64,000 nucleotides of DNA from IMG/VR virus record IMGVR_UViG_3300042460_000519, positions 1 to 64,000 of that record. One strand, 5' to 3'. This DNA is from a virus. Positions 1 to 64,000 of the stretch are shown here, in pieces. Below the pieces are notes generated by a model that did no database searches, was not told where the DNA came from, and was given only the letters and a program-made list of their open reading frames with translations. Within the stretch, counting starts at the first letter, position 1; each line of letters starts with the position of its first letter. The translations under genes and the position numbers were made by a program.

Positions 1-29
1 TAAGTTTTAATAGGAATATGTGGTCTAAG

Positions 30-263
30 CTATAGGATTTCTTGATTAATTCTTCGAAGTGCCAAGGGCTCAGATTTAGTTTCATGTAGGTTTGGTATTA
101 ATTGTACTTGTATTAATGCAGGAAGTCTTCTGTTTCTTTCTTGTTCTTCCCATAGTTGCCATTCATATTCTTCTTCAGCATGTCTTTGTAAGAGTGTTAT
201 GTAATGTCTGTCACTCTCTAACTGCCAATTGAATAGATCTTCAAAGTTAATGCTTTCTCCCAT
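30..263 (-). CDS. Small hypothetical protein (77 aa)
   Basis: Function unknown. The protein is charged, with a Glu/Arg/Trp-rich middle (residues 25-50), no membrane segment and no Cys motif. It is the last complete gene of the leftward block in this window and starts 9 bases after the end of the preceding gene at 273. The leader is AT-rich without a Shine-Dalgarno sequence, as elsewhere here. The remaining bases to the left edge (1-29) show no start codon for a further leftward gene. Support comes from tight packing in a same-strand run. Confidence 0.6.
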   Translation of the reverse strand: MGESINFEDLFNWQLESDRHYITLLQRHAEEEYEWQLWEEQERNRRLPALIQVQLIPNLHETKSEPLALRRINQEIL

Positions 264-272
264 AATTTTAAT

Positions 273-491
273 TTATTTGTTATATTTTTGTAATAGCTCT
301 AAGTCCTCTAAGAAAGGAATTTTGTATTTCTCTTTGATTAATATTATATCAGCAAGAATATCTAAAATATCCTCCTTATGTGCACGTCTTACACTAATAT
401 TATTTGTTTTTCCAAGTTCTTCCATGTACATATACACTTTTAGATACTTAGGCTCTAACACCTGATTGCAAATTGCTGTTTTTAAGTTCAT
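273..491 (-). CDS. Small hypothetical protein (72 aa)
   Basis: Unrecognised, probably helical. It has a Lys/Glu/Ile-rich composition with alternating charged and hydrophobic residues and no membrane segment. It lies 4 bases downstream of the 86-aa gene at 496-756 and 9 bases upstream of the next gene, so it is probably co-transcribed with the DNA polymerase gene. A rightward frame covering 229-465 is read as its shadow. Confidence 0.6.
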   Translation of the reverse strand: MNLKTAICNQVLEPKYLKVYMYMEELGKTNNISVRRAHKEDILDILADIILIKEKYKIPFLEDLELLQKYNK

Positions 492-495
492 GATA

Positions 496-756
496 TTAAT
501 TTTTTATACGAAGGCCAAATGCAAGATTGAATGAATCAAATATTTTTTCTCCTTTTAACTTATTACATTTAAATGTTTTTCTTATAAGCTTAACAGCATA
601 GAGTTTAAACTCTGCAAACTGCTCTCTTGTCATAGTGATATTAAAATACCACTTATCATCATTAAATGTATCCATCATTGTTTTACCAACCATTACTAGT
701 TCATATTCAACCAGATGTCTACTGATGTTGTCTCTTGTTATTTTAACTTTTTCCAT
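496..756 (-). CDS. Small hypothetical protein downstream of DNA polymerase (86 aa)
   Basis: Unrecognised soluble protein, basic near its C terminus (KLIRKTFKCNKLKGEK). It begins only 2 bases after the DNA polymerase stop codon, so it is very likely translated from the same message. An accessory role in replication is conceivable from position only. No catalytic motif is visible. The start at 756 is chosen for its spacing to the upstream stop. Confidence 0.65.
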   Translation of the reverse strand: MEKVKITRDNISRHLVEYELVMVGKTMMDTFNDDKWYFNITMTREQFAEFKLYAVKLIRKTFKCNKLKGEKIFDSFNLAFGLRIKN

Positions 757-758
757 TA

Positions 759-2717
759 TTAAAACAAATTTAATTGATTAGGGATTACTACTATATTACG
801 TTTCTTTCCTTCTGTTAAAATTTTATTGATTATCCTATTAGCTTTTTCAATATAATAGTCATAATTAACACCTTCAACTTTAGTATTACTAGGTAGATAG
901 TTACAAACTGTTGCCAGCCATTCTCCTGCTTCCACTTGACTAATCTTTGCAGCATTAGTTTGACACTCTTCATTCTTCACCTTTAGAAGTTTAACTCCTT
1001 CATCAGATATATAATATCTAATTAGTTTGTTATACATCTCTCTTTCTCCTGTTTGTCTATTAATACCTTCATAGTGGAAATCTCTTGTAGCTTTCTGTCT
1101 TAAACAAAAATCATAAATATTTTTATGATTTCGTATAGTAGTGCTAACAGGAATATCATCCACAAAATAGCGTTCAAGTGCAAGGGAAACCACTCTGGCA
1201 CTCTTGTTCTTGTGTAGCTCGAAGTCAGTAAGGAAATCACCTTTCTTTTTAATTTCTCCATTGGTCATTATTGCTAAATAATCATTAACTGTACTAAATA
1301 TAATCTTAGAATAGTCTGTACGTTCAAGTTCATACTTTGTGACATCACACCACCATTGATTAATCTCAAACATCTTATCAACTAATCCTTTTTTAATTTT
1401 AATTGTTACACCATCTGTATTAGCTGATATAACATTAATACCTGCTAATTCATATGCTTCAATAAGCATCATTAAAGATAGTTCGCCAGTGATTGTTGTA
1501 AACATAGTTAGTTGTCTATCATATATCCATGATTGTACATCTGATGATTTACCATATACAGAATTAACAGCAAGCTTTAGAGCTCCAACAATTCCTTTTA
1601 TCTTCTTATCTGTCTTAGCTAGAGGTTTTAGTTCAAGTCTTTTATCAAACATTGTTTTATAGCCTCTAAGGAACTCTTTTCCTAAATGTCCAGGATAACG
1701 TCCATTGTTGATAATAATAGCAGGATAATAACTACTAACGTCCCAATCAATAATGTAATGCTCATCATCAGCTTCAAATATCTTAGGACCATTAACACTA
1801 TGAAGACCACCCTTGGCAAATGTATATTTGTTATTATAGAAGTTAATCTCTTCCATAAAATCATCATTCATTCCCATAGTCATCTTTCTTGTTCTCTGAA
1901 AGAATTCATCTAGTTCAGGTGTAACAAACTCTACATAAGAAGCAATGCAATTCTTAACAGCAATTGTTTTTCTAAAGAACCCCTTACGTGGTAATTCACC
2001 ATATGCAATTCCTTTCTCTTGCATATAAAACTTCTTAATCATCTCATCACCAATTTTACTGTCTGAATAGTTCAAACAAGGAATATCAAACTCAGTTTCT
2101 ATATCTTGTCTAAGCTCTATTTGGTTATTGCCTTTGTATAATGGATGATTACATTGTCCTATTGTTATTTTATAGAATTCATATGTAGCCATTACATCAT
2201 TCTTGCAATAGGTTCTGGTGATATGTCTGTCTGTTGGTGTCATTCCCACCTTTGTATGATGAACAGGCATTTCCTCAATATTCTCATAGTCCATTTCAAA
2301 CTCAAGCCTTTTAAGAGAGACCATTCGATTCTTATTATCGTAATGATTAATCTTGAATAGATCTATTTGTTTAAAACTTAGTTCGTGCTCTCTGTATTCA
2401 GGGAACACATCATAATTAGCATCATGAATAACATCAGCAGCCTTCTGTGCAATCTTACTGCATAGTTCTAATGCAGGCAAATCATGCCATTGCTCATAGC
2501 TACGTAATATCCATTCAACCACTTGGCTGTCAAATCTTATGTTATTATAACCAACCCAATAATAATCATTGTGTTCGTCACAGAAATTAATAAATGCATC
2601 TATTTCATTTTTACTCTTACTAATTTCAAATTCATAATATTCATCACTTTGTGGATTATATACACCAACAAAGAACATTTCTAATAAGGTTTCGATGTCA
2701 TAGATTAATACATTCAT
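759..2717 (-). CDS. Family B DNA polymerase with 3'-5' exonuclease
   Basis: Replicative DNA polymerase of the phage. The exonuclease half shows Exo I (D7-I-E9), Exo II (N58/N59 with F62-D63) and Exo III (Y170-xxx-D174). The polymerase half shows a GGLHS block near 303-307, motif A (D326-V-S-S-Y-Y-P332), motif B (K381-xxx-N385-S-V-Y388-G) and motif C as N433-T-D435-G. At 652 aa it is compact, like other small phage family B enzymes. Motif C has Asn where the usual D-T-D has its first Asp, so metal binding there would rely on D435 and motif A D326. Crass-like phages are known to use either family A or family B enzymes. Its start overlaps the preceding gene by ATGA. Family assignment is firm. 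Confidence 0.93.
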   Translation of the reverse strand: MNVLIYDIETLLEMFFVGVYNPQSDEYYEFEISKSKNEIDAFINFCDEHNDYYWVGYNNIRFDSQVVEWILRSYEQWHDLPALELCSKIAQKAADVIHDANYDVFPEYREHELSFKQIDLFKINHYDNKNRMVSLKRLEFEMDYENIEEMPVHHTKVGMTPTDRHITRTYCKNDVMATYEFYKITIGQCNHPLYKGNNQIELRQDIETEFDIPCLNYSDSKIGDEMIKKFYMQEKGIAYGELPRKGFFRKTIAVKNCIASYVEFVTPELDEFFQRTRKMTMGMNDDFMEEINFYNNKYTFAKGGLHSVNGPKIFEADDEHYIIDWDVSSYYPAIIINNGRYPGHLGKEFLRGYKTMFDKRLELKPLAKTDKKIKGIVGALKLAVNSVYGKSSDVQSWIYDRQLTMFTTITGELSLMMLIEAYELAGINVISANTDGVTIKIKKGLVDKMFEINQWWCDVTKYELERTDYSKIIFSTVNDYLAIMTNGEIKKKGDFLTDFELHKNKSARVVSLALERYFVDDIPVSTTIRNHKNIYDFCLRQKATRDFHYEGINRQTGEREMYNKLIRYYISDEGVKLLKVKNEECQTNAAKISQVEAGEWLATVCNYLPSNTKVEGVNYDYYIEKANRIINKILTEGKKRNIVVIPNQLNLF

Positions 2718-2953
2718 AATTCTTTGTCTGATTTATAGATTTCTAATAGTTCTTTCATTTTATATCTGCTGACAAATCCATCAATAGTATATGTTTCTCC
2801 AATCTCTGTATCATCAAAGAAGTCTACTCTTTTTTTAATACACCACGCTGCAAACCCAATAGCAAACTCATCTGCTACTTGTTCACATTGAGCTTCCCAA
2901 TCACTTGCCCAAAATTCCATTAATATTTGTGAAAAATTTTCTTTTAGTGTCAT
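2714..2953 (-). CDS. Small hypothetical protein upstream of DNA polymerase (79 aa)
   Basis: Unrecognised acidic protein with a Trp/Cys-containing helical N-terminal half. It overlaps the DNA polymerase start by 4 bases (ATGA) and overlaps the preceding gene in the same way, showing translational coupling in a run of at least four genes. No known motif is seen. Confidence 0.65.
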   Translation of the reverse strand: MTLKENFSQILMEFWASDWEAQCEQVADEFAIGFAAWCIKKRVDFFDDTEIGETYTIDGFVSRYKMKELLEIYKSDKEL

Positions 2954-3252
2954 AATAATGGTTCTTTAGTTCCTATTTCATAAACACAATTATACAATGG
3001 ATCTGTATTAATAATTTTTAGCAATATCAATAATTGATCTGCTTCAACATAGTCAAGATTTTCATAGTTAAGTTTTGTTACAATACTAAAACCATCTCCA
3101 GTGTCTTCAATTGTTATTGCTGGTTGATTATGTAATTCATCACTCCAACTTTCTGTAGGAGCATAATACAATGTATGTATTTGCTTTTTACTTTCTCCTA
3201 TACAATCATAGTCGTATTCATATTGATTGTCAATAAATATTTGATTCTTCAT
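2950..3252 (-). CDS. Hypothetical protein (100 aa)
   Basis: Unrecognised. Mixed alpha/beta composition rich in Tyr and Asp, with no signal or membrane segment. Coupled by 4-base overlaps to genes on both sides, in the same operon as the DNA polymerase. Confidence 0.62.
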   Translation of the reverse strand: MKNQIFIDNQYEYDYDCIGESKKQIHTLYYAPTESWSDELHNQPAITIEDTGDGFSIVTKLNYENLDYVEADQLLILLKIINTDPLYNCVYEIGTKEPLL

Positions 3253-3446
3253 TTTGTTTGTTTTTTATGTTCTTTCCAATCTAACCAAAATCCTATTGCA
3301 ACAATAATGTTCATACCAAAAGAGGCAATGAATTCATATATGTCTTCATAAACATGTGTAGAAAGATGAATATGTCCCACCATCCAAAAAGGAACAGCAA
3401 GATTGTTTGATATCCATCTAACTAAATATGTTATGAAGTTTTTCAT
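3249..3446 (-). CDS. Small putative membrane protein (65 aa)
   Basis: Function unknown. A hydrophobic segment at about residues 38-55 (IASFGMNIIVAIGFW) is followed by a Lys-rich tail, suggesting a single membrane pass with a cytoplasmic C terminus. The first 30 residues are amphipathic and Trp-rich. It is coupled by ATGA overlap to the next gene. Small membrane proteins in early phage regions often alter the host envelope, but nothing here proves that. Confidence 0.55.
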   Translation of the reverse strand: MKNFITYLVRWISNNLAVPFWMVGHIHLSTHVYEDIYEFIASFGMNIIVAIGFWLDWKEHKKQTK

Positions 3447-3472
3447 TGTTACAAATATAATAATTATTTTAA

Positions 3473-3892
3473 TTATTCTTCATCTTCGTCTGTCAAAAGT
3501 CTAATTACAACTTTTTGATCATACATATTAGGAATAACTTGTTCTTCTTCATCAAAGAATTCTTCAATGATTTCTAGTTCTATCCATCCACCATATTCAC
3601 TAAGAATATAATTAATGTCTTCAAGGCTTATAGGACGTAATTCATCTACATCATCTCCATCATCCATCCAACCTAGTTCATGTGGTTCAACAAGAACAGT
3701 TTCATCATCATCAATGATGTATAGCTCCATAGGAGCACCATTCTCAATAATGAACTTCTCTTCATCTCTAGGAATTTTATCTAATTCAAATAGCTTAATT
3801 CCTTCTTCAGATGCTTCAACAAACAACATTCCTTTCTCAAGCTGTTTAGGCATATAGCTCTTAAGAACTAATTCACATTCATAATGATACAT
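3473..3892 (-). CDS. Acidic hypothetical protein (139 aa)
   Basis: Unrecognised, strongly acidic protein with Asp/Glu clusters around residues 60-80 and 108-118 and a DEDEE C terminus. The charge recalls DNA-mimic or host-factor-binding phage proteins, but no family is recognised. Its start codon lies inside the end of the 49-aa gene upstream, a 14-base overlap. Confidence 0.65.
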   Translation of the reverse strand: MYHYECELVLKSYMPKQLEKGMLFVEASEEGIKLFELDKIPRDEEKFIIENGAPMELYIIDDDETVLVEPHELGWMDDGDDVDELRPISLEDINYILSEYGGWIELEIIEEFFDEEEQVIPNMYDQKVVIRLLTDEDEE

Positions 3893-4028
3893 TTTTGTCT
3901 TTTATTATTAAATAATATTCATTATTGAAATACTTTAAAACCTTTTCATCGTTAGGTATACTCATTACTTTTTCCATTTTTTCTTTATCTAGTAAAAGAA
4001 AAGTTCTGTGCATAAGGATTAATTTCAT
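3879..4028 (-). CDS. Microprotein (49 aa)
   Basis: A short frame starting MKLILMHRTFLLLDKEK and ending in NVSL. It is supported by position: its ATG overlaps the stop of the 99-aa gene (ATGA at 4025-4028) and its end overlaps the start of the next gene, so it exactly fills what would otherwise be an odd 130-base gap in a tightly coupled operon. No function can be given. It could be a translational bridge rather than a selected protein. Confidence 0.5.
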   Translation of the reverse strand: MKLILMHRTFLLLDKEKMEKVMSIPNDEKVLKYFNNEYYLIIKDKNVSL

Positions 4029-4324
4029 AATGTTATTAATTCTTCTTGTTCTATACTAATTTCTATTTTTGTTTCTTCAAGCTTTCTGAATCTAGATTCT
4101 TTAAAAGCAGGTTCAATAAACGCTCCTACAAGTTTAAACCATTTAGGAGGATTATGTATTTCTTCAAGATATACACCAACAACAAAATCATGGTCAGCAA
4201 AACCACGAATTGTATATTGTTGATCTTGTTTAACCCAATTGGGCACATCTCTTAATAATTCTTCCACTGTGTGTGCTAACATACTTGCGTCAACACACAC
4301 CACTTTATCACCTATTGATAACAT
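4025..4324 (-). CDS. Hypothetical protein with SH3-like N-terminal part (99 aa)
   Basis: The N-terminal 70 residues have the pattern of a small beta-barrel found in many phage proteins: IGDKVVCVD at the start, then YTIRG, then GVYLEEI about 50 residues on. This could be a binding domain for peptides or nucleic acid, but the family is not certain. It ends in an ATGA overlap with the 49-aa frame and starts 1 base after the 232-aa gene's stop. Confidence 0.6.
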   Translation of the reverse strand: MLSIGDKVVCVDASMLAHTVEELLRDVPNWVKQDQQYTIRGFADHDFVVGVYLEEIHNPPKWFKLVGAFIEPAFKESRFRKLEETKIEISIEQEELITL

Positions 4325-4325
4325 A

Positions 4326-5024
4326 TTATATGTTTTTAAATTGTTCTAAAATTTTATCTCTTAACTCTTTAAAGTCATTACCATCATTACCAACACATCT
4401 TATCCAAGTTTCAGCCATAATATCTTTTACTTCTTCTTCACTATAAACTTGTTGTTCTTTTGTAACAGCATCATAAATTTTAACTTGATTTCTATACAAA
4501 ATAGCAAGTTTATTTTCTATTACACTATATTGACACATTGAACTTCCTAAAACTTCTTCAAGTGTTTCTTGTTTAGGTTCTTCTTTTGGCAAATAAATAT
4601 GATATTTTACCTCCCACTTATCTTCATCTTTATCAGCATAATTATCGATAAGTTTATTAGTTTTAGCAACCTCAACCTCCTCACAACTTGGATTCTTAAC
4701 AAACCATTCTAAAAATGTATCATCAATAGCTTGTACACCATCTTTGATTAGGTCTTGGTCTGTTGTTAGGATAATTTTTTTATAAGCATCTTTATTTAAA
4801 GTCCAATCTAATTTTAATTCTCTTTGAATAGAGTTTGAATATAATGATATAAACCAATCTCCCTCTTTAATTTCTTCATCAGAAGTGATGTAGATGTTTT
4901 GGTTTGTAAAATCATCATTTCTACTTTGAATTGAAGTTTGCATCATTCCAAATACAAAGTTTTCATTATTTCCTAAATATAACCTACTTGGTTTATCTGT
5001 TGGTAATATGTGTATGTTTTTCAT
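4326..5024 (-). CDS. Conserved phage hypothetical protein (232 aa)
   Basis: The N terminus (HILPTDKPSRLYLG), the IYITSDEEIKEGDW block and the KKIILTTDQDLIKDGVQ block resemble a widespread unnamed family in flavobacterial phages and mobile elements. This is from memory, not a search. After residue about 150 a PKQETLEEV segment matches the start of the neighbouring 79-aa protein, suggesting exchange of short modules between adjacent genes. No enzymatic motif. Probably cytoplasmic. Confidence 0.7.
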   Translation of the reverse strand: MKNIHILPTDKPSRLYLGNNENFVFGMMQTSIQSRNDDFTNQNIYITSDEEIKEGDWFISLYSNSIQRELKLDWTLNKDAYKKIILTTDQDLIKDGVQAIDDTFLEWFVKNPSCEEVEVAKTNKLIDNYADKDEDKWEVKYHIYLPKEEPKQETLEEVLGSSMCQYSVIENKLAILYRNQVKIYDAVTKEQQVYSEEEVKDIMAETWIRCVGNDGNDFKELRDKILEQFKNI

Positions 5025-5029
5025 AATTC

Positions 5030-5269
5030 TTATTTGTTTAAAAATGTTTCAAATATTAATCTTCTTGCTTCTGCATCAGATAATGTTCCTCTTAATCTTT
5101 GTAGAAATTCTGACTTGCCTATTTGCTCTTGTTGCCATTTAGCACCTTCAATAAAGTCTATTTTAGATATTGCAATTGGTGTCATATCCTCAAAGTCTAA
5201 TTTAGGGTGTATTTCTTCCCAATCATTAGCATACTTTTCAGCAACTTCTTCAAGTGTTTCTTGTTTCAT
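5030..5269 (-). CDS. Small conserved hypothetical protein (79 aa)
   Basis: Starts MKQETLEEVAEKYANDW and contains FIEGAKWQQEQ, a pair of short motifs common in proteins of Bacteroidota phages. The 189-aa neighbour carries a near-identical FIEGAKWQEQQ and the 232-aa neighbour carries the QETLEEV part. Helical, with no known activity. ATGA overlap with the preceding gene. Confidence 0.65.
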   Translation of the reverse strand: MKQETLEEVAEKYANDWEEIHPKLDFEDMTPIAISKIDFIEGAKWQQEQIGKSEFLQRLRGTLSDAEARRLIFETFLNK

Positions 5270-5835
5270 TTTAAAAATATTTTAAGTGTTCTACCATCAT
5301 CTTGAAATTGTATCTCAACATCTTTAGCATTATACTTTGTAAATGCTCTACCATTATATGGTGGTGAATGTTGTATCACTTCAACTCTTTTCACTTTTGA
5401 TGTGTCATTTTGTTGTTCTTGCCATTTAGCACCTTCAATAAAATCATCATAGTATCTATTATAATTATCTCCTGCTATATACCTCTCAGCAGCATCTATA
5501 AGTGCTTGATTTGGTTCAGATGGATTCTCTATTTCATCAATAAACTTTTTAATATTCTCTTTTTTTTCATCATTGAAGACATCCTTAAGTTTAATTTCTC
5601 GAGATTCATCATACAACTCCAATTCTTCATCAGATTCCATCATATCAATTAGATGTTGTTTTTGTTGTTCTTTGTTAATATAATCAGTTACAGCATCAAT
5701 ATCTTTTTGATTAAAAATATCTTCCTCAGTTAGTACCTTTTTAGGTTCTTGTTTTGGAAAGTCAATAGTGTCTTCTATACATGTACAGTGTTCTAATGAC
5801 TTATTACAATCTTTACATTCTTCTTTTGACTCCAT
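5266..5835 (-). CDS. Hypothetical protein with N-terminal Cys cluster (189 aa)
   Basis: The N terminus has a C-x2-C...C-x-C arrangement (C7, C10, C17, C19) that could bind one zinc ion. A Lys/Glu-rich helical middle follows, then an AERYIAGDN...DFIEGAKWQEQQ module (about 110-145) shared with the 79-aa protein, then a compact beta-rich end. Function unknown. Coupled to the 79-aa gene by a 4-base overlap. Confidence 0.62.
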   Translation of the reverse strand: MESKEECKDCNKSLEHCTCIEDTIDFPKQEPKKVLTEEDIFNQKDIDAVTDYINKEQQKQHLIDMMESDEELELYDESREIKLKDVFNDEKKENIKKFIDEIENPSEPNQALIDAAERYIAGDNYNRYYDDFIEGAKWQEQQNDTSKVKRVEVIQHSPPYNGRAFTKYNAKDVEIQFQDDGRTLKIFLK

Positions 5836-5842
5836 ATCTTTA

Positions 5843-6097
5843 TTAGTTACATATTTGACTTCCTACAGGTATATTGCCATCTCTTTGAGTTTGTATTATT
5901 GCACCTGTGCAGTTATTTTTTATTTTAATAACTGAGAATACAGTAACACCACCTTGACCATTAACTACGTTAAATGAAGTTGATTCAGTTACCACCCCAC
6001 AATTACAATCTGTAGGATTTTCTGAAGGGGTGTTGTCTTCTGTTGAACAACTTAGTGACACAATAGTCACTGCTAAAATTAAAATTGCTTTTTTCAT
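5843..6097 (-). CDS. Phage-encoded lipoprotein, probably surface-exposed (84 aa)
   Basis: N terminus MKKAILILAVTIVSLSC is a signal peptide with lipobox LSLSC, so C17 is the predicted lipidated residue after signal peptidase II cleavage. The next residues, STEDN, put acidic residues at +3 and +4. In Flavobacterium and Capnocytophaga, Ser/Lys followed by Asp/Glu just after the cysteine acts as an export signal to the cell surface. The mature part is about 67 residues with four further Cys and a beta-rich pattern. Surface lipoproteins made by phages often block superinfection by masking receptors, which is inference here. It could instead face the periplasm. ATGA overlap with the 66-aa gene. Confidence 0.75.
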   Translation of the reverse strand: MKKAILILAVTIVSLSCSTEDNTPSENPTDCNCGVVTESTSFNVVNGQGGVTVFSVIKIKNNCTGAIIQTQRDGNIPVGSQICN

Positions 6098-6294
6098 ATT
6101 GTTTGTTTTTGATAATTAAAATCTGGTATATAATTGTGATTAACAAGTAGACTAACACTGTCTATTGATTTAAATACACTGTTTGCTGTAAACTTCTCTA
6201 AAGCTTCCATCATATTGTCAGCTTCTACAATTTCTTCAAGATCTGTGGCACAATCATTACGTTCTGCCCAGTAACATATTAAATAATTTCTCAT
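6094..6294 (-). CDS. Small hypothetical protein (66 aa)
   Basis: Begins MRNYLICYWAERNDCATDLEEIVEADN, with the compact alpha/beta look of small phage proteins that have an N-terminal beta strand followed by an acidic helix. No family recognised. Both ends use ATGA overlaps, with the lipoprotein gene downstream and the 59-aa gene upstream. Confidence 0.6.
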   Translation of the reverse strand: MRNYLICYWAERNDCATDLEEIVEADNMMEALEKFTANSVFKSIDSVSLLVNHNYIPDFNYQKQTI

Positions 6295-6470
6295 GGTTTT
6301 TTAAATTTGATTTCTATTGATTCCATTATTTCTTTAAAGTCTTTATCCTTTATCATATATCCTTTTTGTATATACAATACATGTGTTGAGTTTCCTTCTT
6401 CATTGATGAAAGAAACAATACCTGTGTCTTTTTTAAGTAACACTCTCTTTGCTTGTTTTAGTAAACTCAT
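6291..6470 (-). CDS. Microprotein (59 aa)
   Basis: Starts MSLLKQAKRVLLKKDTG and ends KFKKP. Lys-rich and basic, with a central STHVLYIQKGYMI stretch. Its stop overlaps the next start (ATGA at 6291-6294), and its start is 7 bases past a hairpin terminator, so it may be the first gene of a separate message. Function unknown. A rightward frame at 6307-6507 is its shadow. Confidence 0.6.
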   Translation of the reverse strand: MSLLKQAKRVLLKKDTGIVSFINEEGNSTHVLYIQKGYMIKDKDFKEIMESIEIKFKKP

Positions 6471-6476
6471 AGTCTT

Positions 6477-6503
6477 AAAAAGAAAAAGCCCTATTGCTAG
6501 GGC
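6477..6503 (-). terminator. Rho-independent terminator (leftward)
   Basis: Read leftward: GCCCTA-GCAA-TAGGGC, a perfect 6-bp GC-rich stem with a tetraloop (6488-6503), followed directly by TTTTTCTTTTT. It lies after the 48-aa gene, so the ParB-like gene and the 48-aa gene form their own unit. Confidence 0.88.
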
Positions 6504-6517
6504 CTAATCTCCACAAA

Positions 6518-6664
6518 TTAATAACCTAATTTTTCTAAAGCTAATTCATCAGCTGTTATAAGATAAATTCCCTTTGTTATTTTACAATCAAACCACACTC
6601 TTAATTCTAATGCTCTTTGTTTGAATTGATAAAATGCTGTTGGTTCTAGTTCTATTGTTTTCAT
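6518..6664 (-). CDS. Microprotein downstream of ParB-like gene (48 aa)
   Basis: Starts MKTIELEPTAFYQFKQRA and ends LALEKLGY. Its ATG overlaps the stop of the ParB-like gene (ATGA at 6661-6664), and a strong terminator follows 15 bases after its stop. The two genes therefore look like a two-gene transcription unit. The sequence is soluble, with a predicted helix, strand, helix order. Function unknown. Confidence 0.6.
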   Translation of the reverse strand: MKTIELEPTAFYQFKQRALELRVWFDCKITKGIYLITADELALEKLGY

Positions 6665-7416
6665 ATTATTGATTTTAATAATTTTTTATATTCTTCTGGG
6701 TCTAATGTAACAGTTTTAAACTTGTCTTTGTTAAGCTTTAGATTAGCTAAGAATTGTTTGTGATCATATTTATCATATGAACTAATAAAATTCACATAAG
6801 AAGAAATAAACAATTTGTTGCTCATTCTATCCATACGTTTTACAAGCTTTAGAGCATCTGTTACATAATTTAATATTGTAACACCTCTTTTCTCATCATC
6901 AATGGCAAACTCACCTTTCTTAATCAATGATGATACATGTGAACCACCAACAGTACCACTGCAAGTGTTATTCATAAGAATCTCTGCTACTTGTGATAAT
7001 TCAATATCATATGTATTGAAATATTTACTTAGTTTAACATAGTCTTTATTAACGTTACTCCATACAAGAATGTAATCTTTCATAGTCCATGATTTAGAAG
7101 AGCTATTCAATAATGCTAAATGTTCTGCAAGATCAACATTATCTTTAATATCTATTTCTACATATGGAACATCCCAACCAAGTCTCATGAGAGCGTGATA
7201 AAGATGTTGTCCATCAATAATGTAAGTTGTTTTGTTACCATCAATAAAACTAATTGTTGATACAACAACAGGTCTTACAATTCCCATTTTATCTAACGAT
7301 GTAGATAGTTTAGTTACTTGTTGAGGAATAATTGGTCTATTAACTCCTGCTAATAAAGCAAATCCTTTACTTCCTGACATTTTTAATGTCTTAATTGTCA
7401 ATGTTTTGTTTTTCAT
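6661..7416 (-). CDS. ParB-like protein (ParB/sulfiredoxin fold N-terminal domain)
   Basis: The N-terminal 100 residues show the ParB-like pattern: NRPIIPQQVTKLSTSLDKMG (site-choosing helix), IVRPVVVS, then YIIDGQHLYHALMRLGWDVPYVEI, where the DGQH stretch is the counterpart of the ParB DGxxR/H nucleotide-binding loop. The C-terminal 150 residues are helical and Lys-rich and may bind DNA. ParB-like phage proteins serve in partition, transcription control, or as nucleases. The canonical GERRxRA motif is not seen, so CTP-switch partitioning cannot be claimed. The adjacent gene-free region at 7,417-7,985 is a candidate binding region. 251 aa. Confidence 0.8.
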   Translation of the reverse strand: MKNKTLTIKTLKMSGSKGFALLAGVNRPIIPQQVTKLSTSLDKMGIVRPVVVSTISFIDGNKTTYIIDGQHLYHALMRLGWDVPYVEIDIKDNVDLAEHLALLNSSSKSWTMKDYILVWSNVNKDYVKLSKYFNTYDIELSQVAEILMNNTCSGTVGGSHVSSLIKKGEFAIDDEKRGVTILNYVTDALKLVKRMDRMSNKLFISSYVNFISSYDKYDHKQFLANLKLNKDKFKTVTLDPEEYKKLLKSII

Positions 7417-7985
7417 GTTTTCTAGTTTTTAAATTTGTGTTCTATGTTTAAATTATGACGCATGTGCGTCCACTTATCAATTAGTTGTGTTGACCAATGA
7501 TCAACTTTATACAGATTTCAATAACAACTATCCAAAATTGTTATTAAATTAGCACCCTCTTTCTTTGTTGTGAAGTGGAGTAGGGTCACGTAGTAAGAGA
7601 TGTTCTAAATGTTTGCACCAGATAGACTGGGACACATTACTACTTGCTGAGAACTCATTTGTGTTGGACGTGGCAACCTTTTCACTCGTGGTACATCCTT
7701 CCTTTCTCAAGGGAACAACACATTCTACATCTCTGTAGATATCTTTATGTAAAGCATAATATTTGTTACAACACTACGTCTTAAAGACCTGTTACAGTCT
7801 ATTACAAAGGATCAATGTTTAGCCTATTGTTGTACATTATAATATACATTTTGCATGCTTTTTATTGTTTTTGTATAATATAATATACATAAATGTATAA
7901 TATGGGTAAGTTCAGTGATACGCAGCACATACATTGACTATTTAAACTGCTTTGTGGCGATTTAGTCCCCAGTGATTATACAAAT
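7417..7985. other. Gene-free, hairpin-rich region upstream of ParB-like gene
   Basis: No convincing frame on either strand. Local base composition is richer in GC than the flanks at about 7,550-7,800. Visible inverted repeats: GACGC-ATGT-GCGTC (7457-7470), GTTGA...TCAAC (7489-7505), AATAACAA...TTGTTATT with a 10-base loop (7520-7545), TCTACA-TCTC-TGTAGA (7724-7739) and TATACAT-AA-ATGTATA at about 7,880-7,900. On the leftward strand a TAAATTTG hexamer-like box lies at 7981-7988. It could be a structured non-coding RNA, a leader for the ParB-like gene, or a binding region. No tRNA cloverleaf was recognised. Confidence 0.5.
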
Positions 7986-8147
7986 TTATTCTTGTTTTAC
8001 AAATCTACATATTCTTTTATAAGAAAGAGCATGATATTTCTCATAAATAACAAGTATTCTACAACATCCTTGTTGAATGGGATTTGTAGAGTAAACCACT
8101 TGACCAGTTAATATTTTAGCTGGTATTCTTGGTCTTTTATTTTTCAT
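7986..8147 (-). CDS. Small basic hypothetical protein (53 aa)
   Basis: The start MKNKRPRIPAKILTGQVVYS at 8147 is preferred over a longer frame to 8189, because the longer version would run deep into the upstream membrane-protein gene, whereas 8147 gives an 11-base overlap. The protein is basic with two adjacent Cys. The order strand-turn-strand and IPAKILTGQVVYS suggest a tiny beta-barrel. Function unknown. Confidence 0.52.
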   Translation of the reverse strand: MKNKRPRIPAKILTGQVVYSTNPIQQGCCRILVIYEKYHALSYKRICRFVKQE

Positions 8148-8307
8148 CACCTTTATCATTAACATGCATTCCAAAAATAATTGGAACAATAAAAGGAGCT
8201 AACAATGAAAGCAATACATCTTGATAACCTAATGTATCAAATGTTTTATGTTCTTGTAGTAATATACCAAACATAATGAAGTAACTGATTATACAATATA
8301 ATATCAT
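8137..8307 (-). CDS. Small two-pass membrane protein (56 aa)
   Basis: Two hydrophobic segments, residues 1-17 (ILYCIISYFIMFGILL) and about 30-47 (VLLSLLAPFIVPIIFG), separated by a polar loop, with a charged C-terminal tail DKGDEK. Tightly packed between neighbours. Such small membrane proteins may affect the host envelope or lysis timing, but there is no direct evidence for holin function. Confidence 0.58.
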   Translation of the reverse strand: MILYCIISYFIMFGILLQEHKTFDTLGYQDVLLSLLAPFIVPIIFGMHVNDKGDEK

Positions 8308-8324
8308 AATATTTTTATTTTAAA

Positions 8325-8531
8325 TTAAACATCGTCTGCATCATCAGCAAACATCTTATTCCAATCTTCATCAGTGTTACCACTAATGATAAACTCTCTA
8401 TCTGCTGCATTCAAATTAGGAAATGCATCTTGAGCATAAACGCCTGATTGCCAGGCGTTATATTGCTTTTGTGTAATGTCAAGATCTCTTGTTCTTTCTA
8501 CACCAAATACTGAAGTTCTAGTGATTAACAT
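8325..8531 (-). CDS. Conserved small phage protein (68 aa)
   Basis: Pattern T-x-S...R-D-L-D-I-T...Q-Y-x-A-W-x-S-G...A-F-P-N-L-N-A-A-D-R-E-F-I-I-S-G is that of a widespread unnamed phage family (about 70 aa) known from many tailed phages and plasmids. No enzymatic motif. Ends in an acidic DDADDV tail. Role unknown. Overlaps the next gene by 14 bases. Confidence 0.72.
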   Translation of the reverse strand: MLITRTSVFGVERTRDLDITQKQYNAWQSGVYAQDAFPNLNAADREFIISGNTDEDWNKMFADDADDV

Positions 8532-8712
8532 ATTTCTTTTCTATTTTTTCATATGCATTACACATTTCTTTATTATTAGAATAGTGAATAGATTTAACTC
8601 TGTTAAGCATCCATTCATTAAACTTTTCTATTTCAGTGTCTTTTTTGTTCAAATCTAGTTTATCAACTAATGAACAAAATATTTGTTTGTTGATTTCAAT
8701 ATTCATAATCAT
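8518..8712 (-). CDS. Small hypothetical protein (64 aa)
   Basis: Charged helical protein. The start at 8712 is supported by an ATGA overlap with the 59-aa gene, although a second ATG two codons later (8706) is also possible. No motif recognised. Confidence 0.58.
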   Translation of the reverse strand: MIMNIEINKQIFCSLVDKLDLNKKDTEIEKFNEWMLNRVKSIHYSNNKEMCNAYEKIEKKYVNH

Positions 8713-8888
8713 AATGCAATTAGTTTTTCGTAATCAGTTAATAATAATTTCTTTTGTGTCATTAATTTTGCTTCTAATTCATAATAGCGATGAACATCTA
8801 TTTCATCACTAGATGATAATGTTTCGTCTAATTCAAATAATTGTTGGTCAATAAGATTAATTTGGTTTTTAATTTGTTCTGTGTTCAT
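8709..8888 (-). CDS. Coiled-coil microprotein (59 aa)
   Basis: MNTEQIKNQINLIDQQLFELDE...LEAKLMTQKKLLLTDYEKLIAL shows regular Leu/Ile heptad spacing over most of its length, typical of a short two-helix coiled coil. Coupled by ATGA to the downstream gene. Partner and role unknown. Confidence 0.6.
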   Translation of the reverse strand: MNTEQIKNQINLIDQQLFELDETLSSSDEIDVHRYYELEAKLMTQKKLLLTDYEKLIAL

Positions 8889-8905
8889 AGTTTTAAGTTA
8901 TTAAA

Positions 8906-9289
8906 TTATAAATATTTACTAAATTTTGAATAAACTAATTTTATTTGGTCATGAGCATATCTTCTTGCATCATCTGCTGTATATGCATCAACAAGGTCTT
9001 TAATGATGTTAGCTTGTTTTATAACATATGCTTCATCATGAGTACAATTATTATAACCATGAGCTGTATCAAATCCTATCATGAGATATTCTTTATCTTT
9101 ATCCCATTGTGTGAATGTTATTTCTTCAGTGCAACTATCAGGTTCTAAATATTTTCCCCAACCTTCTTCTAATTTAACTAATATTGGATGGTCTTTGGGA
9201 ATATGGACATATCCACATCCCCAACCAATTGTTCTAATATTAGATTTAAATTCTTCCTCATATTTCATTGTACTAATAAATGTTTTCAT
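8906..9289 (-). CDS. Conserved phage hypothetical protein (127 aa)
   Basis: The segments WGCGYVHIPKDHP (residues 23-35) and EYLMIGFDTAHGYNN (67-81) match the layout of a common phage family of about 120-150 aa with a GYV-x-P-x-x-HP motif and a GFD-x-x-H motif. The His/Asp/Cys residues could bind metal, but no activity is established. Coupled by a 4-base overlap to the 81-aa gene. Confidence 0.7.
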   Translation of the reverse strand: MKTFISTMKYEEEFKSNIRTIGWGCGYVHIPKDHPILVKLEEGWGKYLEPDSCTEEITFTQWDKDKEYLMIGFDTAHGYNNCTHDEAYVIKQANIIKDLVDAYTADDARRYAHDQIKLVYSKFSKYL

Positions 9290-9531
9290 ATAACTGTGTC
9301 TTTTAAATAAAATTGTGTTGTTAATGATTGTTGTTCAATCATGCCAATAATAGTTCCTATATATAATGCTGTTTGTCCAAGATCAAATGATTCTGGAATA
9401 CTAATCATTAAATATTTACTATCTCCTTCTTCTTCTATGGAACAAGTGATAGATTGTGTGTTTAACTGTTCAACCATTCTGTTGATTGCAGGCCAATACA
9501 TTGAACCTACGTGATATTTAATTTTTATCAT
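9286..9531 (-). CDS. Small hypothetical protein (81 aa)
   Basis: Soluble alpha/beta protein beginning MIKIKYHVGSMYWPAINRMVEQLN. Unrecognised. It overlaps genes at both ends (4 and 14 bases), which supports the frame. Confidence 0.6.
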   Translation of the reverse strand: MIKIKYHVGSMYWPAINRMVEQLNTQSITCSIEEEGDSKYLMISIPESFDLGQTALYIGTIIGMIEQQSLTTQFYLKDTVI

Positions 9532-9754
9532 AATGTTTATTTTCTATAGGTCCTAAATAAAGTGTGTCAGAGTTCTTTGAGCCAAATTGTAATAATACAG
9601 GTGTGTTGTCCATTGGAATAGATTCAAGATCATCATTCCATATAAATACAGGATTATCAAAGTTTGGGTTAACATAAATCTTTTGTTTAGTAAATAGATA
9701 AATGTTAGTAGCAATTGATATACACAATAATGCTAATAATAAGAGTTTTTTCAT
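9518..9754 (-). CDS. Small exported or membrane-anchored protein (78 aa)
   Basis: N terminus MKKLLLLALLCISIATNIYLF is a strong signal anchor or signal peptide. The remaining about 55 residues are polar and would lie outside the cytoplasmic membrane. The Cys in the segment is not in a good lipobox context. Function unknown. Confidence 0.6.
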   Translation of the reverse strand: MKKLLLLALLCISIATNIYLFTKQKIYVNPNFDNPVFIWNDDLESIPMDNTPVLLQFGSKNSDTLYLGPIENKHYDKN

Positions 9755-9758
9755 GTTA

Positions 9759-9962
9759 TTAAGAATTTAATTGTTCATTAACATCATATCCAACTATTGA
9801 AGCTGGTATCCAGCCAATGATGAACATAATCATTATTGTTGCACCATTTGTCATACAATTTCTGTACGACAGATCAGATAATAAATACCCAATCAATCCC
9901 AATACACACCATGTAATGAGAAATGTGGCTATTACAGCCAACATAAGTTTTGTTGATTTCAT
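9759..9962 (-). CDS. Small two-pass membrane protein (67 aa)
   Basis: Hydrophobic segments at about residues 5-28 and 41-60, the second with IMIMFIIGWIPASIVG, separated by a short polar loop with Cys. It is 4 bases upstream of the 78-aa exported-protein gene. Together with the 76-aa, 78-aa and 56-aa genes it makes a local cluster of small envelope proteins. Confidence 0.6.
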   Translation of the reverse strand: MKSTKLMLAVIATFLITWCVLGLIGYLLSDLSYRNCMTNGATIMIMFIIGWIPASIVGYDVNEQLNS

Positions 9963-9982
9963 TTGTTTGTTATTAATTTGTG

Positions 9983-10213
9983 TTAATATAAGTCTTCATA
10001 TACATATGTTGTATAAGGATCTAGTTTTGTTATTATGCTGGATTCTGAATTTATATAATTCATACGACCAAAATCATTATACATTGAAATGTATTTAGTT
10101 ATTTCTTTGAGAGCATATGCTTTAGTATAACTACCAAGAGTATTAGCTGGAACCTTGTGATAATGCTTACCACCACTTCTATTTCTTTTGTCTTTATATA
10201 TTCTTAAATCCAT
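9983..10213 (-). CDS. Small basic hypothetical protein (76 aa)
   Basis: N terminus MDLRIYKDKRNRSGGKHYHKVPANTLGSYTKAYALKEI is basic and could bind nucleic acid. The C-terminal half is Tyr/Thr-rich. No known domain. It is the gene directly downstream of the structured gap 10,231-10,308, which may control it. Confidence 0.58.
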   Translation of the reverse strand: MDLRIYKDKRNRSGGKHYHKVPANTLGSYTKAYALKEITKYISMYNDFGRMNYINSESSIITKLDPYTTYVYEDLY

Positions 10214-10230
10214 AATGTGTATAAATTAAA

Positions 10231-10308
10231 AACAATTAATTATAGCGTGTGTTATATCCTTTAACGCTCTTCTAAACTACACCAATCATCTGTTGGTAAT
10301 TAATTGTT
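10231..10308. repeat. Long-arm inverted repeat enclosing two further hairpins
   Basis: AACAATTAATTA (10231-10242) is the exact reverse complement of TAATTAATTGTT (10297-10308). Inside lie AGCGT...ACGCT (10244-10248 with 10264-10268) and ACCAA...TTGGT (about 10281-10297). The whole 78-base gap between two genes can fold as a three-way junction in RNA from either strand or as a cruciform. It could be the leader of the 76-aa gene at 9,983 or a small RNA. Confidence 0.55.
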
Positions 10309-10312
10309 ATAT

Positions 10313-10543
10313 TTAAAATGTAAATGTGAAATGTATATGAGAGAATATATAACATATGCATTTAAACATTAGAATAATATATGTAGAAAAAAGAGAAGAC
10401 CAAAGAATATTAGCTGTTCTATACATTTTTCTTTGTCTAGCACCTTCGTCTAATGTAATATACCAATAAGCAATAGCAAATAGTATAAAGAATACAATGA
10501 TGTGTATACACACACTTGTAACGTTAATGTTGATTGTTGTCAT
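10313..10543 (-). CDS. Small membrane protein (76 aa)
   Basis: Two hydrophobic segments, about residues 10-30 (VCIHIIVFFILFAIAYWYI) and 46-70 (ILWSSLFSTYIILMFKCICYIF), with a basic loop ARQRKMYR between them that would face the cytoplasm. Function unknown. Confidence 0.55.
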   Translation of the reverse strand: MTTININVTSVCIHIIVFFILFAIAYWYITLDEGARQRKMYRTANILWSSLFSTYIILMFKCICYIFSHIHFTFTF

Positions 10544-10557
10544 AATTTGTTATGTAT

Positions 10558-10749
10558 TTAAAATTCATTTATTATATCAATAGGATAATCATCATCCCAC
10601 TCATCATCATCATCATCTAGAGATAATAAATATTCTATAAGATCTAACTTTCCACTAAGATATGCAACACTCTGTACATCTACTTCTTTATAAGCTTCTT
10701 CTAATCTAATAGATATATTCTTCTTTTGTTCTTCTAATATTTCTTTCAT
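10558..10749 (-). CDS. Small acidic helical protein (63 aa)
   Basis: MKEILEEQKKNISIRLEEAYKEVDVQ forms a charged helix, and an Asp-rich segment at residues 45-54 follows. No motif beyond the acidic tail. It lies 14 bases upstream of the next gene, consistent with co-transcription. Confidence 0.55.
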   Translation of the reverse strand: MKEILEEQKKNISIRLEEAYKEVDVQSVAYLSGKLDLIEYLLSLDDDDDEWDDDYPIDIINEF

Positions 10750-10774
10750 AATGTATAATGTATTAAATAAGGCC

Positions 10775-10993
10775 CTAAACTAATAGAGCCTTATATTGGT
10801 TATTAAATAAATCATCTATACAGAATGAACATAACATTCTATGTCCATACTTATTACCATTCTCATCTATTTTAAAGACTTCTTCTCTAAGATCTCCAAA
10901 TGATGTATTAACTATTGTATTACATTCATCACACTTACATACATATGTAGGTTTAATGAATAAAGAAAGATCAACTTGTTTATTTGTTACCAT
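10775..10993 (-). CDS. Zinc-ribbon-like small protein (72 aa)
   Basis: Two Cys pairs, CKCDEC (residues 18-23) and C-S-F-C (about 54-57), separated by about 30 residues, make a likely four-Cys zinc site. Small zinc-ribbon proteins of phages often act on transcription or DNA, but no family is recognised. It is the first gene of the leftward run after the 315-base gap with iteron-like repeats. Confidence 0.65.
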   Translation of the reverse strand: MVTNKQVDLSLFIKPTYVCKCDECNTIVNTSFGDLREEVFKIDENGNKYGHRMLCSFCIDDLFNNQYKALLV

Positions 10994-11134
10994 AATGCTA
11001 TATAATAATGTTATCGTTTATTAATTTGTTTTTGTTTTATACACACTTGTTTGAGGCAGTGTAATACACCTCTATATCTTAATATCTATTCACATATTCA
11101 ATTTATTGAAAGAATATTAGTGAAACATTATATT

Positions 11135-11204
11135 CATTGCGAATAATGTAATTCACTTTTATAAAAGAGCGTCTTTTTTTATACACCATTGCGAATAATG
11201 CAAT
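11135..11204. repeat. Direct repeat pair CATTGCGAATAATG(T/C)AAT
   Basis: Copies at 11135-11152 and 11187-11204 differ at one base (T versus C) over 18 bases and are 52 bases apart, about five DNA turns. Each copy is itself a partial dyad, most clearly ATTGC-GAATAAT-GCAAT in the second. This is the arrangement expected of binding sites for a replication initiator or regulator. Confidence 0.7.
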
Positions 11205-11228
11205 ATATTGATATGTTTTTTTTAATAG

Positions 11229-11258
11229 CCCACCCTTATTTACAAATCCCACCCTTAT
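11229..11258. repeat. Direct repeat pair CCCACCCTTAT
   Basis: Exact 11-base copies at 11229-11239 and 11248-11258, 19 bases start to start (about two DNA turns). On the opposite strand they read ATAAGGGTGGG. They lie between the first repeat pair and the hairpin. Confidence 0.7.
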
Positions 11259-11266
11259 ATATAATA

Positions 11267-11300
11267 ACAATAGCAAGCCCAATTAAGGACTTGCTATTGT
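11267..11300 (-). terminator. Hairpin after the 171-aa gene, probable leftward terminator
   Basis: ACAATAGCAAG (11267-11277) pairs perfectly with CTTGCTATTGT (11290-11300), an 11-bp stem with a 12-base loop, 8 bases beyond the stop of the 171-aa gene. The downstream leftward sequence is AT-rich (TATTATATATAA) but lacks a clean U-tract, so termination strength is uncertain. Confidence 0.6.
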
Positions 11301-11308
11301 ATTATGCA

Positions 11309-11824
11309 TTACATTGCAACAAGGTCTTCCAAGTTAATGGCAACTGACGCAAGTTTTTTGTTAAGCATTTCTTCTGTAATGGTAACACGTGTGCTTGACA
11401 TGTCTTGTCCACCTTGATTAGAGATGGTGTAGATTACAAGAGGCTTTAATTCTCCTGTTTCTTCATCTGCCACCATAATAGGCTTACCAAAGTTTGGCGA
11501 TGTTTCATCACGCTCTACTTGAGGAAGTTCAAGAATTGGTAACAAAGCAATGTTGTCAAGCTTTGTTTGTAATTCAGCTTCTGATGTTGAAGCACGCAAG
11601 TCAAGACTTAATGGTTCAGAACAATTAACGTAAACACGTTGTCCCTTTGCATTATAAATTGCAATAGTAACGCGATTAAGTTTGTTGGTCTTTTCATTAA
11701 GAACCCCTTTGAAGTTCTTCTTGCTTGATAATTCGTGGTAACCACCCACTCCTGCATACTCTGCAACTGTACCAATGGTTGTTAATGTACTTGCTTGTTG
11801 TGCAACGTCTTTGAATTGTAACAT
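11309..11824 (-). CDS. Conserved hypothetical protein in its own transcription unit (171 aa)
   Basis: Unrecognised soluble, beta-rich protein. The sequence (TLTTIGTVAEYAGVGGYHEL, RVTIAIYNAKGQRVYVNCSEPLSLDLRAS, KPLVIYTISNQ, TRVTITEEML) suggests a small barrel such as those of nucleic-acid-binding proteins, but no family can be named. Base use is richer in G and C than in its neighbours (codons such as ACG, GTG, CGT), a sign seen in strongly expressed genes here such as the capsid gene. It is flanked by the strand-switch region and a hairpin terminator, so it is probably a single-gene early message. A single-strand-binding-type role is only a guess. Confidence 0.65.
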   Translation of the reverse strand: MLQFKDVAQQASTLTTIGTVAEYAGVGGYHELSSKKNFKGVLNEKTNKLNRVTIAIYNAKGQRVYVNCSEPLSLDLRASTSEAELQTKLDNIALLPILELPQVERDETSPNFGKPIMVADEETGELKPLVIYTISNQGGQDMSSTRVTITEEMLNKKLASVAINLEDLVAM

Positions 11825-12095
11825 AATTTCTAATTTTTAAATTGTTTTTATAATGAGTTGTTTACTCCTAATGTAAAAAGGGTTTTGGGATGGAATGATG
11901 TATGTGTTATTTTGTGAAACAGCAATCCATTGTCAACATTTGCAACAGTGATGTGCAATGTGTGGGAGATAACCCAACTTCTCAAATTGTTTGGGGGGTT
12001 TTGATTTGGAGTAAGCTAACCAATTACACACACAAAGGGTTTCAAAATTTGGGAAAAAATTTTTTTTGGTAGTCTGAAAAAAACATTATAATTTT

Positions 12096-12109
12096 GGTGG
12101 GTGGGTGGG
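12096..12109 (+). other. G-rich motif able to form a G-quadruplex
   Basis: GGTGGGTGGGTGGG has four G-runs joined by single T loops. At least a two-layer quadruplex is possible, three-layer if the first run is joined by another G. Such a motif is striking in a genome of about 30% GC and lies 11 bases left of the dyad. Confidence 0.6.
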
Positions 12110-12119
12110 TTGATAATAA

Positions 12120-12140
12120 TTATAACTAAATTAATTATAA
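12120..12140 (+). promoter_or_regulatory. Dyad element, copy 1 (start of the rightward genes)
   Basis: TTATAACTA-AATT-AATTATAA. Outside the 4-base centre it is identical to the copy at 50260-50280 and differs from the copy at 33262-33282 by one base. It sits 17 bases before a TATCTTTG box and 55 bases before the first rightward gene. Likely a binding site for a phage regulator or polymerase. Confidence 0.6.
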
Positions 12141-12157
12141 GTTTAAAAAATTATATA

Positions 12158-12165
12158 TATCTTTG
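12158..12165 (+). promoter_or_regulatory. Promoter -7 box for the rightward block
   Basis: TATCTTTG matches the Bacteroidota -7 consensus TAnnTTTG. No exact TTG lies 17-23 bases upstream; TTA at 12135-12137 (spacer 20) is the nearest. The start codon follows 30 bases downstream. Confidence 0.55.
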
Positions 12166-12195
12166 TTTTAACTAAACCAATAAAGAGTATATAGA

Positions 12196-12561
12196 ATGTT
12201 AGTTCAAAAACTAAAAAAACAAGTTAAAGATGAGTTTGAAATAGCAGAGAAGTATTACGCTATTCTTTCAGATATAAACTCATTAGGTCTCACTCCTAGA
12301 GAAATTCAATTAGTTGCTTTTACAGCTATTAAAGGGAACATTACAAATGCTAATGTTAGAGAGGAATTCTGTAATAAGTATAAAACAACATCACCTACGA
12401 TTAATAATATAATAAGTAAGCTTAAGAAATTAGGAGTGTTTATTAAAACTGAAGATAGAGAAGATGGTTATCCTAAGAAGGTGAAAGTTAATCCTGCTAT
12501 TGTATTAGATTTTAAGAAGGATGTATTATTAGCAATATCATTAAAACATGAAATCAGCTAA
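12196..12561 (+). CDS. Winged-helix/HTH-like transcription regulator (121 aa)
   Basis: Residues 35-100 read as a helix-turn-helix with wing: LTPREIQLVAFTAIKG, then NVREEFCNKYKTTSPTINNIISKLKKLGVF (recognition helix about 65-80), then IKTEDREDGYPKKVKVNPAIVLDF as the beta wing. This is the form of replication or transcription regulators of the MarR-like type. As the first rightward gene, directly downstream of the dyad element, it is a candidate autoregulator and a candidate binder of that dyad. It overlaps the IHF-like gene by 14 bases. The fold is inferred from pattern, not from a search. Confidence 0.72.
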   Translation: MLVQKLKKQVKDEFEIAEKYYAILSDINSLGLTPREIQLVAFTAIKGNITNANVREEFCNKYKTTSPTINNIISKLKKLGVFIKTEDREDGYPKKVKVNPAIVLDFKKDVLLAISLKHEIS

Positions 12562-12919
12562 TACACCTATTAAGGAATATATAATAAAAAAGATAGCTGT
12601 TAACAAGGTGACAGATAAATTGATTTCAGAAAAAACAATGGATCTTGTTATATCACATCAATTTGAATCAGCTATTAAAGCTATGATGACAAATAGTACA
12701 GTGGAGATATCTGGATTTGGAAAGTTTCTTTTCAATTTTAAAAGAGCTCAAAAAGAATTAACTAAATACGAGAAGATTAGAGAGCATTATACGTCTCTGT
12801 TGCAAAACACATCATTGTCTGAAGAACAAAGAAAAGCTCTAGAGGATAAGTTGGCAATTGCAAATGATGGAATAAAGAATTTAAAACCAAGAGTAGATGA
12901 ATATATTTCAAATTTATGA
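12548..12919 (+). CDS. IHF/HU-like DNA-bending protein (first of two, 123 aa)
   Basis: The stretch TVEISGFGKFLFNFKRA (about residues 51-67) is the signature of HU/IHF proteins where the beta arm begins, preceded by the helical dimer part (VTDKLISEKTMDLVISHQFESAIKAMM). The arm is followed by an unusual helical tail (about 75-123) with Leu/Lys repeats in place of the normal C terminus. Crass-like phages carry two such proteins, thought to compact or bend DNA, and the second is at 35,324. It overlaps genes on both sides. Confidence 0.8.
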   Translation: MKSANTPIKEYIIKKIAVNKVTDKLISEKTMDLVISHQFESAIKAMMTNSTVEISGFGKFLFNFKRAQKELTKYEKIREHYTSLLQNTSLSEEQRKALEDKLAIANDGIKNLKPRVDEYISNL

Positions 12920-13190
12920 GGGTTGGAGAAACAACATCTTCCCTCCAGAGAAATTAAAAGAAGCCATTGTTGAAACGTCAGCTTCTAGAATGGAGATATG
13001 TAACAATTGTGAACACATCTCGACAAAACATAATACATTAAGGAAGGATGTACATTGTACAAATTGTGGATGTACACTTGCAGCAAAGACTAAATGCCTT
13101 TCATGTGATTGTCCTTTAAAGAAATGGGTCTCTGTAATTACACCACAACAAGAAGAACAAATGAAAAATCATGGAAGAGGAAAACAATAA
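12897..13190 (+). CDS. Zinc-ribbon protein (97 aa)
   Basis: The N terminus FQIYEGWRNNIFPPEKLKEAI is followed by Cys pairs C35-x2-C38 (CNNC), C54-x2-C57 (CTNC) with C59, then C67, C70 and C72 (CLSCDC). That gives at least two potential zinc knuckles. Similar proteins, with the same lead-in helix ending in R-x-E-I-C-x-x-C, recur in crass-like and other Bacteroidota phages near packaging genes. Function unknown. It starts inside the IHF-like gene (23-base overlap). Confidence 0.75.
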   Translation: MNIFQIYEGWRNNIFPPEKLKEAIVETSASRMEICNNCEHISTKHNTLRKDVHCTNCGCTLAAKTKCLSCDCPLKKWVSVITPQQEEQMKNHGRGKQ

Positions 13191-13452
13191 ATTTACGATA
13201 ACAAAGATTCCTCTTGAACCTTTAATAGAAATTCTTTTAAAGATATATGAATTAGGAATGGAATATATAGACATCGAAGGGGTGATAGATGTTGATGATG
13301 TCAAGGATACAGTTAACATAAAATTCTGTAATGAATATATGGAAATTGATAAGACAGATGAGGGTTCAATAAAAGGATATATTATAGGATATAATGATAT
13401 TGACGAAGAACAAAGACCCTTGTCTGATGATGATTTAAATGAATTAATATAA
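13171..13452 (+). CDS. Acidic hypothetical protein (93 aa)
   Basis: Strongly acidic, beginning MEEENNKFTITKIPLEPLIEILLKIYELGMEYIDIEG with Asp clusters throughout. Overlaps the zinc-ribbon gene by 20 bases. The net charge suggests binding to a basic partner such as a terminase or IHF-like protein, but this is only inference. Confidence 0.62.
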   Translation: MEEENNKFTITKIPLEPLIEILLKIYELGMEYIDIEGVIDVDDVKDTVNIKFCNEYMEIDKTDEGSIKGYIIGYNDIDEEQRPLSDDDLNELI

Positions 13453-13460
13453 ACTACATA

Positions 13461-13793
13461 ATGGCAGTAAAAAAAACTACATATATAAATGCTGAGCTTG
13501 ATTGGGCTGAAGAGCAATTAGCTTCATGGAAACAATACGTTGATGCTAATCCTTTACATACATTAAAGGATAGAATTGAATGGAAACCTACAGCTAAAGG
13601 TGGTGCTATGCCAATGGTGATAGCCTCTATCGAGGCTCAAGGCAAGTTTGTTCAAGAGACAATGAAAAACTACCTAGCACTGCTTGAGCAAGTAGAGAAA
13701 CTACGTGAGAAAGAAGAAGCAAAAGTGGTTCCTGTAAGAGGTGGTGTTGAGCTTGGTAGTATGGCTGAAGAGTTTTTAAAGAATAGACATTAA
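13461..13793 (+). CDS. Possible small terminase subunit (110 aa)
   Basis: Helical protein whose residues 60-95 form a coiled coil (IEAQGKFVQETMKNYLALLEQVEKLREKEEAK). It directly precedes the large terminase gene, with stop and start sharing a base (TAATG at 13793), which is the usual place of a small terminase that recognises DNA and oligomerises through a coiled coil. No recognisable HTH is present, and crass-like small terminases are poorly defined, so this is a positional proposal. The leader TAAACTACATA-ATGG resembles those before the scaffold-like and 323-aa genes. Confidence 0.45.
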   Translation: MAVKKTTYINAELDWAEEQLASWKQYVDANPLHTLKDRIEWKPTAKGGAMPMVIASIEAQGKFVQETMKNYLALLEQVEKLREKEEAKVVPVRGGVELGSMAEEFLKNRH

Positions 13794-15817
13794 TGGAAAG
13801 TTTACAAAGTATTGATTATAAAGATTGGTTTATAAATCAGAAGAGAGTTCCTCAAAAGGATTCAGATGAATATAAAGCATTCTATGCCTATCACAAACAA
13901 CTGTGTATTGATGGTTGTACAATGGGAGGTGTATATATCAATCCTTTTTTATATTGGCATTTAAACTTCTGGAATACAGAGGTGGATGTTATAGATGACA
14001 GAGGTAGAATATCACAGAAATATGCTAATCCATATCTACGTGATAATGAATGGGTTATAACAAACGAAATAGACAGAGCTCAAATAGAAAAGAAAGGCCT
14101 AGTTATTCTAGGTATTAGACGTTTGGCTAAGTCAGTTATTGAGAGTTCATATATAGGTTGGGGAGCAACATTTGATGAGAACAGTCAGAACATTATTGCT
14201 GGATTAAATGCTCCAGATATAAAACTGATTACAGATAAAATAGATAAAGGACTCAACTTCCTTCCTGAAGCATGGAGATGGCAAAGAGTTGAAGACAACT
14301 GGAAAAACCAGGTTACGTTAGGGATCAAGACAAAAGCAGGAGAGCGAATCCCCTTTTCTCAGATCCTTATTCGTAACTTGGATGGGGGGAATAATGAAGA
14401 AGCTATTGCAGGTACAAAGCCTAGGAAGCTAATCATTGATGAGATAGGTAAGGGATCATTCTTACGTGGTCTTCAGGCTGCTACACCAGGTTTTACAACA
14501 CCATTTGGTTGGGGATGTTCTCCAATTCTAACTGGTACAGGTGGAGATATGCAAAACTTCATGGATGCAAAGAGTCTTATGTTTGACGTAGATAATTTTA
14601 ATTTTCTTACGTACAACAATGCAAAGGATGAAAGTAGAGTGCATGGGTTATTTATTTCCCATAAGTATAGAATGGAAGCTAAAGAAGAATCTACACTAGG
14701 AGAATTTTTAGAACAACCAGCAGATTCAGAATTACATAATGTAAAAATGCTTGTTTCTAATTTAGAAAAAGCAGACAAGATTACAAATGAAAATCTTGAA
14801 AGATTAAAAAAAGCTGGTGATAGACTTGCATATTTAAAAGAAAAGATGTATTATCCACAAGAGGTGGATGATATATTCCTGAATGAAGATACTAATATAT
14901 TTGATATAGAAGCAGCTAAACGTCAGAAAGCCAGACTATTAGCACAAGAAAGAACAGGAACACCTGTTGTTTTATATGATGATGGAAATGGTGTGAAGCA
15001 TGAGTTTACAGATAAGCTTCCTATATCAAACTTCCCTCTGAAGAATAGTGACATGAAAGATGCTCCTGTAGTTATATATGAGTTTCCAATTGACACACCT
15101 CCTTATGGACTTTATGTTGCAGGAGTCGATCCCTACAGACAAGGAAAGTCTGCATATAGTTCATCATTAGGATCTGTTTATATTTATAAACGAATGCATG
15201 CTATATCAGGAGAGAAATACCAAGATATGTTTGTAGCTAGTTATTGTGCTAGACCTGATAAAAAAGAAACATGGGAAGAACAGGCAAGGTTATTGATTAA
15301 GTATTACAATGCTAGAACATTATGTGAAAATGATGAAATCTCTTTTATAGATTATATGATCTCTAAAGGAGATGCACATTATTTAGAGAGACAACCAGAT
15401 TGGTTAAAAGAAATAGTTCCAAACACCACAGTGAGAAGGGATTATGGAATACATAGATCTGCTGAGAAAATTAGAGACTTTCTACATGGATGTTTAAAGA
15501 AATATACAGAAGAAGTAATACACGTAGAAAAAGATGCTGATGGTAATGTTGTTTCTGAAACTAAGGGTATGGCTAAGATATTTGATCCTGTCCTACTTGA
15601 AGAAATGATACAATATAATGAAGAAGGAAACTTCGATAGAATAATTGCTGCAGAATTAGCTGTATCTTTGGCAATGAAATTAAATCCTATAATGGGAAGA
15701 ACAGGTGCAGCTGAAGATGCAAGAGTAACTTCGCTCTATTCTAAAAAGAAAAAAAATTCACTATTCTCTGAATCAAAGGGAATGTTTAATAGTAACAAAC
15801 ATAAAATGTTTAGATAA
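13793..15817 (+). CDS. terL: Large terminase subunit (ATPase and nuclease)
   Basis: Motor that drives genome packaging through the portal. The ATPase half shows a deviant Walker A, G107-I-R-R-L-A-K113-S114, and Walker B L213-I-I-D216-E217. The nuclease half begins at YVAGVDPYRQ (D446), continues with CENDEISFIDYMI near 515, and closes with NFDRIIAAELA near residue 620, the usual acidic positions of an RNase H-fold terminase nuclease. At 674 aa the length is normal. The 5' overlap with the previous gene and the 1-base gap to the portal gene support a packaging operon. Confidence 0.93.
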   Translation: MESLQSIDYKDWFINQKRVPQKDSDEYKAFYAYHKQLCIDGCTMGGVYINPFLYWHLNFWNTEVDVIDDRGRISQKYANPYLRDNEWVITNEIDRAQIEKKGLVILGIRRLAKSVIESSYIGWGATFDENSQNIIAGLNAPDIKLITDKIDKGLNFLPEAWRWQRVEDNWKNQVTLGIKTKAGERIPFSQILIRNLDGGNNEEAIAGTKPRKLIIDEIGKGSFLRGLQAATPGFTTPFGWGCSPILTGTGGDMQNFMDAKSLMFDVDNFNFLTYNNAKDESRVHGLFISHKYRMEAKEESTLGEFLEQPADSELHNVKMLVSNLEKADKITNENLERLKKAGDRLAYLKEKMYYPQEVDDIFLNEDTNIFDIEAAKRQKARLLAQERTGTPVVLYDDGNGVKHEFTDKLPISNFPLKNSDMKDAPVVIYEFPIDTPPYGLYVAGVDPYRQGKSAYSSSLGSVYIYKRMHAISGEKYQDMFVASYCARPDKKETWEEQARLLIKYYNARTLCENDEISFIDYMISKGDAHYLERQPDWLKEIVPNTTVRRDYGIHRSAEKIRDFLHGCLKKYTEEVIHVEKDADGNVVSETKGMAKIFDPVLLEEMIQYNEEGNFDRIIAAELAVSLAMKLNPIMGRTGAAEDARVTSLYSKKKKNSLFSESKGMFNSNKHKMFR

Positions 15818-15818
15818 A

Positions 15819-18404
15819 ATGGCAATAATTAGATATACAAAAGATGCTACAATTAGGTATGCATATTTGAACATATTCCCTGATCAGTTTAAAACAGAAA
15901 AGGAAAAAGAAGATGAAAGTTGGATTAAGAATACAATGGACTACTTCTCAAACAAAGCATATGCTGAATATGTAAAGAATAGAGATACGTTTGTAAAAAA
16001 CTATGATCTTATGAAAGGTATCCTTCGTATGGAAGATTTCTATCAAGAGCCTGATGTTAAGAGCTTTACAGAAATGCTACAAGCAGATCTTGAGCTTCCT
16101 ACATACGTTAAGCATTATTCTATTGTCACCACTCCTGTTAATGAGTTAGTAGGAGAGATATCTAAACGTCCTGATACATTTAGAGTGAAAGCTTTTGATG
16201 ATGATAGTCAGGCAGAAGAACTACAATTTAAAACAGACACTCTTCAAAAGTTTATTTTAAATAAAGCAAAACAAAAAATTCTTGAAAAAGCTGCAATTGA
16301 AGGACAAGAACCACCAGAGCCAGAAGAATTAGAACAAATGACAATTGATCAAATGAGAGATCAATTAGACTCATATACATCACAAGCTGAAAAATGGGCC
16401 AATCATGTTCTTACATGTCAGAAAGCTGAGTTCAATTTAAAAGAAAAATCAGAAGATGCCTTTAGAGATATGCTAATATCTGCTAGAGAATTTTATCATA
16501 TATATGAAGACAACTCTAAAACTGGATTTAACATCGAAGTTGCAAATCCAAAAAACACTTGGTTTCTTACTACTCCTGATAGAAAGTGGATATCAGATCC
16601 CACTGGTAGAGCTCAAGGAGCCTATGCTGCTGGCACAGTACAAGTTATGGAGCTATCAGAGATCATTGAAAGCATACCAGATCTTACGAAAGAGGAGATT
16701 GACCACTTACGCTCATCACTTCAAGACTATGGATTAATCAATGTACGTGAATCAAATTTAGGTAATCCTAATGCACCAGAAGGTATTGATTCTGTACAAT
16801 ATGATACATTTGATCCTCTTGTTCTTCAAACAAGAATGATGATTGAATCAGAGATGAAAGAGAACAATGATGGACTTAAAGACTTCTTAGGGCTAACTAA
16901 TAATGTTAGTTCATTTGGTTATAAGTATGTTGTTGTTAGAAGCTATTGGATATCTAAAAAGAAAATAGGTAAACTTATATATTTAGATGAATTAGGTAAT
17001 GAGCAATCAATACTTGTTGATGAAAGTTACAAATCAGGAACTATACCTACACAACAATCATTAGAATGGGGATGGATCAATCAATGGTATCAAGGAACAA
17101 AAATAGGTCCAGATATATATCATATCAAACCATTCAAACTATTGAACTACTGCCCAATAATAGGCACGACTTTTGAAGTGAAGAATACAGAAGCTAGAAG
17201 TCTAGTGGATCTTATGAAACCTTTTCAGGTTATATATAATGTATGTATGAACCAATTATATAAACTTCTAGAAAAAGAAGTTGGTAAGGTTCAACTTATG
17301 TCATTAAGACATATTCCTATTCCTAAAGATGGAGATGCACAAGATGCTCTTGACATATGGGAAATGGAAGCAAGAAACAGAGGTGTAGTATTTATTGATG
17401 ACTCTCCAGAGAACTTAAAAGCTCCTAGTTCATTCAATCAATTTACAGCTCTTGATCTTACACGTACGCAGGAGATACAATCTAGATATAACTTAGCTCA
17501 ACAAATAAAGAGTGAGTGTTGGGAACTTATAGGTATGTCTAGACAACGTATGGGATCTATAGCTGCATCAGAGAGTGCTACAGGAACTAATACAGCAATG
17601 CAACAGAGTTACTCTCAAACAGAACCATTGTTTATTGCACACGAATATGTAATGGGACAACTATATCAAGGTATCATTGATGCTGCTTTACATATAGCAA
17701 GTTCAAAACCACAAAGTACGCTATCATATATTACATCAGAAGGATTGTCTGCATTTGTACAAGTAAATGGAGATGATTTAAAATTTAGAGATCTTAAAGT
17801 GTTCCCTACTAATAGACCAGAAGACAAACAAATGTTTGATGAGCTTAGAGCACTTGCACAACCTCTTATGCAGAATGGTGGTTCATTATATGATGTAATA
17901 GAACTATATTCTACTAAGTCTATGAGAGAAATGAAGAAAACATTCAAAGATCTTAGAGATAAACAAGAAGCACAGCAACAACAACAAATGCAACAGCAAC
18001 AGCAACAGATTGATCAACAACAACAACAAGCTCAAGCTCAAATGCAACAAGCTATTCAAATGAAACAAGCTGATCAAGCTCATGATGATTATCAAAGAGA
18101 ACTTGATAGACTGTCTAAAGAGAAGATTGCTATTATACAGGCTACAGGATTTGGTAATGTAGAATCAGAAGATGTTAATGCTAATACTATTCCAGATGTA
18201 TTAGAGATGAGTAAACTTGCACAAGCTGAAAGTAAAGCTACTAAAGACTATGGATTAAAAATGGCTGACTTACAATCTAAAACTAAGCAAGCTAATGATA
18301 AAATGTCTATAGAGAAAGAGAAGCTACAAGTTGCTAGAGAAAATATGCAGAATGACTTAGCTGTGGCAAAAGAAAATGCTAAAGGCAGAAATAAGTCAAA
18401 ATAA
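15819..18404 (+). CDS. Portal protein (861 aa)
   Basis: Ring through which DNA enters and leaves the capsid. It directly follows the large terminase. The N-terminal 330 residues (DFYQEPDVKSFTEMLQADLELPTYVKHYSIVTTPVNELVGEISKRPD...) and the LVDLMKPFQVIYNVCMNQLYKLLEKEVGKVQLM stem region look like podovirus portals of the crass-like group. The C-terminal part has a Gln-rich stretch (about 715-750, QQQQQMQQQQQQIDQ) followed by a Lys/Glu/Ala helical tail, fitting an extended barrel-like coiled coil. Size fits crass-like portals. Confidence 0.85.
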   Translation: MAIIRYTKDATIRYAYLNIFPDQFKTEKEKEDESWIKNTMDYFSNKAYAEYVKNRDTFVKNYDLMKGILRMEDFYQEPDVKSFTEMLQADLELPTYVKHYSIVTTPVNELVGEISKRPDTFRVKAFDDDSQAEELQFKTDTLQKFILNKAKQKILEKAAIEGQEPPEPEELEQMTIDQMRDQLDSYTSQAEKWANHVLTCQKAEFNLKEKSEDAFRDMLISAREFYHIYEDNSKTGFNIEVANPKNTWFLTTPDRKWISDPTGRAQGAYAAGTVQVMELSEIIESIPDLTKEEIDHLRSSLQDYGLINVRESNLGNPNAPEGIDSVQYDTFDPLVLQTRMMIESEMKENNDGLKDFLGLTNNVSSFGYKYVVVRSYWISKKKIGKLIYLDELGNEQSILVDESYKSGTIPTQQSLEWGWINQWYQGTKIGPDIYHIKPFKLLNYCPIIGTTFEVKNTEARSLVDLMKPFQVIYNVCMNQLYKLLEKEVGKVQLMSLRHIPIPKDGDAQDALDIWEMEARNRGVVFIDDSPENLKAPSSFNQFTALDLTRTQEIQSRYNLAQQIKSECWELIGMSRQRMGSIAASESATGTNTAMQQSYSQTEPLFIAHEYVMGQLYQGIIDAALHIASSKPQSTLSYITSEGLSAFVQVNGDDLKFRDLKVFPTNRPEDKQMFDELRALAQPLMQNGGSLYDVIELYSTKSMREMKKTFKDLRDKQEAQQQQQMQQQQQQIDQQQQQAQAQMQQAIQMKQADQAHDDYQRELDRLSKEKIAIIQATGFGNVESEDVNANTIPDVLEMSKLAQAESKATKDYGLKMADLQSKTKQANDKMSIEKEKLQVARENMQNDLAVAKENAKGRNKSK

Positions 18405-18544
18405 TAACTAATTATAAGGGTTAAAAATATTAATGCTATATTATGGAAAAAAATCAACATAATTATTGAATTAATGTTTGATTATTAATATAACTGTTTT
18501 AGTTTTACATAGAATATAAACCAATTTTTAAATACAACTACATT
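18405..18544 (+). promoter_or_regulatory. Intergenic region before the scaffold-like gene with a shortened dyad
   Basis: 140 bases of AT-rich DNA. At 18402-18417 TAATAACTA-ATTATAA resembles the dyad element of 12120, 33262 and 50260 without its centre. AATGTTTG at 18473-18480 is one base from the -7 consensus but has no TTG at the right distance. The leader TATAAACCAATTTTTAAATACAACTACATT before ATG closely resembles the one before 21564. Confidence 0.45.
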
Positions 18545-19798
18545 ATGGCTGATACAACAGATAATATATCTATGGGTAATTTTTCTATCCAAGATACAAT
18601 GGAAATGGGTATGGGTAACCAAGAATTGTTAAACGATTTGTTTGAACCAGAGACTGCTTCTAGTAATCCTGAAGATGTCACTGCAATCATTAAAGAAGCT
18701 AATCCACCTGCTGCACCTGCTGCACCAGAAAAACCAAAAGGTAAAACAATAACACCTCTTGAAGATGATGCTGATGATAATGAAAAAAATCAAGCATCTA
18801 TTGCTAACTTTTTAGGTGATAACGATGATGATGATGAAGAAGAAGAAACTAAAACTGTTTCAACTAAAGCAGCACCAAAGGCAGAGACTAACGAAGATAG
18901 TGATGATGACGATTCATCAAATGATACACAATTTACAGCTTTAGCAAATGATTTGTTTAAGCTTGGAGTTTTTAATGAAGATGAAGATGATGAACCTATA
19001 ACTACACCTGAACAATTCCTTCAAAAATTTGAAGCAGAAAAGAAAAAAGGTGCTTCAGAAATAGTTCAAAATTTCATTGGACAATTTGGAGAAGATTATC
19101 AAAATGCATTTGATGCCATATTTGTAAAAGGAGCTGATCCTAAAGAGTATTTTAGTACATATAATAATGTAGTTGGTTTTGCTGAAATGGACTTATCACA
19201 AGAGTCTAATCAGATTAAAATAATGAAACAAGCTTTAGCTGATCAAGGATTTGATCCTGAAGATATAGATACAGAAGTTGAAAGACTTCAAAATTATGGT
19301 GATCTTGAAAGCGTAGCTGGAAAACATCATAAAGTGTTGGTTAAAAAAGAAGCTCAGAAGTTGAATCAATTAGAAGCACAAGCTGAAAGAGAGTTACAAC
19401 AAAAACAAGCTATTAGAAATCAATATATAAACAATGTTCAAGGTATACTTGAAGATAGATTAAAAGCTAAAGAATTTGATGGTATTCCATTAAATCCAAA
19501 ATTAGTAAATGAATTACAAGATTTCCTATTAGTAGATAAATGGAAAACACCATCTGGAGAAACACTTTCAGATTTTGATAGAACTATATTAGATTTAAAA
19601 AGACCAGAGAATCATGCCATGAAAGTTAAAGTGGGATTAATTCTTAAAATCTTAGAAAAAGATCCAACATTATCTACTATACAAAAAACTGGTGTGTCTA
19701 AAAAGACAGATCAATTATTTGGAGAAGTTGCAAGACAAGTTACAAAAGCTAAATCGTCAACATCTGCTCCAGCAAATAAAAATTCGTGGTTTCAATAA
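18545..19798 (+). CDS. Putative capsid scaffold protein (417 aa)
   Basis: Acidic, low-complexity N-terminal half with Asp/Glu runs (for example about 85-105 and 120-130), Pro/Ala stretches, and a helical, Lys/Gln-rich C-terminal half ending VTKAKSSTSAPANKNSWFQ. Its place directly between portal and major capsid protein is the classic position of a scaffold. Charge pattern and lack of a defined fold agree. No protease was recognised next to it. Identification is by position and composition. Confidence 0.65.
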   Translation: MADTTDNISMGNFSIQDTMEMGMGNQELLNDLFEPETASSNPEDVTAIIKEANPPAAPAAPEKPKGKTITPLEDDADDNEKNQASIANFLGDNDDDDEEEETKTVSTKAAPKAETNEDSDDDDSSNDTQFTALANDLFKLGVFNEDEDDEPITTPEQFLQKFEAEKKKGASEIVQNFIGQFGEDYQNAFDAIFVKGADPKEYFSTYNNVVGFAEMDLSQESNQIKIMKQALADQGFDPEDIDTEVERLQNYGDLESVAGKHHKVLVKKEAQKLNQLEAQAERELQQKQAIRNQYINNVQGILEDRLKAKEFDGIPLNPKLVNELQDFLLVDKWKTPSGETLSDFDRTILDLKRPENHAMKVKVGLILKILEKDPTLSTIQKTGVSKKTDQLFGEVARQVTKAKSSTSAPANKNSWFQ

Positions 19799-19833
19799 AC
19801 AAATAAATAATTAATAACTAAAAGAATAATAAA

Positions 19834-21399
19834 ATGTCAATTCAAACAATTCCTGGGTTAACTGGTTTTACTTATGCAAGAGTAGCGTCTATGGACAAAC
19901 GTGCAGTAGGAAAACTTACTGACTCAAATCACTTGGAGTCTTTTCACTCCACAGAGCCAGCTGACTATGATAAAAAAATCATCAGCTTATATACCCAAAG
20001 TTCATTGTATAGCAATGATTTCTTGGATATGATTAACAAGAGTACACCATTCTACATCGACAATAATAGCGATGCATGGAAATGGCAAATTGCTGTACCT
20101 TACAAGTTTCCTAAAATTATCGACATCCCTCAAAGTTTAACAGACATTATTGAAGGTACAGGTAAGCCAGGTATTGATGGTCAAGAATTCCAATTAGTAT
20201 TAGATACTAATGAGTTCTCTAAAAATGCTATCATCTCTGTAGGTTCTCGTCAGTATGGTCCAAGATTTTATGTAATCAAAGATCCAACTCCTTGGAATGC
20301 TGGATTCTTATATACATTCAATCTAGTTACAGATAATCCAATTGTAGATTTCGTAAGTAGCCAATTTTTACAAGTTGGTACTGAACTAGAATTAGTTGAT
20401 GCTGCTATTGGTGAATTTGACCAAGACCTATTAGGGTTACCAAGATTGGGTGAGCAAATCACTATGTTCGAATCATTAGGTTCTGCATATGGATATGAGC
20501 ACAAAATCACAGAATGGGCTGATGACAAAATGATGAAAGATGCTTCAGGTAAAGCTCTTGATATCTTAGTATATGCTCCACAAAGACGTAACCAATTACC
20601 TTTAACTCGTAATGATGTTAAATGGGAACCATTCATTGAGTTCTGGATGCGTAAATCTATGTTAGAATTAAAAGTTAAACGTATGATTTGGGCTAAACCA
20701 GGTACAGTTAAAACTGGTGGTGGTAAACAAGAATTGAAACGTACATCTGCAGGTGTTTACCACAGAATGCGTAACAATGGTAACTTAGTACAATATAACA
20801 GAGGAGAATTCTCTGCTAACTTAATTCGTTCAGTATTTGGTGATCTTTTCTACAGAAGAGTAGATGTTAAAGACAGAAGAGTTAAAATGTACACTAACGA
20901 AGCTGGATTCGATGTATTCCAACAAGCTTTGAAAAATGATGCATTAAATTCAGGTCTTACATTTATGGCAGATTCTGGAAACAGATATATGCAAGGTGAA
21001 GGACAGCACATCACTTACAACTTTGCATTTGATGCAATGGTTACACGTGAGACTGGTCGTGTTGAATTAATTCACTTAAAAGAATTAGATTTACCACAAT
21101 CTAACTTAGAGTTTGGACAAAACAAAAAATCTACTCCAGTATTCATGGTGTTTGACGTTTCTCCAATGTCTGATGGTTCAATGGTAAACAACATTAGAGA
21201 GGTACGTATGAAAGGTGCACCTTCTATGACTTGGGGATACATTGATGGTACTCGTCACCACTTAGGTTTTGCTAAGTCTCAAGGTATGAGTTCAGCTAAC
21301 AAATTCCCAGGATACGAAATCTGGATGAAAGACAGATGTGACGTATTCATTGAAGATCTTTCGAGAACTGTGTTGATTGAAGAAATCCCACAATTCTAA
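19834..21399 (+). CDS. Major capsid protein (521 aa)
   Basis: Forms the icosahedral head. The length, its position after the scaffold-like gene, and blocks such as FTYARVASMDKRAVGK, FYIDNNSDAWKWQIAVPYKFPKII, YHRMRNNGNLVQYNRGEFSANLIRSVFGDLFYRRVDVKDR and FMADSGNRYMQGEGQHITYNFAFDAM fit the crass-like HK97-fold capsid protein. Codons are clearly optimised (CGT, ATC, AAC, TTC and GGT more common than in neighbours), the mark of the most abundant virion protein. A strong hairpin follows at 21437-21461. Confidence 0.85.
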   Translation: MSIQTIPGLTGFTYARVASMDKRAVGKLTDSNHLESFHSTEPADYDKKIISLYTQSSLYSNDFLDMINKSTPFYIDNNSDAWKWQIAVPYKFPKIIDIPQSLTDIIEGTGKPGIDGQEFQLVLDTNEFSKNAIISVGSRQYGPRFYVIKDPTPWNAGFLYTFNLVTDNPIVDFVSSQFLQVGTELELVDAAIGEFDQDLLGLPRLGEQITMFESLGSAYGYEHKITEWADDKMMKDASGKALDILVYAPQRRNQLPLTRNDVKWEPFIEFWMRKSMLELKVKRMIWAKPGTVKTGGGKQELKRTSAGVYHRMRNNGNLVQYNRGEFSANLIRSVFGDLFYRRVDVKDRRVKMYTNEAGFDVFQQALKNDALNSGLTFMADSGNRYMQGEGQHITYNFAFDAMVTRETGRVELIHLKELDLPQSNLEFGQNKKSTPVFMVFDVSPMSDGSMVNNIREVRMKGAPSMTWGYIDGTRHHLGFAKSQGMSSANKFPGYEIWMKDRCDVFIEDLSRTVLIEEIPQF

Positions 21400-21403
21400 T
21401 AAA

Positions 21404-21535
21404 CATCAGCCTATCCAGGCGACAACAGGAAAAGAATTCCCCTCACCCTCCCAGAGGGGAACCTTTTCAAAAGAGTGATGAATATAGACTACATGTTTAT
21501 ATTGCATTCCTTTCGATAGGACCACTCTTCAAATT
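21404..21535 (+). ncRNA. Structured region after the capsid gene: hairpin terminator plus three-way-junction fold
   Basis: In order: GCCT-ATCC-AGGC (small hairpin near 21412-21423); TTCCCCTC (21437-21444) pairing with GAGGGGAA (21454-21461), followed by CCTTTTC, a probable terminator or RNA 3' stabiliser; then AAGAGTG...CACTCTT closing AATATA...TATATT and TCCT...AGGA hairpins (about 21470-21532), a three-way junction. Locally more GC-rich than the surroundings. Might process or protect the abundant capsid message. Confidence 0.5.
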
Positions 21536-21563
21536 ATAAACCAATTATTAATTAAACTACATT

Positions 21564-22535
21564 ATGGGCAAGTTAGGCAAAATTTCTACAATCAAGAAAG
21601 ACTATTCAAATAATACACAATTGCAGACAATGCAAAGTGAGCTTTCAAGAAACAATATGACAAGAATTCCTGGTACAGGAGTTTTCAAATATCCTTATAA
21701 GGAATTAGATGGTCAGTACAGAACAGGGTTAGATCCAAATGCTTCTTATATTAAGAGAATTTCAGATCCAACAGAAAGAGAAATGGAGATAGAAAGAGTT
21801 ACAAAACTTCGTGAGAAATTAGAATCTGCATTAGGAGATATTGATTTATCACCAAGATCTAAATTTTGGAACTATGGATTATCACTTTCTACAGATGATG
21901 TTACACACGTACAATCTGTAAAATTATTAGATGGAGATAACTATTTTGATCTTAGCGTTCCTTTTCAGGAATTAGCATTTTCATGGTTAAGGGTTCATCC
22001 AACTATTGCAAGTTCTTATCAAGCTTGGGAAAGAGGTGAATATGCTGCAGATATACAATTCTACATTGTAGATGAAGATATCGAAAGTGGAATAGTATTT
22101 AAGAAAAAACAATTGATTAACAAAGCAATTGTTAAGTTTGATTCTATGACTCCTGAGAAAAAACGTAAAGTGGCAAGACTATTAGGTCTTCCAGTATCAG
22201 AAGATTCAAAAGAAGAGATTGTATATAACCAAGTAGATAACATGTTAAAACAATCAGAATTCAAATCTGGAACATTCCAAGGTTTAAATCCTGTTGAAGT
22301 ATTTAACAGATTTGCTGACATGAAAGAAAACTTGTTACATATTAAAGATTTAGTTAAACAAGCAATTAATCATTCTGTATATAGAATCAAACCAACTGGT
22401 AAGGTTTATGAAGGAGATTATGAAATTGCTTCAGATGAGGAAGCATTAGTTAAATTCCTTGCAGATGATGATAATCAAGAAGATTTAATTGTTCTTGAAC
22501 AAAAATTAAAAACAAAAAAAATAGCTGCTGTATAA
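21564..22535 (+). CDS. Structural protein following the capsid gene (323 aa)
   Basis: Unrecognised but very probably a virion protein. It lies between the capsid and neck genes and resembles, in layout, uncharacterised proteins at the same place in crass-like genomes. Residues 75-100 and the C-terminal 90 are helical, with a central beta-rich region (SPRSKFWNYGLSLSTDDVTHV). It may be an auxiliary head protein or neck adaptor. The leader has the same AACTACATT-ATGG form as the scaffold-like gene. Confidence 0.6.
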   Translation: MGKLGKISTIKKDYSNNTQLQTMQSELSRNNMTRIPGTGVFKYPYKELDGQYRTGLDPNASYIKRISDPTEREMEIERVTKLREKLESALGDIDLSPRSKFWNYGLSLSTDDVTHVQSVKLLDGDNYFDLSVPFQELAFSWLRVHPTIASSYQAWERGEYAADIQFYIVDEDIESGIVFKKKQLINKAIVKFDSMTPEKKRKVARLLGLPVSEDSKEEIVYNQVDNMLKQSEFKSGTFQGLNPVEVFNRFADMKENLLHIKDLVKQAINHSVYRIKPTGKVYEGDYEIASDEEALVKFLADDDNQEDLIVLEQKLKTKKIAAV

Positions 22536-22559
22536 CATAGTATCTAAAAAACATAAAAA

Positions 22560-23291
22560 ATGATTCAAGTAGATAGTTTATTATATAAGATTGATCAAAG
22601 ACTAAATAAGCTATCTACTAATGAACATCAACAGATTCAGCTTGAAGATAAGATCTTGGCTCTTAATGAAGCTCAGATTAAATTGATAAAGCAAAAGATT
22701 GATAACTTTAGTACTGTTAGCCAAATGGGTCTTGATTCATTTAAAAAACGTTACGAAGATTTACAAAGTCTTGTGATTGCATATAATGATGGACAACTTC
22801 CATTAACATTAAAAAATGCAGAATTAAATCAGTGGAAAGCAAACGTTCATGATCTTAACCCAAAATATATGTTCTATATAGATTCATATGTTTTAGCTGA
22901 TAAAGGAAGATGTAAGAATAGAAAGATTTGGATTAATAGAGATCTTGCAAAGCATGGTGACCTACAGTTCATATTAAATAACACTCATTACAAACCAAGC
23001 TTTGAATATCAAGAGACATTCAACTCACTTGCTTCAGATGAAATAACTATATTTACAGATGGAACATTTCTTCCTAAGAATATAAATATATCATATATGA
23101 GATATCCTGTATATATAAATAAAACAGGTTATATAATGTTTGATGGGCAACCATCCTTTGATCAAGATTGCGAATTAGAAACATATCTAGAAGATGAATT
23201 GTTAGACTTAACAGTACAAAATCTAGCAATGTATACAGAGAATCAATCTGCTGTTCAAAATGCAGCATATAGGATTCAAACAAACGAGTAA
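22560..23291 (+). CDS. Putative head-tail connector/ring protein (243 aa)
   Basis: N-terminal helices (residues 1-75, with IDQRLNKLSTNEHQQIQLEDKI) precede a beta-rich middle and a helical end LETYLEDELLDLTVQNLAMYTENQSAVQNAAYR. That ending resembles the C-terminal helix of the 242-aa protein at 34,592 (LEQQVLQLTSQKLLSTYFN), so the two may be distant relatives forming stacked rings of a podovirus tail. The function is inferred from order and this pattern. Confidence 0.55.
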   Translation: MIQVDSLLYKIDQRLNKLSTNEHQQIQLEDKILALNEAQIKLIKQKIDNFSTVSQMGLDSFKKRYEDLQSLVIAYNDGQLPLTLKNAELNQWKANVHDLNPKYMFYIDSYVLADKGRCKNRKIWINRDLAKHGDLQFILNNTHYKPSFEYQETFNSLASDEITIFTDGTFLPKNINISYMRYPVYINKTGYIMFDGQPSFDQDCELETYLEDELLDLTVQNLAMYTENQSAVQNAAYRIQTNE

Positions 23292-23317
23292 ATTTTTAAC
23301 TTTAATAAATAAATAAA

Positions 23318-24463
23318 ATGGCAGATTTTTCATTAACTACGTTATTCGTGGTTCCCAGTGGCGTTCCAATCGCTAGTCCTGGTACATTGACACAAGCCCT
23401 TGATGGAACAAGTGGTGAGGTAGGATTTTTTAATCCAAATTACGTAGCTGTAAATGCTGGAAGCGTTGACAACTTTCCTTATTTCTATGTAGCTCAAGGT
23501 AGAATTAACACTTATCTTCAAGGAACAAAACGTTCTGACAAGATTGCAGGTTGCCCAGGTGGACAATCTTGTAAATCAAATGTAATTGAAGCTTACAAAG
23601 TAGTAGGATGTCCAACTCCAGTAAATCAAATTACTGAAATTGATTCATGGAATGTTCATTGTGGTGACACTGTGACATTGACATTAAGAGGATTTTCTTC
23701 TTATCTTAACACATTGTATTTCAATGGATTCACACGTTCAGTAACTGTACAAGCACCTTGTTGTGATTGTGATGGTAACCCATGTGATACTGTTGATGTA
23801 AATGCTTTAATCAATCAATTCATTGATAAATTAGAAGCACAAGCTCCTGGTAACAATCCTGACAACATTCACTTAACTCAATTCTATACATTTACAAATG
23901 TAGCTGGAACAACTTTGAAAATTGAAGGAAAACCATTAACTGCATATGGACAACCATGTGACGTTGCTGCGTTCCCATTCGAATTTGATAGACTTTGGTT
24001 TAGAACTTTTGTATACAGTGGTCCTGCAACTACAGCTGACTTTATCGTTGCTGATAATTGTAACATTGTTGCTGAAGCTGTTGTAACTCAAGAATCTAAC
24101 TTTGCTAGAGGATTGTCTACAGAAATTGCTCAATTAGAGAAAAACTTCTATAGCTACCAAGCAGGTTACTTGAAACACTTATACAGAATAGCTGGTTACA
24201 ATGGTAACTTTGAAAGCTGGGTTACTCCTGGTGCTACTTATGATACTTACTATGTTAAATTTAATGAGTATGGTAAAGGTGCTTACAACTGGGGTGATTA
24301 CATCACAGAAGACTCTACAGTGATTATAGCTGCTGTTACTGGTTCAACTGAATCTACAACTGTAAATAATATCTTAGCTGCTGCTCTTGGATCAGAATAT
24401 TTTACTGATGCTTCATCTGGAGATTGTATCACTACAACTTCTACTACTACTGCACCAGCATAG
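23318..24463 (+). CDS. Abundant structural protein with Cys-rich middle and Thr tail (381 aa)
   Basis: Codon use is as favourable as in the capsid gene and a strong terminator follows, so the product is probably abundant in virions, perhaps a head decoration or fibre base. It begins MADFSLTTLFVVPSGVPIASPGTL, contains several Cys (CPGGQSC, CCDCDGNPC near residue 148) and ends CITTTSTTTAPA. That tail is a short form of the Thr/Ser linkers found in the adhesin block. No family can be named. Confidence 0.6.
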   Translation: MADFSLTTLFVVPSGVPIASPGTLTQALDGTSGEVGFFNPNYVAVNAGSVDNFPYFYVAQGRINTYLQGTKRSDKIAGCPGGQSCKSNVIEAYKVVGCPTPVNQITEIDSWNVHCGDTVTLTLRGFSSYLNTLYFNGFTRSVTVQAPCCDCDGNPCDTVDVNALINQFIDKLEAQAPGNNPDNIHLTQFYTFTNVAGTTLKIEGKPLTAYGQPCDVAAFPFEFDRLWFRTFVYSGPATTADFIVADNCNIVAEAVVTQESNFARGLSTEIAQLEKNFYSYQAGYLKHLYRIAGYNGNFESWVTPGATYDTYYVKFNEYGKGAYNWGDYITEDSTVIIAAVTGSTESTTVNNILAAALGSEYFTDASSGDCITTTSTTTAPA

Positions 24464-24489
24464 TTAGTAAAATAATATTAACTAATAAA

Positions 24490-24519
24490 GGGAAGGAGAT
24501 AAACTCCCTTCCCTTTTTT
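24490..24519 (+). terminator. Rho-independent terminator
   Basis: GGGAAG-GAG...CTC-C-CTTCCC stem with one bulged C and an ATAAA loop (24490-24513), followed by six T. It follows the 381-aa gene. Confidence 0.85.
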
Positions 24520-24535
24520 ATTAAAATAAAATAAT

Positions 24536-25099
24536 ATGCCATCATTAAACTTAGATATTTTAGTAGTTCCTACGTATAACACATTAACTCTTGGAGTTAT
24601 TGATGCTTCTACATATCCAACTACTCCCCCTAATGTAACATCTCCAACAATAGAAATAACTCCTCCTGGATTTAATGTTGCAGTTATTCCTTTTGATGTT
24701 GATAATTTTAATATCTTTACATCAGCAAATTTAGGAATTTCATCAGCAGGGACTAGTCAACCTCTTCCTGATGGTGTATATCACTTAAGATATTCCATTG
24801 CACCTGCATTTGTAAACTTTGTAGAAAAGTCTATAATGCGTACAGATCAAATTCAAGAAAGATTTGATCAAGCATTTATGACACTTGATATGATGGAGTG
24901 CGATAGTGCAATTAGAACACAATCTAAAGTGGAACTAACATCTATATATTTTTTTATTCAAGGAGCAATTGCAGCAGCTAATAACTGTGCAATAGTAAAT
25001 GCAAACAAACTATACAATCAAGCAGATAGAGCATTAACAGCTTTCATAAGAAATAATTGTGGATGTTCTGGTAATAATTATATAAACAACTTTAATTAA
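24536..25099 (+). CDS. Structural protein, possible fibre-base component (187 aa)
   Basis: N-terminal half is beta-rich (LDILVVPTYNTLTLGVIDASTYP, then PDGVYHLRYSIAP at about 82-94). The C-terminal half is helical (FVEKSIMRTDQIQERFDQAFMTLDMMEC), ending in NNCGCSGNN. This two-part layout recurs in Bacteroidota phage virion genes located just before fibre genes. Specific role unknown. First gene after the terminator at 24,519. Confidence 0.55.
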   Translation: MPSLNLDILVVPTYNTLTLGVIDASTYPTTPPNVTSPTIEITPPGFNVAVIPFDVDNFNIFTSANLGISSAGTSQPLPDGVYHLRYSIAPAFVNFVEKSIMRTDQIQERFDQAFMTLDMMECDSAIRTQSKVELTSIYFFIQGAIAAANNCAIVNANKLYNQADRALTAFIRNNCGCSGNNYINNFN

Positions 25100-25106
25100 A
25101 AATAAA

Positions 25107-25226
25107 ATGGCAAATTGTGGAAACTGTGGTGCTAATGTTGGATGTGGATGTCAATTAAGAGATGGCTTATGCGCAGCTTGTCGTGCTGCTGCAAATAAAG
25201 CATTAAAATTTTTTAGATTATGTTAA
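25107..25226 (+). CDS. Cys-rich microprotein (39 aa)
   Basis: Translated N terminus MANCGNCGANVGCGCQL, then CAAC, with seven Cys in 39 residues (C4, C7, C13, C15, C22, C25, C39). The spacing C-x2-C...C-x-C...C-x2-C suggests a metal-bound knot. It lies between two structural genes with a 7-base overlap to the next start and an AAATAAA leader. The same CGNCG/CGCG style opens the 479-aa adhesin. It could be a small virion part or a metal-binding helper. Confidence 0.62.
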   Translation: MANCGNCGANVGCGCQLRDGLCAACRAAANKALKFFRLC

Positions 25227-26218
25227 CACCTAGATTAACTAATTGTGCACAATGCGAAGATATATGTTCATTAATTGAAAGTATAGATTGCAAGGTTGCA
25301 GAGATGAGTGTTAGCTTATACAACAATGTTGTATTTATGCTAAACAAATCTTTCAACCATGAACTACTTTCTGATTTATTGAACTATAAACGTATTCTAC
25401 AGTACAAGGTGTGTAATCCAAATTATGCAGGACATTTCACTGTCAATATGATTGCTAGTAAAGTGAGAAGATTTACATCTGGATGTATAAAAGATTGTAG
25501 TTGTCGTACTTCTGGTGCAGGAACTATAATTACAACAACATCTACAAGTACCATCCCACCTCTTACAACTACCACTACTTCTAGTTCTACCAGTACTACA
25601 ACCAGTACTAGTACCACTATAGTACCAACTACAACCACTACTAGTTCAAGTAGCACTAGCACAAGTACGTCAACTAGTTCTAGTACATCTACTAGTACTA
25701 GCTCAACAACTAGTACAACTACTACTGAAGGACCTACAACTACTACCACTAGTTCTAGTAGTACGTCAACTACTACATCAACCAGTAGTAGCACTACTAC
25801 AACTACTACAACAGCGTGTGTAAATAGACCAGTAGGTTTAACTAATGGTAATTTAATACAAGCTGTTAATAACCCAGGAGATCCATCTAGAAATTTTTCT
25901 AATGTGTCTGTTGCATATGCTTGTGATACATTTAGTTATTTTAGATCAGTACCTATGACAACAGGTTCAGGAGCAAGTTATATAGATATGCAATATAGCA
26001 CACTAGCTATTGGGGAAGTAATATATAATGATAATAATGGAACTAATTGTGTTAGAGTTGCAAATGGGTTTTACTGGTTTCAACCAAATATTATTAGTCC
26101 AATAACATACTTTAAAGGTATTAATCAAATAAGTATTGTTACAACAGTAGGTGGAGTAATTACAGCAATTGATATTTGTGATTATGTTCCAACAACTACA
26201 ACAACAACAACAGTATAA
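25220..26218 (+). CDS. Adhesin-like protein with long Ser/Thr linker (332 aa)
   Basis: Three parts: a helical, Cys-containing N-terminal domain (1-105, with NCAQCEDICSLIESIDC); a Ser/Thr linker of about 100 residues (about 107-205), interrupted by Pro-containing IPP, IVP and EGP breaks; and a C-terminal beta-rich domain (206-325). The last has YSTLAIGEVIYNDNNGTNC matching YSTLEIGSVLYYDYNNNDC in the muzzle-like protein at 36,786, so the module is shared between loci. It ends in a poly-Thr-Val tail. Probably a fibre or decoration attached to the virion by its N-terminal part, with the distal domain binding the host. Confidence 0.65.
   Translation: MLTPRLTNCAQCEDICSLIESIDCKVAEMSVSLYNNVVFMLNKSFNHELLSDLLNYKRILQYKVCNPNYAGHFTVNMIASKVRRFTSGCIKDCSCRTSGAGTIITTTSTSTIPPLTTTTTSSSTSTTTSTSTTIVPTTTTTSSSSTSTSTSTSSSTSTSTSSTTSTTTTEGPTTTTTSSSSTSTTTSTSSSTTTTTTTACVNRPVGLTNGNLIQAVNNPGDPSRNFSNVSVAYACDTFSYFRSVPMTTGSGASYIDMQYSTLAIGEVIYNDNNGTNCVRVANGFYWFQPNIISPITYFKGINQISIVTTVGGVITAIDICDYVPTTTTTTTV
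25531..25815 (+). repeat. Ser/Thr linker-coding tract, longest
   Basis: About 95 consecutive codons nearly all Ser or Thr. Codons are mixed among ACT, ACA, ACC, AGT, AGC, TCT, TCA and ACG, so long exact DNA repeats are avoided although the peptide is near-perfectly repetitive. The opposite strand reads as poly-Val/Leu, which is an artefact. Confidence 0.85.
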
Positions 26219-26239
26219 ATAAAATAAAAATAATATAAC

Positions 26240-27364
26240 ATGTCTTGTACAAATTGCTTTAATGGATGTGCTGAAACTATCTCAGATCAGTGCGTAAAAT
26301 ATACAGGAATAGATGTTCCTGCTCTTGGCATTTCAACTGGTGATAATTTATTATCTGTTGAAAATGCAATTACAAACTTTCTTGTTCCAGCAATAAATGG
26401 TACAGGAATAAAACCTATTATAGATCCTAACATTATATGTGACATTGTAAAAAGTTATCTTCCTCCTTGTACTACGTGTGTAGGATTTACATTGAATGAA
26501 GTACTTACAGCAATAATAGAAGCAACATGTGATGTGCAAACACAAGTTACTGGAAATACTACTACATTAAACACACTTAATGCAAATTATATAATAGGTT
26601 GTTTAACAGGAGTTACAGCTTCTTCAGATACACATGATATTGTGCAAGCTGTAATTAATAATCTTTGTTCTTTAAATAGTGCATTCTCTGCATTAATAGT
26701 AAGTCTTCCTAATACATATGTTCCTATTAATTCTTCTCCAGGAAATCCTGGAATCAATGATTATATTGAAACATATATAAACACAGAAAGCACTACGTTA
26801 CTTGCTCAAGGTAGAATGATTCCTTATACAGCAGTTCCTTATTATGGACCATTGTCTGGTTATCCAACTGCAACTGACAGTCTTAGTTTACTAGGGCAAG
26901 GTATAGGATATTGGGCTAAAATATATTTATGTAATGGATTAAATGGTACACCAGATTTAAGAGGAAGAACATTAGTAGGGGTAACTACAGGAATGGGTGG
27001 AGGGATATTTGATCCTGCTGTAGATCCAGCTGTAATAGGTAATCCTAATTATGGTATAGCAACAACTGTTGGAGAAAATACAGTAACATTAGGTGTTGGA
27101 CAAATTCCTTCACATTCACATATTATTGATACTGTAGTTGACTTCAATGATCCTGGTCACAGTCATACATATGAGGGTGCAAATTGTTGTAGTGGTAATA
27201 ATAATAGTGGTAGAAAATCTTCTCCAACTACTAAAACAACAAGTACTCAACAAACAGGAATAACAGTAGGAGTTACAGCAACTGCACGTGATTTTGGAGG
27301 AGGAGGTTCTCATAACAATTATCAACCATCAAGAGGTTGTTATTATATAATGTATATACCTTAA
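26240..27364 (+). CDS. Tail fibre with phage tail-collar C-terminal domain (374 aa)
   Basis: Likely receptor-binding fibre. N terminus SCTNCFNGCAETISDQCVKYTGIDV is a Cys-rich attachment part, followed by helical or beta segments. From about residue 195 the sequence follows the collar pattern seen in T4 gp12-like and microcystin-dependent proteins: GPLSGYPTATDSLSLLGQGIGYWAKIYLCNG, then DLRGRTLVGVTTGMGG, GENTVTLGVGQIPSHSH and, at the end, HNNYQPSRGCYYIMYIP. The SHSH and later HSH are the metal-binding histidines of that family. Unlike its neighbours it lacks the long Ser/Thr linker. Confidence in the C-terminal family is good. Confidence 0.8.
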   Translation: MSCTNCFNGCAETISDQCVKYTGIDVPALGISTGDNLLSVENAITNFLVPAINGTGIKPIIDPNIICDIVKSYLPPCTTCVGFTLNEVLTAIIEATCDVQTQVTGNTTTLNTLNANYIIGCLTGVTASSDTHDIVQAVINNLCSLNSAFSALIVSLPNTYVPINSSPGNPGINDYIETYINTESTTLLAQGRMIPYTAVPYYGPLSGYPTATDSLSLLGQGIGYWAKIYLCNGLNGTPDLRGRTLVGVTTGMGGGIFDPAVDPAVIGNPNYGIATTVGENTVTLGVGQIPSHSHIIDTVVDFNDPGHSHTYEGANCCSGNNNSGRKSSPTTKTTSTQQTGITVGVTATARDFGGGGSHNNYQPSRGCYYIMYIP

Positions 27365-27370
27365 TTACTT

Positions 27371-28477
27371 ATGTGGCCATTCTTACCAAAAAAATGCAAT
27401 TGTCCAGAAACTCCTACTAACCCAGGAACATCATGTGATCATAGTGGTCTTACCACTAATGATTTAATATATAATGGTCCAAATGGAGTGTGTTCTAATG
27501 TTACTACAGAAATGACAGTAACAGAAGCGTTTCAACAATTAGATTATTTTTTATGTAGCGTAGAGTTCACACAATATCTATTAGATTTAATACAAAACAA
27601 TCCAAACTTATTTCCTAATTTCATTACATTAGTTAATGGAGCAATTGATTGTAGTACAATAATTGCATGTGGTCCTCCACCTATTGATTGTACATTTACA
27701 GCAAGTGCTAATCAAATTCTTTTATGTACATTTACAGCAAGTGCTACTGAATTACCTACATGTAATTTTACAGGAAGTGTTAATCAAGTTCCAGATTCTA
27801 CTACTACATCTACAACTAGTAGTTCTTCAACTAGCACCAGTACCAGTACCAGTACCAGTACTTCTACATCTACTACTACCACTACATGCCCATGTTATAC
27901 TTGGGATATTGATGCAACTGCACCAGATGTTGCAGCAGGACTTAATCTTGCTTATATAAACTGTAATGGTGATCCTACTAATGAAGAGATTATAGGTGGT
28001 CGTCCTTTTACAAGATGTGTACAATCAGGTAGTACACCTACATTAACTAGAGATGATTCTGCTCCACTAGAAGATTCAACAGTAACAATAACAAGTGACT
28101 GTTGTACATCACCTCCACCTATCTCATCAACAACCACAACAACCACTAGTAATACATTTGGTCCACTAATTGTTCAAAATGATTCAGTTAATCTTACAGT
28201 AAATTCTGTCACAGCACTATTTGCTTTTATAAGTATTCCACCTACTCCTCCAACTACAATAACAACAGGAACTCACGAAGCTTTGGTTAACGCTATTACT
28301 GTTAACGTTACTTCAAATATAGCTCCTAATTGTATGAAACTTTATATAGGTGGTTCTTTTATACAGCAGGTAACTATTGTTGGAACTGGAGCACATCAAT
28401 TTGATCCACTTATTGTTGCTGATACAGTTGAAGTTAAAATAGTAATTAATGATTTTGAGTGTATTGAACCTGAGTAG
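27371..28477 (+). CDS. Adhesin-like modular protein with ND(V/L)(V/I)Y module (368 aa)
   Basis: Modules in order: Cys-rich start (1-22); module TTNDLIYNGPNGVCSNV...ACGPPP (about 25-105), matching a module of the 479-aa protein (SSNDVVYQGPNLSC); three tandem 15-residue repeats, CTFTASANQ / CTFTASATE / CNFTGSVNQ (about 106-140); a (ST)n linker (about 141-175); a Cys module CPCYTWDID...CC (about 176-248); a Pro/Thr spacer; and a C-terminal beta-sandwich-like domain (about 265-368). All features point to an extracellular or virion surface protein. Confidence 0.65.
   Translation: MWPFLPKKCNCPETPTNPGTSCDHSGLTTNDLIYNGPNGVCSNVTTEMTVTEAFQQLDYFLCSVEFTQYLLDLIQNNPNLFPNFITLVNGAIDCSTIIACGPPPIDCTFTASANQILLCTFTASATELPTCNFTGSVNQVPDSTTTSTTSSSSTSTSTSTSTSTSTSTTTTTCPCYTWDIDATAPDVAAGLNLAYINCNGDPTNEEIIGGRPFTRCVQSGSTPTLTRDDSAPLEDSTVTITSDCCTSPPPISSTTTTTTSNTFGPLIVQNDSVNLTVNSVTALFAFISIPPTPPTTITTGTHEALVNAITVNVTSNIAPNCMKLYIGGSFIQQVTIVGTGAHQFDPLIVADTVEVKIVINDFECIEPE
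27801..27889 (+). repeat. Ser/Thr linker-coding tract
   Basis: About 30 Ser/Thr codons including a short exact run of ACCAGT units in the middle (near 27,837-27,862), the most DNA-repetitive linker in the window and so the likeliest to change length by slippage. Confidence 0.8.
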
Positions 28478-28511
28478 TCATTAAAGTTAATAAATAAAAA
28501 TAAATAAAAAC

Positions 28512-29645
28512 ATGATAATAGTAACAACATTAGTTATTCCTCCTGGAAATGATCCTGGGCCATTTAATCTTTATTCAGATTCAGATGGGTACACAGTTCC
28601 ATTTGCAACGAATGTGTCTGCTGCTGCATTGCAAGCTGGATACAGTTCAACTGTACCTAATGACGCTACAATAATTAGAGTGATGTCTACTGGATTGTGT
28701 ACAAACTTTATTGATTTAAATATAAATTTAATTACTACCACTACAACAAGTAGTTCAACTAGCACCAGCACTTCAACTAGTACATCTACTTCAACCAGCA
28801 CAAGTACTTCTACTAGCACTAGCACCAGTACATCTACATCAACTAGTAGCAGTACCACTACAACTACTACTACATCAGCGTGCACTTGTTATAATCTAAC
28901 TTCTATACCTCTTGGGGTTTCTATAGGCAATACAGAATTTGACTATATAGATTGTTTCACAAATGAACCTGCATCTATTATAGTGTTTACTGATACTCCA
29001 GTAGATATTTGTGCTAAAACAGGTAGTGTAATAAAAGGTGCAGGAGATCCTGGACTAACCCTTCCATCTGAGTCAGATTGTTGTGGACTAATAGTTTGTG
29101 AATGTTACGAGGTGAATTATATTGGTCCACCAGACCCAGAATTCCCTACTATTGGAGTTACATATTTCTCATATCGTAATTGTTCAGGGGATCTAGTAAA
29201 TACTGCTGTAGGAAACGATTTAGGATTCCCACTCTTTCAAAAAATTTGTGCTCAAGAAGGTACTATTACAATAACTGGTGGTGATGAAGGCTGTGGTGGT
29301 AGTGGTTTACCATGTGCTACTTGGGACATAACAACTGGTGTGGATTGTTGTCTATCATTTTTCCCTTCTTTTATATCTGAAACACCAGAACCTATAAATG
29401 GTTGTGCTGCAACATTAGATACTCCTTGTTGGGTATCAAATATTGGTGGAACAGCAGGTAACGAAATAATAACTAGTAGCAGTACTGTTTATCTTGATTC
29501 TACTGGTACTATTCCATTTATAGGAGCTGGAGTAGATAATTTTTATAAAATAACAATTACAGGTAGTACAAAATGTACATCAAGTGAAGTTGCTCCAGAT
29601 GGTGATGTTGGTGGTTTAATTGGTATATGTTCTACATGTCCATAG
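28512..29645 (+). CDS. Adhesin-like modular protein with GPF N-terminal domain (377 aa)
   Basis: Starts with the GPF domain (1-72; GPFNLYSDSDGYTVPF and later IIRVMSTGLCTNFIDL), shared with genes at 29,675, 32,544 and 42,680. A long (ST)n linker (about 74-122) follows, then Cys modules CTCYNLTSIPLG...DCC and CECYEVNYIGPP...GCGG, a CATWD-type remnant, and a last module with VYLDSTGTIPF and a CSTCP end. The GPF domain probably anchors the protein to the virion and the distal modules probably bind the host surface, but both are inference. Confidence 0.62.
   Translation: MIIVTTLVIPPGNDPGPFNLYSDSDGYTVPFATNVSAAALQAGYSSTVPNDATIIRVMSTGLCTNFIDLNINLITTTTTSSSTSTSTSTSTSTSTSTSTSTSTSTSTSTSTSSSTTTTTTTSACTCYNLTSIPLGVSIGNTEFDYIDCFTNEPASIIVFTDTPVDICAKTGSVIKGAGDPGLTLPSESDCCGLIVCECYEVNYIGPPDPEFPTIGVTYFSYRNCSGDLVNTAVGNDLGFPLFQKICAQEGTITITGGDEGCGGSGLPCATWDITTGVDCCLSFFPSFISETPEPINGCAATLDTPCWVSNIGGTAGNEIITSSSTVYLDSTGTIPFIGAGVDNFYKITITGSTKCTSSEVAPDGDVGGLIGICSTCP
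28733..28880 (+). repeat. Ser/Thr linker-coding tract
   Basis: Forty-nine codons of Ser/Thr, mainly strict (ST)n in protein, with seven different codons interleaved. Confidence 0.82.
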
Positions 29646-29674
29646 TAAAAAATAAATAAAAAATAAATAAAAAC

Positions 29675-31063
29675 ATGATAGCATTAATAACATTAGTTAT
29701 ACCAGTAGGAGGTTCTGCTGGACCATTTGATCTCTATTCAGATGCAAATGGTTATACAATTCCATTTGCAACAAATATATCAGCTGTTGTATTACAAGCT
29801 GGATATACATCTAATGTTGTTCCTGATGGTACAACTATAATTAGAGTGACTTCTGTAGGTATATGTACAAATTCTGTTGATACACCAATAAATTTAATTA
29901 CAACTACAACTACTAGTAGCACATCTACTAGTAGCACGTCAACTACGTCTACATCAACAACTGTTGCTCAAGCATGTTATGTATATGAATTAACAGCAAC
30001 AATTGATAATGCTAGTTGGACAGCACAGTTATGTTCTGGAGGTGTTACGTCAGGAGTGTTACCTTTTATTGGAAATACCTTTACAACACCTTGTATTATA
30101 AATACATCATTAGTATTAACTGGCATCACTGCTTTTACAAATTCTATTGATTGTTCAACAACCACAACAACTAGTAGTAGTTCAACAAGTACAAGTACAA
30201 GCACAAGTACCAGTACATCTACTAGCACAACTACATCAACTAGTTCTTCTACAACAACAACCACCACTACTGAATGTCCATGTTATACTTGGGATTTTGT
30301 AGTAGGTCCAACTGATGCAGCAGAAGGAGGAGTTAATCTTCAATACACTCAATGTAGTGGTGCTCTTAAAATTAGACGACAACTAACTGCAGGCACATTT
30401 AGTGTTTGCATAGGTTCAAACGAAATATATGATATAACAAAAATTGAAGGTGGAACTGTTGACGATTCAACATTAACAATAACTAGTGAATGTTGTACAC
30501 AACCACCATATACTTGTCAAACATATCAGATAAATCCTCCTGTAGACTTTGGAGATCCATCACACGTTGTGGAATATATAGATTGTGTTTCAAACATTCC
30601 ATTTACTGTATCGTTAGTATATGGTGATGGTGGTGTTCCTATATGTCAATCAAGTATAGTAAGTGATAGTAACAGCTTACTTACAGATGGACCTTTAGGA
30701 TCATGTCCAACTACAACCACAACTACTACTCCAGCTCCTTCTATTTTAAATTGGGAGTATCAAAAAACTTCACCATCAGAAGGACTTTTATCAATAGAAC
30801 TAAATAGTAGTGGTGTTTTAGCACAAACTACTGATGGTTCAGGTACAATAACACCTTGTAATGTTGGGGATATATTAGTTGTTGAAGCTATTCCTACAGC
30901 ACCAGTTGAAAACACTACAGTAGAACTTACTATAACCAATTTTTCTGGAACAGTATTTTATGAGACACAAACAGGAGGAGCATCAATAACAACACCACCA
31001 ATTACAATACTAGTAGGAGAATCTCCTTATTTAGTGGATGTGAAGTTTTATGCTGCAATTTAA
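29675..31063 (+). CDS. Adhesin-like modular protein with GPF N-terminal domain (462 aa)
   Basis: GPF domain (1-74; GPFDLYSDANGYTIPF) about as close to the previous gene's as a recent duplicate. Then linker 1, a Cys module (ACYVYELTATIDN..., about 96-160), linker 2, module CPCYTWDFVVGP...CC (about 201-268), module CQTYQINPPVDFG...GSC (about 272-340), a short poly-Thr spacer and a final beta-rich domain (about 350-462). The CPCYTWD module is the closest relative of that in the 368-aa protein, so modules have been exchanged between non-adjacent genes. Ends without a poly-Thr tail. Confidence 0.62.
   Translation: MIALITLVIPVGGSAGPFDLYSDANGYTIPFATNISAVVLQAGYTSNVVPDGTTIIRVTSVGICTNSVDTPINLITTTTTSSTSTSSTSTTSTSTTVAQACYVYELTATIDNASWTAQLCSGGVTSGVLPFIGNTFTTPCIINTSLVLTGITAFTNSIDCSTTTTTSSSSTSTSTSTSTSTSTSTTTSTSSSTTTTTTTECPCYTWDFVVGPTDAAEGGVNLQYTQCSGALKIRRQLTAGTFSVCIGSNEIYDITKIEGGTVDDSTLTITSECCTQPPYTCQTYQINPPVDFGDPSHVVEYIDCVSNIPFTVSLVYGDGGVPICQSSIVSDSNSLLTDGPLGSCPTTTTTTTPAPSILNWEYQKTSPSEGLLSIELNSSGVLAQTTDGSGTITPCNVGDILVVEAIPTAPVENTTVELTITNFSGTVFYETQTGGASITTPPITILVGESPYLVDVKFYAAI
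29896..29963 (+). repeat. Short Ser/Thr linker-coding tract
   Basis: About 22 Ser/Thr codons between the GPF domain and the first Cys module of the 462-aa protein. Confidence 0.75.
30163..30275 (+). repeat. Ser/Thr linker-coding tract
   Basis: About 37 Ser/Thr codons in the 462-aa protein. AGTACA/AGTACC units alternate with TCTACT and TCAACA. Confidence 0.8.
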
Positions 31064-31086
31064 TAATAAAATAAATAAAAAATAAA

Positions 31087-32526
31087 ATGAGTTGTTCAAA
31101 TAATATAACCCCTTGTGGATGTGGAAATAATCCATGTGGATGTGGAACTTCATCAAATGATGTTGTATACCAAGGACCTAATTTATCATGCACTGGTGTA
31201 ACAAATTGTGACACTGTTACAGAAGCAATATCAACAATAGATGGATTTATTTGTAGTCCAGAAATGGTTCAAAATATTATTAATAATATTTTAAATAATA
31301 CAAATCTATATAATCAGTTTACATCAATTGTAAATAATACAGTTGATTGTCAAACAGTGTGGGATTGTATTAACGCATCATCAACCACTACTACATCTAC
31401 CACTGCAATTCCTTGTGTTTGTACTACATATTTTATAGCAGGGTCGATGTTTAATCCTGGTGCTGTAACATATGTTCCTTGTGGAGCAACTCAAGTTGTT
31501 ACAATACAAGTAACTGATATTGTTGAAGAGATATGTGTTGATAATACATATGGTGTTATTGCAACAGGAAGTGCAAGTTTCAGTAATACATTTGATTGTT
31601 GTGTTGCATCAACCACTACAACCACCACTTTGGCTCCAACCATTACAACAACAACCACAATACCACCAACTACCACAACTACAAGTTCTAGTTCAACAAG
31701 CACTTCTACAAGTACGTCTACATCAACTAGTACATCTACTAGTACTAGCACTTCTACTTCAACAAGTACTAGTACAAGTACAACAACAACAAGTTCTAGT
31801 TCTACAACAACAACCACAACTATTAAACCTAGTTGTTCAGTATATGAACTAGAAACTACAGGTCCTGGTTCAGGTCTTGGAGAATGTGATTGGTCAGGTA
31901 TAGATTGTAATACAGGTCTTCCAGTTGGAGCAACAATTCCATACCCTGGTACTACTAGTACAGGATGTATAGTTGATAGTTCATTAGTATTAGGATCTAA
32001 AGTGGCAGTAATTTCTTCTATATCTTGTGATCCTATTGTATGGGAAGTAGATTCTCCTGGTTGTTGTGATACATCAGGACGTGAATTTATAGAACTACCT
32101 TATGATACTGTTCTAGGTGATACTGTATATGCCACAGATGGAAATTGCTATAGAGCAGTAAACACTTCTGTAGCATCTCCAACAATAACATTAGGAGATT
32201 CTACTATTTACACTGATTGTAATGACTGTGTAGCTGCACATCCTTGTCCAACTACAACCACTACAACTACTTTACTAACATGTAAAATATGGAATTGGGA
32301 AGCTATAGGACTTAATGATTCAGGTTTAGAATATACAAATTGTGATAATGTATTTACAGTTATTCCTGTAATAGATATAACAAATAATTCAGGAAGTATA
32401 TGTGTTTATCCAGGTACAACTCCTATTTGGAATCCTGGACCATCATTAGGTACTCATGAATTAGGAACAAATAATATACCTTGTGGAACACCAGCAACAA
32501 CAACTACCACTACGACAGTCGTTTAA
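31087..32526 (+). CDS. Adhesin-like modular protein with Cys-rich start (479 aa)
   Basis: Opens with MSCSNNITPCGCGNNPCGCG, then the SSNDVVYQGPNLSCTGV...VWDC module (23-94) shared with the 368-aa protein. Next come Cys module CVCTTYFIAG...CC (about 112-178), the longest regular (ST)n linker (to about 250), module CSVYELETTG...SC (about 255-320), a module CCDTSGREFIELPYDTVLGD...YTDCNDCVAAHPCP of a type common in Bacteroidota phage fibres, a short linker, module CKIWNWEAIG...CG and a poly-Thr-Val tail. Five or more separate small domains make this a long flexible fibre or decoration. Confidence 0.62.
   Translation: MSCSNNITPCGCGNNPCGCGTSSNDVVYQGPNLSCTGVTNCDTVTEAISTIDGFICSPEMVQNIINNILNNTNLYNQFTSIVNNTVDCQTVWDCINASSTTTTSTTAIPCVCTTYFIAGSMFNPGAVTYVPCGATQVVTIQVTDIVEEICVDNTYGVIATGSASFSNTFDCCVASTTTTTTLAPTITTTTTIPPTTTTTSSSSTSTSTSTSTSTSTSTSTSTSTSTSTSTSTTTTSSSSTTTTTTIKPSCSVYELETTGPGSGLGECDWSGIDCNTGLPVGATIPYPGTTSTGCIVDSSLVLGSKVAVISSISCDPIVWEVDSPGCCDTSGREFIELPYDTVLGDTVYATDGNCYRAVNTSVASPTITLGDSTIYTDCNDCVAAHPCPTTTTTTTLLTCKIWNWEAIGLNDSGLEYTNCDNVFTVIPVIDITNNSGSICVYPGTTPIWNPGPSLGTHELGTNNIPCGTPATTTTTTTVV
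31618..31830 (+). repeat. Ser/Thr linker-coding tract
   Basis: About 70 Thr/Ser codons, including about 15 uninterrupted Ser-Thr pairs in protein. AGTACT, TCTACA, AGTACG, TCTACT and TCAACT are mixed. Confidence 0.82.
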
Positions 32527-32543
32527 CTTAAAACCAACGTATT

Positions 32544-33194
32544 ATGACAGTATTAATAACCTTAACTATAGCAGGAACTGATTCAGGCCCTTTTGACCTT
32601 TATTCAAACCTTGATGGATATCTATCAGCTTTTGAGTCAGCTGTACCTAAAGCGTCATTACTTGCAGGATATCCATCATCTTTTGTTCCTGATTTCACAA
32701 CAACTATTAGAGTGAGATCAAACAATCCATTCTGTACAAATTATGTTGATATTCCTGTACAAGAACCAACTACAACTACAACTACAACTCCTAGTCCCAC
32801 TTTACCTTTGGGATCTTCAATAGGTTTTCCAGGTCCAGATACTTGTACAAGTCTAACAGTTACTTCTAGTTTTACAGATGGTGGGGGTACTTTAACTCAA
32901 CGAGGAATATGTTATAACACAACTGGAAATCCAAGTTTTGCTGATTCTATATTTGAAGGACCAGTTGTTACAGGTATTTCAACTGTTGATGTTACAGGTT
33001 TAACTCCTGGTACTACTTACTATTGGAGAGCTTATGCTATTAATGAAATTGGTATTGGTTATTATCCAACTGTTTTATCTAATCCAACAGGATTTGTGTT
33101 TTCTACAGCTCCTTGTTCAACTAGTACAAGTACAAGTACAACTACTGTTGATCCAGGTACTACAACCACCACAACCACTGGTCCAGTATTATAA
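32544..33194 (+). CDS. Short adhesin-like protein: GPF domain plus fibronectin-type-III-like domain (216 aa)
   Basis: GPF domain (1-73; GPFDLYSNLDGYLSAF, IRVRSNNPFCTNYVDI), a short Thr spacer, then a beta-sandwich-like domain (about 90-195). In it VTGLTPGTTYYWRAYAINEIGIGYYP has the L-x-P-x-T-x-Y-Y and A-x-N-x-x-G marks of FnIII-like domains common in Bacteroidota. It ends in a poly-Thr tail. Last gene of the adhesin block and followed by tandem terminators. Confidence 0.65.
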   Translation: MTVLITLTIAGTDSGPFDLYSNLDGYLSAFESAVPKASLLAGYPSSFVPDFTTTIRVRSNNPFCTNYVDIPVQEPTTTTTTTPSPTLPLGSSIGFPGPDTCTSLTVTSSFTDGGGTLTQRGICYNTTGNPSFADSIFEGPVVTGISTVDVTGLTPGTTYYWRAYAINEIGIGYYPTVLSNPTGFVFSTAPCSTSTSTSTTTVDPGTTTTTTTGPVL

Positions 33195-33201
33195 TATAAT
33201 T

Positions 33202-33262
33202 AACCTTGTTTTTGTTGGTTTAACAAGGTTTTCTTCCAGGGGCAACTCTGGAAGTTTTTATT
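33202..33262 (+). terminator. Tandem Rho-independent terminators
   Basis: First hairpin AACCTTGTT (33202-33210) with AACAAGGTT (33222-33230), 9 bp, then TTCTT. Second hairpin CTTCCAG (33233-33239) with CTGGAAG (33248-33254), 7 bp, then TTTTTATTTAT. Two terminators in a row close the adhesin block. Confidence 0.9.
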
Positions 33263-33282
33263 TATAACTATTTTAGTTATAA
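33262..33282 (+). promoter_or_regulatory. Dyad element, copy 2 (start of the tail block)
   Basis: TTATAACTA-TTT-TAGTTATAA is a perfect 9-bp dyad. The 29 bases from 33261 to 33289 match 50259-50287 at 28 positions. A further TATAACT at 33294-33300 can pair with the second arm instead, giving two alternative hairpins. It lies 50 bases before the -7 box at 33333. Confidence 0.68.
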
Positions 33283-33307
33283 AGAATTAGATCTATAACT
33301 AAAAAGA

Positions 33308-33340
33308 TTGTTAACTATAAAAACAATTTTTTTATCTTTA
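33308..33340 (+). promoter_or_regulatory. Bacteroidota-type promoter for the tail block
   Basis: TTG (33308-33310), 22-base spacer, TATCTTTA (33333-33340). The last base of the -7 box departs from TAnnTTTG. The start codon is 29 bases further. Confidence 0.6.
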
Positions 33341-33368
33341 CAATATTTTTTAACTAATATGAATACAT

Positions 33369-34583
33369 ATGTCTGATTATCAAAGCTTATTAGGTCAATT
33401 AGAAGAATTACTAACACAAAAAAAGAGTAAGAAATTCTATGCTCAAAGACTTGGAATAAGTGAATTTGAAGTTACTGAGCTTTTGAAGGAGCTTAGAGAG
33501 AAGGACAATTATCAAAATGTAGAAGGAAAGAGTTATATAGAAGAGCGAAAGGTAAATGTTGAAAAGGGTACAATAGAAAGTACAATCGTATCAGACTTTG
33601 ATCCTAAAGATGATCTTGAACTAGCTAAGCTACACAAGATAAATCTAGATAAATACACCATAACCAACTACTGGTCTAAGATGTTACCAAGTGGAAAGTT
33701 CACTTCCTCAGTGTTCTCCAAGAAGAAAGAAGCAAAAGATTACTCACCTGAAGACTTTGCTAAGTTTTTAGAAAACTACAAACCAAAAGAAATTAAATTA
33801 AATGTAGTAAAGTCTACTATTAATACAGAAACTATTGATTTAGAAATATCAATAGCTGATTTTCATTTAGCTAAAAAAACATTAGAAGGTGAAAGTATTC
33901 AAACAAAGAAAGAACAATTTTTATATGTATTAGTAGATTTATTAAGTAAAGCTAAAGCTTCTTTTGATATAAAAACTATTATATTTCCAATATCAAATGA
34001 TTTCTTTCACACAGATAATTACCAAAATCAAACTACAAATGGTACTCCTCAAGATGTTCTTACAGGATATGATAATGAATATGAAGAAGGGTTTGATTTA
34101 TTAGTTACAGCTATATCAATATTAAAAGCATATTCAGATAACGTTGAAGTGATCCTTGTACAAGGTAATCATGATAGAACTAAATCATTTTATTTGGCAC
34201 ACGCTTTGGATGTATTTTTCTCAAGTGTTTCTAATGTTACATTTCAAAGAGAACATTCAACAACAAAGGTTGTTATATTAGGAAATACATTTATTGGTTA
34301 TCATCATGGTAACTGTAAGATAGAAGATCTTCCTTTGTTATTTGCAACAGGTAATAATAGTGAAGCTTTTGGATGTTCTAAATACAGAGAGGTACATACA
34401 GGAGATAAACATCATTATATGGCTAAAGAAGTCAAAGGGGTTAGAATACAACAAATGCCTAGTCTTTCTGGAACAGATAGATGGCACTTAGATAATAATT
34501 ATATTAATAACATAAGAGCTGGAATAGCTACAGTGTATCATCCTGTTAAAGGACGCATTGCAGAATTTGAATCTCGTATATAA
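33369..34583 (+). CDS. Calcineurin-like metallophosphoesterase with N-terminal HTH-like region (404 aa)
   Basis: The catalytic domain (about 155-404) shows motif I D164-F-H166, motif II with N210-D211, motif III G266-N267-H268-D269, and later metal-binding His at H312/H313 and H343-TGDK-H348. This is the family of SbcD/Mre11 nucleases, phosphodiesterases and phosphatases. The first 50 residues contain KKFYAQRLGISEFEVTELLKEL, a likely helix-turn-helix, which points to DNA as substrate. It is the first gene of the tail transcription unit, unusual for a nuclease. Activity and target are inferred. Confidence 0.82.
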   Translation: MSDYQSLLGQLEELLTQKKSKKFYAQRLGISEFEVTELLKELREKDNYQNVEGKSYIEERKVNVEKGTIESTIVSDFDPKDDLELAKLHKINLDKYTITNYWSKMLPSGKFTSSVFSKKKEAKDYSPEDFAKFLENYKPKEIKLNVVKSTINTETIDLEISIADFHLAKKTLEGESIQTKKEQFLYVLVDLLSKAKASFDIKTIIFPISNDFFHTDNYQNQTTNGTPQDVLTGYDNEYEEGFDLLVTAISILKAYSDNVEVILVQGNHDRTKSFYLAHALDVFFSSVSNVTFQREHSTTKVVILGNTFIGYHHGNCKIEDLPLLFATGNNSEAFGCSKYREVHTGDKHHYMAKEVKGVRIQQMPSLSGTDRWHLDNNYINNIRAGIATVYHPVKGRIAEFESRI

Positions 34584-34591
34584 TACAAAAT

Positions 34592-35320
34592 ATGTCAACA
34601 GGTAGAAAATTAGTATCAGATGTTAGAAGCACACACAAGTTGCTATCTACTGATTCTTTGATTACAGACAGAGCAATACTTAGTGAAATAAGAAATAATT
34701 CTTTATTATTAATTAAGAGAGAAACAAACCTTAGAAAACTTTGGGCAACAGATACATTGTTCACTACTATTCCTTGTTTAGAAATGTGTGAAGTTCCTCT
34801 TTCTGAATGTTGTGATTATGTAGACGAATGTACAATAGCTAGAAGCAAAGAAAAGATTCCACGTATATCAGAAGGTAATTACCAATATGTAATACAAGGA
34901 GTGTATTCTATTAATGCATTAGGAGGGCAAGGAAAGAAGCTAAAAGAAATATCTGTTAATAGATATATAAATCTTCTAAAGCTTCCTATTATTAAAAATG
35001 AAGCATACTTTTGGATTACCAATGGATATCTATATGTAAACAATCCATTATTACAAGCAGTTAGATTTGTTGCTTTCTTTGAAGAAGATGTGACAAATGA
35101 TATTCTCTATCCTGAAGATTGTGATTGTGGAAAGCAATTTACATTAGAAGAAATATGTATAAATCCATTAGATAAAAAGTTCCCTCTTCCTGGATATCTA
35201 GAACAACAAGTGTTACAATTAACTTCTCAAAAGCTTCTATCTACATATTTCAATATTAAAACTGATATTACAGCAGATGGTGTAGATGGACAAGCCCCTA
35301 ATTCAAAAGCAACTAGTTAA
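34592..35320 (+). CDS. Putative tail ring/connector protein (242 aa)
   Basis: Cys-rich centre (PCLEMCEVPLSECCDYVDEC, about 57-76), then a beta-rich region and a helical end LPGYLEQQVLQLTSQKLL. The overall order resembles the 243-aa protein at 22,560 and crass-like ring proteins around the portal. It lies between the metallophosphoesterase and the second IHF-like gene. Confidence 0.55.
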   Translation: MSTGRKLVSDVRSTHKLLSTDSLITDRAILSEIRNNSLLLIKRETNLRKLWATDTLFTTIPCLEMCEVPLSECCDYVDECTIARSKEKIPRISEGNYQYVIQGVYSINALGGQGKKLKEISVNRYINLLKLPIIKNEAYFWITNGYLYVNNPLLQAVRFVAFFEEDVTNDILYPEDCDCGKQFTLEEICINPLDKKFPLPGYLEQQVLQLTSQKLLSTYFNIKTDITADGVDGQAPNSKATS

Positions 35321-35323
35321 TAA

Positions 35324-35806
35324 ATGGCAAGAGTAAAAGTTGAATGGAGGAGCGCAAGCAAGGATAATTATATAGATTTTTGCTCAAAGAATCCAAATAT
35401 TATTTTGACATTCAATGAATGGAGGAATATCATATATTCATTCAATGAAGAATATAAACAATACATATTAGAAACAGGAGAGAAGGTAAAGCTTCCATTT
35501 GGACTAGGAGAGTTCTCTATAATCAAAAAGAAAAGAAAAAGAATAAATGATGTTAATGGTAGAGAGTTTATTAATCTTCCTATTGATTGGCAAAAAACTA
35601 AACAGAAAGGAAAGGTTATATATAATTTCAATTACCACACAGAAGGATTTTTCTTTGGTTGGCAATGGTTTAAAAAAATAACTAGGTTTAGACATTCTGA
35701 TCTTTGGTATTTTAAACCATCAAGAATAACATCAAGACTATTGTCTCACTATATAAAAGCTGATGATAAGTATAAAGACTTATACAGAGAATGGAACATT
35801 AAATAA
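35324..35806 (+). CDS. IHF/HU-like protein (second, 160 aa)
   Basis: The segment YKQYILETGEKVKLPFGLGEFSIIKKKRKR (about residues 46-75) has the IHF/HU core, with LPFGLGEFSI in place of the usual ISGFGSFxV, followed by an extended basic arm region and an aromatic C-terminal tail (FFFGWQWFKKITRFRHSDLWYFKPSR). Crass-like genomes are known for IHF-like genes lying among tail genes. It is longer than a standard IHF subunit (about 100 aa). It may pair with the 123-aa protein. It may instead have moved to a structural role. Confidence 0.75.
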   Translation: MARVKVEWRSASKDNYIDFCSKNPNIILTFNEWRNIIYSFNEEYKQYILETGEKVKLPFGLGEFSIIKKKRKRINDVNGREFINLPIDWQKTKQKGKVIYNFNYHTEGFFFGWQWFKKITRFRHSDLWYFKPSRITSRLLSHYIKADDKYKDLYREWNIK

Positions 35807-35814
35807 TAAAAACG

Positions 35815-36783
35815 ATGAGTTACTACTATAAATATAATTTTGTTAGTCCTGAACCAGTATATGCCACTGTTAAAGAAGAGCTTAAAAGCTATTTTGATAC
35901 AGGTGCAGTGGATGATCTTTTATTTCCAACCTATCTTGACAAGTGCTTACAAAAACTTGGAAGAACAACATATGTTATTTCTGAAGAAGTTTTATATATA
36001 GAAGACTTTCAAGCTAGACTTCCTGACAACTTTTATGCTGTAAGAGAAGCTTGGATGTTAGTTGAGATTCCTCAATTTCCATATCAATCAGCTAATTCAT
36101 TATATACACAAGCAGCATCATCCACTACAATACAAATTGTTCCTGTAACATCAGGTGGAGTTCCTTGTACTAATGTTGCATGCACTACAGGGTGTCCTGA
36201 ATGTATGCCAGAACTTATACAAGCTGTATACAAAACTAATCAACAAATGACAAGGTCATATAGACAATCATATCTTCTTAAGCCAGGTAATATATCTGCA
36301 AGAAGTAATTGTTCTGTAGATTATTCAAATGATTTAGATTTATATGGGCAACACATTCATGTTGGTACAAATACTCCAGGATCATCTAGTTTTGATTCAT
36401 TTGACATTAGAGATAATAAAATTGTAACTAATTTTAGAAATGCAACAATACAATTAGTGTTCTATGCTACAGAATATGATGAGGTGGGTAGTCAGTTGAT
36501 TCCTGATAACTATCGTATTAGAGAATACGTAGAAGCATTTATCAAATTCAAAGTATTTGAAATGCTTAGTAATCAAACTAATGATGAAACGTTTAATCAG
36601 TTACAACAAAAGCTTGTATATTACAAACAGTTGTATGATGAAGCATTTATAATGGCAAGTATAGAGGTTAAGAAACAAGATGTCTATACCAAGCAAAGAA
36701 GAATAACACAAGATCTTAATAGATTCAATATGTACGAACTTCCTAATAGAACAAATCGTTATGGAAGAAGAAGAAATAATTAA
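35815..36783 (+). CDS. Tail tubular/ring protein, T7 gp11-like (322 aa)
   Basis: Probably forms the ring under the portal. Helical N terminus (VYATVKEELKSYFDTGAVDDLLFPTYLDKCLQKLGRTTYVISE), a LYIEDFQARLPDNFYAVREAWML strand region, a Cys-containing insertion (PCTNVACTTGCPECMP), then IPDNYRIREYVEAFIKFKVFEMLSNQ, the typical C-terminal helix region of podovirus tubular-A proteins. Directly precedes the large nozzle-like gene, the same pairing as T7 gp11 and gp12. Family by pattern and order. Confidence 0.68.
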   Translation: MSYYYKYNFVSPEPVYATVKEELKSYFDTGAVDDLLFPTYLDKCLQKLGRTTYVISEEVLYIEDFQARLPDNFYAVREAWMLVEIPQFPYQSANSLYTQAASSTTIQIVPVTSGGVPCTNVACTTGCPECMPELIQAVYKTNQQMTRSYRQSYLLKPGNISARSNCSVDYSNDLDLYGQHIHVGTNTPGSSSFDSFDIRDNKIVTNFRNATIQLVFYATEYDEVGSQLIPDNYRIREYVEAFIKFKVFEMLSNQTNDETFNQLQQKLVYYKQLYDEAFIMASIEVKKQDVYTKQRRITQDLNRFNMYELPNRTNRYGRRRNN

Positions 36784-36785
36784 TC

Positions 36786-39700
36786 ATGACAGATAATACA
36801 TCTCAAGATAGTACACCACAAGGAAACATTAAATTAGAATATAATGTTGCTTCAACAGGTTTAAATTTAGATAACACTGTTAATCAAGTATCTAAAGGGC
36901 AATTGACGTATGCATTAAATGCATCTGTTGAAAACTTTGATTCTTCATCAGTTAATTATCAAAATGAACCAGGGAATGAAGCATGTATAACTTTTCCAAA
37001 TGAGTTTGTTTTAATAGGAGCACATTTTATTCAAGAAAAAAATAAACATATATTCTTTATCACAAATCCAATTACAGAAGAATCTGAAATTGGATTTATG
37101 GAAAATAATGATTGTCAGTATCAAACATTAGTTAACGCTAGTTGTTTAAATTTTAATATAAACTATCCAATACATAAAGTTGTACATAAGATTACAAATT
37201 GTACAACAGAGATATATTGGACAGATGGATTTAATCCTAGAAGATATTTAGATATTGAAAACATTCCTTGGAAATTAAAAGTTACTTCAAATCTTTGTGA
37301 TCCTACTCCTGATATAGGTAATTTAGATTGTAATCAATTAAAGTTACAACCTAATTTTAATATTCCAGAATTATCAATAGTTGATATTAGAAATGGTGGT
37401 GATTTAACTTCTGGTACATATCAATTTGCAATACAATATTCTGATGCATCTGGTAATCCATATACATCATATTATTCTGTTACAAATCCATGCCCTATTG
37501 CTGACATACGTACAACCACTCCAAATTTTAATTATCAAGTAGGAAAATCTATTGTTATAAGTATTGATAATCTTGATGAAACAGGACTTTTTCAATATTT
37601 TAATTTAGCAGTTATAAAAACAATAAATGACATTCCATCTGTAGAATTAGTTGGGACATATTTTATTGATCAATCAATAAAAAATATTACATACACAGGA
37701 CAGAATCAAACACAAATAAGACTTACGATACAAGATATATTTGAAAAGTTTCCTTATTACGAATTAGCAAATGATCTAACAGCTGTACAAGACGTTCTTG
37801 TATGGAATGGACTTACATCTATAGATAGAATAAACTATCAATCTATTGCTACTCAAATTACTTTACAGTGGCAAACATATAAAATACCTGCTACAGAAAA
37901 CTATGCTGATGAATTAAATGCTACAAACTTGCGTGGTTATCTACGTGATGAGGTGTATGCATTTGAGATTGTATTCTTATTAAGAAATGGAAAACAAACA
38001 GATGGTTTTCATATTCCTGGAAGATTAAAAAATGTTAATGAAGCATATCCAGATGTACCTAATACAAATTCTGATTTTATAGGAAATGGAACTTCTGCTC
38101 CTTATTGGAAGATATATAATACAGCTTCTGTAACAGGAACTGCTTTAGGAGATCCAATTGGAAATGCCACTCCATATCAATATGGTGAATTTGCTTATTG
38201 GGAATCAGAAGATGTTTATCCTTGTAATATAGATCTTTGGGGAGATCTTGCAGATCAACCTATTAGACATCATAAGTTTCCAGATGTTCTTGTAAGTCCT
38301 ATATTTGAATCAGTAATTTTTGGTGGAGCATCATCAATGGTTATGCAAAATGACGCTGTATTTCCTATAGGAGTTAAAATTGATATAGATCAAGTAAGAA
38401 ATTTAATTATAACATCTTCTCTTACAAAAAGTCAAAAAGATGATATTATTGGATTTAAAATAGTTAGAGGAAATAGAGGAACAAATAAATCAATTATTGC
38501 CAAAGGTATTCTTAGAAATGTTAACTCTTATAAAAGAGAAGAGCAAGAATTCTATTTTCCAAACTACCCATATAATGATCTTGATGTAGACCCTTTCTTA
38601 AATCAAAATAATAATGCATGGTTGCAAACAGCAGAACCATGGTTGATCATTGGAGAAGCACTTGAAAATGGTAAAATTATAATTCAATATACAGATTGTA
38701 ATACTGGAAAGCTTACAACAAGAGACGATATAGTTGCTGGACAAACAATAGAAATATGTGCAATTACACGTCCTATAACATTACAAGGAAAAGCTCTTAT
38801 TGGTCCAGGTAATTATGATGTTTGGTATTCTAATGCTTGTGGAGGTTGTAGAGGATATAGATTTTCTTGGGCAGATCCATTTACAGATAATAATCTTGCT
38901 TTAGTAGATAACGATCCTTATTTAGAAGGTTGTGGAATTTTTCCTGGATGTTTTTTTGGATGCGATGAAGAATGGGCTAGGGTTGATGTTGGTGGAATAG
39001 CTAGAACAGATTGTAATAATAGTTTTTGGGATGGATTTTGTAAATGCGATGCTTCTACTTTAGACGCTGCTCAAGTAGGATACACAACTCAACCAATCAA
39101 TGTTATAGATCTTAATGGTGGTACAATAAAACATCCTAGAATAGGAAGAAGATCTTCTTTAAAAACTAAAGAACAAGTTCCTTTACCAGCATTATCTCTA
39201 TCTCAAGATACAAATTATAGATATGTATTTAACTCTCCTGAAACATCATTTGGTCAACCTTTTCTAGGAACTATATTAAAACTTGAGAATGTAATATATG
39301 GTGCAGGAAAAGGTCATTTTGTACAAGTTAAAAATAATGCTAAATATAAATTACTTTCAGAAGAAGCTCAGAGAGATGCATATGCTAGTTCAGATAAAAT
39401 TGCAAATCTTGGATCATATAATGCCACTGCTTTATTTACAGCATATCAAACATACCTACAAATATATATAAATGGTATAACAAGAAAGAACTATGCTTAT
39501 TCGTTTAACTCAATAGCTAATTATGATTATTGGGCATCTATAAATAATAATCTTGGAATTAAACAAAGAGAAATAGATTATACACAATACTTAATTCCTG
39601 GTGTACAATCTGTAGGAGATCCTAATGGAATAGTTATGAATAACTTCCAACGTGAATCTTCTGTATTTATTAAAACAATAGAAGATAGAAATGGTATTCC

Positions 39701-42677
39701 TGTTACAGCTATACCTTTTCCTAGCAATAGTCCAGAAATGCTTGATGGTGGTGGTGTACCTATAGTTACAGATAAATCTAGATTTACAATTTCTAGCATT
39801 AATCATTGCGCAACTCCAGCAAAAGAAAAACAACTAACTGTAGTTTCATATTATGCTTCAATGAAAAATGATTTTGTCAATCAATGGGGACAAATATATT
39901 CATATGATACAGTTGATACAGGATTTCAAAAAAATATTACAGATAACAATTCTTCTACAATTTTTGGTGGAGATACATTTATATCTAGATTTGCATTTAA
40001 AACAAAAATTCCATTCTTTTTTGATAATAGAGTTAATGCTCCTGATGATTCAGATGTGTTCTATGATGAGATTGGTAATGTTGCATATCCAAAATACTGG
40101 CATTCTGCTAGATCCATATTAAAAAATATTGGCGACTTAACTAACTTTATTAGTTATAAAGCACATGAGTTTGATTGCCCTAATGATCCATCAAAAATAG
40201 CTCCAGCAACTACAACAGGAGCATATGGATCATATAGAACATTTTATGATGGATATTTTTATTTATTTGCATATGGTGTACCTAACTTCTATTGTGAAAG
40301 TTCTTATAACACAGACCTTAGACAAGCATTTAATAATAAAGAAGGAGATTTCTGGCCACACGTAACAACAGGTATTCCTGATGATTGGGTACAAGAAACT
40401 TATGTATCTATAGCTAATGATAATACATATACATATAATGTAACATTTTCTAAACAAAATAAAGAAAACTTCTTTAGTCATTTACCATCAGATTGGACTG
40501 ATCAATTATGTTTTACATATTTCCCATTTAGAGCAATCTATTCTGATACACAAAATCAAAATGCTGATGTAAGAGTTAATAATTGGTTAATATATAGAGC
40601 AACGTCATTATTTGATTTTCCTCAAAATTATGGATCTCTTACAGCTTTAGATGGAATTCAAAACAGAGCTATATTGGCTAGGTTTGAAAACAAAACATTA
40701 ATGTATAATAACTTATTAACTATCAATACAAGTAATCCACAAGCTGCTTATGTTGGTAACCCTAATATGTTTAGTGCTCCTCCAGTTGATTTTGCTGAAA
40801 CAGATCTTGGATATGTAGGAAGTCAAAATAAAATGTTATTAAAGATACCACAAGGACAGATCACTGTTGATGCTAAACGTGGACAAATATTTCTTATTGA
40901 AGGTACACAAGCTGTAGATCTATCTGGATTTGGTTCTGGAATGAATAGATTCTTTACAGACCATTTAGCATTTGAAATACTTAGATATTTTCCTAATGTT
41001 TCAACAGATAATCATTTTAATGGAATTGGACTTCATGGAGTGTATGACAGTAAGTTTGAAAGAATTATTCTTACTAAATTAGATTATATTCCTATTGATA
41101 AAGATATTAAATATGATGCTATAACAAAACAATTCTATTTAGAAACAATTATAGATGGCAACAGTGTCATTAGATCAGAAGTTTATTTAACAGATTCTGA
41201 TTATTTTTGTAATAAGTCTTGGACAATATCATTTAACTTCAATACAAAATCTTGGATTTCTTTTCATAGTTATATTCCTAATTGGTACATAGGAGAAAAC
41301 AATTTCTTCTATTCTGGAGTTAATGGATGTTGTACAGATATTGCAGGAGACTTTACAGCAATTGTTGGTACGCTTAATAAAATACCTCCAACTACTACTA
41401 CCACTAGTTCAACTACATCTATATCTACAACAATGGCTCCAAGACTAAAAAAAGATTGTGATTTAGAAGGTGTTATTGTTGAAACATTATGTGAATTAGA
41501 AGGAGATGCAGTTATAACAGTTCCACCATCAACAACAACAACAGTGTGTGTAAGACCATCAGACTTATCACGAATAACATTTTTATCAGGATATCAAATA
41601 GAGCCAGATCCTATTGTTGATTCAACTATAAGTTTTGAAGCTGCATGTGGTGCATTTGGTATATTAACATCTTCATCTACTGCAATTCCTGAAGGATTTA
41701 ATGTTGGTTACTCAACTTTAGAAATAGGAAGCGTTTTGTATTATGATTATAATAATAATGATTGTACATACGTACCTGATGGTTGGTATATAACACAAGA
41801 AGGATTGTATAATGGATTTGTATATTATGTAGAAGGTGGAACATTAACTTCTAAAGACTATTGTGATTGTGGAAGCACTACACCTGATACAACTGTTATT
41901 CCAAATATTCAAGAATGTTGTGGAATATTATTTTCAACTATTGATGGGGTTTATTATAGTGATACTATTACAACAGATATGGCTTTATTAAATATTCCTA
42001 ATTTCAGTTCTACATATGGAATAGCTATGACAGCTAATTACTTATGGAGTGTAACTACAGAGTTCTTAATGTGGGATATTACATTAAGTCCATTCAGTGC
42101 AACATTTAATACAGCTATACCATTCCCAGGAGCATTTACAACTTCTTCAGGAATAGTTGCATTAAACGATACAACACTAATTACAATAGGTGATTATTCT
42201 TCACCACAAGATGTTGTAGAGCTGGTTCTTGATTGCAATGTAACTCCTCCTGCATTTATTTCTACAGTTCAATTTAGTCTACAAGCAGATAGAATTGCAC
42301 TTAGTAATATGTTATATACAACTACAGAAAAATTAATTGTTATTAATCAAGATACAATAACATCTGATTATTATTTAACACAATATGAGTATCCTTCAGG
42401 AATAATTGAATTAGATTTAAATATAGGATCAATAGTTCCAACATCAATATATGAATGTGCATGTATAATATATATAACTACAAGTTTAGATGTGTTATAT
42501 ACAATAGAAAAATCATCTCCTAATTCATTAGTTGAAGTGACAACACTAACATCAAATGCATTTATTTCTGCTACACAAGTGGCAACATGTGTAGGAGGAT
42601 CGTTAATTGATAGTGTAGTAACAACTACAACAACAACCACTATTGCCATTACTACAACATCAACAACAACAGTATAA
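36786..42677 (+). CDS. Large tail nozzle/muzzle-like protein, C-terminal part replaced by adhesin modules (1963 aa)
   Basis: The first about 1,530 residues look like the podovirus nozzle (T7 gp12 / P22 gp10-like) or crass-like muzzle. It opens NTVNQVSKGQLTYALNASVENFDSSSVNYQNEPGN and continues with propeller-like blades (VLIGAHFIQEKNKHIFFITN). It ends in RIILTKLDYIP...KSWISFHSYIPNWYIGENNFFYSG, typical of the last blade. After GCCTDIAGD the character changes: TTTTTSSTTSISTT, a PPSTTTTVCVRPSD module with YSTLEIGSVLYYDYNNNDC shared with the 332-aa protein, another beta-rich domain, and a poly-Thr-Val end. The missing ancestral C terminus seems to lie in the next gene. Confidence 0.72.
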   Translation: MTDNTSQDSTPQGNIKLEYNVASTGLNLDNTVNQVSKGQLTYALNASVENFDSSSVNYQNEPGNEACITFPNEFVLIGAHFIQEKNKHIFFITNPITEESEIGFMENNDCQYQTLVNASCLNFNINYPIHKVVHKITNCTTEIYWTDGFNPRRYLDIENIPWKLKVTSNLCDPTPDIGNLDCNQLKLQPNFNIPELSIVDIRNGGDLTSGTYQFAIQYSDASGNPYTSYYSVTNPCPIADIRTTTPNFNYQVGKSIVISIDNLDETGLFQYFNLAVIKTINDIPSVELVGTYFIDQSIKNITYTGQNQTQIRLTIQDIFEKFPYYELANDLTAVQDVLVWNGLTSIDRINYQSIATQITLQWQTYKIPATENYADELNATNLRGYLRDEVYAFEIVFLLRNGKQTDGFHIPGRLKNVNEAYPDVPNTNSDFIGNGTSAPYWKIYNTASVTGTALGDPIGNATPYQYGEFAYWESEDVYPCNIDLWGDLADQPIRHHKFPDVLVSPIFESVIFGGASSMVMQNDAVFPIGVKIDIDQVRNLIITSSLTKSQKDDIIGFKIVRGNRGTNKSIIAKGILRNVNSYKREEQEFYFPNYPYNDLDVDPFLNQNNNAWLQTAEPWLIIGEALENGKIIIQYTDCNTGKLTTRDDIVAGQTIEICAITRPITLQGKALIGPGNYDVWYSNACGGCRGYRFSWADPFTDNNLALVDNDPYLEGCGIFPGCFFGCDEEWARVDVGGIARTDCNNSFWDGFCKCDASTLDAAQVGYTTQPINVIDLNGGTIKHPRIGRRSSLKTKEQVPLPALSLSQDTNYRYVFNSPETSFGQPFLGTILKLENVIYGAGKGHFVQVKNNAKYKLLSEEAQRDAYASSDKIANLGSYNATALFTAYQTYLQIYINGITRKNYAYSFNSIANYDYWASINNNLGIKQREIDYTQYLIPGVQSVGDPNGIVMNNFQRESSVFIKTIEDRNGIPVTAIPFPSNSPEMLDGGGVPIVTDKSRFTISSINHCATPAKEKQLTVVSYYASMKNDFVNQWGQIYSYDTVDTGFQKNITDNNSSTIFGGDTFISRFAFKTKIPFFFDNRVNAPDDSDVFYDEIGNVAYPKYWHSARSILKNIGDLTNFISYKAHEFDCPNDPSKIAPATTTGAYGSYRTFYDGYFYLFAYGVPNFYCESSYNTDLRQAFNNKEGDFWPHVTTGIPDDWVQETYVSIANDNTYTYNVTFSKQNKENFFSHLPSDWTDQLCFTYFPFRAIYSDTQNQNADVRVNNWLIYRATSLFDFPQNYGSLTALDGIQNRAILARFENKTLMYNNLLTINTSNPQAAYVGNPNMFSAPPVDFAETDLGYVGSQNKMLLKIPQGQITVDAKRGQIFLIEGTQAVDLSGFGSGMNRFFTDHLAFEILRYFPNVSTDNHFNGIGLHGVYDSKFERIILTKLDYIPIDKDIKYDAITKQFYLETIIDGNSVIRSEVYLTDSDYFCNKSWTISFNFNTKSWISFHSYIPNWYIGENNFFYSGVNGCCTDIAGDFTAIVGTLNKIPPTTTTTSSTTSISTTMAPRLKKDCDLEGVIVETLCELEGDAVITVPPSTTTTVCVRPSDLSRITFLSGYQIEPDPIVDSTISFEAACGAFGILTSSSTAIPEGFNVGYSTLEIGSVLYYDYNNNDCTYVPDGWYITQEGLYNGFVYYVEGGTLTSKDYCDCGSTTPDTTVIPNIQECCGILFSTIDGVYYSDTITTDMALLNIPNFSSTYGIAMTANYLWSVTTEFLMWDITLSPFSATFNTAIPFPGAFTTSSGIVALNDTTLITIGDYSSPQDVVELVLDCNVTPPAFISTVQFSLQADRIALSNMLYTTTEKLIVINQDTITSDYYLTQYEYPSGIIELDLNIGSIVPTSIYECACIIYITTSLDVLYTIEKSSPNSLVEVTTLTSNAFISATQVATCVGGSLIDSVVTTTTTTTIAITTTSTTTV

Positions 42678-42679
42678 TT

Positions 42680-43546
42680 ATGTCAAAAACTATTGTAATA
42701 AAGATAACCAAAACAGGACCTAATGCAGGACCTTTTAACATCTCCACAGAGTTTGGGGATGTTCTTGCTACAGATGTTTCTAAAAAACAATTAATAGTTG
42801 GTGTTACATATATTGTTGATGATAATGTTACAAGTATAATACTAGAATCTACAGGAAAATGTCCTGTTAAAAAATTCTTTTTTTTAGAATCTTATACCCC
42901 ATTTGAATATGCTAGTTCAGCATATGTGCAATCAAGAACAGCATGTCTATGGAGACACTTAACAAATATTCAATTGTATAATTCTTACTATGGAATTACA
43001 CAACCATATATAATAGAATACCCTTTTGCTTATCAATACCAAGATGAAATCTTGCAGAACGTAAAAGACTACACTAAAGCGTATGAATATCTTGCTATAC
43101 CAGATGGTGTATTTAATGATAACACACGAATAGAAGTTGATAACAAATGGTTTAACAAAGCTATTCTATATAATGGGCAACAGAGTTCAGGACTATTAGA
43201 ACTAGTAGCTAAACCAATGAATAATCTAAGAGCATATGGTCAATATCCAATATTCAATACTAACAGTAAAACAATCACATATACAAAGAGTGATAACTTC
43301 TATCAGTATAATACATTCTGGGCTTTAAACAAAAGTCCTTATGTTCCAATGTTCAATACAACATGTGAGTCTATGTCAATAGATAAAGTGATTAATGAAG
43401 CTAATATGGACTATGGCACTAGAAGCTTTAAGAAAGCCACGCTAAGAGCAAAAGAATTAAAGGTGAGACATATATTAGATAACAGTTCAGAAACGCATTT
43501 AGTGAGTCAATTTATAATCGCTCCTGCACAAATGTCATACAAGTAA
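42680..43546 (+). CDS. GPF domain fused to probable C-terminal piece of the muzzle (288 aa)
   Basis: Residues 1-72 are a diverged GPF domain (TGPNAGPFNISTEFGDVLATDV...TSIILESTGKCP). From about 75 the sequence is unrelated to the adhesins: SAYVQSRTACLWRHLTNIQLYNSYYGITQPYIIEYPFAYQYQDEILQNVKDYTKAYEYL. That is the kind of segment that follows the SFHSYIPNWYI blade in intact muzzle-like proteins. I infer that one ancestral gene was split by the inserted adhesin cassette and that this protein supplies the muzzle tip. 2-base gap to the previous gene. Confidence 0.58.
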   Translation: MSKTIVIKITKTGPNAGPFNISTEFGDVLATDVSKKQLIVGVTYIVDDNVTSIILESTGKCPVKKFFFLESYTPFEYASSAYVQSRTACLWRHLTNIQLYNSYYGITQPYIIEYPFAYQYQDEILQNVKDYTKAYEYLAIPDGVFNDNTRIEVDNKWFNKAILYNGQQSSGLLELVAKPMNNLRAYGQYPIFNTNSKTITYTKSDNFYQYNTFWALNKSPYVPMFNTTCESMSIDKVINEANMDYGTRSFKKATLRAKELKVRHILDNSSETHLVSQFIIAPAQMSYK

Positions 43547-43547
43547 A

Positions 43548-45626
43548 ATGAAAGGAAAAGTAAAATGCACATGTGGATGGTCATGGAACAAATCTGATTC
43601 TAGTGCTAAGGATATGTATATATGTCATGAGTGTGGTAGAGACAATAGCAACAACATGAAGAATGGTGGTTGGTTAGATAGCTATGCTGATGGTGGAACA
43701 ATGCAAGAACACCAAGAGAACTATAATGATTATAAAATTTCTGCTCCTGAAGGTTTCAAAGGAACTGGATATAGTAACGTAGGACGTAACTATTCTCCTG
43801 CATGGGGAGGACAGTTTCAAATGGGTGGTAATGTATATCCAGTTAATTATGTTCCTCAAGCACAAGAAGGAAAAACAATGTTTAAAAAACCAAGTATTCT
43901 TCAACAAGAATATATTGATCCAATATATTCATATTCTGAAAGAACAAAACTATATCCTTTAGAAGAAAAAGTATTTAAAGAAAGACCTGATGTAGCTGGA
44001 ATGGCTGCTGGAGATAATCGTGTTATTATTAATCCTTGGTCTCCAATAAGTAAAGAGATGAAAGATCTTGTCAGAACAAATGAAACTGCAAGACTTGCAA
44101 TGCGTAATGGATATCCAAGACCTGACTTTGAACTAACTCCAAAACAACAAGAGTTTTTTAACACTGTTCAAAATGGTAAACCTTATTCTGAAGACTTACA
44201 AGATATAAAAGAGACTATTGCTGCTAGAGTAATGACAGGGGATGATAGTGCACAAGACTATACTAAAGAGCAAGAGCTTTATGCAGATAAGTTATTTGAT
44301 GTATTAAAAAAATCAAAAGAATATGCTACTGGAATGTCAGGTATGATGAAATCTAAAATAGGAATGGGTAACGCTTTTGGTCATCCTGCTATTAAAAGAA
44401 TGTCACAAGCTATGCCTAAAACAGGAATGACTCCTGAAGGAACAGGAACACATTATATGTCATCTGTAGATAACTACGCTGTACCAGAATTACAAGATCT
44501 TGGTGAAGAAGAACTAACATTGGTAGATCCTGATTCTAGAAGTAGAGAAGCAATTAGATTTAATTCTCCTGAAGAAGCAAACTATTTTGCAAAAAATTAT
44601 AAAGATGTTGCTCCAATGACAAATATATTTGGAGATTTAAATAGTTTTAAAGCAGGTGGTTCTATTCCAGGAGCTGTAGGATTTACATATGCACGTACGA
44701 AAGGTATTCCTTCTAATGGTCCATATGCAAAGAAAACAATGGCTAGTGCACAGAATGGTGTAGACATGCATGGTTCCCCTATTACAGCTATTGAAAAACA
44801 TAGATATGATATAGATAGAAGTTACTATGATCCAAGAACTAATATAATGAATCTTGGATATGATTATGCTGCATCAGACGATAAAGATAAAATGATTGCA
44901 CATGAAAATTATCATGCTAAGCAACATAAAGAAGGTAGAGATAATTTTGATATAGCGCATAATACAGATAATGAGCAATGGGCAAGAATGCAAAAGCGTC
45001 CACAGATGATGACTACTCCTGAAGTTTGGAATAACTTTTATAATAGAAAAGCTATAGAGTCAGATATGATGATTAATAAAATAGCAGAGAGATTACCTGA
45101 ATCACAGTTTTTTAGAAATGCTGCAGGAGATATAATATATAATAAAATAGTTGATCCAAGACAATATAAGATTCCTTATTCTTTTGAAGGAGAAGCTGAG
45201 TATTATGAAAATACAGGAGAAGAATTTCAGAATGGAGGAGAGATGAGATATTACCAAAATGGTCTTGATTGGAAACCAAAAGGAATGAAAGATGGTGGAT
45301 GGTTAGATGCATATAAAGAAGGAGGAATCATTAAAGATGATAGAGGACAATGGGATCATCCAGGAGAGATAACAGAAATCAATTCTAATGATATAACCAT
45401 GGAAGGAGTACCTTATAATGTTCTTGGTATATCAGACACAGGAGATACAAAACTAATGAAGCCAGGAAAGAACTATAAGTTTAAAGGAAAGAAGGTTACA
45501 GAGTTTCCTATGGCTAAAAATGGATTAAGACAAGAACAAAAAGGTTTGGTGAATTTAGACAATCTACTTAACTTTACAAATTATAATAAACCACAACCAG
45601 GTGGATGGTTGAGCAAATACGAATAA
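43548..45626 (+). CDS. Virion protein with zincin-like metalloprotease domain and GGWL motifs (692 aa)
   Basis: Begins with a zinc-ribbon-like piece (C8-T-C10...C26-HE-C29). NGGWLDSYADGG (about 44-55), DGGWLDAYKEGG (about 583-594) and PGGWLSKYE at the C terminus are repeated short motifs. A domain with DNRVIINPWSPISKEMKDLVRTNETARL lies near 148-180. At H452-E453-N-Y-H456 an HExxH zinc site is followed by E504 (KAIESD), the spacing of a metallopeptidase. It may process virion proteins or open the host cell wall during entry. Protease activity is inferred from the motif only. Confidence 0.65.
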   Translation: MKGKVKCTCGWSWNKSDSSAKDMYICHECGRDNSNNMKNGGWLDSYADGGTMQEHQENYNDYKISAPEGFKGTGYSNVGRNYSPAWGGQFQMGGNVYPVNYVPQAQEGKTMFKKPSILQQEYIDPIYSYSERTKLYPLEEKVFKERPDVAGMAAGDNRVIINPWSPISKEMKDLVRTNETARLAMRNGYPRPDFELTPKQQEFFNTVQNGKPYSEDLQDIKETIAARVMTGDDSAQDYTKEQELYADKLFDVLKKSKEYATGMSGMMKSKIGMGNAFGHPAIKRMSQAMPKTGMTPEGTGTHYMSSVDNYAVPELQDLGEEELTLVDPDSRSREAIRFNSPEEANYFAKNYKDVAPMTNIFGDLNSFKAGGSIPGAVGFTYARTKGIPSNGPYAKKTMASAQNGVDMHGSPITAIEKHRYDIDRSYYDPRTNIMNLGYDYAASDDKDKMIAHENYHAKQHKEGRDNFDIAHNTDNEQWARMQKRPQMMTTPEVWNNFYNRKAIESDMMINKIAERLPESQFFRNAAGDIIYNKIVDPRQYKIPYSFEGEAEYYENTGEEFQNGGEMRYYQNGLDWKPKGMKDGGWLDAYKEGGIIKDDRGQWDHPGEITEINSNDITMEGVPYNVLGISDTGDTKLMKPGKNYKFKGKKVTEFPMAKNGLRQEQKGLVNLDNLLNFTNYNKPQPGGWLSKYE

Positions 45627-45627
45627 T

Positions 45628-48600
45628 ATGAAAGCACAATTTTTAAAAATCGCTAAGTGTAAAACTGATAAAGAGTTTTATAAAAAATATCCAACAGAAG
45701 CAGCTTTCTTCAAAGCTCATCCTGAAGCAAAGACATCTATTAAGAAAGCTCAACTAGGTGCTTATATAGGTGGTGATACTATGAAACCTGCTAAACCAAT
45801 TAATTATCAAGATATATATGATGATCTTGATAAACAACTTACTGGTAGTACAGAACGAGAAAGACTAGAGATGGCAGCAAAGCAAGCAGCAATTGCTGCA
45901 GCATCTAAATCATCTGGTGGTGGTGGAGGTTTTGACATGTCTAGTATGATGAGCATGTTTGGTGGAGGTGGTGAAGGAGGAGGCTCTGTTGGAGAAGGAA
46001 TTATGTCAAGTGGTGGTTTTGGAGCTATAGGTGGAGGTATTGGTGGAGCTAAATATGGTAAGCGTATTCCTAAAGCTCAAGTTGGAACAGATGTTAATGG
46101 TAATGGTATTCCAGATTATTTAGAAAATATCCAACCACAAATGGGCCCAACTCAAAATTTTTCTGCACAATCTTTTCCTCCATTATATTCTCCTAATGCT
46201 CAGCAGACAGGACAGAATTCTTTTCAATCTCCAAATGCATTTGCCACTCCTAATTATGGACAACAGTTCATGAATAATGCTAATCAAACTACTTCAGGTA
46301 TGAGAGGTATTCCTCAAAGTCTTCCAAGTGGTATTGGATATACACCTCCACAAGGTAGTGAAAGTGGCAATGGAGTGGGAGGAGCTTTAAAAGCACTTCC
46401 TTTAGTTGGACCAATTGCTGGTGCAATTGATGCTTTTGCAGAACAGAAAAAGATGAAGGGTTCAGCTGAACAAGCAATGCTTCTTAGTGGGCTTGCATTA
46501 GATCTTTCTAGAATGAGACCTGAACAAACAGAAAGAAAATATGTTCAACCTAAAGATAATGTAATACAACCAGGACAATTAGCTCGTGCACGTGGTGTAG
46601 GAACTAATATATTAACTAGAAATGGTGGAGCAGTTAGAAAAGCACAAGATGGTACAGTTGAAACTCCTCAAATAGATGGTGCTCCTACAGATTGGTATGA
46701 AGAAGGAATGGATAAGGATACATACTATGGATTTAAGAAACAACTTGATGATGCTGGATACCAAGCTATACCAAAACCAGAAAGTGTAAATGTTAGAGAC
46801 ATGCAAGCTATAACTGAAGAACAACCAGATCCTAATCAAATGTCTGGAGAGCAAGCAGCTGCATTTATGGAAATGTATAATAGAGATCAAGGGACATCAA
46901 CTGCAACATTTGATTCTAAATCTGCTAGAGATAACTGGGTTCAGAAAACAGGACTTCCTTGGAGTGAAGCTAAAAGACTTGGATATACATCAGGATCTGC
47001 AAAAGATAATAATAAACTATTAGCTGAATTAAATGATCCTAGATTTAAAAAAGAAAATCTAAGAACAGAAGCTCCTAAGAAAAGTTCTCAAACACGTACA
47101 CCTGTACAACATAGAGATACACCAACAGGAAAACTTGCTCCTATTAAAAAACCTCTAACTCTTGATGAATATTTTAAAGGTAAACCTAAATATACAAAAG
47201 ATCAAGGTGAGATAAGAATGCCTGATGAAGGAACTATGATTGATAGAGTTGGCGAACGTTTGGCTAATCCAGGACAGACACTTGCTAGTTTAGCTAAATA
47301 TGGAGAATTGCCTGCTAGAGGATTTTCTAAAAATGATAAAAATGCTTATGATCAAGTGCTAGGAGTTGCCAATCCTTTTTATTGGGGAAATGCTTTAGTT
47401 AATGCTAAAGATTATGTAACCCAAGGAGAATATAAAAAAGCAGCAATAGAAGCTGCTGATGCATTGCCAGCATTAGGAAAACTTAAATATACTAAATATA
47501 TACCATTCAATAAAGGTCTTCCACCTGCAAGTGTGCGTAGAGCAGGCTATTTAGGAGAAGGTGCTAAAAGACTTAAAGCTGCTCCTGCAAAACAATTACC
47601 TGCAGCTTCACCTAGAATGTTAAAGCAACCATTCACTCCTAACTTTGTTATGTATGAAGATGGTGGAGAAATACAAAATACATACGCCCCTGGTTATCTA
47701 TATGATGATCTTGGATATGAACCATTAAATGATTCTAATGTAAAACAATATTATCATGGAGGAGGCATTCCAAGAGCACAAGGTGGTTTCTCAAGTTTTA
47801 TGGGAGCAGGAGGTACAGATATGTTAAATAGTGCAGTTGGTCAAGGGTTTAACAATAGTGCAGGATATCAAATGGGTAGTGCTATTGGAAACATAGCAAA
47901 TGTAATTCCTGGTGTAGGACCTGTAGTTGGAGCTATTGCTGCACCTATTTTAGGTACTATTGGTGGAGCATTAGATCAAGCATTTGGTGATGCTGGAAAA
48001 ATAAAAAAATTCCAAGCAAAAGCAAAGAAAAATACAGAGGGTGCAGCAATGAATAATATGGCTCAAGGAATACAAGCTGGAAATGCTAGTGTAATGGAAG
48101 ATGGTGGATGGGTTAGTAATGATTGGCAACCACAAGTTATAGCTTCATTTGGTGGTCTTGACCAACAAGACTTTTATGACTATGCACATGATGGAATGGA
48201 ATCATTAAGAGCAGGAGGTCACATAAGAGGAGAATATCAACCTATTAGTAATAGAGGTATGGAACAATATGCTATGGGTGGTGAAGTTAAAACTACCTGG
48301 GGTGGACATGCTGAAACTATTTCACATAATCCATATATGCCAGGATCAGGAGAAACTATTATGTTCAGAGGAAAATCACATGATGAATCTGATGGTAATG
48401 GTAATACAGGTATAGGTGTTAAATATGGTAAGGGTGGACATGATAGCTATACAGACTATGCTGAATATGGAACTCAAGAAGCTGATGCTGATGTAGAAGT
48501 TGAAAGAGGAGAACCAGCTGCAGAATTACAAGATGCTAATGGTGAAAAGAATTTAACAGTGTATGGTAATTTAAAAATTCCTAATCAATATATAGATCTT

Positions 48601-50265
48601 TTAGGAGATCCAAAAGCTAAAGGTAAAAAGTTTAAAAACTATATAGCTGAAATTTCTAAAGATGAAGATAAAATAAGTAAAGGGATAGAAGATTCTACAA
48701 ATAAACTTAATGCATTGAATGTACAAAATTCATTTGATAAATTAAAATTAACTTCTTTACAAGCTAATATACAAGGAGCTAATATGAAACTTAAAGATAT
48801 AGCTGACAAGAAAATAAATGCAGCTCATTTACAAAATGCTATTAATGAAACAGCAGAAGAAAATGGTTTAGTTGCTGATGATCTTGCAAGAGGTAAAGTG
48901 AAAGTTAATGAAGAGGCTATGCAAGAATATGCTGAATATGGTAAGACAATCAAAAAAGCTAAAGATGGTGACAAAATCAAAGGTGATAAAATGACAGTCA
49001 AAGAAGCTATTGCAAAAGGATATAAATTAGAAGCTGATGGTAAATATCACTTAAGAACTAAATCAGAAGATATACCTGAAAAAGAAACAAAAGTGGGTGA
49101 AGCAATGGCAGAAATTCCTAAAGGACAAAAACAAACTACATCAGGAACATGGGGCAAAGTGACACCAGAACAATATGAACAATTTAAAAAAGATAATTCC
49201 TCTTGGTTTGACTTTACTAACTTTGATCCTAAGAAAAAAGATGATGTAAAATATTTCCAAAGAAGATTTAATGAAGAAGCTGCAAAAACTGGATCAACTG
49301 CAAAGGTATTTGTAGATGGTGATCTTGGAGAGCAAACTGTCACTGCAAGAATAAAAGCTGCTAAACAAAAAGATCCATCTGTAGCTACAGATAAAGTGGC
49401 AGATATATACGAAGAAGATAAAGTGTATGATGAAAATGCTAAAAAAAGAAATCCTTGGATAGATGCTGTAGGACAAGTACTTCCTTTTATTAGACCTTCA
49501 AATCAAGAAGCATTTGATCAATCTCAAATTTATCCAGAAATTAGTTCAATTGTAAATAATCGATTAGAACCTGTACAAGCACAAGGTTACCAACCTGATC
49601 TTGGCACACCATATGATATTTCTTTACAAGATCAATTAAATGCTAACCAAGCAGATTTTGATTCTATAAAAAGACTATATGCAAATAATCCATTTGCTCT
49701 TGCACAATTTGCTGCTCAGAAATATGCTGCTAATGAGAAAGTTCTTGGAGATCAATTTAGAATGAATCAAGCTGAACGTTCTCGCGTATATGATAATAAC
49801 AGAGACATTCTTAATGAGGCTAAGCTTAAGAACTTAGATATATTTGATAGACAGTATACAAGACAGGAACAAGCTAAGAGTAATACAAAAGCTGTTGCAC
49901 AAGCTGCATTAAATTCTATCACTGATAAATATGCTAAACATAAACTTCAGAATAGAGAACTTGGTATATATGAAAACTTATACAATTATAGATATTCTCC
50001 ATCAGGAAAAGCTATAAACATGAATGCTCCTTGGCAAGCTAACCTTCCTAACATGTATGATAAAGGTAGCAGAACTGCTAACATGCGTAAGGTGTATGAC
50101 GAACAAGGAAACTTTTTACGCTTTGAGCCTATTGAAGAAACTACAACAGTTACTGACGAAACATTAGATGCTGCAGGTAAAACTCCTGGTATTGGTGATA
50201 AAAAGAATGGTGGTAAAGTGAAAGCTAAAAATGGTTCTATTGTAAGCGCATACAAAAATTTATAA
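45628..50265 (+). CDS. Very large virion or cargo protein with peptidoglycan-binding-like domain (1545 aa)
   Basis: Low-complexity Gly-rich start (about 85-145; SSGGGGGFDMSSMMSMFGGGGEGGG). Short Gly-Gly motifs (NGGAVRKAQDG, EDGGEIQ, EDGGWVSNDWQ, AGGHIRGEYQ, MGGEVKTTWGG) of the type found in the 692-aa neighbour run along it. Residues about 1200-1250 resemble PG_binding_1 (D1205-DVKYFQRRFNEEA...V1229-DGDLG-EQT). A hydrophobic Gly/Ala stretch lies near 745-790. The end is helical. It lies in the place of crass-like cargo proteins and may be ejected with the genome. It ends inside the third copy of the dyad. Confidence 0.65.
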   Translation: MKAQFLKIAKCKTDKEFYKKYPTEAAFFKAHPEAKTSIKKAQLGAYIGGDTMKPAKPINYQDIYDDLDKQLTGSTERERLEMAAKQAAIAAASKSSGGGGGFDMSSMMSMFGGGGEGGGSVGEGIMSSGGFGAIGGGIGGAKYGKRIPKAQVGTDVNGNGIPDYLENIQPQMGPTQNFSAQSFPPLYSPNAQQTGQNSFQSPNAFATPNYGQQFMNNANQTTSGMRGIPQSLPSGIGYTPPQGSESGNGVGGALKALPLVGPIAGAIDAFAEQKKMKGSAEQAMLLSGLALDLSRMRPEQTERKYVQPKDNVIQPGQLARARGVGTNILTRNGGAVRKAQDGTVETPQIDGAPTDWYEEGMDKDTYYGFKKQLDDAGYQAIPKPESVNVRDMQAITEEQPDPNQMSGEQAAAFMEMYNRDQGTSTATFDSKSARDNWVQKTGLPWSEAKRLGYTSGSAKDNNKLLAELNDPRFKKENLRTEAPKKSSQTRTPVQHRDTPTGKLAPIKKPLTLDEYFKGKPKYTKDQGEIRMPDEGTMIDRVGERLANPGQTLASLAKYGELPARGFSKNDKNAYDQVLGVANPFYWGNALVNAKDYVTQGEYKKAAIEAADALPALGKLKYTKYIPFNKGLPPASVRRAGYLGEGAKRLKAAPAKQLPAASPRMLKQPFTPNFVMYEDGGEIQNTYAPGYLYDDLGYEPLNDSNVKQYYHGGGIPRAQGGFSSFMGAGGTDMLNSAVGQGFNNSAGYQMGSAIGNIANVIPGVGPVVGAIAAPILGTIGGALDQAFGDAGKIKKFQAKAKKNTEGAAMNNMAQGIQAGNASVMEDGGWVSNDWQPQVIASFGGLDQQDFYDYAHDGMESLRAGGHIRGEYQPISNRGMEQYAMGGEVKTTWGGHAETISHNPYMPGSGETIMFRGKSHDESDGNGNTGIGVKYGKGGHDSYTDYAEYGTQEADADVEVERGEPAAELQDANGEKNLTVYGNLKIPNQYIDLLGDPKAKGKKFKNYIAEISKDEDKISKGIEDSTNKLNALNVQNSFDKLKLTSLQANIQGANMKLKDIADKKINAAHLQNAINETAEENGLVADDLARGKVKVNEEAMQEYAEYGKTIKKAKDGDKIKGDKMTVKEAIAKGYKLEADGKYHLRTKSEDIPEKETKVGEAMAEIPKGQKQTTSGTWGKVTPEQYEQFKKDNSSWFDFTNFDPKKKDDVKYFQRRFNEEAAKTGSTAKVFVDGDLGEQTVTARIKAAKQKDPSVATDKVADIYEEDKVYDENAKKRNPWIDAVGQVLPFIRPSNQEAFDQSQIYPEISSIVNNRLEPVQAQGYQPDLGTPYDISLQDQLNANQADFDSIKRLYANNPFALAQFAAQKYAANEKVLGDQFRMNQAERSRVYDNNRDILNEAKLKNLDIFDRQYTRQEQAKSNTKAVAQAALNSITDKYAKHKLQNRELGIYENLYNYRYSPSGKAINMNAPWQANLPNMYDKGSRTANMRKVYDEQGNFLRFEPIEETTTVTDETLDAAGKTPGIGDKKNGGKVKAKNGSIVSAYKNL

Positions 50266-50280
50266 CTATTTTAATTATAA
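50260..50280 (+). promoter_or_regulatory. Dyad element, copy 3 (start of the cargo/RNA polymerase unit)
   Basis: TTATAACTA-TTTT-AATTATAA, overlapping the stop codon of the 1545-aa gene. Surrounding identity with copy 2 covers 28 of 29 bases. It is 49 bases before the -7 box at 50330, against 50 in copy 2, so the spacing is conserved as well as the sequence. Confidence 0.68.
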
Positions 50281-50325
50281 AGAATTACCAGTATTTATTA
50301 CAAGTATTGGTAGTTCTAATTTTTT
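50281..50325 (+). terminator. Rho-independent terminator
   Basis: 50281-50295 pairs with 50303-50317 over 15 bp (three G-T wobbles) with a 7-base loop, followed by AATTTTTT. It ends messages from the tail block directly in front of the next promoter. Confidence 0.8.
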
Positions 50326-50337
50326 CTATTAAATTTG
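50307..50337 (+). promoter_or_regulatory. Consensus Bacteroidota promoter
   Basis: TTG (50307-50309), 20-base spacer, TAAATTTG (50330-50337): an exact match to TTG-N(17-23)-TAnnTTTG. The -33 element lies inside the descending arm of the terminator hairpin. Start codon 41 bases downstream of the -7 box. Confidence 0.78.
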
Positions 50338-50377
50338 CTAATGGCATGTGATAAGCATGCAATAAAATAAAAAGATT

Positions 50378-53017
50378 ATGGCATCATGGACAGATAATCC
50401 TCAATTGCTTACCAATTTTAATCCATATGTATCTCAACTTCCTGTTGAGGCAATGGTTAAAGTTGGTATGGAAAAACAAAAACAATATGATGAGGGTGTA
50501 CAAAAGATACAAACAAATATTGATAACATTGCAGGACTTGACATAGTTAAAGACTCAGATAGAGCATATCTACAATCAAAGATAAATCAACTTGGTAATG
50601 ATACAAGAATATTTGCAATGGCAGATTTTTCTAATGCACAGATGGTTAACTCTGTAAATGGAATGACAAACTCTCTTATAAAAGATAACAATATTCAAAA
50701 TGCTGTAGCTTCTACAGCTAAATTGAGAAAAGAACAACAACGAAAAGAAAAGGCAATACAAGATGGTAAATCTTCTCCAGAAAATGAATATGTTTTTAAT
50801 CTGCAAGCATCTGAATATATAAATAGTTCAGAAGTAGGAGAATCTTTTAATGGTCAATATATTGAATATAAAGATGTAGATAAGAAGCTTAGAGACTTGC
50901 ATTCTAAATTAAAAGAAGCAGATTATGAAGTAGATGATCCATGGATTAGAGATGCAAAAACAGGTAAAGATATTTATTTTAATCCTGATGGTACGCAATC
51001 TTTAGATGCTTCTAAAGGAGGAAAAAGACAATATGATCAAGTAATGCTCACTACTAAATTTAAAGGTATAGGGGCAGAAAAAATATTAAATAACTTTTAC
51101 GATAGTCTTGATGAAACTGATATAAGACAATTAGGAATTACAGCACAGTATAAATATAGAGATAAAGATTATACATATTATCAAAATGAAATCATAACAA
51201 GCTATGATGAAAAGAAAAAAATATATTCAGATGCTATAGTAGATGCTACAGTAATGTTAGAAACTAAACAACTAACTACAGAACAAAAAACAAGTCTTAA
51301 AAAACAAATAGAAGAAGCTAGAGCTCTTGTTTATGAAGGAGGTTTTGACAAGGAGATGCAACAAGATCTTGAAAAAATTGATACAGAGGGAGAAGAGATA
51401 GGATATAAAACTAAAATATATACACAAAAGTATTTAACTAATCTTGCCAAAGATCTTGATAATGAAACAAAGTCTGTAAAATATAATGATAACCCAGGAT
51501 TCAAAGCAATAATGAGTGTTAAGCAATTTGAATTTGATGTGGCCAAAGAAAGACAAAGAGAAAGAGAGAAGGCAGCAGACTATGCAATAGATTTAAGAGA
51601 GCTTGCATTAAAAGAAGAAGAGGCAATAGCAAAAAGAAAAGAAGCTAAAAAGTTACAACCTATTGTAACTGATGCACCTCTTGAAACAGATTTTACTAAG
51701 TTTAGTGTAGAAGATGAAGATTTAACTCTTGCACAGATCAATCAAGGTTTAGGTACAGCAAAGCAAAAATTAGCAAGATTATTAAATCCTAATTTTAATG
51801 CTAAAGATCCAAGACAAGTAGCAGAAGCAATGAAAACAGCTAATGAGGTATATGAAGAGTATTTACAAAATCCTAATGAAATAGATGATAATAATAAAAG
51901 AGAACTATTAAAAGAAATTCAAGCATTAAGTAATTCTAAAAATTTTACAAGTAGAAGAATAGATGCTGCTAAAAAAGCAGGATCAGGTTTTGCTGCTGAT
52001 GCAGAAAAAGTTATCAATAAACAAAATGGTGTAAGAATTGGAAGTACAGTTTACACAGCAAAAGAATTATATGATTTTCAAGATGAAGCTGGTAAATACA
52101 TTAAGCAATATAATGTTAAAACAGCTGATGGATATGACTCAAGATATATGATGACAGATGATATATTAAAAAAATATGAAGGAAAGAAAAAATATCCTAT
52201 CGCATTAGCTCTATATAAAAGTTATAATAAAAAATCATTGTCTCCAGATGAACAAGTGATTGCTAATCAAATTAATATAATAAATAAAAACACTTCTAGA
52301 GATGTTAATAAATTAGTAAAAAAACAAAAAGAGGCTGAATCTAAAACTTTATACGATCTTAGTCCTACAGTACAAGGAATGAAAATTCAAATAAATTCAG
52401 AGAATAAAAATGATATAAGTACTATTGAACAAATCATAGGATTAAAAACTACACAATATAATGAGCTTGGTTCATTAGATTCTGAAAAACCAGATGACTT
52501 TAATATTGATAAGTTAAATGCATTTAATGAAAGTAAAAGTAAAGGATATACATATGTAAAAAATCCTGATGGAGGAGCAACATTATTGTTAACAGGAGGA
52601 GCTGATAATGTAAAAATAAAATTATCTGCAGATGAATTTAATCAATGGGTTCCTGAATATTCATATTTAAATCCTATGACAACCCTCACTAAATTTATAC
52701 AAAGTTCTCCAACAAAAACAACAAATACAAACAATACAAAAGATGCTTCCACTGCACAAATATCTGGATATAATCCTTTATTGCCTGGAATAAACAATTC
52801 AAGAATAGCTCCAAAAGTTAGAGCTGATATTGAAGGTAGTAAAAATAATACAGGAAATCCTTTAACTGATTTATTTCAAGTTAGAATTTATTACAAAGCT
52901 ACAGGAAAAGATTGGGATGATAAAGTTATAAATAGTGGAGGATATATTAATAGCATGCAGGCTCAAGAATTATTATCTACCATAGGACCAGATACAGTTA
53001 TTAAATTGTTTAAATAA
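50378..53017 (+). CDS. Large helical virion/cargo protein (879 aa)
   Basis: Begins MASWTDNPQLLTNFNPYVSQLPVEAMVKVGMEKQKQYDEGVQKIQTNIDNIAG, a start I associate with cargo proteins located next to the crass-like RNA polymerase. Most of the chain is Lys/Glu/Gln-rich helix (coiled coil about 300-430 and 460-560), with a smaller beta-rich end. No enzymatic motif. First gene after the consensus promoter. Probably packaged and ejected with the polymerase. Confidence 0.68.
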   Translation: MASWTDNPQLLTNFNPYVSQLPVEAMVKVGMEKQKQYDEGVQKIQTNIDNIAGLDIVKDSDRAYLQSKINQLGNDTRIFAMADFSNAQMVNSVNGMTNSLIKDNNIQNAVASTAKLRKEQQRKEKAIQDGKSSPENEYVFNLQASEYINSSEVGESFNGQYIEYKDVDKKLRDLHSKLKEADYEVDDPWIRDAKTGKDIYFNPDGTQSLDASKGGKRQYDQVMLTTKFKGIGAEKILNNFYDSLDETDIRQLGITAQYKYRDKDYTYYQNEIITSYDEKKKIYSDAIVDATVMLETKQLTTEQKTSLKKQIEEARALVYEGGFDKEMQQDLEKIDTEGEEIGYKTKIYTQKYLTNLAKDLDNETKSVKYNDNPGFKAIMSVKQFEFDVAKERQREREKAADYAIDLRELALKEEEAIAKRKEAKKLQPIVTDAPLETDFTKFSVEDEDLTLAQINQGLGTAKQKLARLLNPNFNAKDPRQVAEAMKTANEVYEEYLQNPNEIDDNNKRELLKEIQALSNSKNFTSRRIDAAKKAGSGFAADAEKVINKQNGVRIGSTVYTAKELYDFQDEAGKYIKQYNVKTADGYDSRYMMTDDILKKYEGKKKYPIALALYKSYNKKSLSPDEQVIANQINIINKNTSRDVNKLVKKQKEAESKTLYDLSPTVQGMKIQINSENKNDISTIEQIIGLKTTQYNELGSLDSEKPDDFNIDKLNAFNESKSKGYTYVKNPDGGATLLLTGGADNVKIKLSADEFNQWVPEYSYLNPMTTLTKFIQSSPTKTTNTNNTKDASTAQISGYNPLLPGINNSRIAPKVRADIEGSKNNTGNPLTDLFQVRIYYKATGKDWDDKVINSGGYINSMQAQELLSTIGPDTVIKLFK

Positions 53018-53030
53018 ATAAAATAAAAAT

Positions 53031-56000
53031 ATGCCAATTTTTGATAATGATCTTATAGATAATGTTTCAAATAGAAACTATGATCAAGAAGATGTAAATA
53101 TAGGTTCTGGATTAGGTGCTGATAGAGAGATAGATTCTCAAATAGGACTAGCTATGCCTGGACAATACAATGATTCTTTTAGAGGAATAAGTCCAGAAGA
53201 AGCTAGATTTTTTAAAGGATCAACTATTAGAACTCCTAACTCTCCTTTTGGTATGGTTTCTAAAAGTGAACTTCTTGCTAATCAACGTTATCCATTATAT
53301 GAAAGAGGTATTAATCTTGAAAATGTATATGGCTTACAACAATCAGGACTTTCACAATTAGGAAATGGTCTTATTAAAATGGGAGCATTTGCATTAGGAA
53401 CATTTGGTCAATCATTTGCTACAATTCCTAATACAATATCTGCTGCAAAAAATCTTAGTTTAAAAGACCTTTCAAATCCTGATGGATATGAAGCATCTAT
53501 TGATGATTGGATTAAGAATGTAGAAGATTACTTTCCTAACTATGTAACAGAATATGAAAAGTCAAGAGGACTTGCTACAGCTATTCCTTTTACATATGGG
53601 TCAGCAAACTTCTGGGGAGATAAAATTCTAAAGAATTCAGGATTTATGGTGGGAGCAATTGGAGGTGCTATTGCTCAAGATGCTATAATTGGTGCTGTTA
53701 CAGAAGGAGTTGGTGCAGTTCCATTAGTTGCTGCTCAATTGGGAAGAGCTTCTTTATATTTAAATAAATTATTTGCAGGTACTAATAAAGTTGATAAGGT
53801 GTTAGATCTTGCTAGAGCTGCTGGTAAATCTGAAAAAACATTATTGAACATTGAAAGACTTGGACAACTTGCTGCTGCCACAAAATTAAATAATGGATTT
53901 AGATATGGAATGTCTATATATGGATCTGCGAGAACAGAAGCAGCTATTGAATCAAGAGAATCTTATAGAACAATAAAGGAACAACTTACAGAACAATATA
54001 AAATAGATAACTTTGGTGAAGATCCTACACCAGAAGTAATTCAACAAATAGAAGATTATGCTACAGATGCTATGAATACTAGATTTGGTATGAACATGGC
54101 TCTTCTAACTGTATCTAACTCTGTTCAGTTTGGTAATTTATTTAAATCATTTACAGGAGCACAAAAAGGAATTACATCTTCTGCATTAAAAGATTTTGGA
54201 TCTGCAGGTAAAGTGGGTCTTAAAGAAGGAACTCTTGACACATTTGAAAAGAAACTTCCACAAACATTTTCTGGTAAAGCTTGGGAGTTTGCAAAACCAA
54301 AAGCAATTAATATATTCACAGAAGGTGTTTATGAAGAAGGTGGGCAGTTTGCTACACAAAAAGGTGTAGAAGATTATTACACAAGAAAATACAAATCAGG
54401 AAAAGAAAGTTGGGACTTTGTAAAAGAAGCAATGGCTTCTACTTCTAAAGGAATGGCTGAACAATTTGGTTCTTCTGAAGGTATAGAAAGTATGGTGATT
54501 GGTGCTATTACAGCTGCTATCACTGGACCTGTTGTAGATAGAGTTACAGGTAAATCAAAAGCAGACAATCAAAGACTTAATAGTACACTTAACATATTAA
54601 ATCAATATGGAATGACAGGTGTGCTTTCTGATAAGTATGAAGATACATCAAGAAGTGTTGAGATAGCAAAGCAGATGAATGAAGCTGTTAATTCTGGAAA
54701 CATATTTAAGTTTAAGAATTTAAAATCTGATATGTTCTTTGGGTTTGTAAACTCTCGTATTCCTATAGGAATGCATGACGTTACAATTGAACAATTAAAT
54801 ATGTTAAAAGATCTTCCTAAAGAAGAATTTGAAAAAACATTTGGTATGGACTTCAATAGTTCAAATCAATCTACAGTGAGTGGGTATGTTGATGCGTTGA
54901 TAACTAAAGCTAATAACATTAATGACATATCAACATCTTTAAATTCAACATTTAATAATCCTTACAGTAGAATCATAGATCCTAAGACAGATGATGAAAA
55001 AGTTGAGTCATTAAAATATAACATGTTCAATAACTGGAAAACAGACCTTGCAAATTTTTCATATACTCAACAAGACTCTAATCAAAGAATTGCAGATATA
55101 CAAACAGCTATATCAAACATAAACCCTCTTCTTACAAATGATCTTTTAACATTAACAACAAGTGAAAAAGGATTAAAAGAATTAAGTGATGCATATCAAC
55201 AAAAAGCAAACTTATTAAGTGAGTCCCTTGCTAATCTTTCTCCTGCAGAAAGAACAGCTAAACGTGAAGAGATTAAAAAACTTAGAACTCTATCTGAGAA
55301 AATAAGCATTGCTTTAAATTCTAATAAAATTGATGATGCAAAATTGTTTAATGAATTAATTAATTTTGAATTAGCTGGTCAAGATTTTTCTCAACCTAAC
55401 AATTTAAGAATAGATCAAAGCACAGGTCTTATAGAATATGCTGAAGATTTAAATAAATTAAATGCTAGAAAAGAACAAGCTGCTACAAGTTTTGAAGATC
55501 TTTCTACAGAGAAAGGATTTGATAAATACTTTGCACAAGAGGAAGAAATTCAGAAAGAAAAAGAAGAACAAGCTGAAACAATAACATCTCCAGATGATGA
55601 GAAGTTTGGATTCTTAAATAAGACTGGTAAGAAAGAAACAGCAGAAGTTGGTAGAGAATATCAAGTTCCTGGTTTCTCTACTGCTAAAGTTAGAAAAGCT
55701 GGTGAGCAGTTTAAAGTGATATCTCCTACAGGTGAAATTACTTTTTATGATACACAAATAGAAGCTAAACAGGCTGCTGATGATCTTAACGTAGATTTTG
55801 CAGAACTAACTACAGTAAAAGTTATTGGGTTAAATGAGGATGGTACAATTAAAGTGGAAGACTTAGCTGGTAATATTCAGAATATAAACCCTTCTCTTCT
55901 TAAAGGATATGAAAAAATACAAACAGAAGAAGAGAAACTTGCTAAGGATAAAGAAACTCTTGATAAAGAATTAGAAAAATTAGCACCTACAGCAGGTTCT

Positions 56001-59000
56001 GTACAATCTGTTTCTCCTACACCAGGTGAATTTATTGGTACAGATAGTAAAGCTAAAGATGTTGATATAGTTTTCTTGGCTACAACATCTCCTTCTGAAG
56101 ATACAGCAGGTAATGAAGCTAACAATCTTCCTCATATAAAAAGAGCTAGAACATTCTTAAATAATTTTAAATTCTTTAAGAATAGAAATAAAATAAAAGC
56201 AATCATTGTCACTCCTAGTAACGTAAATGAATTAGGACTTGAAGGGCTTATACAATTATCTTATAATAAAAACATCACAGATCCTTTAACAGAAGATGAA
56301 ACTAATGTTGAAAAGGGATTCATGGCTCAAGTGTTTATTATACAAACACCTGAAGGAAACTTTTTTGTTAATGAAAAAGGAGAGAAGTTAAATAAAATAG
56401 GAGAAGACTCAGACACTATACTTGATAATGTTGTATTTCAAACAATGACTTCTGCTAGTTTATTTACAGAAGGAGGATATACAAAAATTAGAAAAGGGCA
56501 AGAAGAACAAGCTGACATAGCATTAGAAGCATATAAAATATTCAGACAAGAACTGTTTGGACAAACTGGATATACACCTTATCCATTTGCTATATCAAGA
56601 GGTATACCAAATCAAAATATAGTTAATGGTGTATATGAAGACAATCACATGTCTGATATACTTGGACCAAATGCAGATAAAATAATTGCTGAACATAATG
56701 GATTGATTGAAGTTGTTACTACTGGACAAGTAGAAAACAATGCAGAACTATTATCTTTTCCTGAAGGAACAACATTAATTAGATTTGGTGATTTGTTAGA
56801 CTTTGCAAATAATAAAGTGTTAACTAACAAACAAGCTAATAATGTATTCCATGTAATAAATGCAATGGCTAAAGATTTAATTGCTAAATCTAGCACAGCT
56901 AAAGCAGGTAAACCTGATTATGGATATATTACATTCTTAAAGAATGTTTTATATTTTAAATTTAAAGGAAGCCCAACTACTCCTAGTCAAATAAGTATTG
57001 ACACTGCAACAATGAATTTTAAAATAGGAGATAAATCTTTTCCTTTTTCTCAAATTGAATCTAGAAAACAAGAATTAATGGATGCTTTACAAGAAGCATT
57101 TATTAGTGTAAACAATAAAACTCTAACTGATTTAGGAACATCTAAAGAGTTTACAGAATATGTAGCTGACAAAGATGGAAACCTAACAAAGGTTGTATGG
57201 CCTAACTATCAATCATTTTTATTAGCTAGTAAAAATCCTGATGGATCTGCAAGATCTGTAGGAGAAACTCCTTTGATTACACATACAGCTAAACCAACAG
57301 ATAATACAAATTCATACAAACAAAAGTATTCATATATAACAGGTACAGATATTCTTCCATATGATAAAGTTCCTGTCAAAGAAGCTAAACCAGCTCCTAC
57401 ACAAGACAAAAATAAAATTGGAGAATATGAAGTGAATACATCTACTCCTCAAAAGTTTCCTATTAACTCAGGAGATATATTATTTACAGCAACACTATCT
57501 CCTGAAGGAGAAGTTGCAGTGGATGTAAAAAGTAACCAAACAATCTCTGATCTTTCTACAGATCCAGTAAAGATTAAAACTATTGATAGTTCATTAAAGG
57601 CAAAGCTGTCTCCTGAAGAAATAGAGCAGTTTGATAAAACATATTCAAACGAGGAGAAAGCTAAGTTATATTTTAAAGCAGCAATAACACAATCATTAAA
57701 CAAAACATTAGCAGAACAACAAGCTACTCCTACAGCTGTAGAAGAACAAGTTGTACAACCAATAGCTCCACCAGAAGTTGTAGCTCAACAAGATATAGAA
57801 GCTAAGAAAGCTGATATAGAAAAGAAAGTAAATAGTTTACCTGATAATTTATTGTTTATAACACATATAACTTCAGAAGGAAATGCTGTAAATATTTTTA
57901 ATGATAATTTATTAATGCCTGCTGGAGTAAGTTCTACTACAGGTATAGTTACTAAAGAACAATTAAAACAAATATTATTTGATTTAGCTGAAGGTAAGTC
58001 TCCTCATAGAGGATATTTAGATATGTTTATAGGGGCAATTGATAGATTAACTCTTGAAAATACTAATGGAAAAAGTTTACAAGATAAACTAGAAAACTAT
58101 TTAGATGAAAACTTTATACAAGATGTTGCAAAAACACAATTGCCATCTAGTTTAAATATTGGTTATTTTACAGATGGTGTTTTAAATACTAAGTATGATA
58201 CACAAATAGAAGAAAAACTTGCAGAAGATGCTCCTTATGATCCTTCTAAAATAATAAAAGAAGATGATGCTCCTGAGTTTAGAATGGTTGGAGAAGATGA
58301 TTCGTCTGATAGAATGACAAATTCTGAATTAGAAGCATTTAAAGAATGGCATGCTAAGAATGTTCCTTTTATTCCTTTTGAGATATTAGAAAACATTATT
58401 AAAAGAGGTAACATAACAGCATGGGGTGTATTTGAAAATGGTGTAGCTAAGTTTGTTAGAGGTGGACTAAGAGGTACAGAATATCATGAAATCTTTGAAG
58501 CTATATATGCAGACTTCTTAACAGAAACTGAAAAGAATAATTTGTTAAATGAATTCAGAAATAAAAAAGGAGAGTTTATAGATAGACAATCAGGTAAGAA
58601 AATAGCATACATTGATGCTACAGATAAACAAGCTAAAGAAAGAATAGCAGATGACTTTGCTGATTTTAGACTTGGTAAACTTCCTGCTAGATCGTTAGGT
58701 GAATCTGTACGTAATTTGTTTAAAAGAATTATGGACTTCTTCAAATCATTTGTAAGTAAACCATCAATGAAAAATGAGTTGTTTAAAGCAATTGATTCTG
58801 GTAAGTTTAAAGAAACAAAATTATCTGAGAGAGCGAAAGCATTATCTCCAGAATATAGAGCAATACAAGGACTTACAGAAGAACAAACTAACAACTATAT
58901 CAATGATATGGTATTTCAAGTTAGTCGTATCATATTTAGAGAAGGGAATAAAGATGCTTTATTCAATCCTGAACAATTAACAGGGAATGAAGTGTTTGAT

Positions 59001-62000
59001 AAAGTTAAAGAGAACTATATAAGTAAAGGTAAAGTTGCTGCATTAGGAGAAAAGAGATATAATGAACTTGTAAAAAGAACTATTAATTCAATAAGAACAA
59101 GAGGTATATCATTTAACGCTGATGAAGTGGTAACTATAAATGATGAGAATGCTAATTCAAGAGATTATGCTCCAGAACCTTTTTCTGTAGATTGGAAGAA
59201 ACATTCTACAGGAGCTCTTAAGTTTTTACTTTCTACGTTGTCAGAAAGAAAAGCATTAAACCAAACTAATGTTGAAAAATTAACACCATTAAAACCTGCT
59301 GCATATAGTCTATCTAATGAAGGATTTAAAATATTAAACTTTAATAGAGTGTTTTCTACATTGCTAGATAGACTTCACAATACAAATGATCCTGTTGAGT
59401 TTACTAATAAGTTTATACAACTTGCAAAAGAAGACTCAAACTATCTTTCTTTGTTTGTATCATTAGGAGGTAATACAGTTACACATGAATTTGATTTTAA
59501 TAATTTTGGAGAATCAGATTGGAAATTATTTATACAATTCTTTAATACATTCTCTAGACAAAAGCCAGAAGCATTAATTCAATACACGTCTGAAGAAGGA
59601 GATGTATATACAGGATCTGCAAATCTATTCACAACAGTTAAACAAACTACTGATGGATGGATTAATAACATGCGTACTATTGGTAAAGGTGAAGGTGGAT
59701 TAATTAGCTATGATAAAAAAGTATATAAAATAAACACTGTAGCAATTAAAGAATTTAGTTTTAAAAAATCTATAGATCAACTTAAGTTCTTAAATGCACT
59801 AGGAATAGAATTTGATCAAGGAACTTATAATGCTCTTAGTAATAGAGATATTATTATAAAAGGAGATACAACTACAGAGGTAAAAGAATTTAATAAAGCT
59901 GTATCTAAAATATATACACAACTAGGGAAGAATAATGACCTAATGACATTTGATGCTAAGCGATTAGCTATCAATGGCCCATTGAGAACATTAGCTGAAT
60001 TGTATACTAGAGTTAATAATCCTAATCAAGATTCTACATATTTTGGTGTAGAAGGACAACGTATTGGTGCTTTCTCAGAAAACAATGCTCCTTCTTATTT
60101 TGAGAATACATTTAATGAATCTAAAACATTAACAGAACTTCTAGAGAAAATGCCTCAATTAAATGATGTATATTCTAGAGGAAGTGAAATATTAAAACCA
60201 GGAGGACTTTTCTTTGATAAAGAAGGAACTAGAATTGCTGAAATTAAAGTTGGATACATACAGGGAAGTAAAAATTTACTTGATGGAGCAGCAAAGACTA
60301 CAGCTAAATTATCTAAAGGTCAAAGATTTGTACAAGAGATAAACCAAAATATTAATGGTAATTACTATGTGCTTATTCCTGGAGATAGTTCAACAGAGTG
60401 GATGATGAACTTAGGTAATGTCATTTCTATGGAAGATGTTATTGAAGGTAAACATTGGAATAAAGTATACAGTATATATAATAACTATTTGAATGATGAA
60501 ATTAATTTAGCATTAGCAGATAGAACACAAAACATTTATCAAAGAGCTAGGTCTCAAGAACTTAGAATAATGAAAGATGTTCTTCCAAAAACAATTGTTG
60601 ATAAAATAGAATCAATGATTGAAGGTGGAAAAACTTATGATGATATACAAACATACATTTCTGATAATAGAGGAGATATAAATTCTTCTATAAAAGATTT
60701 TGTTGAGGATATGTCAAAAGAAACAATTGATATATTATTAAACTCTAACCAAATCATGATGGTTGAAGAGGATGAATATGTTATTAATAAATTTGATACA
60801 GAGTTTTTAAATAAATATAACTTAGCTGGTGTAATAACATTTGATGAGCTATTAAACGTTATAAATTTTGTTAATATAAATTATCAAATAAACAATCAAG
60901 AATATCATAAAGTTTTATTTGGAGATCCATATCAATTCAAAACTGAGAAAGGAAAACTAGATGAAACAAAACGTATTAAATCATTTCTATCTGGAAGAAG
61001 AAGAACATTTAATATGACAGAGTATAATAACTTTTTAAATGACAAATACAATTCTGTAAATGGTATTGAGTTAGATGCTAAGACACCAGGTCATCATAAT
61101 TATAAATCATATACCAACACTGTTACACTTAACACTGTAGAGATTGTTGGTAGTATTGCCACTCTTCCTAATATCCCTAAAGAAATCAAGAATGAATTTG
61201 CAAAAACAGATGAAACAGATGCAATGTCTTGGTTGATGGATAATACACATAAAGAGATTGCTCTTAAAGAAGGACAGTGGTCAGCTCAAGCTGAAGCTTT
61301 CCATCAATGGCAAATGGCTTATACAAGAAGAGCATTTGATAAAAAGAAAATCAAAGAATACACAAGTGACAAACTAAGAGAGCTTGACAATAAACTATTA
61401 GCTTCTGATATGCCTAAGCATACTCTTGCTGTGAGAAAACCTATTGTATCTGGAAATAAGTTTAACAAAACAGAAATAGATCTTGTATTAGACAAAACTT
61501 CTCAGATTCCTTTATATTACAATATGGTTGAAGGAACTAATCTAGAAGAAATGTATATTCAAATGTTTGATCAAAACATTGGGTATAGTATTGTTACAAC
61601 TGGTAGAAAGGTGGGAGCAGAAGGATTACACAATGTTTACAATATAGATGGTACATTTAATACAGAGAAGTTTAATAATGTAACAGAGGTTCCTTGGATA
61701 GCATATGGTACACAAGTAGAAACTATGTCTGAAGGAGAAAAGACGCAGACAAGAGGATCTCAGCTTACAAAACTAGCTAGTTCAGATCTTTATGAAAATG
61801 GTGAGGCTATTACTGAAGAAGGTAAGAAAGCATACGAAAGAAACAATAAAGCATTAAATATGCTTAATGAGAATGCATATAATGAATTACTTAAAAGACT
61901 TGGTGTTGTAGATCTTGGAGATACATATGCTCTTGAGAACAAACAAATAATATCAGAAACTCTTATGTATGAAATGATGCGTAGAGATCTTTCTGAAAAT

Positions 62001-64000
62001 GCTATTGATACAATTCAATTAAATGAAGATGGTGAATTTATTATGCCATTTGAAGCTTCTCCTTCATATACACAAATAAAAAGTATTCTTTATTCTATGG
62101 TGAATAAAGCATTAATTTCTCCTGCAATGAGTGGAGCTCCACACGTACAGGTTCCTGTTACAATGTTTGAGCAAGCTACACAAGGAAGAAGTCTTGCTAT
62201 GAAAACTGATACAGGATGGGTTAAGATTTCTAAAGCTAAATATAAAACTCTTACAGAAGAAGAGAAGAAAGATGTAATGCTTACAGATGATACACTTAAG
62301 TTCTATGAAGATAAAGATGGTTCACGCTACTGTGAAGTGATGCTTCCTCATTGGTTTAAAGGTAAGTTTGGAAACAAAACAGATAAACAAATTATTGATT
62401 ATTTAAATACAGAAGAAGGTAAAAAGATATTAACTGGTATAGGATTTAGAATTCCTACACAAGCATTATCTTCTGTAGAAGTATTTAGAGTGAAAGGATT
62501 TTTACCACAATACATGGGATATACAGTGGTGGTTCCTTCAGAGATTACTAAAAAAGCAGGAAGTGACTTTGATATTGATAAATTAAACATCTATCTTAAA
62601 TCTGTATACGTTGATAAGAATGGAAATGTAAAATTAATTAAATGGCAAGGTTCTGAACAAGCTACAAAAGATTTCTTCACAAAGGTGTATGATGAATCAA
62701 CAGAAAGAAAAGCTTTAAAGAAAGCAGAACTTATAGAAGCTATTGATATATTGATCTATGGATTAGAAGATACTAAAGGATTATTAAATAAGTATGGAGA
62801 ATACATTCTTTCTATACAAGATAAATATGAAGATCCTTTTATGTTTAGAGCTGAAATAGAAAAACAATTAGATAGGTTAACTGATTCTAATTTGAATGCT
62901 GAAATAAGAACAGCAGAAGTTAATTCAATGTATAAAAAATCTCTTGAGAATGAATACTATGAATCATTAGAAGAACTTCTTACACTTGAAGAAAACTTTA
63001 TTAAACTAATTACACCTATAGATGACGCAGGTCTTGAGAAAATTTCTGAAGTGCTAGACAATGCTAGAGGGTATAGTGAAACAAATGTAAAAGGAAAACT
63101 TATTAATAGAAACTTTATGACTAACATGCGTCATGCATTCATCACTGGTAAGAGATGGGTTGGTATAGCAGCTGTTAATATTACAAATCTTTCGTTAAGA
63201 CAGAAGAGTAAAGTGTATTTAGATCCTTCTAAATTACCTCTTCTTCCTAAGAATGAACGTAAGTTTGTAAAAGATCTATCTATTGTTCTTCCTCATAATA
63301 CATTGGAAGTTGATGGACAAACTTATGTTTCTTTATCAGGAACAAGAACAGCTGATCTTAAACAATTTATTTCACAAAGACTTTCTGGATATGCTACAGC
63401 ATTTGTGGATATTGCAAATAAACCATTCATCACTAAAATTATAAAGAGTGACATAGTAGTTTCTACATTTATGTTCTTAGAATCTATAGGTGCTGGAAAT
63501 TCAGGAATATATTTCTTGAACCAACCTATTATAGAAAAGTATTTAGAATACTTAGATGGTATAGGATCAAAAAGTGTTATGGGAAAAGATAATCTTACTT
63601 ACATAAGAAATATGTTCCCTACAACAGAAAAAGCAATAGAAGATGCTAGTATATCTGTAGAAGGATTATTAGGTAATATATCACAATATGCAGAGAAAGG
63701 AAAATTTGATGCTGCAAAAAATGCTGAACAACAATTAATATTAAATGAGTTTATTAAATATAAAATATTAGCAGATCAGTTATTTAGTTATACACAAGCT
63801 ACAAACTATGATACAACAAAGTTTGGTAGTTCAGATTTATATTTCAAAAAGCAATTAGGAACAATTGCTGCAAGTAATTTTAATTTGATTTCTAATGTTA
63901 ATGACGTATTAGAAAATACATTTATAGGAAAGCAAGCTGAGTTATTAGGAAAATCATTCAATGCTTTTGGAGCAATAATGAAAACAGAAGATCCTAAGAT
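53031..64000 (+). CDS. Giant virion RNA polymerase polyprotein, 5' part (more than 3656 aa)
   Basis: A single frame open from ATG at 53031 to the window edge with no stop (incomplete at the 3' end). N-terminal region: hydrophobic stretches at about 110-135 (GAFALGTFGQSFATIP), 204-238 (GFMVGAIGGAIAQDAIIGAV) and 488-503. A long helical middle follows. Residues 1816-1825 have YHEIFEAIY, a zincin-like site with HExxE (H1819, E1823). RNA polymerase blocks lie at 2,790 onward: RKPIVSGNKFNKTEIDLV, ETMSEGEKTQTRGSQLTKL, and FRIPTQALSSVEVFRVKGFLPQYMGYTVVVP followed by D3179-F-D3181-I-D3183, the metal-binding motif known from the crass-like virion polymerase. It probably transcribes early genes after ejection. 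Confidence 0.85.
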   Translation, partial: MPIFDNDLIDNVSNRNYDQEDVNIGSGLGADREIDSQIGLAMPGQYNDSFRGISPEEARFFKGSTIRTPNSPFGMVSKSELLANQRYPLYERGINLENVYGLQQSGLSQLGNGLIKMGAFALGTFGQSFATIPNTISAAKNLSLKDLSNPDGYEASIDDWIKNVEDYFPNYVTEYEKSRGLATAIPFTYGSANFWGDKILKNSGFMVGAIGGAIAQDAIIGAVTEGVGAVPLVAAQLGRASLYLNKLFAGTNKVDKVLDLARAAGKSEKTLLNIERLGQLAAATKLNNGFRYGMSIYGSARTEAAIESRESYRTIKEQLTEQYKIDNFGEDPTPEVIQQIEDYATDAMNTRFGMNMALLTVSNSVQFGNLFKSFTGAQKGITSSALKDFGSAGKVGLKEGTLDTFEKKLPQTFSGKAWEFAKPKAINIFTEGVYEEGGQFATQKGVEDYYTRKYKSGKESWDFVKEAMASTSKGMAEQFGSSEGIESMVIGAITAAITGPVVDRVTGKSKADNQRLNSTLNILNQYGMTGVLSDKYEDTSRSVEIAKQMNEAVNSGNIFKFKNLKSDMFFGFVNSRIPIGMHDVTIEQLNMLKDLPKEEFEKTFGMDFNSSNQSTVSGYVDALITKANNINDISTSLNSTFNNPYSRIIDPKTDDEKVESLKYNMFNNWKTDLANFSYTQQDSNQRIADIQTAISNINPLLTNDLLTLTTSEKGLKELSDAYQQKANLLSESLANLSPAERTAKREEIKKLRTLSEKISIALNSNKIDDAKLFNELINFELAGQDFSQPNNLRIDQSTGLIEYAEDLNKLNARKEQAATSFEDLSTEKGFDKYFAQEEEIQKEKEEQAETITSPDDEKFGFLNKTGKKETAEVGREYQVPGFSTAKVRKAGEQFKVISPTGEITFYDTQIEAKQAADDLNVDFAELTTVKVIGLNEDGTIKVEDLAGNIQNINPSLLKGYEKIQTEEEKLAKDKETLDKELEKLAPTAGSVQSVSPTPGEFIGTDSKAKDVDIVFLATTSPSEDTAGNEANNLPHIKRARTFLNNFKFFKNRNKIKAIIVTPSNVNELGLEGLIQLSYNKNITDPLTEDETNVEKGFMAQVFIIQTPEGNFFVNEKGEKLNKIGEDSDTILDNVVFQTMTSASLFTEGGYTKIRKGQEEQADIALEAYKIFRQELFGQTGYTPYPFAISRGIPNQNIVNGVYEDNHMSDILGPNADKIIAEHNGLIEVVTTGQVENNAELLSFPEGTTLIRFGDLLDFANNKVLTNKQANNVFHVINAMAKDLIAKSSTAKAGKPDYGYITFLKNVLYFKFKGSPTTPSQISIDTATMNFKIGDKSFPFSQIESRKQELMDALQEAFISVNNKTLTDLGTSKEFTEYVADKDGNLTKVVWPNYQSFLLASKNPDGSARSVGETPLITHTAKPTDNTNSYKQKYSYITGTDILPYDKVPVKEAKPAPTQDKNKIGEYEVNTSTPQKFPINSGDILFTATLSPEGEVAVDVKSNQTISDLSTDPVKIKTIDSSLKAKLSPEEIEQFDKTYSNEEKAKLYFKAAITQSLNKTLAEQQATPTAVEEQVVQPIAPPEVVAQQDIEAKKADIEKKVNSLPDNLLFITHITSEGNAVNIFNDNLLMPAGVSSTTGIVTKEQLKQILFDLAEGKSPHRGYLDMFIGAIDRLTLENTNGKSLQDKLENYLDENFIQDVAKTQLPSSLNIGYFTDGVLNTKYDTQIEEKLAEDAPYDPSKIIKEDDAPEFRMVGEDDSSDRMTNSELEAFKEWHAKNVPFIPFEILENIIKRGNITAWGVFENGVAKFVRGGLRGTEYHEIFEAIYADFLTETEKNNLLNEFRNKKGEFIDRQSGKKIAYIDATDKQAKERIADDFADFRLGKLPARSLGESVRNLFKRIMDFFKSFVSKPSMKNELFKAIDSGKFKETKLSERAKALSPEYRAIQGLTEEQTNNYINDMVFQVSRIIFREGNKDALFNPEQLTGNEVFDKVKENYISKGKVAALGEKRYNELVKRTINSIRTRGISFNADEVVTINDENANSRDYAPEPFSVDWKKHSTGALKFLLSTLSERKALNQTNVEKLTPLKPAAYSLSNEGFKILNFNRVFSTLLDRLHNTNDPVEFTNKFIQLAKEDSNYLSLFVSLGGNTVTHEFDFNNFGESDWKLFIQFFNTFSRQKPEALIQYTSEEGDVYTGSANLFTTVKQTTDGWINNMRTIGKGEGGLISYDKKVYKINTVAIKEFSFKKSIDQLKFLNALGIEFDQGTYNALSNRDIIIKGDTTTEVKEFNKAVSKIYTQLGKNNDLMTFDAKRLAINGPLRTLAELYTRVNNPNQDSTYFGVEGQRIGAFSENNAPSYFENTFNESKTLTELLEKMPQLNDVYSRGSEILKPGGLFFDKEGTRIAEIKVGYIQGSKNLLDGAAKTTAKLSKGQRFVQEINQNINGNYYVLIPGDSSTEWMMNLGNVISMEDVIEGKHWNKVYSIYNNYLNDEINLALADRTQNIYQRARSQELRIMKDVLPKTIVDKIESMIEGGKTYDDIQTYISDNRGDINSSIKDFVEDMSKETIDILLNSNQIMMVEEDEYVINKFDTEFLNKYNLAGVITFDELLNVINFVNINYQINNQEYHKVLFGDPYQFKTEKGKLDETKRIKSFLSGRRRTFNMTEYNNFLNDKYNSVNGIELDAKTPGHHNYKSYTNTVTLNTVEIVGSIATLPNIPKEIKNEFAKTDETDAMSWLMDNTHKEIALKEGQWSAQAEAFHQWQMAYTRRAFDKKKIKEYTSDKLRELDNKLLASDMPKHTLAVRKPIVSGNKFNKTEIDLVLDKTSQIPLYYNMVEGTNLEEMYIQMFDQNIGYSIVTTGRKVGAEGLHNVYNIDGTFNTEKFNNVTEVPWIAYGTQVETMSEGEKTQTRGSQLTKLASSDLYENGEAITEEGKKAYERNNKALNMLNENAYNELLKRLGVVDLGDTYALENKQIISETLMYEMMRRDLSENAIDTIQLNEDGEFIMPFEASPSYTQIKSILYSMVNKALISPAMSGAPHVQVPVTMFEQATQGRSLAMKTDTGWVKISKAKYKTLTEEEKKDVMLTDDTLKFYEDKDGSRYCEVMLPHWFKGKFGNKTDKQIIDYLNTEEGKKILTGIGFRIPTQALSSVEVFRVKGFLPQYMGYTVVVPSEITKKAGSDFDIDKLNIYLKSVYVDKNGNVKLIKWQGSEQATKDFFTKVYDESTERKALKKAELIEAIDILIYGLEDTKGLLNKYGEYILSIQDKYEDPFMFRAEIEKQLDRLTDSNLNAEIRTAEVNSMYKKSLENEYYESLEELLTLEENFIKLITPIDDAGLEKISEVLDNARGYSETNVKGKLINRNFMTNMRHAFITGKRWVGIAAVNITNLSLRQKSKVYLDPSKLPLLPKNERKFVKDLSIVLPHNTLEVDGQTYVSLSGTRTADLKQFISQRLSGYATAFVDIANKPFITKIIKSDIVVSTFMFLESIGAGNSGIYFLNQPIIEKYLEYLDGIGSKSVMGKDNLTYIRNMFPTTEKAIEDASISVEGLLGNISQYAEKGKFDAAKNAEQQLILNEFIKYKILADQLFSYTQATNYDTTKFGSSDLYFKKQLGTIAASNFNLISNVNDVLENTFIGKQAELLGKSFNAFGAIMKTEDPK

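Follow-up and report, generated by a model that had tools for sequence, protein, structure and literature searches.

The muzzle, the tail-tip gatekeeper of the Crassvirales, is encoded by two adjacent genes in the phage analyzed here and in the large clade to which it belongs, and we consider it very likely that this split muzzle is heteromeric, with the breaks between its chains serving as points at which probable receptor-binding modules can be exchanged. The window, a stretch of 64,000 nucleotides, belongs to a virus record of 65.6 kb (IMGVR_UViG_3300042460_000519). Two muzzle ORFs were confirmed on its plus strand, coding for proteins of 1963 aa (chain 1, 36786-42677) and 288 aa (chain 2, 42680-43546). 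The genes located upstream of chain 1 include those for a crassvirus capsid protein (PF23898, E 9e-30), ring protein 2 (PF25702, E 2.8e-18) and ring protein 1 (PF24228, E 6.8e-11), and by these marker-protein matches, rather than by formal taxonomy, the phage is placed in the Crassvirales. As the closure of the crassvirus tail, the muzzle is believed to be in contact with the cell surface (PMC10172136). Intact crassvirus muzzles are already known; no earlier report of a split muzzle was found in the openly accessible literature.

The sequence-only reading had described chain 1 as muzzle-like up to a blade motif and as adhesin-like thereafter, which the coordinates bear out. The core of chain 1 (residues 1-1511, 36786-41318) matches PF25731 (E 8e-34, 117 bits against a cut-off of 27), phrog_37948 and phrog_15100, as well as four intact muzzles in blastp searches. 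It ends at the blade SFHSYIPNWYIGENNFFYSG (residues 1492-1511, 41259-41318), and the muzzle character of the protein reaches residue ~1513. The C-terminus of chain 1 is formed by a cassette located at a position that we refer to as site 2 (41319-42674), with a Thr/Ser linker at 41391-41432, modules from ~41454 to ~42620 and a poly-Thr-Val tail, TTTTTTIAITTTSTTTV, at 42624-42674. The break itself (42675-42682) consists of the TAA stop codon of chain 1, 2 nt and the ATG of chain 2. Chain 2 begins with MSKTIVIKITKTGPNAGPF and a GPF domain (residues 1-66, 42680-42877), and continues with the muzzle C-terminus (residues 67-288, stop included, 42878-43546), where CLWRHLTNIQLYNSYYG is found from residue 89. 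A junction of the same type, as had also been pointed out from the letters, is present at 32526/32544 in a pair of adhesin-type genes (31087-33194, plus strand), where a poly-Thr end (..TPATTTTTTTVV), a stop and a short gap are followed by the start of a GPF gene.

Both chains are homologous to one and the same protein. The N-terminal part of phrog_15100 matches chain 1, while columns 1588-1781 of its 1783 columns match chain 2, residues 88-286 of which correspond to the last 194 columns of the family. The blastp matches of the two chains abut on Lbo-JY46 (chain 1 at 844-1455, chain 2 at 1443-1654), FpV4 (chain 1 to 1764, chain 2 at 1768-1961), csAssE-Sib (chain 1 to 2067, chain 2 at 2043-2162) and phi17:2 (chain 1 to 2098, chain 2 at 2081-2224). 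An alignment of five intact C-termini places the join at a short hairpin between ..YFQTG.. and ..LWSHN... The profile of the chain 2 family detects the C-termini of intact muzzles with an E value of 1.7e-24; the Pfam search returned no match for the 288-aa protein, and a direct match to PF25729 was not found. These four muzzles and part of the IMG/VR loci L086-L113 are thus homologous over both chains, but they are single ORFs that lack the GPF domain. The muzzles of crAss001, DAC15 and cr108_1 are also single CDSs, and all seven muzzles checked in annotated records are single-chain. Muzzles normally consist of one chain, a property outside the Pfam definition of PF25731 and PF25729; the window muzzle, in contrast, consists of two ORFs in different frames, with the muzzle C-terminal region present on a separate chain. 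The proposal that the two proteins derive from one ancestral muzzle gene is upheld by these comparisons. It would have failed if homologous muzzles naturally ended at the break, but the four intact muzzles run on through it, or if chain 2 belonged to an independent family, which is contradicted by the phrog_15100 columns and the profile match; the split is therefore real.

The muzzle gp44 of crAss001 (7qok/7qol; PF25731 crAss_MUZ, PF25729 crAss_MUZ_C; PMC10172136) is a close known counterpart. Chain 1 shares the PF25731 match with it, and the muzzle genes are likewise positioned after those for the ring proteins. However, gp44 is one polypeptide, and where the window muzzle is split, at site 2, it has a hairpin only a few residues long. 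Site 2 was mapped by hhalign to about residues 1233-1237 of gp44. Since the IG2/crass segment of gp44 ends at 1021 (PMC10172136), site 2 is located in or next to the last part of the propeller. Length differences between muzzles have been attributed to inserts in the crass and IG2 regions rather than to a chain break, and the propeller together with the ring-joining domain is similar to the T7 nozzle (PMC10172136). Searching the PDB directly by sequence returned no muzzle, but a fold comparison did: the C-terminal model of an intact relative (L090), which is weak overall with a mean pLDDT of 50, had the crAss001 muzzle as its top match (Foldseek E 2.9e-11, Z 12.5). The podovirus nozzles (T7 tail complex 7ey7, Pa223 9nwi and GP4 8jov) came next, although no sequence match to them was found. 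When chain 2 was modelled alone, the GPF domain was confident (pLDDT about 83-92, residues 1-80) and the remainder was poor (27-58), as compared to 60-89 in most blocks of the corresponding region of the intact relative. The models hint that chain 2 co-folds with chain 1, and are read as no more than a hint because the alignments of chain 2 and of the intact relative differ in depth and diversity.

To determine how widespread the split is, IMG/VR was scanned with chain 2, and the best 80 of 405 reported relatives were kept. In these, the chain 2 homolog is preceded by an ORF with a tail that varies in length and content. Region profiles were built for the segments before site 1 (M; site 1 is a second hairpin described below), between the two sites (B) and after site 2 (C). 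Among the 115 loci scored in the first set, 27 have M, B and C in one ORF, while C is separate in the other 88. The distance from B to C is 0-54 nt in the intact loci and 349-3094 nt in the split loci, with no overlap. A second scan, started from a basal member of the clade, gave 80 loci, all of them split. The two sets overlap by 23 contigs, so that ~145 distinct IMG/VR contigs, counted from contig names, represent the clade; the split was seen in all of the members examined, so that it is not a chance pattern, and no intact member was found within the clade among the 88 first-set and 80 second-set loci. A tree of 86 dereplicated core sequences, inferred with a quick method and with the intact rows on long branches, accounts for the split by a single change (SH-aLRT 100). 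The split can thus be traced to a single event at the base of a large clade and is not peculiar to the window phage. The intact gene is likely to be the ancestral state, because all other sampled crassvirus lineages have intact genes. The core identity between the nearest intact relatives and the window is about 46-50%. A scan with one of them, L090, recovered only L090 itself and the contig of L093. No cultured members of the clade were found in the collections searched, where none of the phage records reached 80% coverage of chain 2, and one pattern scan found no copies in bacterial genomes.

That the split could be an artefact of sequencing or assembly is conceivable in that all members are metagenomic contigs and that one break at site 1, in L026, resembles a frameshift error. 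Yet ~145 contigs, obtained from many different samples, show the same arrangement at site 2, with ATG and GPF domain conserved, which rules out an assembly error at this site and leaves the explanation with a negligible probability. The organization of the break also bears on whether read-through, frameshifting or hopping might rejoin the frames, in which case the muzzle would not be truly split. The two genes are adjacent and the gaps are very short (-4 to 21 nt in 64 of the 68 dereplicated loci). However, the gap lengths are distributed across all three phase classes (33/17/14), chain 1 ends with TAA in 67 of the 68 loci, and extra genes of 0.3-2 kb are found between the chains in four loci; chain 2 starts with ATG in all 68. 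Recoding into one polypeptide is rejected by the gap frames and the TAA stops, and we regard this explanation as extremely improbable. Translation of the two chains is probably coupled. In two loci (L082, L116), the chains are separated by a complete GPF adhesin-type gene. The gap of another locus (L094:4838-6791) contains a GH108 muramidase-like gene (PF05838, E 1.9e-22) and further genes, among them a small, possibly holin-like gene and an adhesin-type gene with a Thr linker.

The GPF domain at the break has counterparts in the adhesin-type genes of the window. A profile trained solely on adhesin-type ORFs other than muzzles detects chain 2 with an iE value of 4.8e-9, which, together with the C-terminal matches above, agrees with the sequence-only reading of chain 2 as a GPF domain fused to the muzzle segment expected after the blade. 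At iE < 1e-3, the profile matched 90 split C-terminal chains and none of the intact ones. In the second set, 78 of 80 loci scored above the threshold, and the other two gave weak matches (7.8e-5 and 1.8e-3) in a filter-free search. No significant match to the GPF fold was found in the PDB. The split muzzle shares the GPF domain, the Thr-rich linkers and the type of gene-end/gene-start junction with the GPF adhesin-type genes (28512-33194), but in those genes a Thr linker and modules come after the domain, whereas in chain 2 it is followed by the muzzle C-terminus. Chain 2 is therefore not classified as an adhesin.

The cassette of chain 1, which varies among relatives, contains a module that is homologous to the gene at 25220-26218 (28.6% identity over 119 aa, E 2e-9). 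Most clade members have long cassettes, with recognizable modules in common with adhesin-type genes. After the blade, the cassette is only 24-27 aa in three loci (L079, L083, L094), and an adhesin is thus not required at site 2. Cassettes are sometimes unrelated between phages with muzzle cores that are ~92% identical. In the pair L106 and L115, both flanks are ~90% identical at the DNA level, while most of the intervening cassette has no match. A DNA search for adhesin genes gave one short match, probably of low complexity. The adhesin genes in the gaps and the shared module fit the idea that the inserted piece was a gene-end/gene-start unit originating in an adhesin operon, for which the 32526/32544 junction is a possible model.

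Median dN/dS values for 50 close pairs are 0.12 for M, 0.11 for C, 0.33 for the GPF domain and 0.56 for the cassette, the latter value covering alignable parts only. Both halves of the muzzle are under strong purifying selection. In combination with the unmatched cassettes of L106 and L115, these values show that the cassettes turn over while both halves are kept, and that the core changes far more slowly than the cassettes, which are replaced, lost or enlarged. The values also weigh on two other interpretations of the split. Chain 2, which has a domain of its own in common with adhesin-type proteins, could have left the muzzle for a new role as an independent GPF-bearing protein, with chain 1 acting alone as a shortened muzzle. 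We hold this to be very improbable, given that chain 2 is constrained like the muzzle core, immediately follows chain 1 at almost every locus and is not confidently modelled alone beyond the GPF domain, and that chain 1 would be left without the end of the propeller region. Alternatively, the break could be neutral, with halves that still assembled after the insertion and cassettes that are incidental passengers with no role in host binding. The very short post-blade stretches in some members and the weak constraint on the cassette are in line with such a scenario, but long cassettes with adhesin-type modules are kept in most members, their dN/dS is still below 1, and site 1 was opened more than once, and we consider it very improbable.

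Site 1 is the hairpin ETIIDGNSVIRS (41142-41177, plus strand), ~45 aa upstream of site 2, which is unbroken in the window but broken or insert-bearing in many relatives. The frame is also broken here in 28 loci (21 dereplicated), or approximately one third of the first set. In nearly all of these, the break consists of a stop codon followed by a new ATG, and a cassette may or may not be present. At the sequence level, these breaks give rise to three-gene muzzles. The affected loci do not form one clade (AU p 4e-41), which indicates that site 1 was broken more than once, and recombination or loss could contribute to the pattern. All of the site-1 splits seen are inside the site-2 clade, and none of the 115 first-set loci scored was split at site 1 alone. 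FpV4 and phi17:2 have in-frame inserts of ~320-360 aa near site 1. Shorter in-frame inserts that contain CC, e.g., QCCPDSYEI, are present at site 1 in the nearest intact relatives, L090 and L096. The apparent break in L026 (about 6707-6777) has no cassette, and the frames overlap with a gap of -14 nt; it is therefore likely to be a sequencing frameshift.

We propose that, in the clade ancestor, the muzzle gene took up a unit composed of a stop, an ATG, a GPF domain and possibly an adhesin on a Thr linker, at the position of an exposed hairpin not far from the C-terminal end. The insertion of such a unit into a single gene had been suggested from the sequence alone; homology and the tree show the split and its single origin, while a single insertion event is what we infer from them. 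From then on, two adjacent genes with probably coupled translation have encoded the muzzle as two chains, and chain 2 would complete the propeller end and the muzzle C-terminal region non-covalently. A six-fold assembly is expected from the homology to crAss001. The break provides two free ends, the chain 1 C-terminus with its exchangeable cassette and the chain 2 N-terminus with the GPF domain, and if both chains co-assemble in the virion, up to six copies of each could be displayed at the tail tip and bind ligands on the host surface. A more elaborate possibility, which we put forward tentatively and think rather unlikely, is that the breaks have evolved into plug-in ports in a tail tip of two or three chains, where a ring of chain 2 GPF domains docks the upstream GPF adhesins, and adhesin and lytic genes enter and leave the gap, thereby altering binding.

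A divided muzzle with variable modules at the break offers candidates for the receptor-binding parts of the tail tip and for the point from which they would project, and the split-muzzle clade makes the question of crassvirus host recognition testable. It also represents a natural case in which a large virion protein is divided in or next to a propeller, with both parts strongly constrained. This suggests that a core virus part can be re-equipped in a modular fashion without being redesigned, through fast-changing and probably host-binding modules at the breaks.

Several other features were noted in the window. The muzzle genes are followed by two large proteins without Pfam matches (43548-45626 and 45628-50265) that carry repeated GG-rich motifs, e.g., NGGWLDSYADGG, the first of which has an N-terminal Cys-rich, zinc-ribbon-like segment; judged by position only, both are possible virion cargo. 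A 404-aa protein with a metallophosphatase-like motif, VQGNHDR, is encoded at 33369-34583, between the adhesin-type and the ring protein genes. The series of adhesin-type genes at 25220-33194 has long Thr/Ser linkers and modules in common; GPF N-termini are found in the genes at 28512, 29675 and 32544, and a second N-terminal domain is common to those at 27371 and 31087, which suggests module shuffling among them. The Val/Leu-rich ORFs on the minus strand opposite the Thr/Ser linkers (25423-25794, 28571-28885, 29977-30267 and 31491-31817) are almost certainly mechanical artefacts of the linker repeats.
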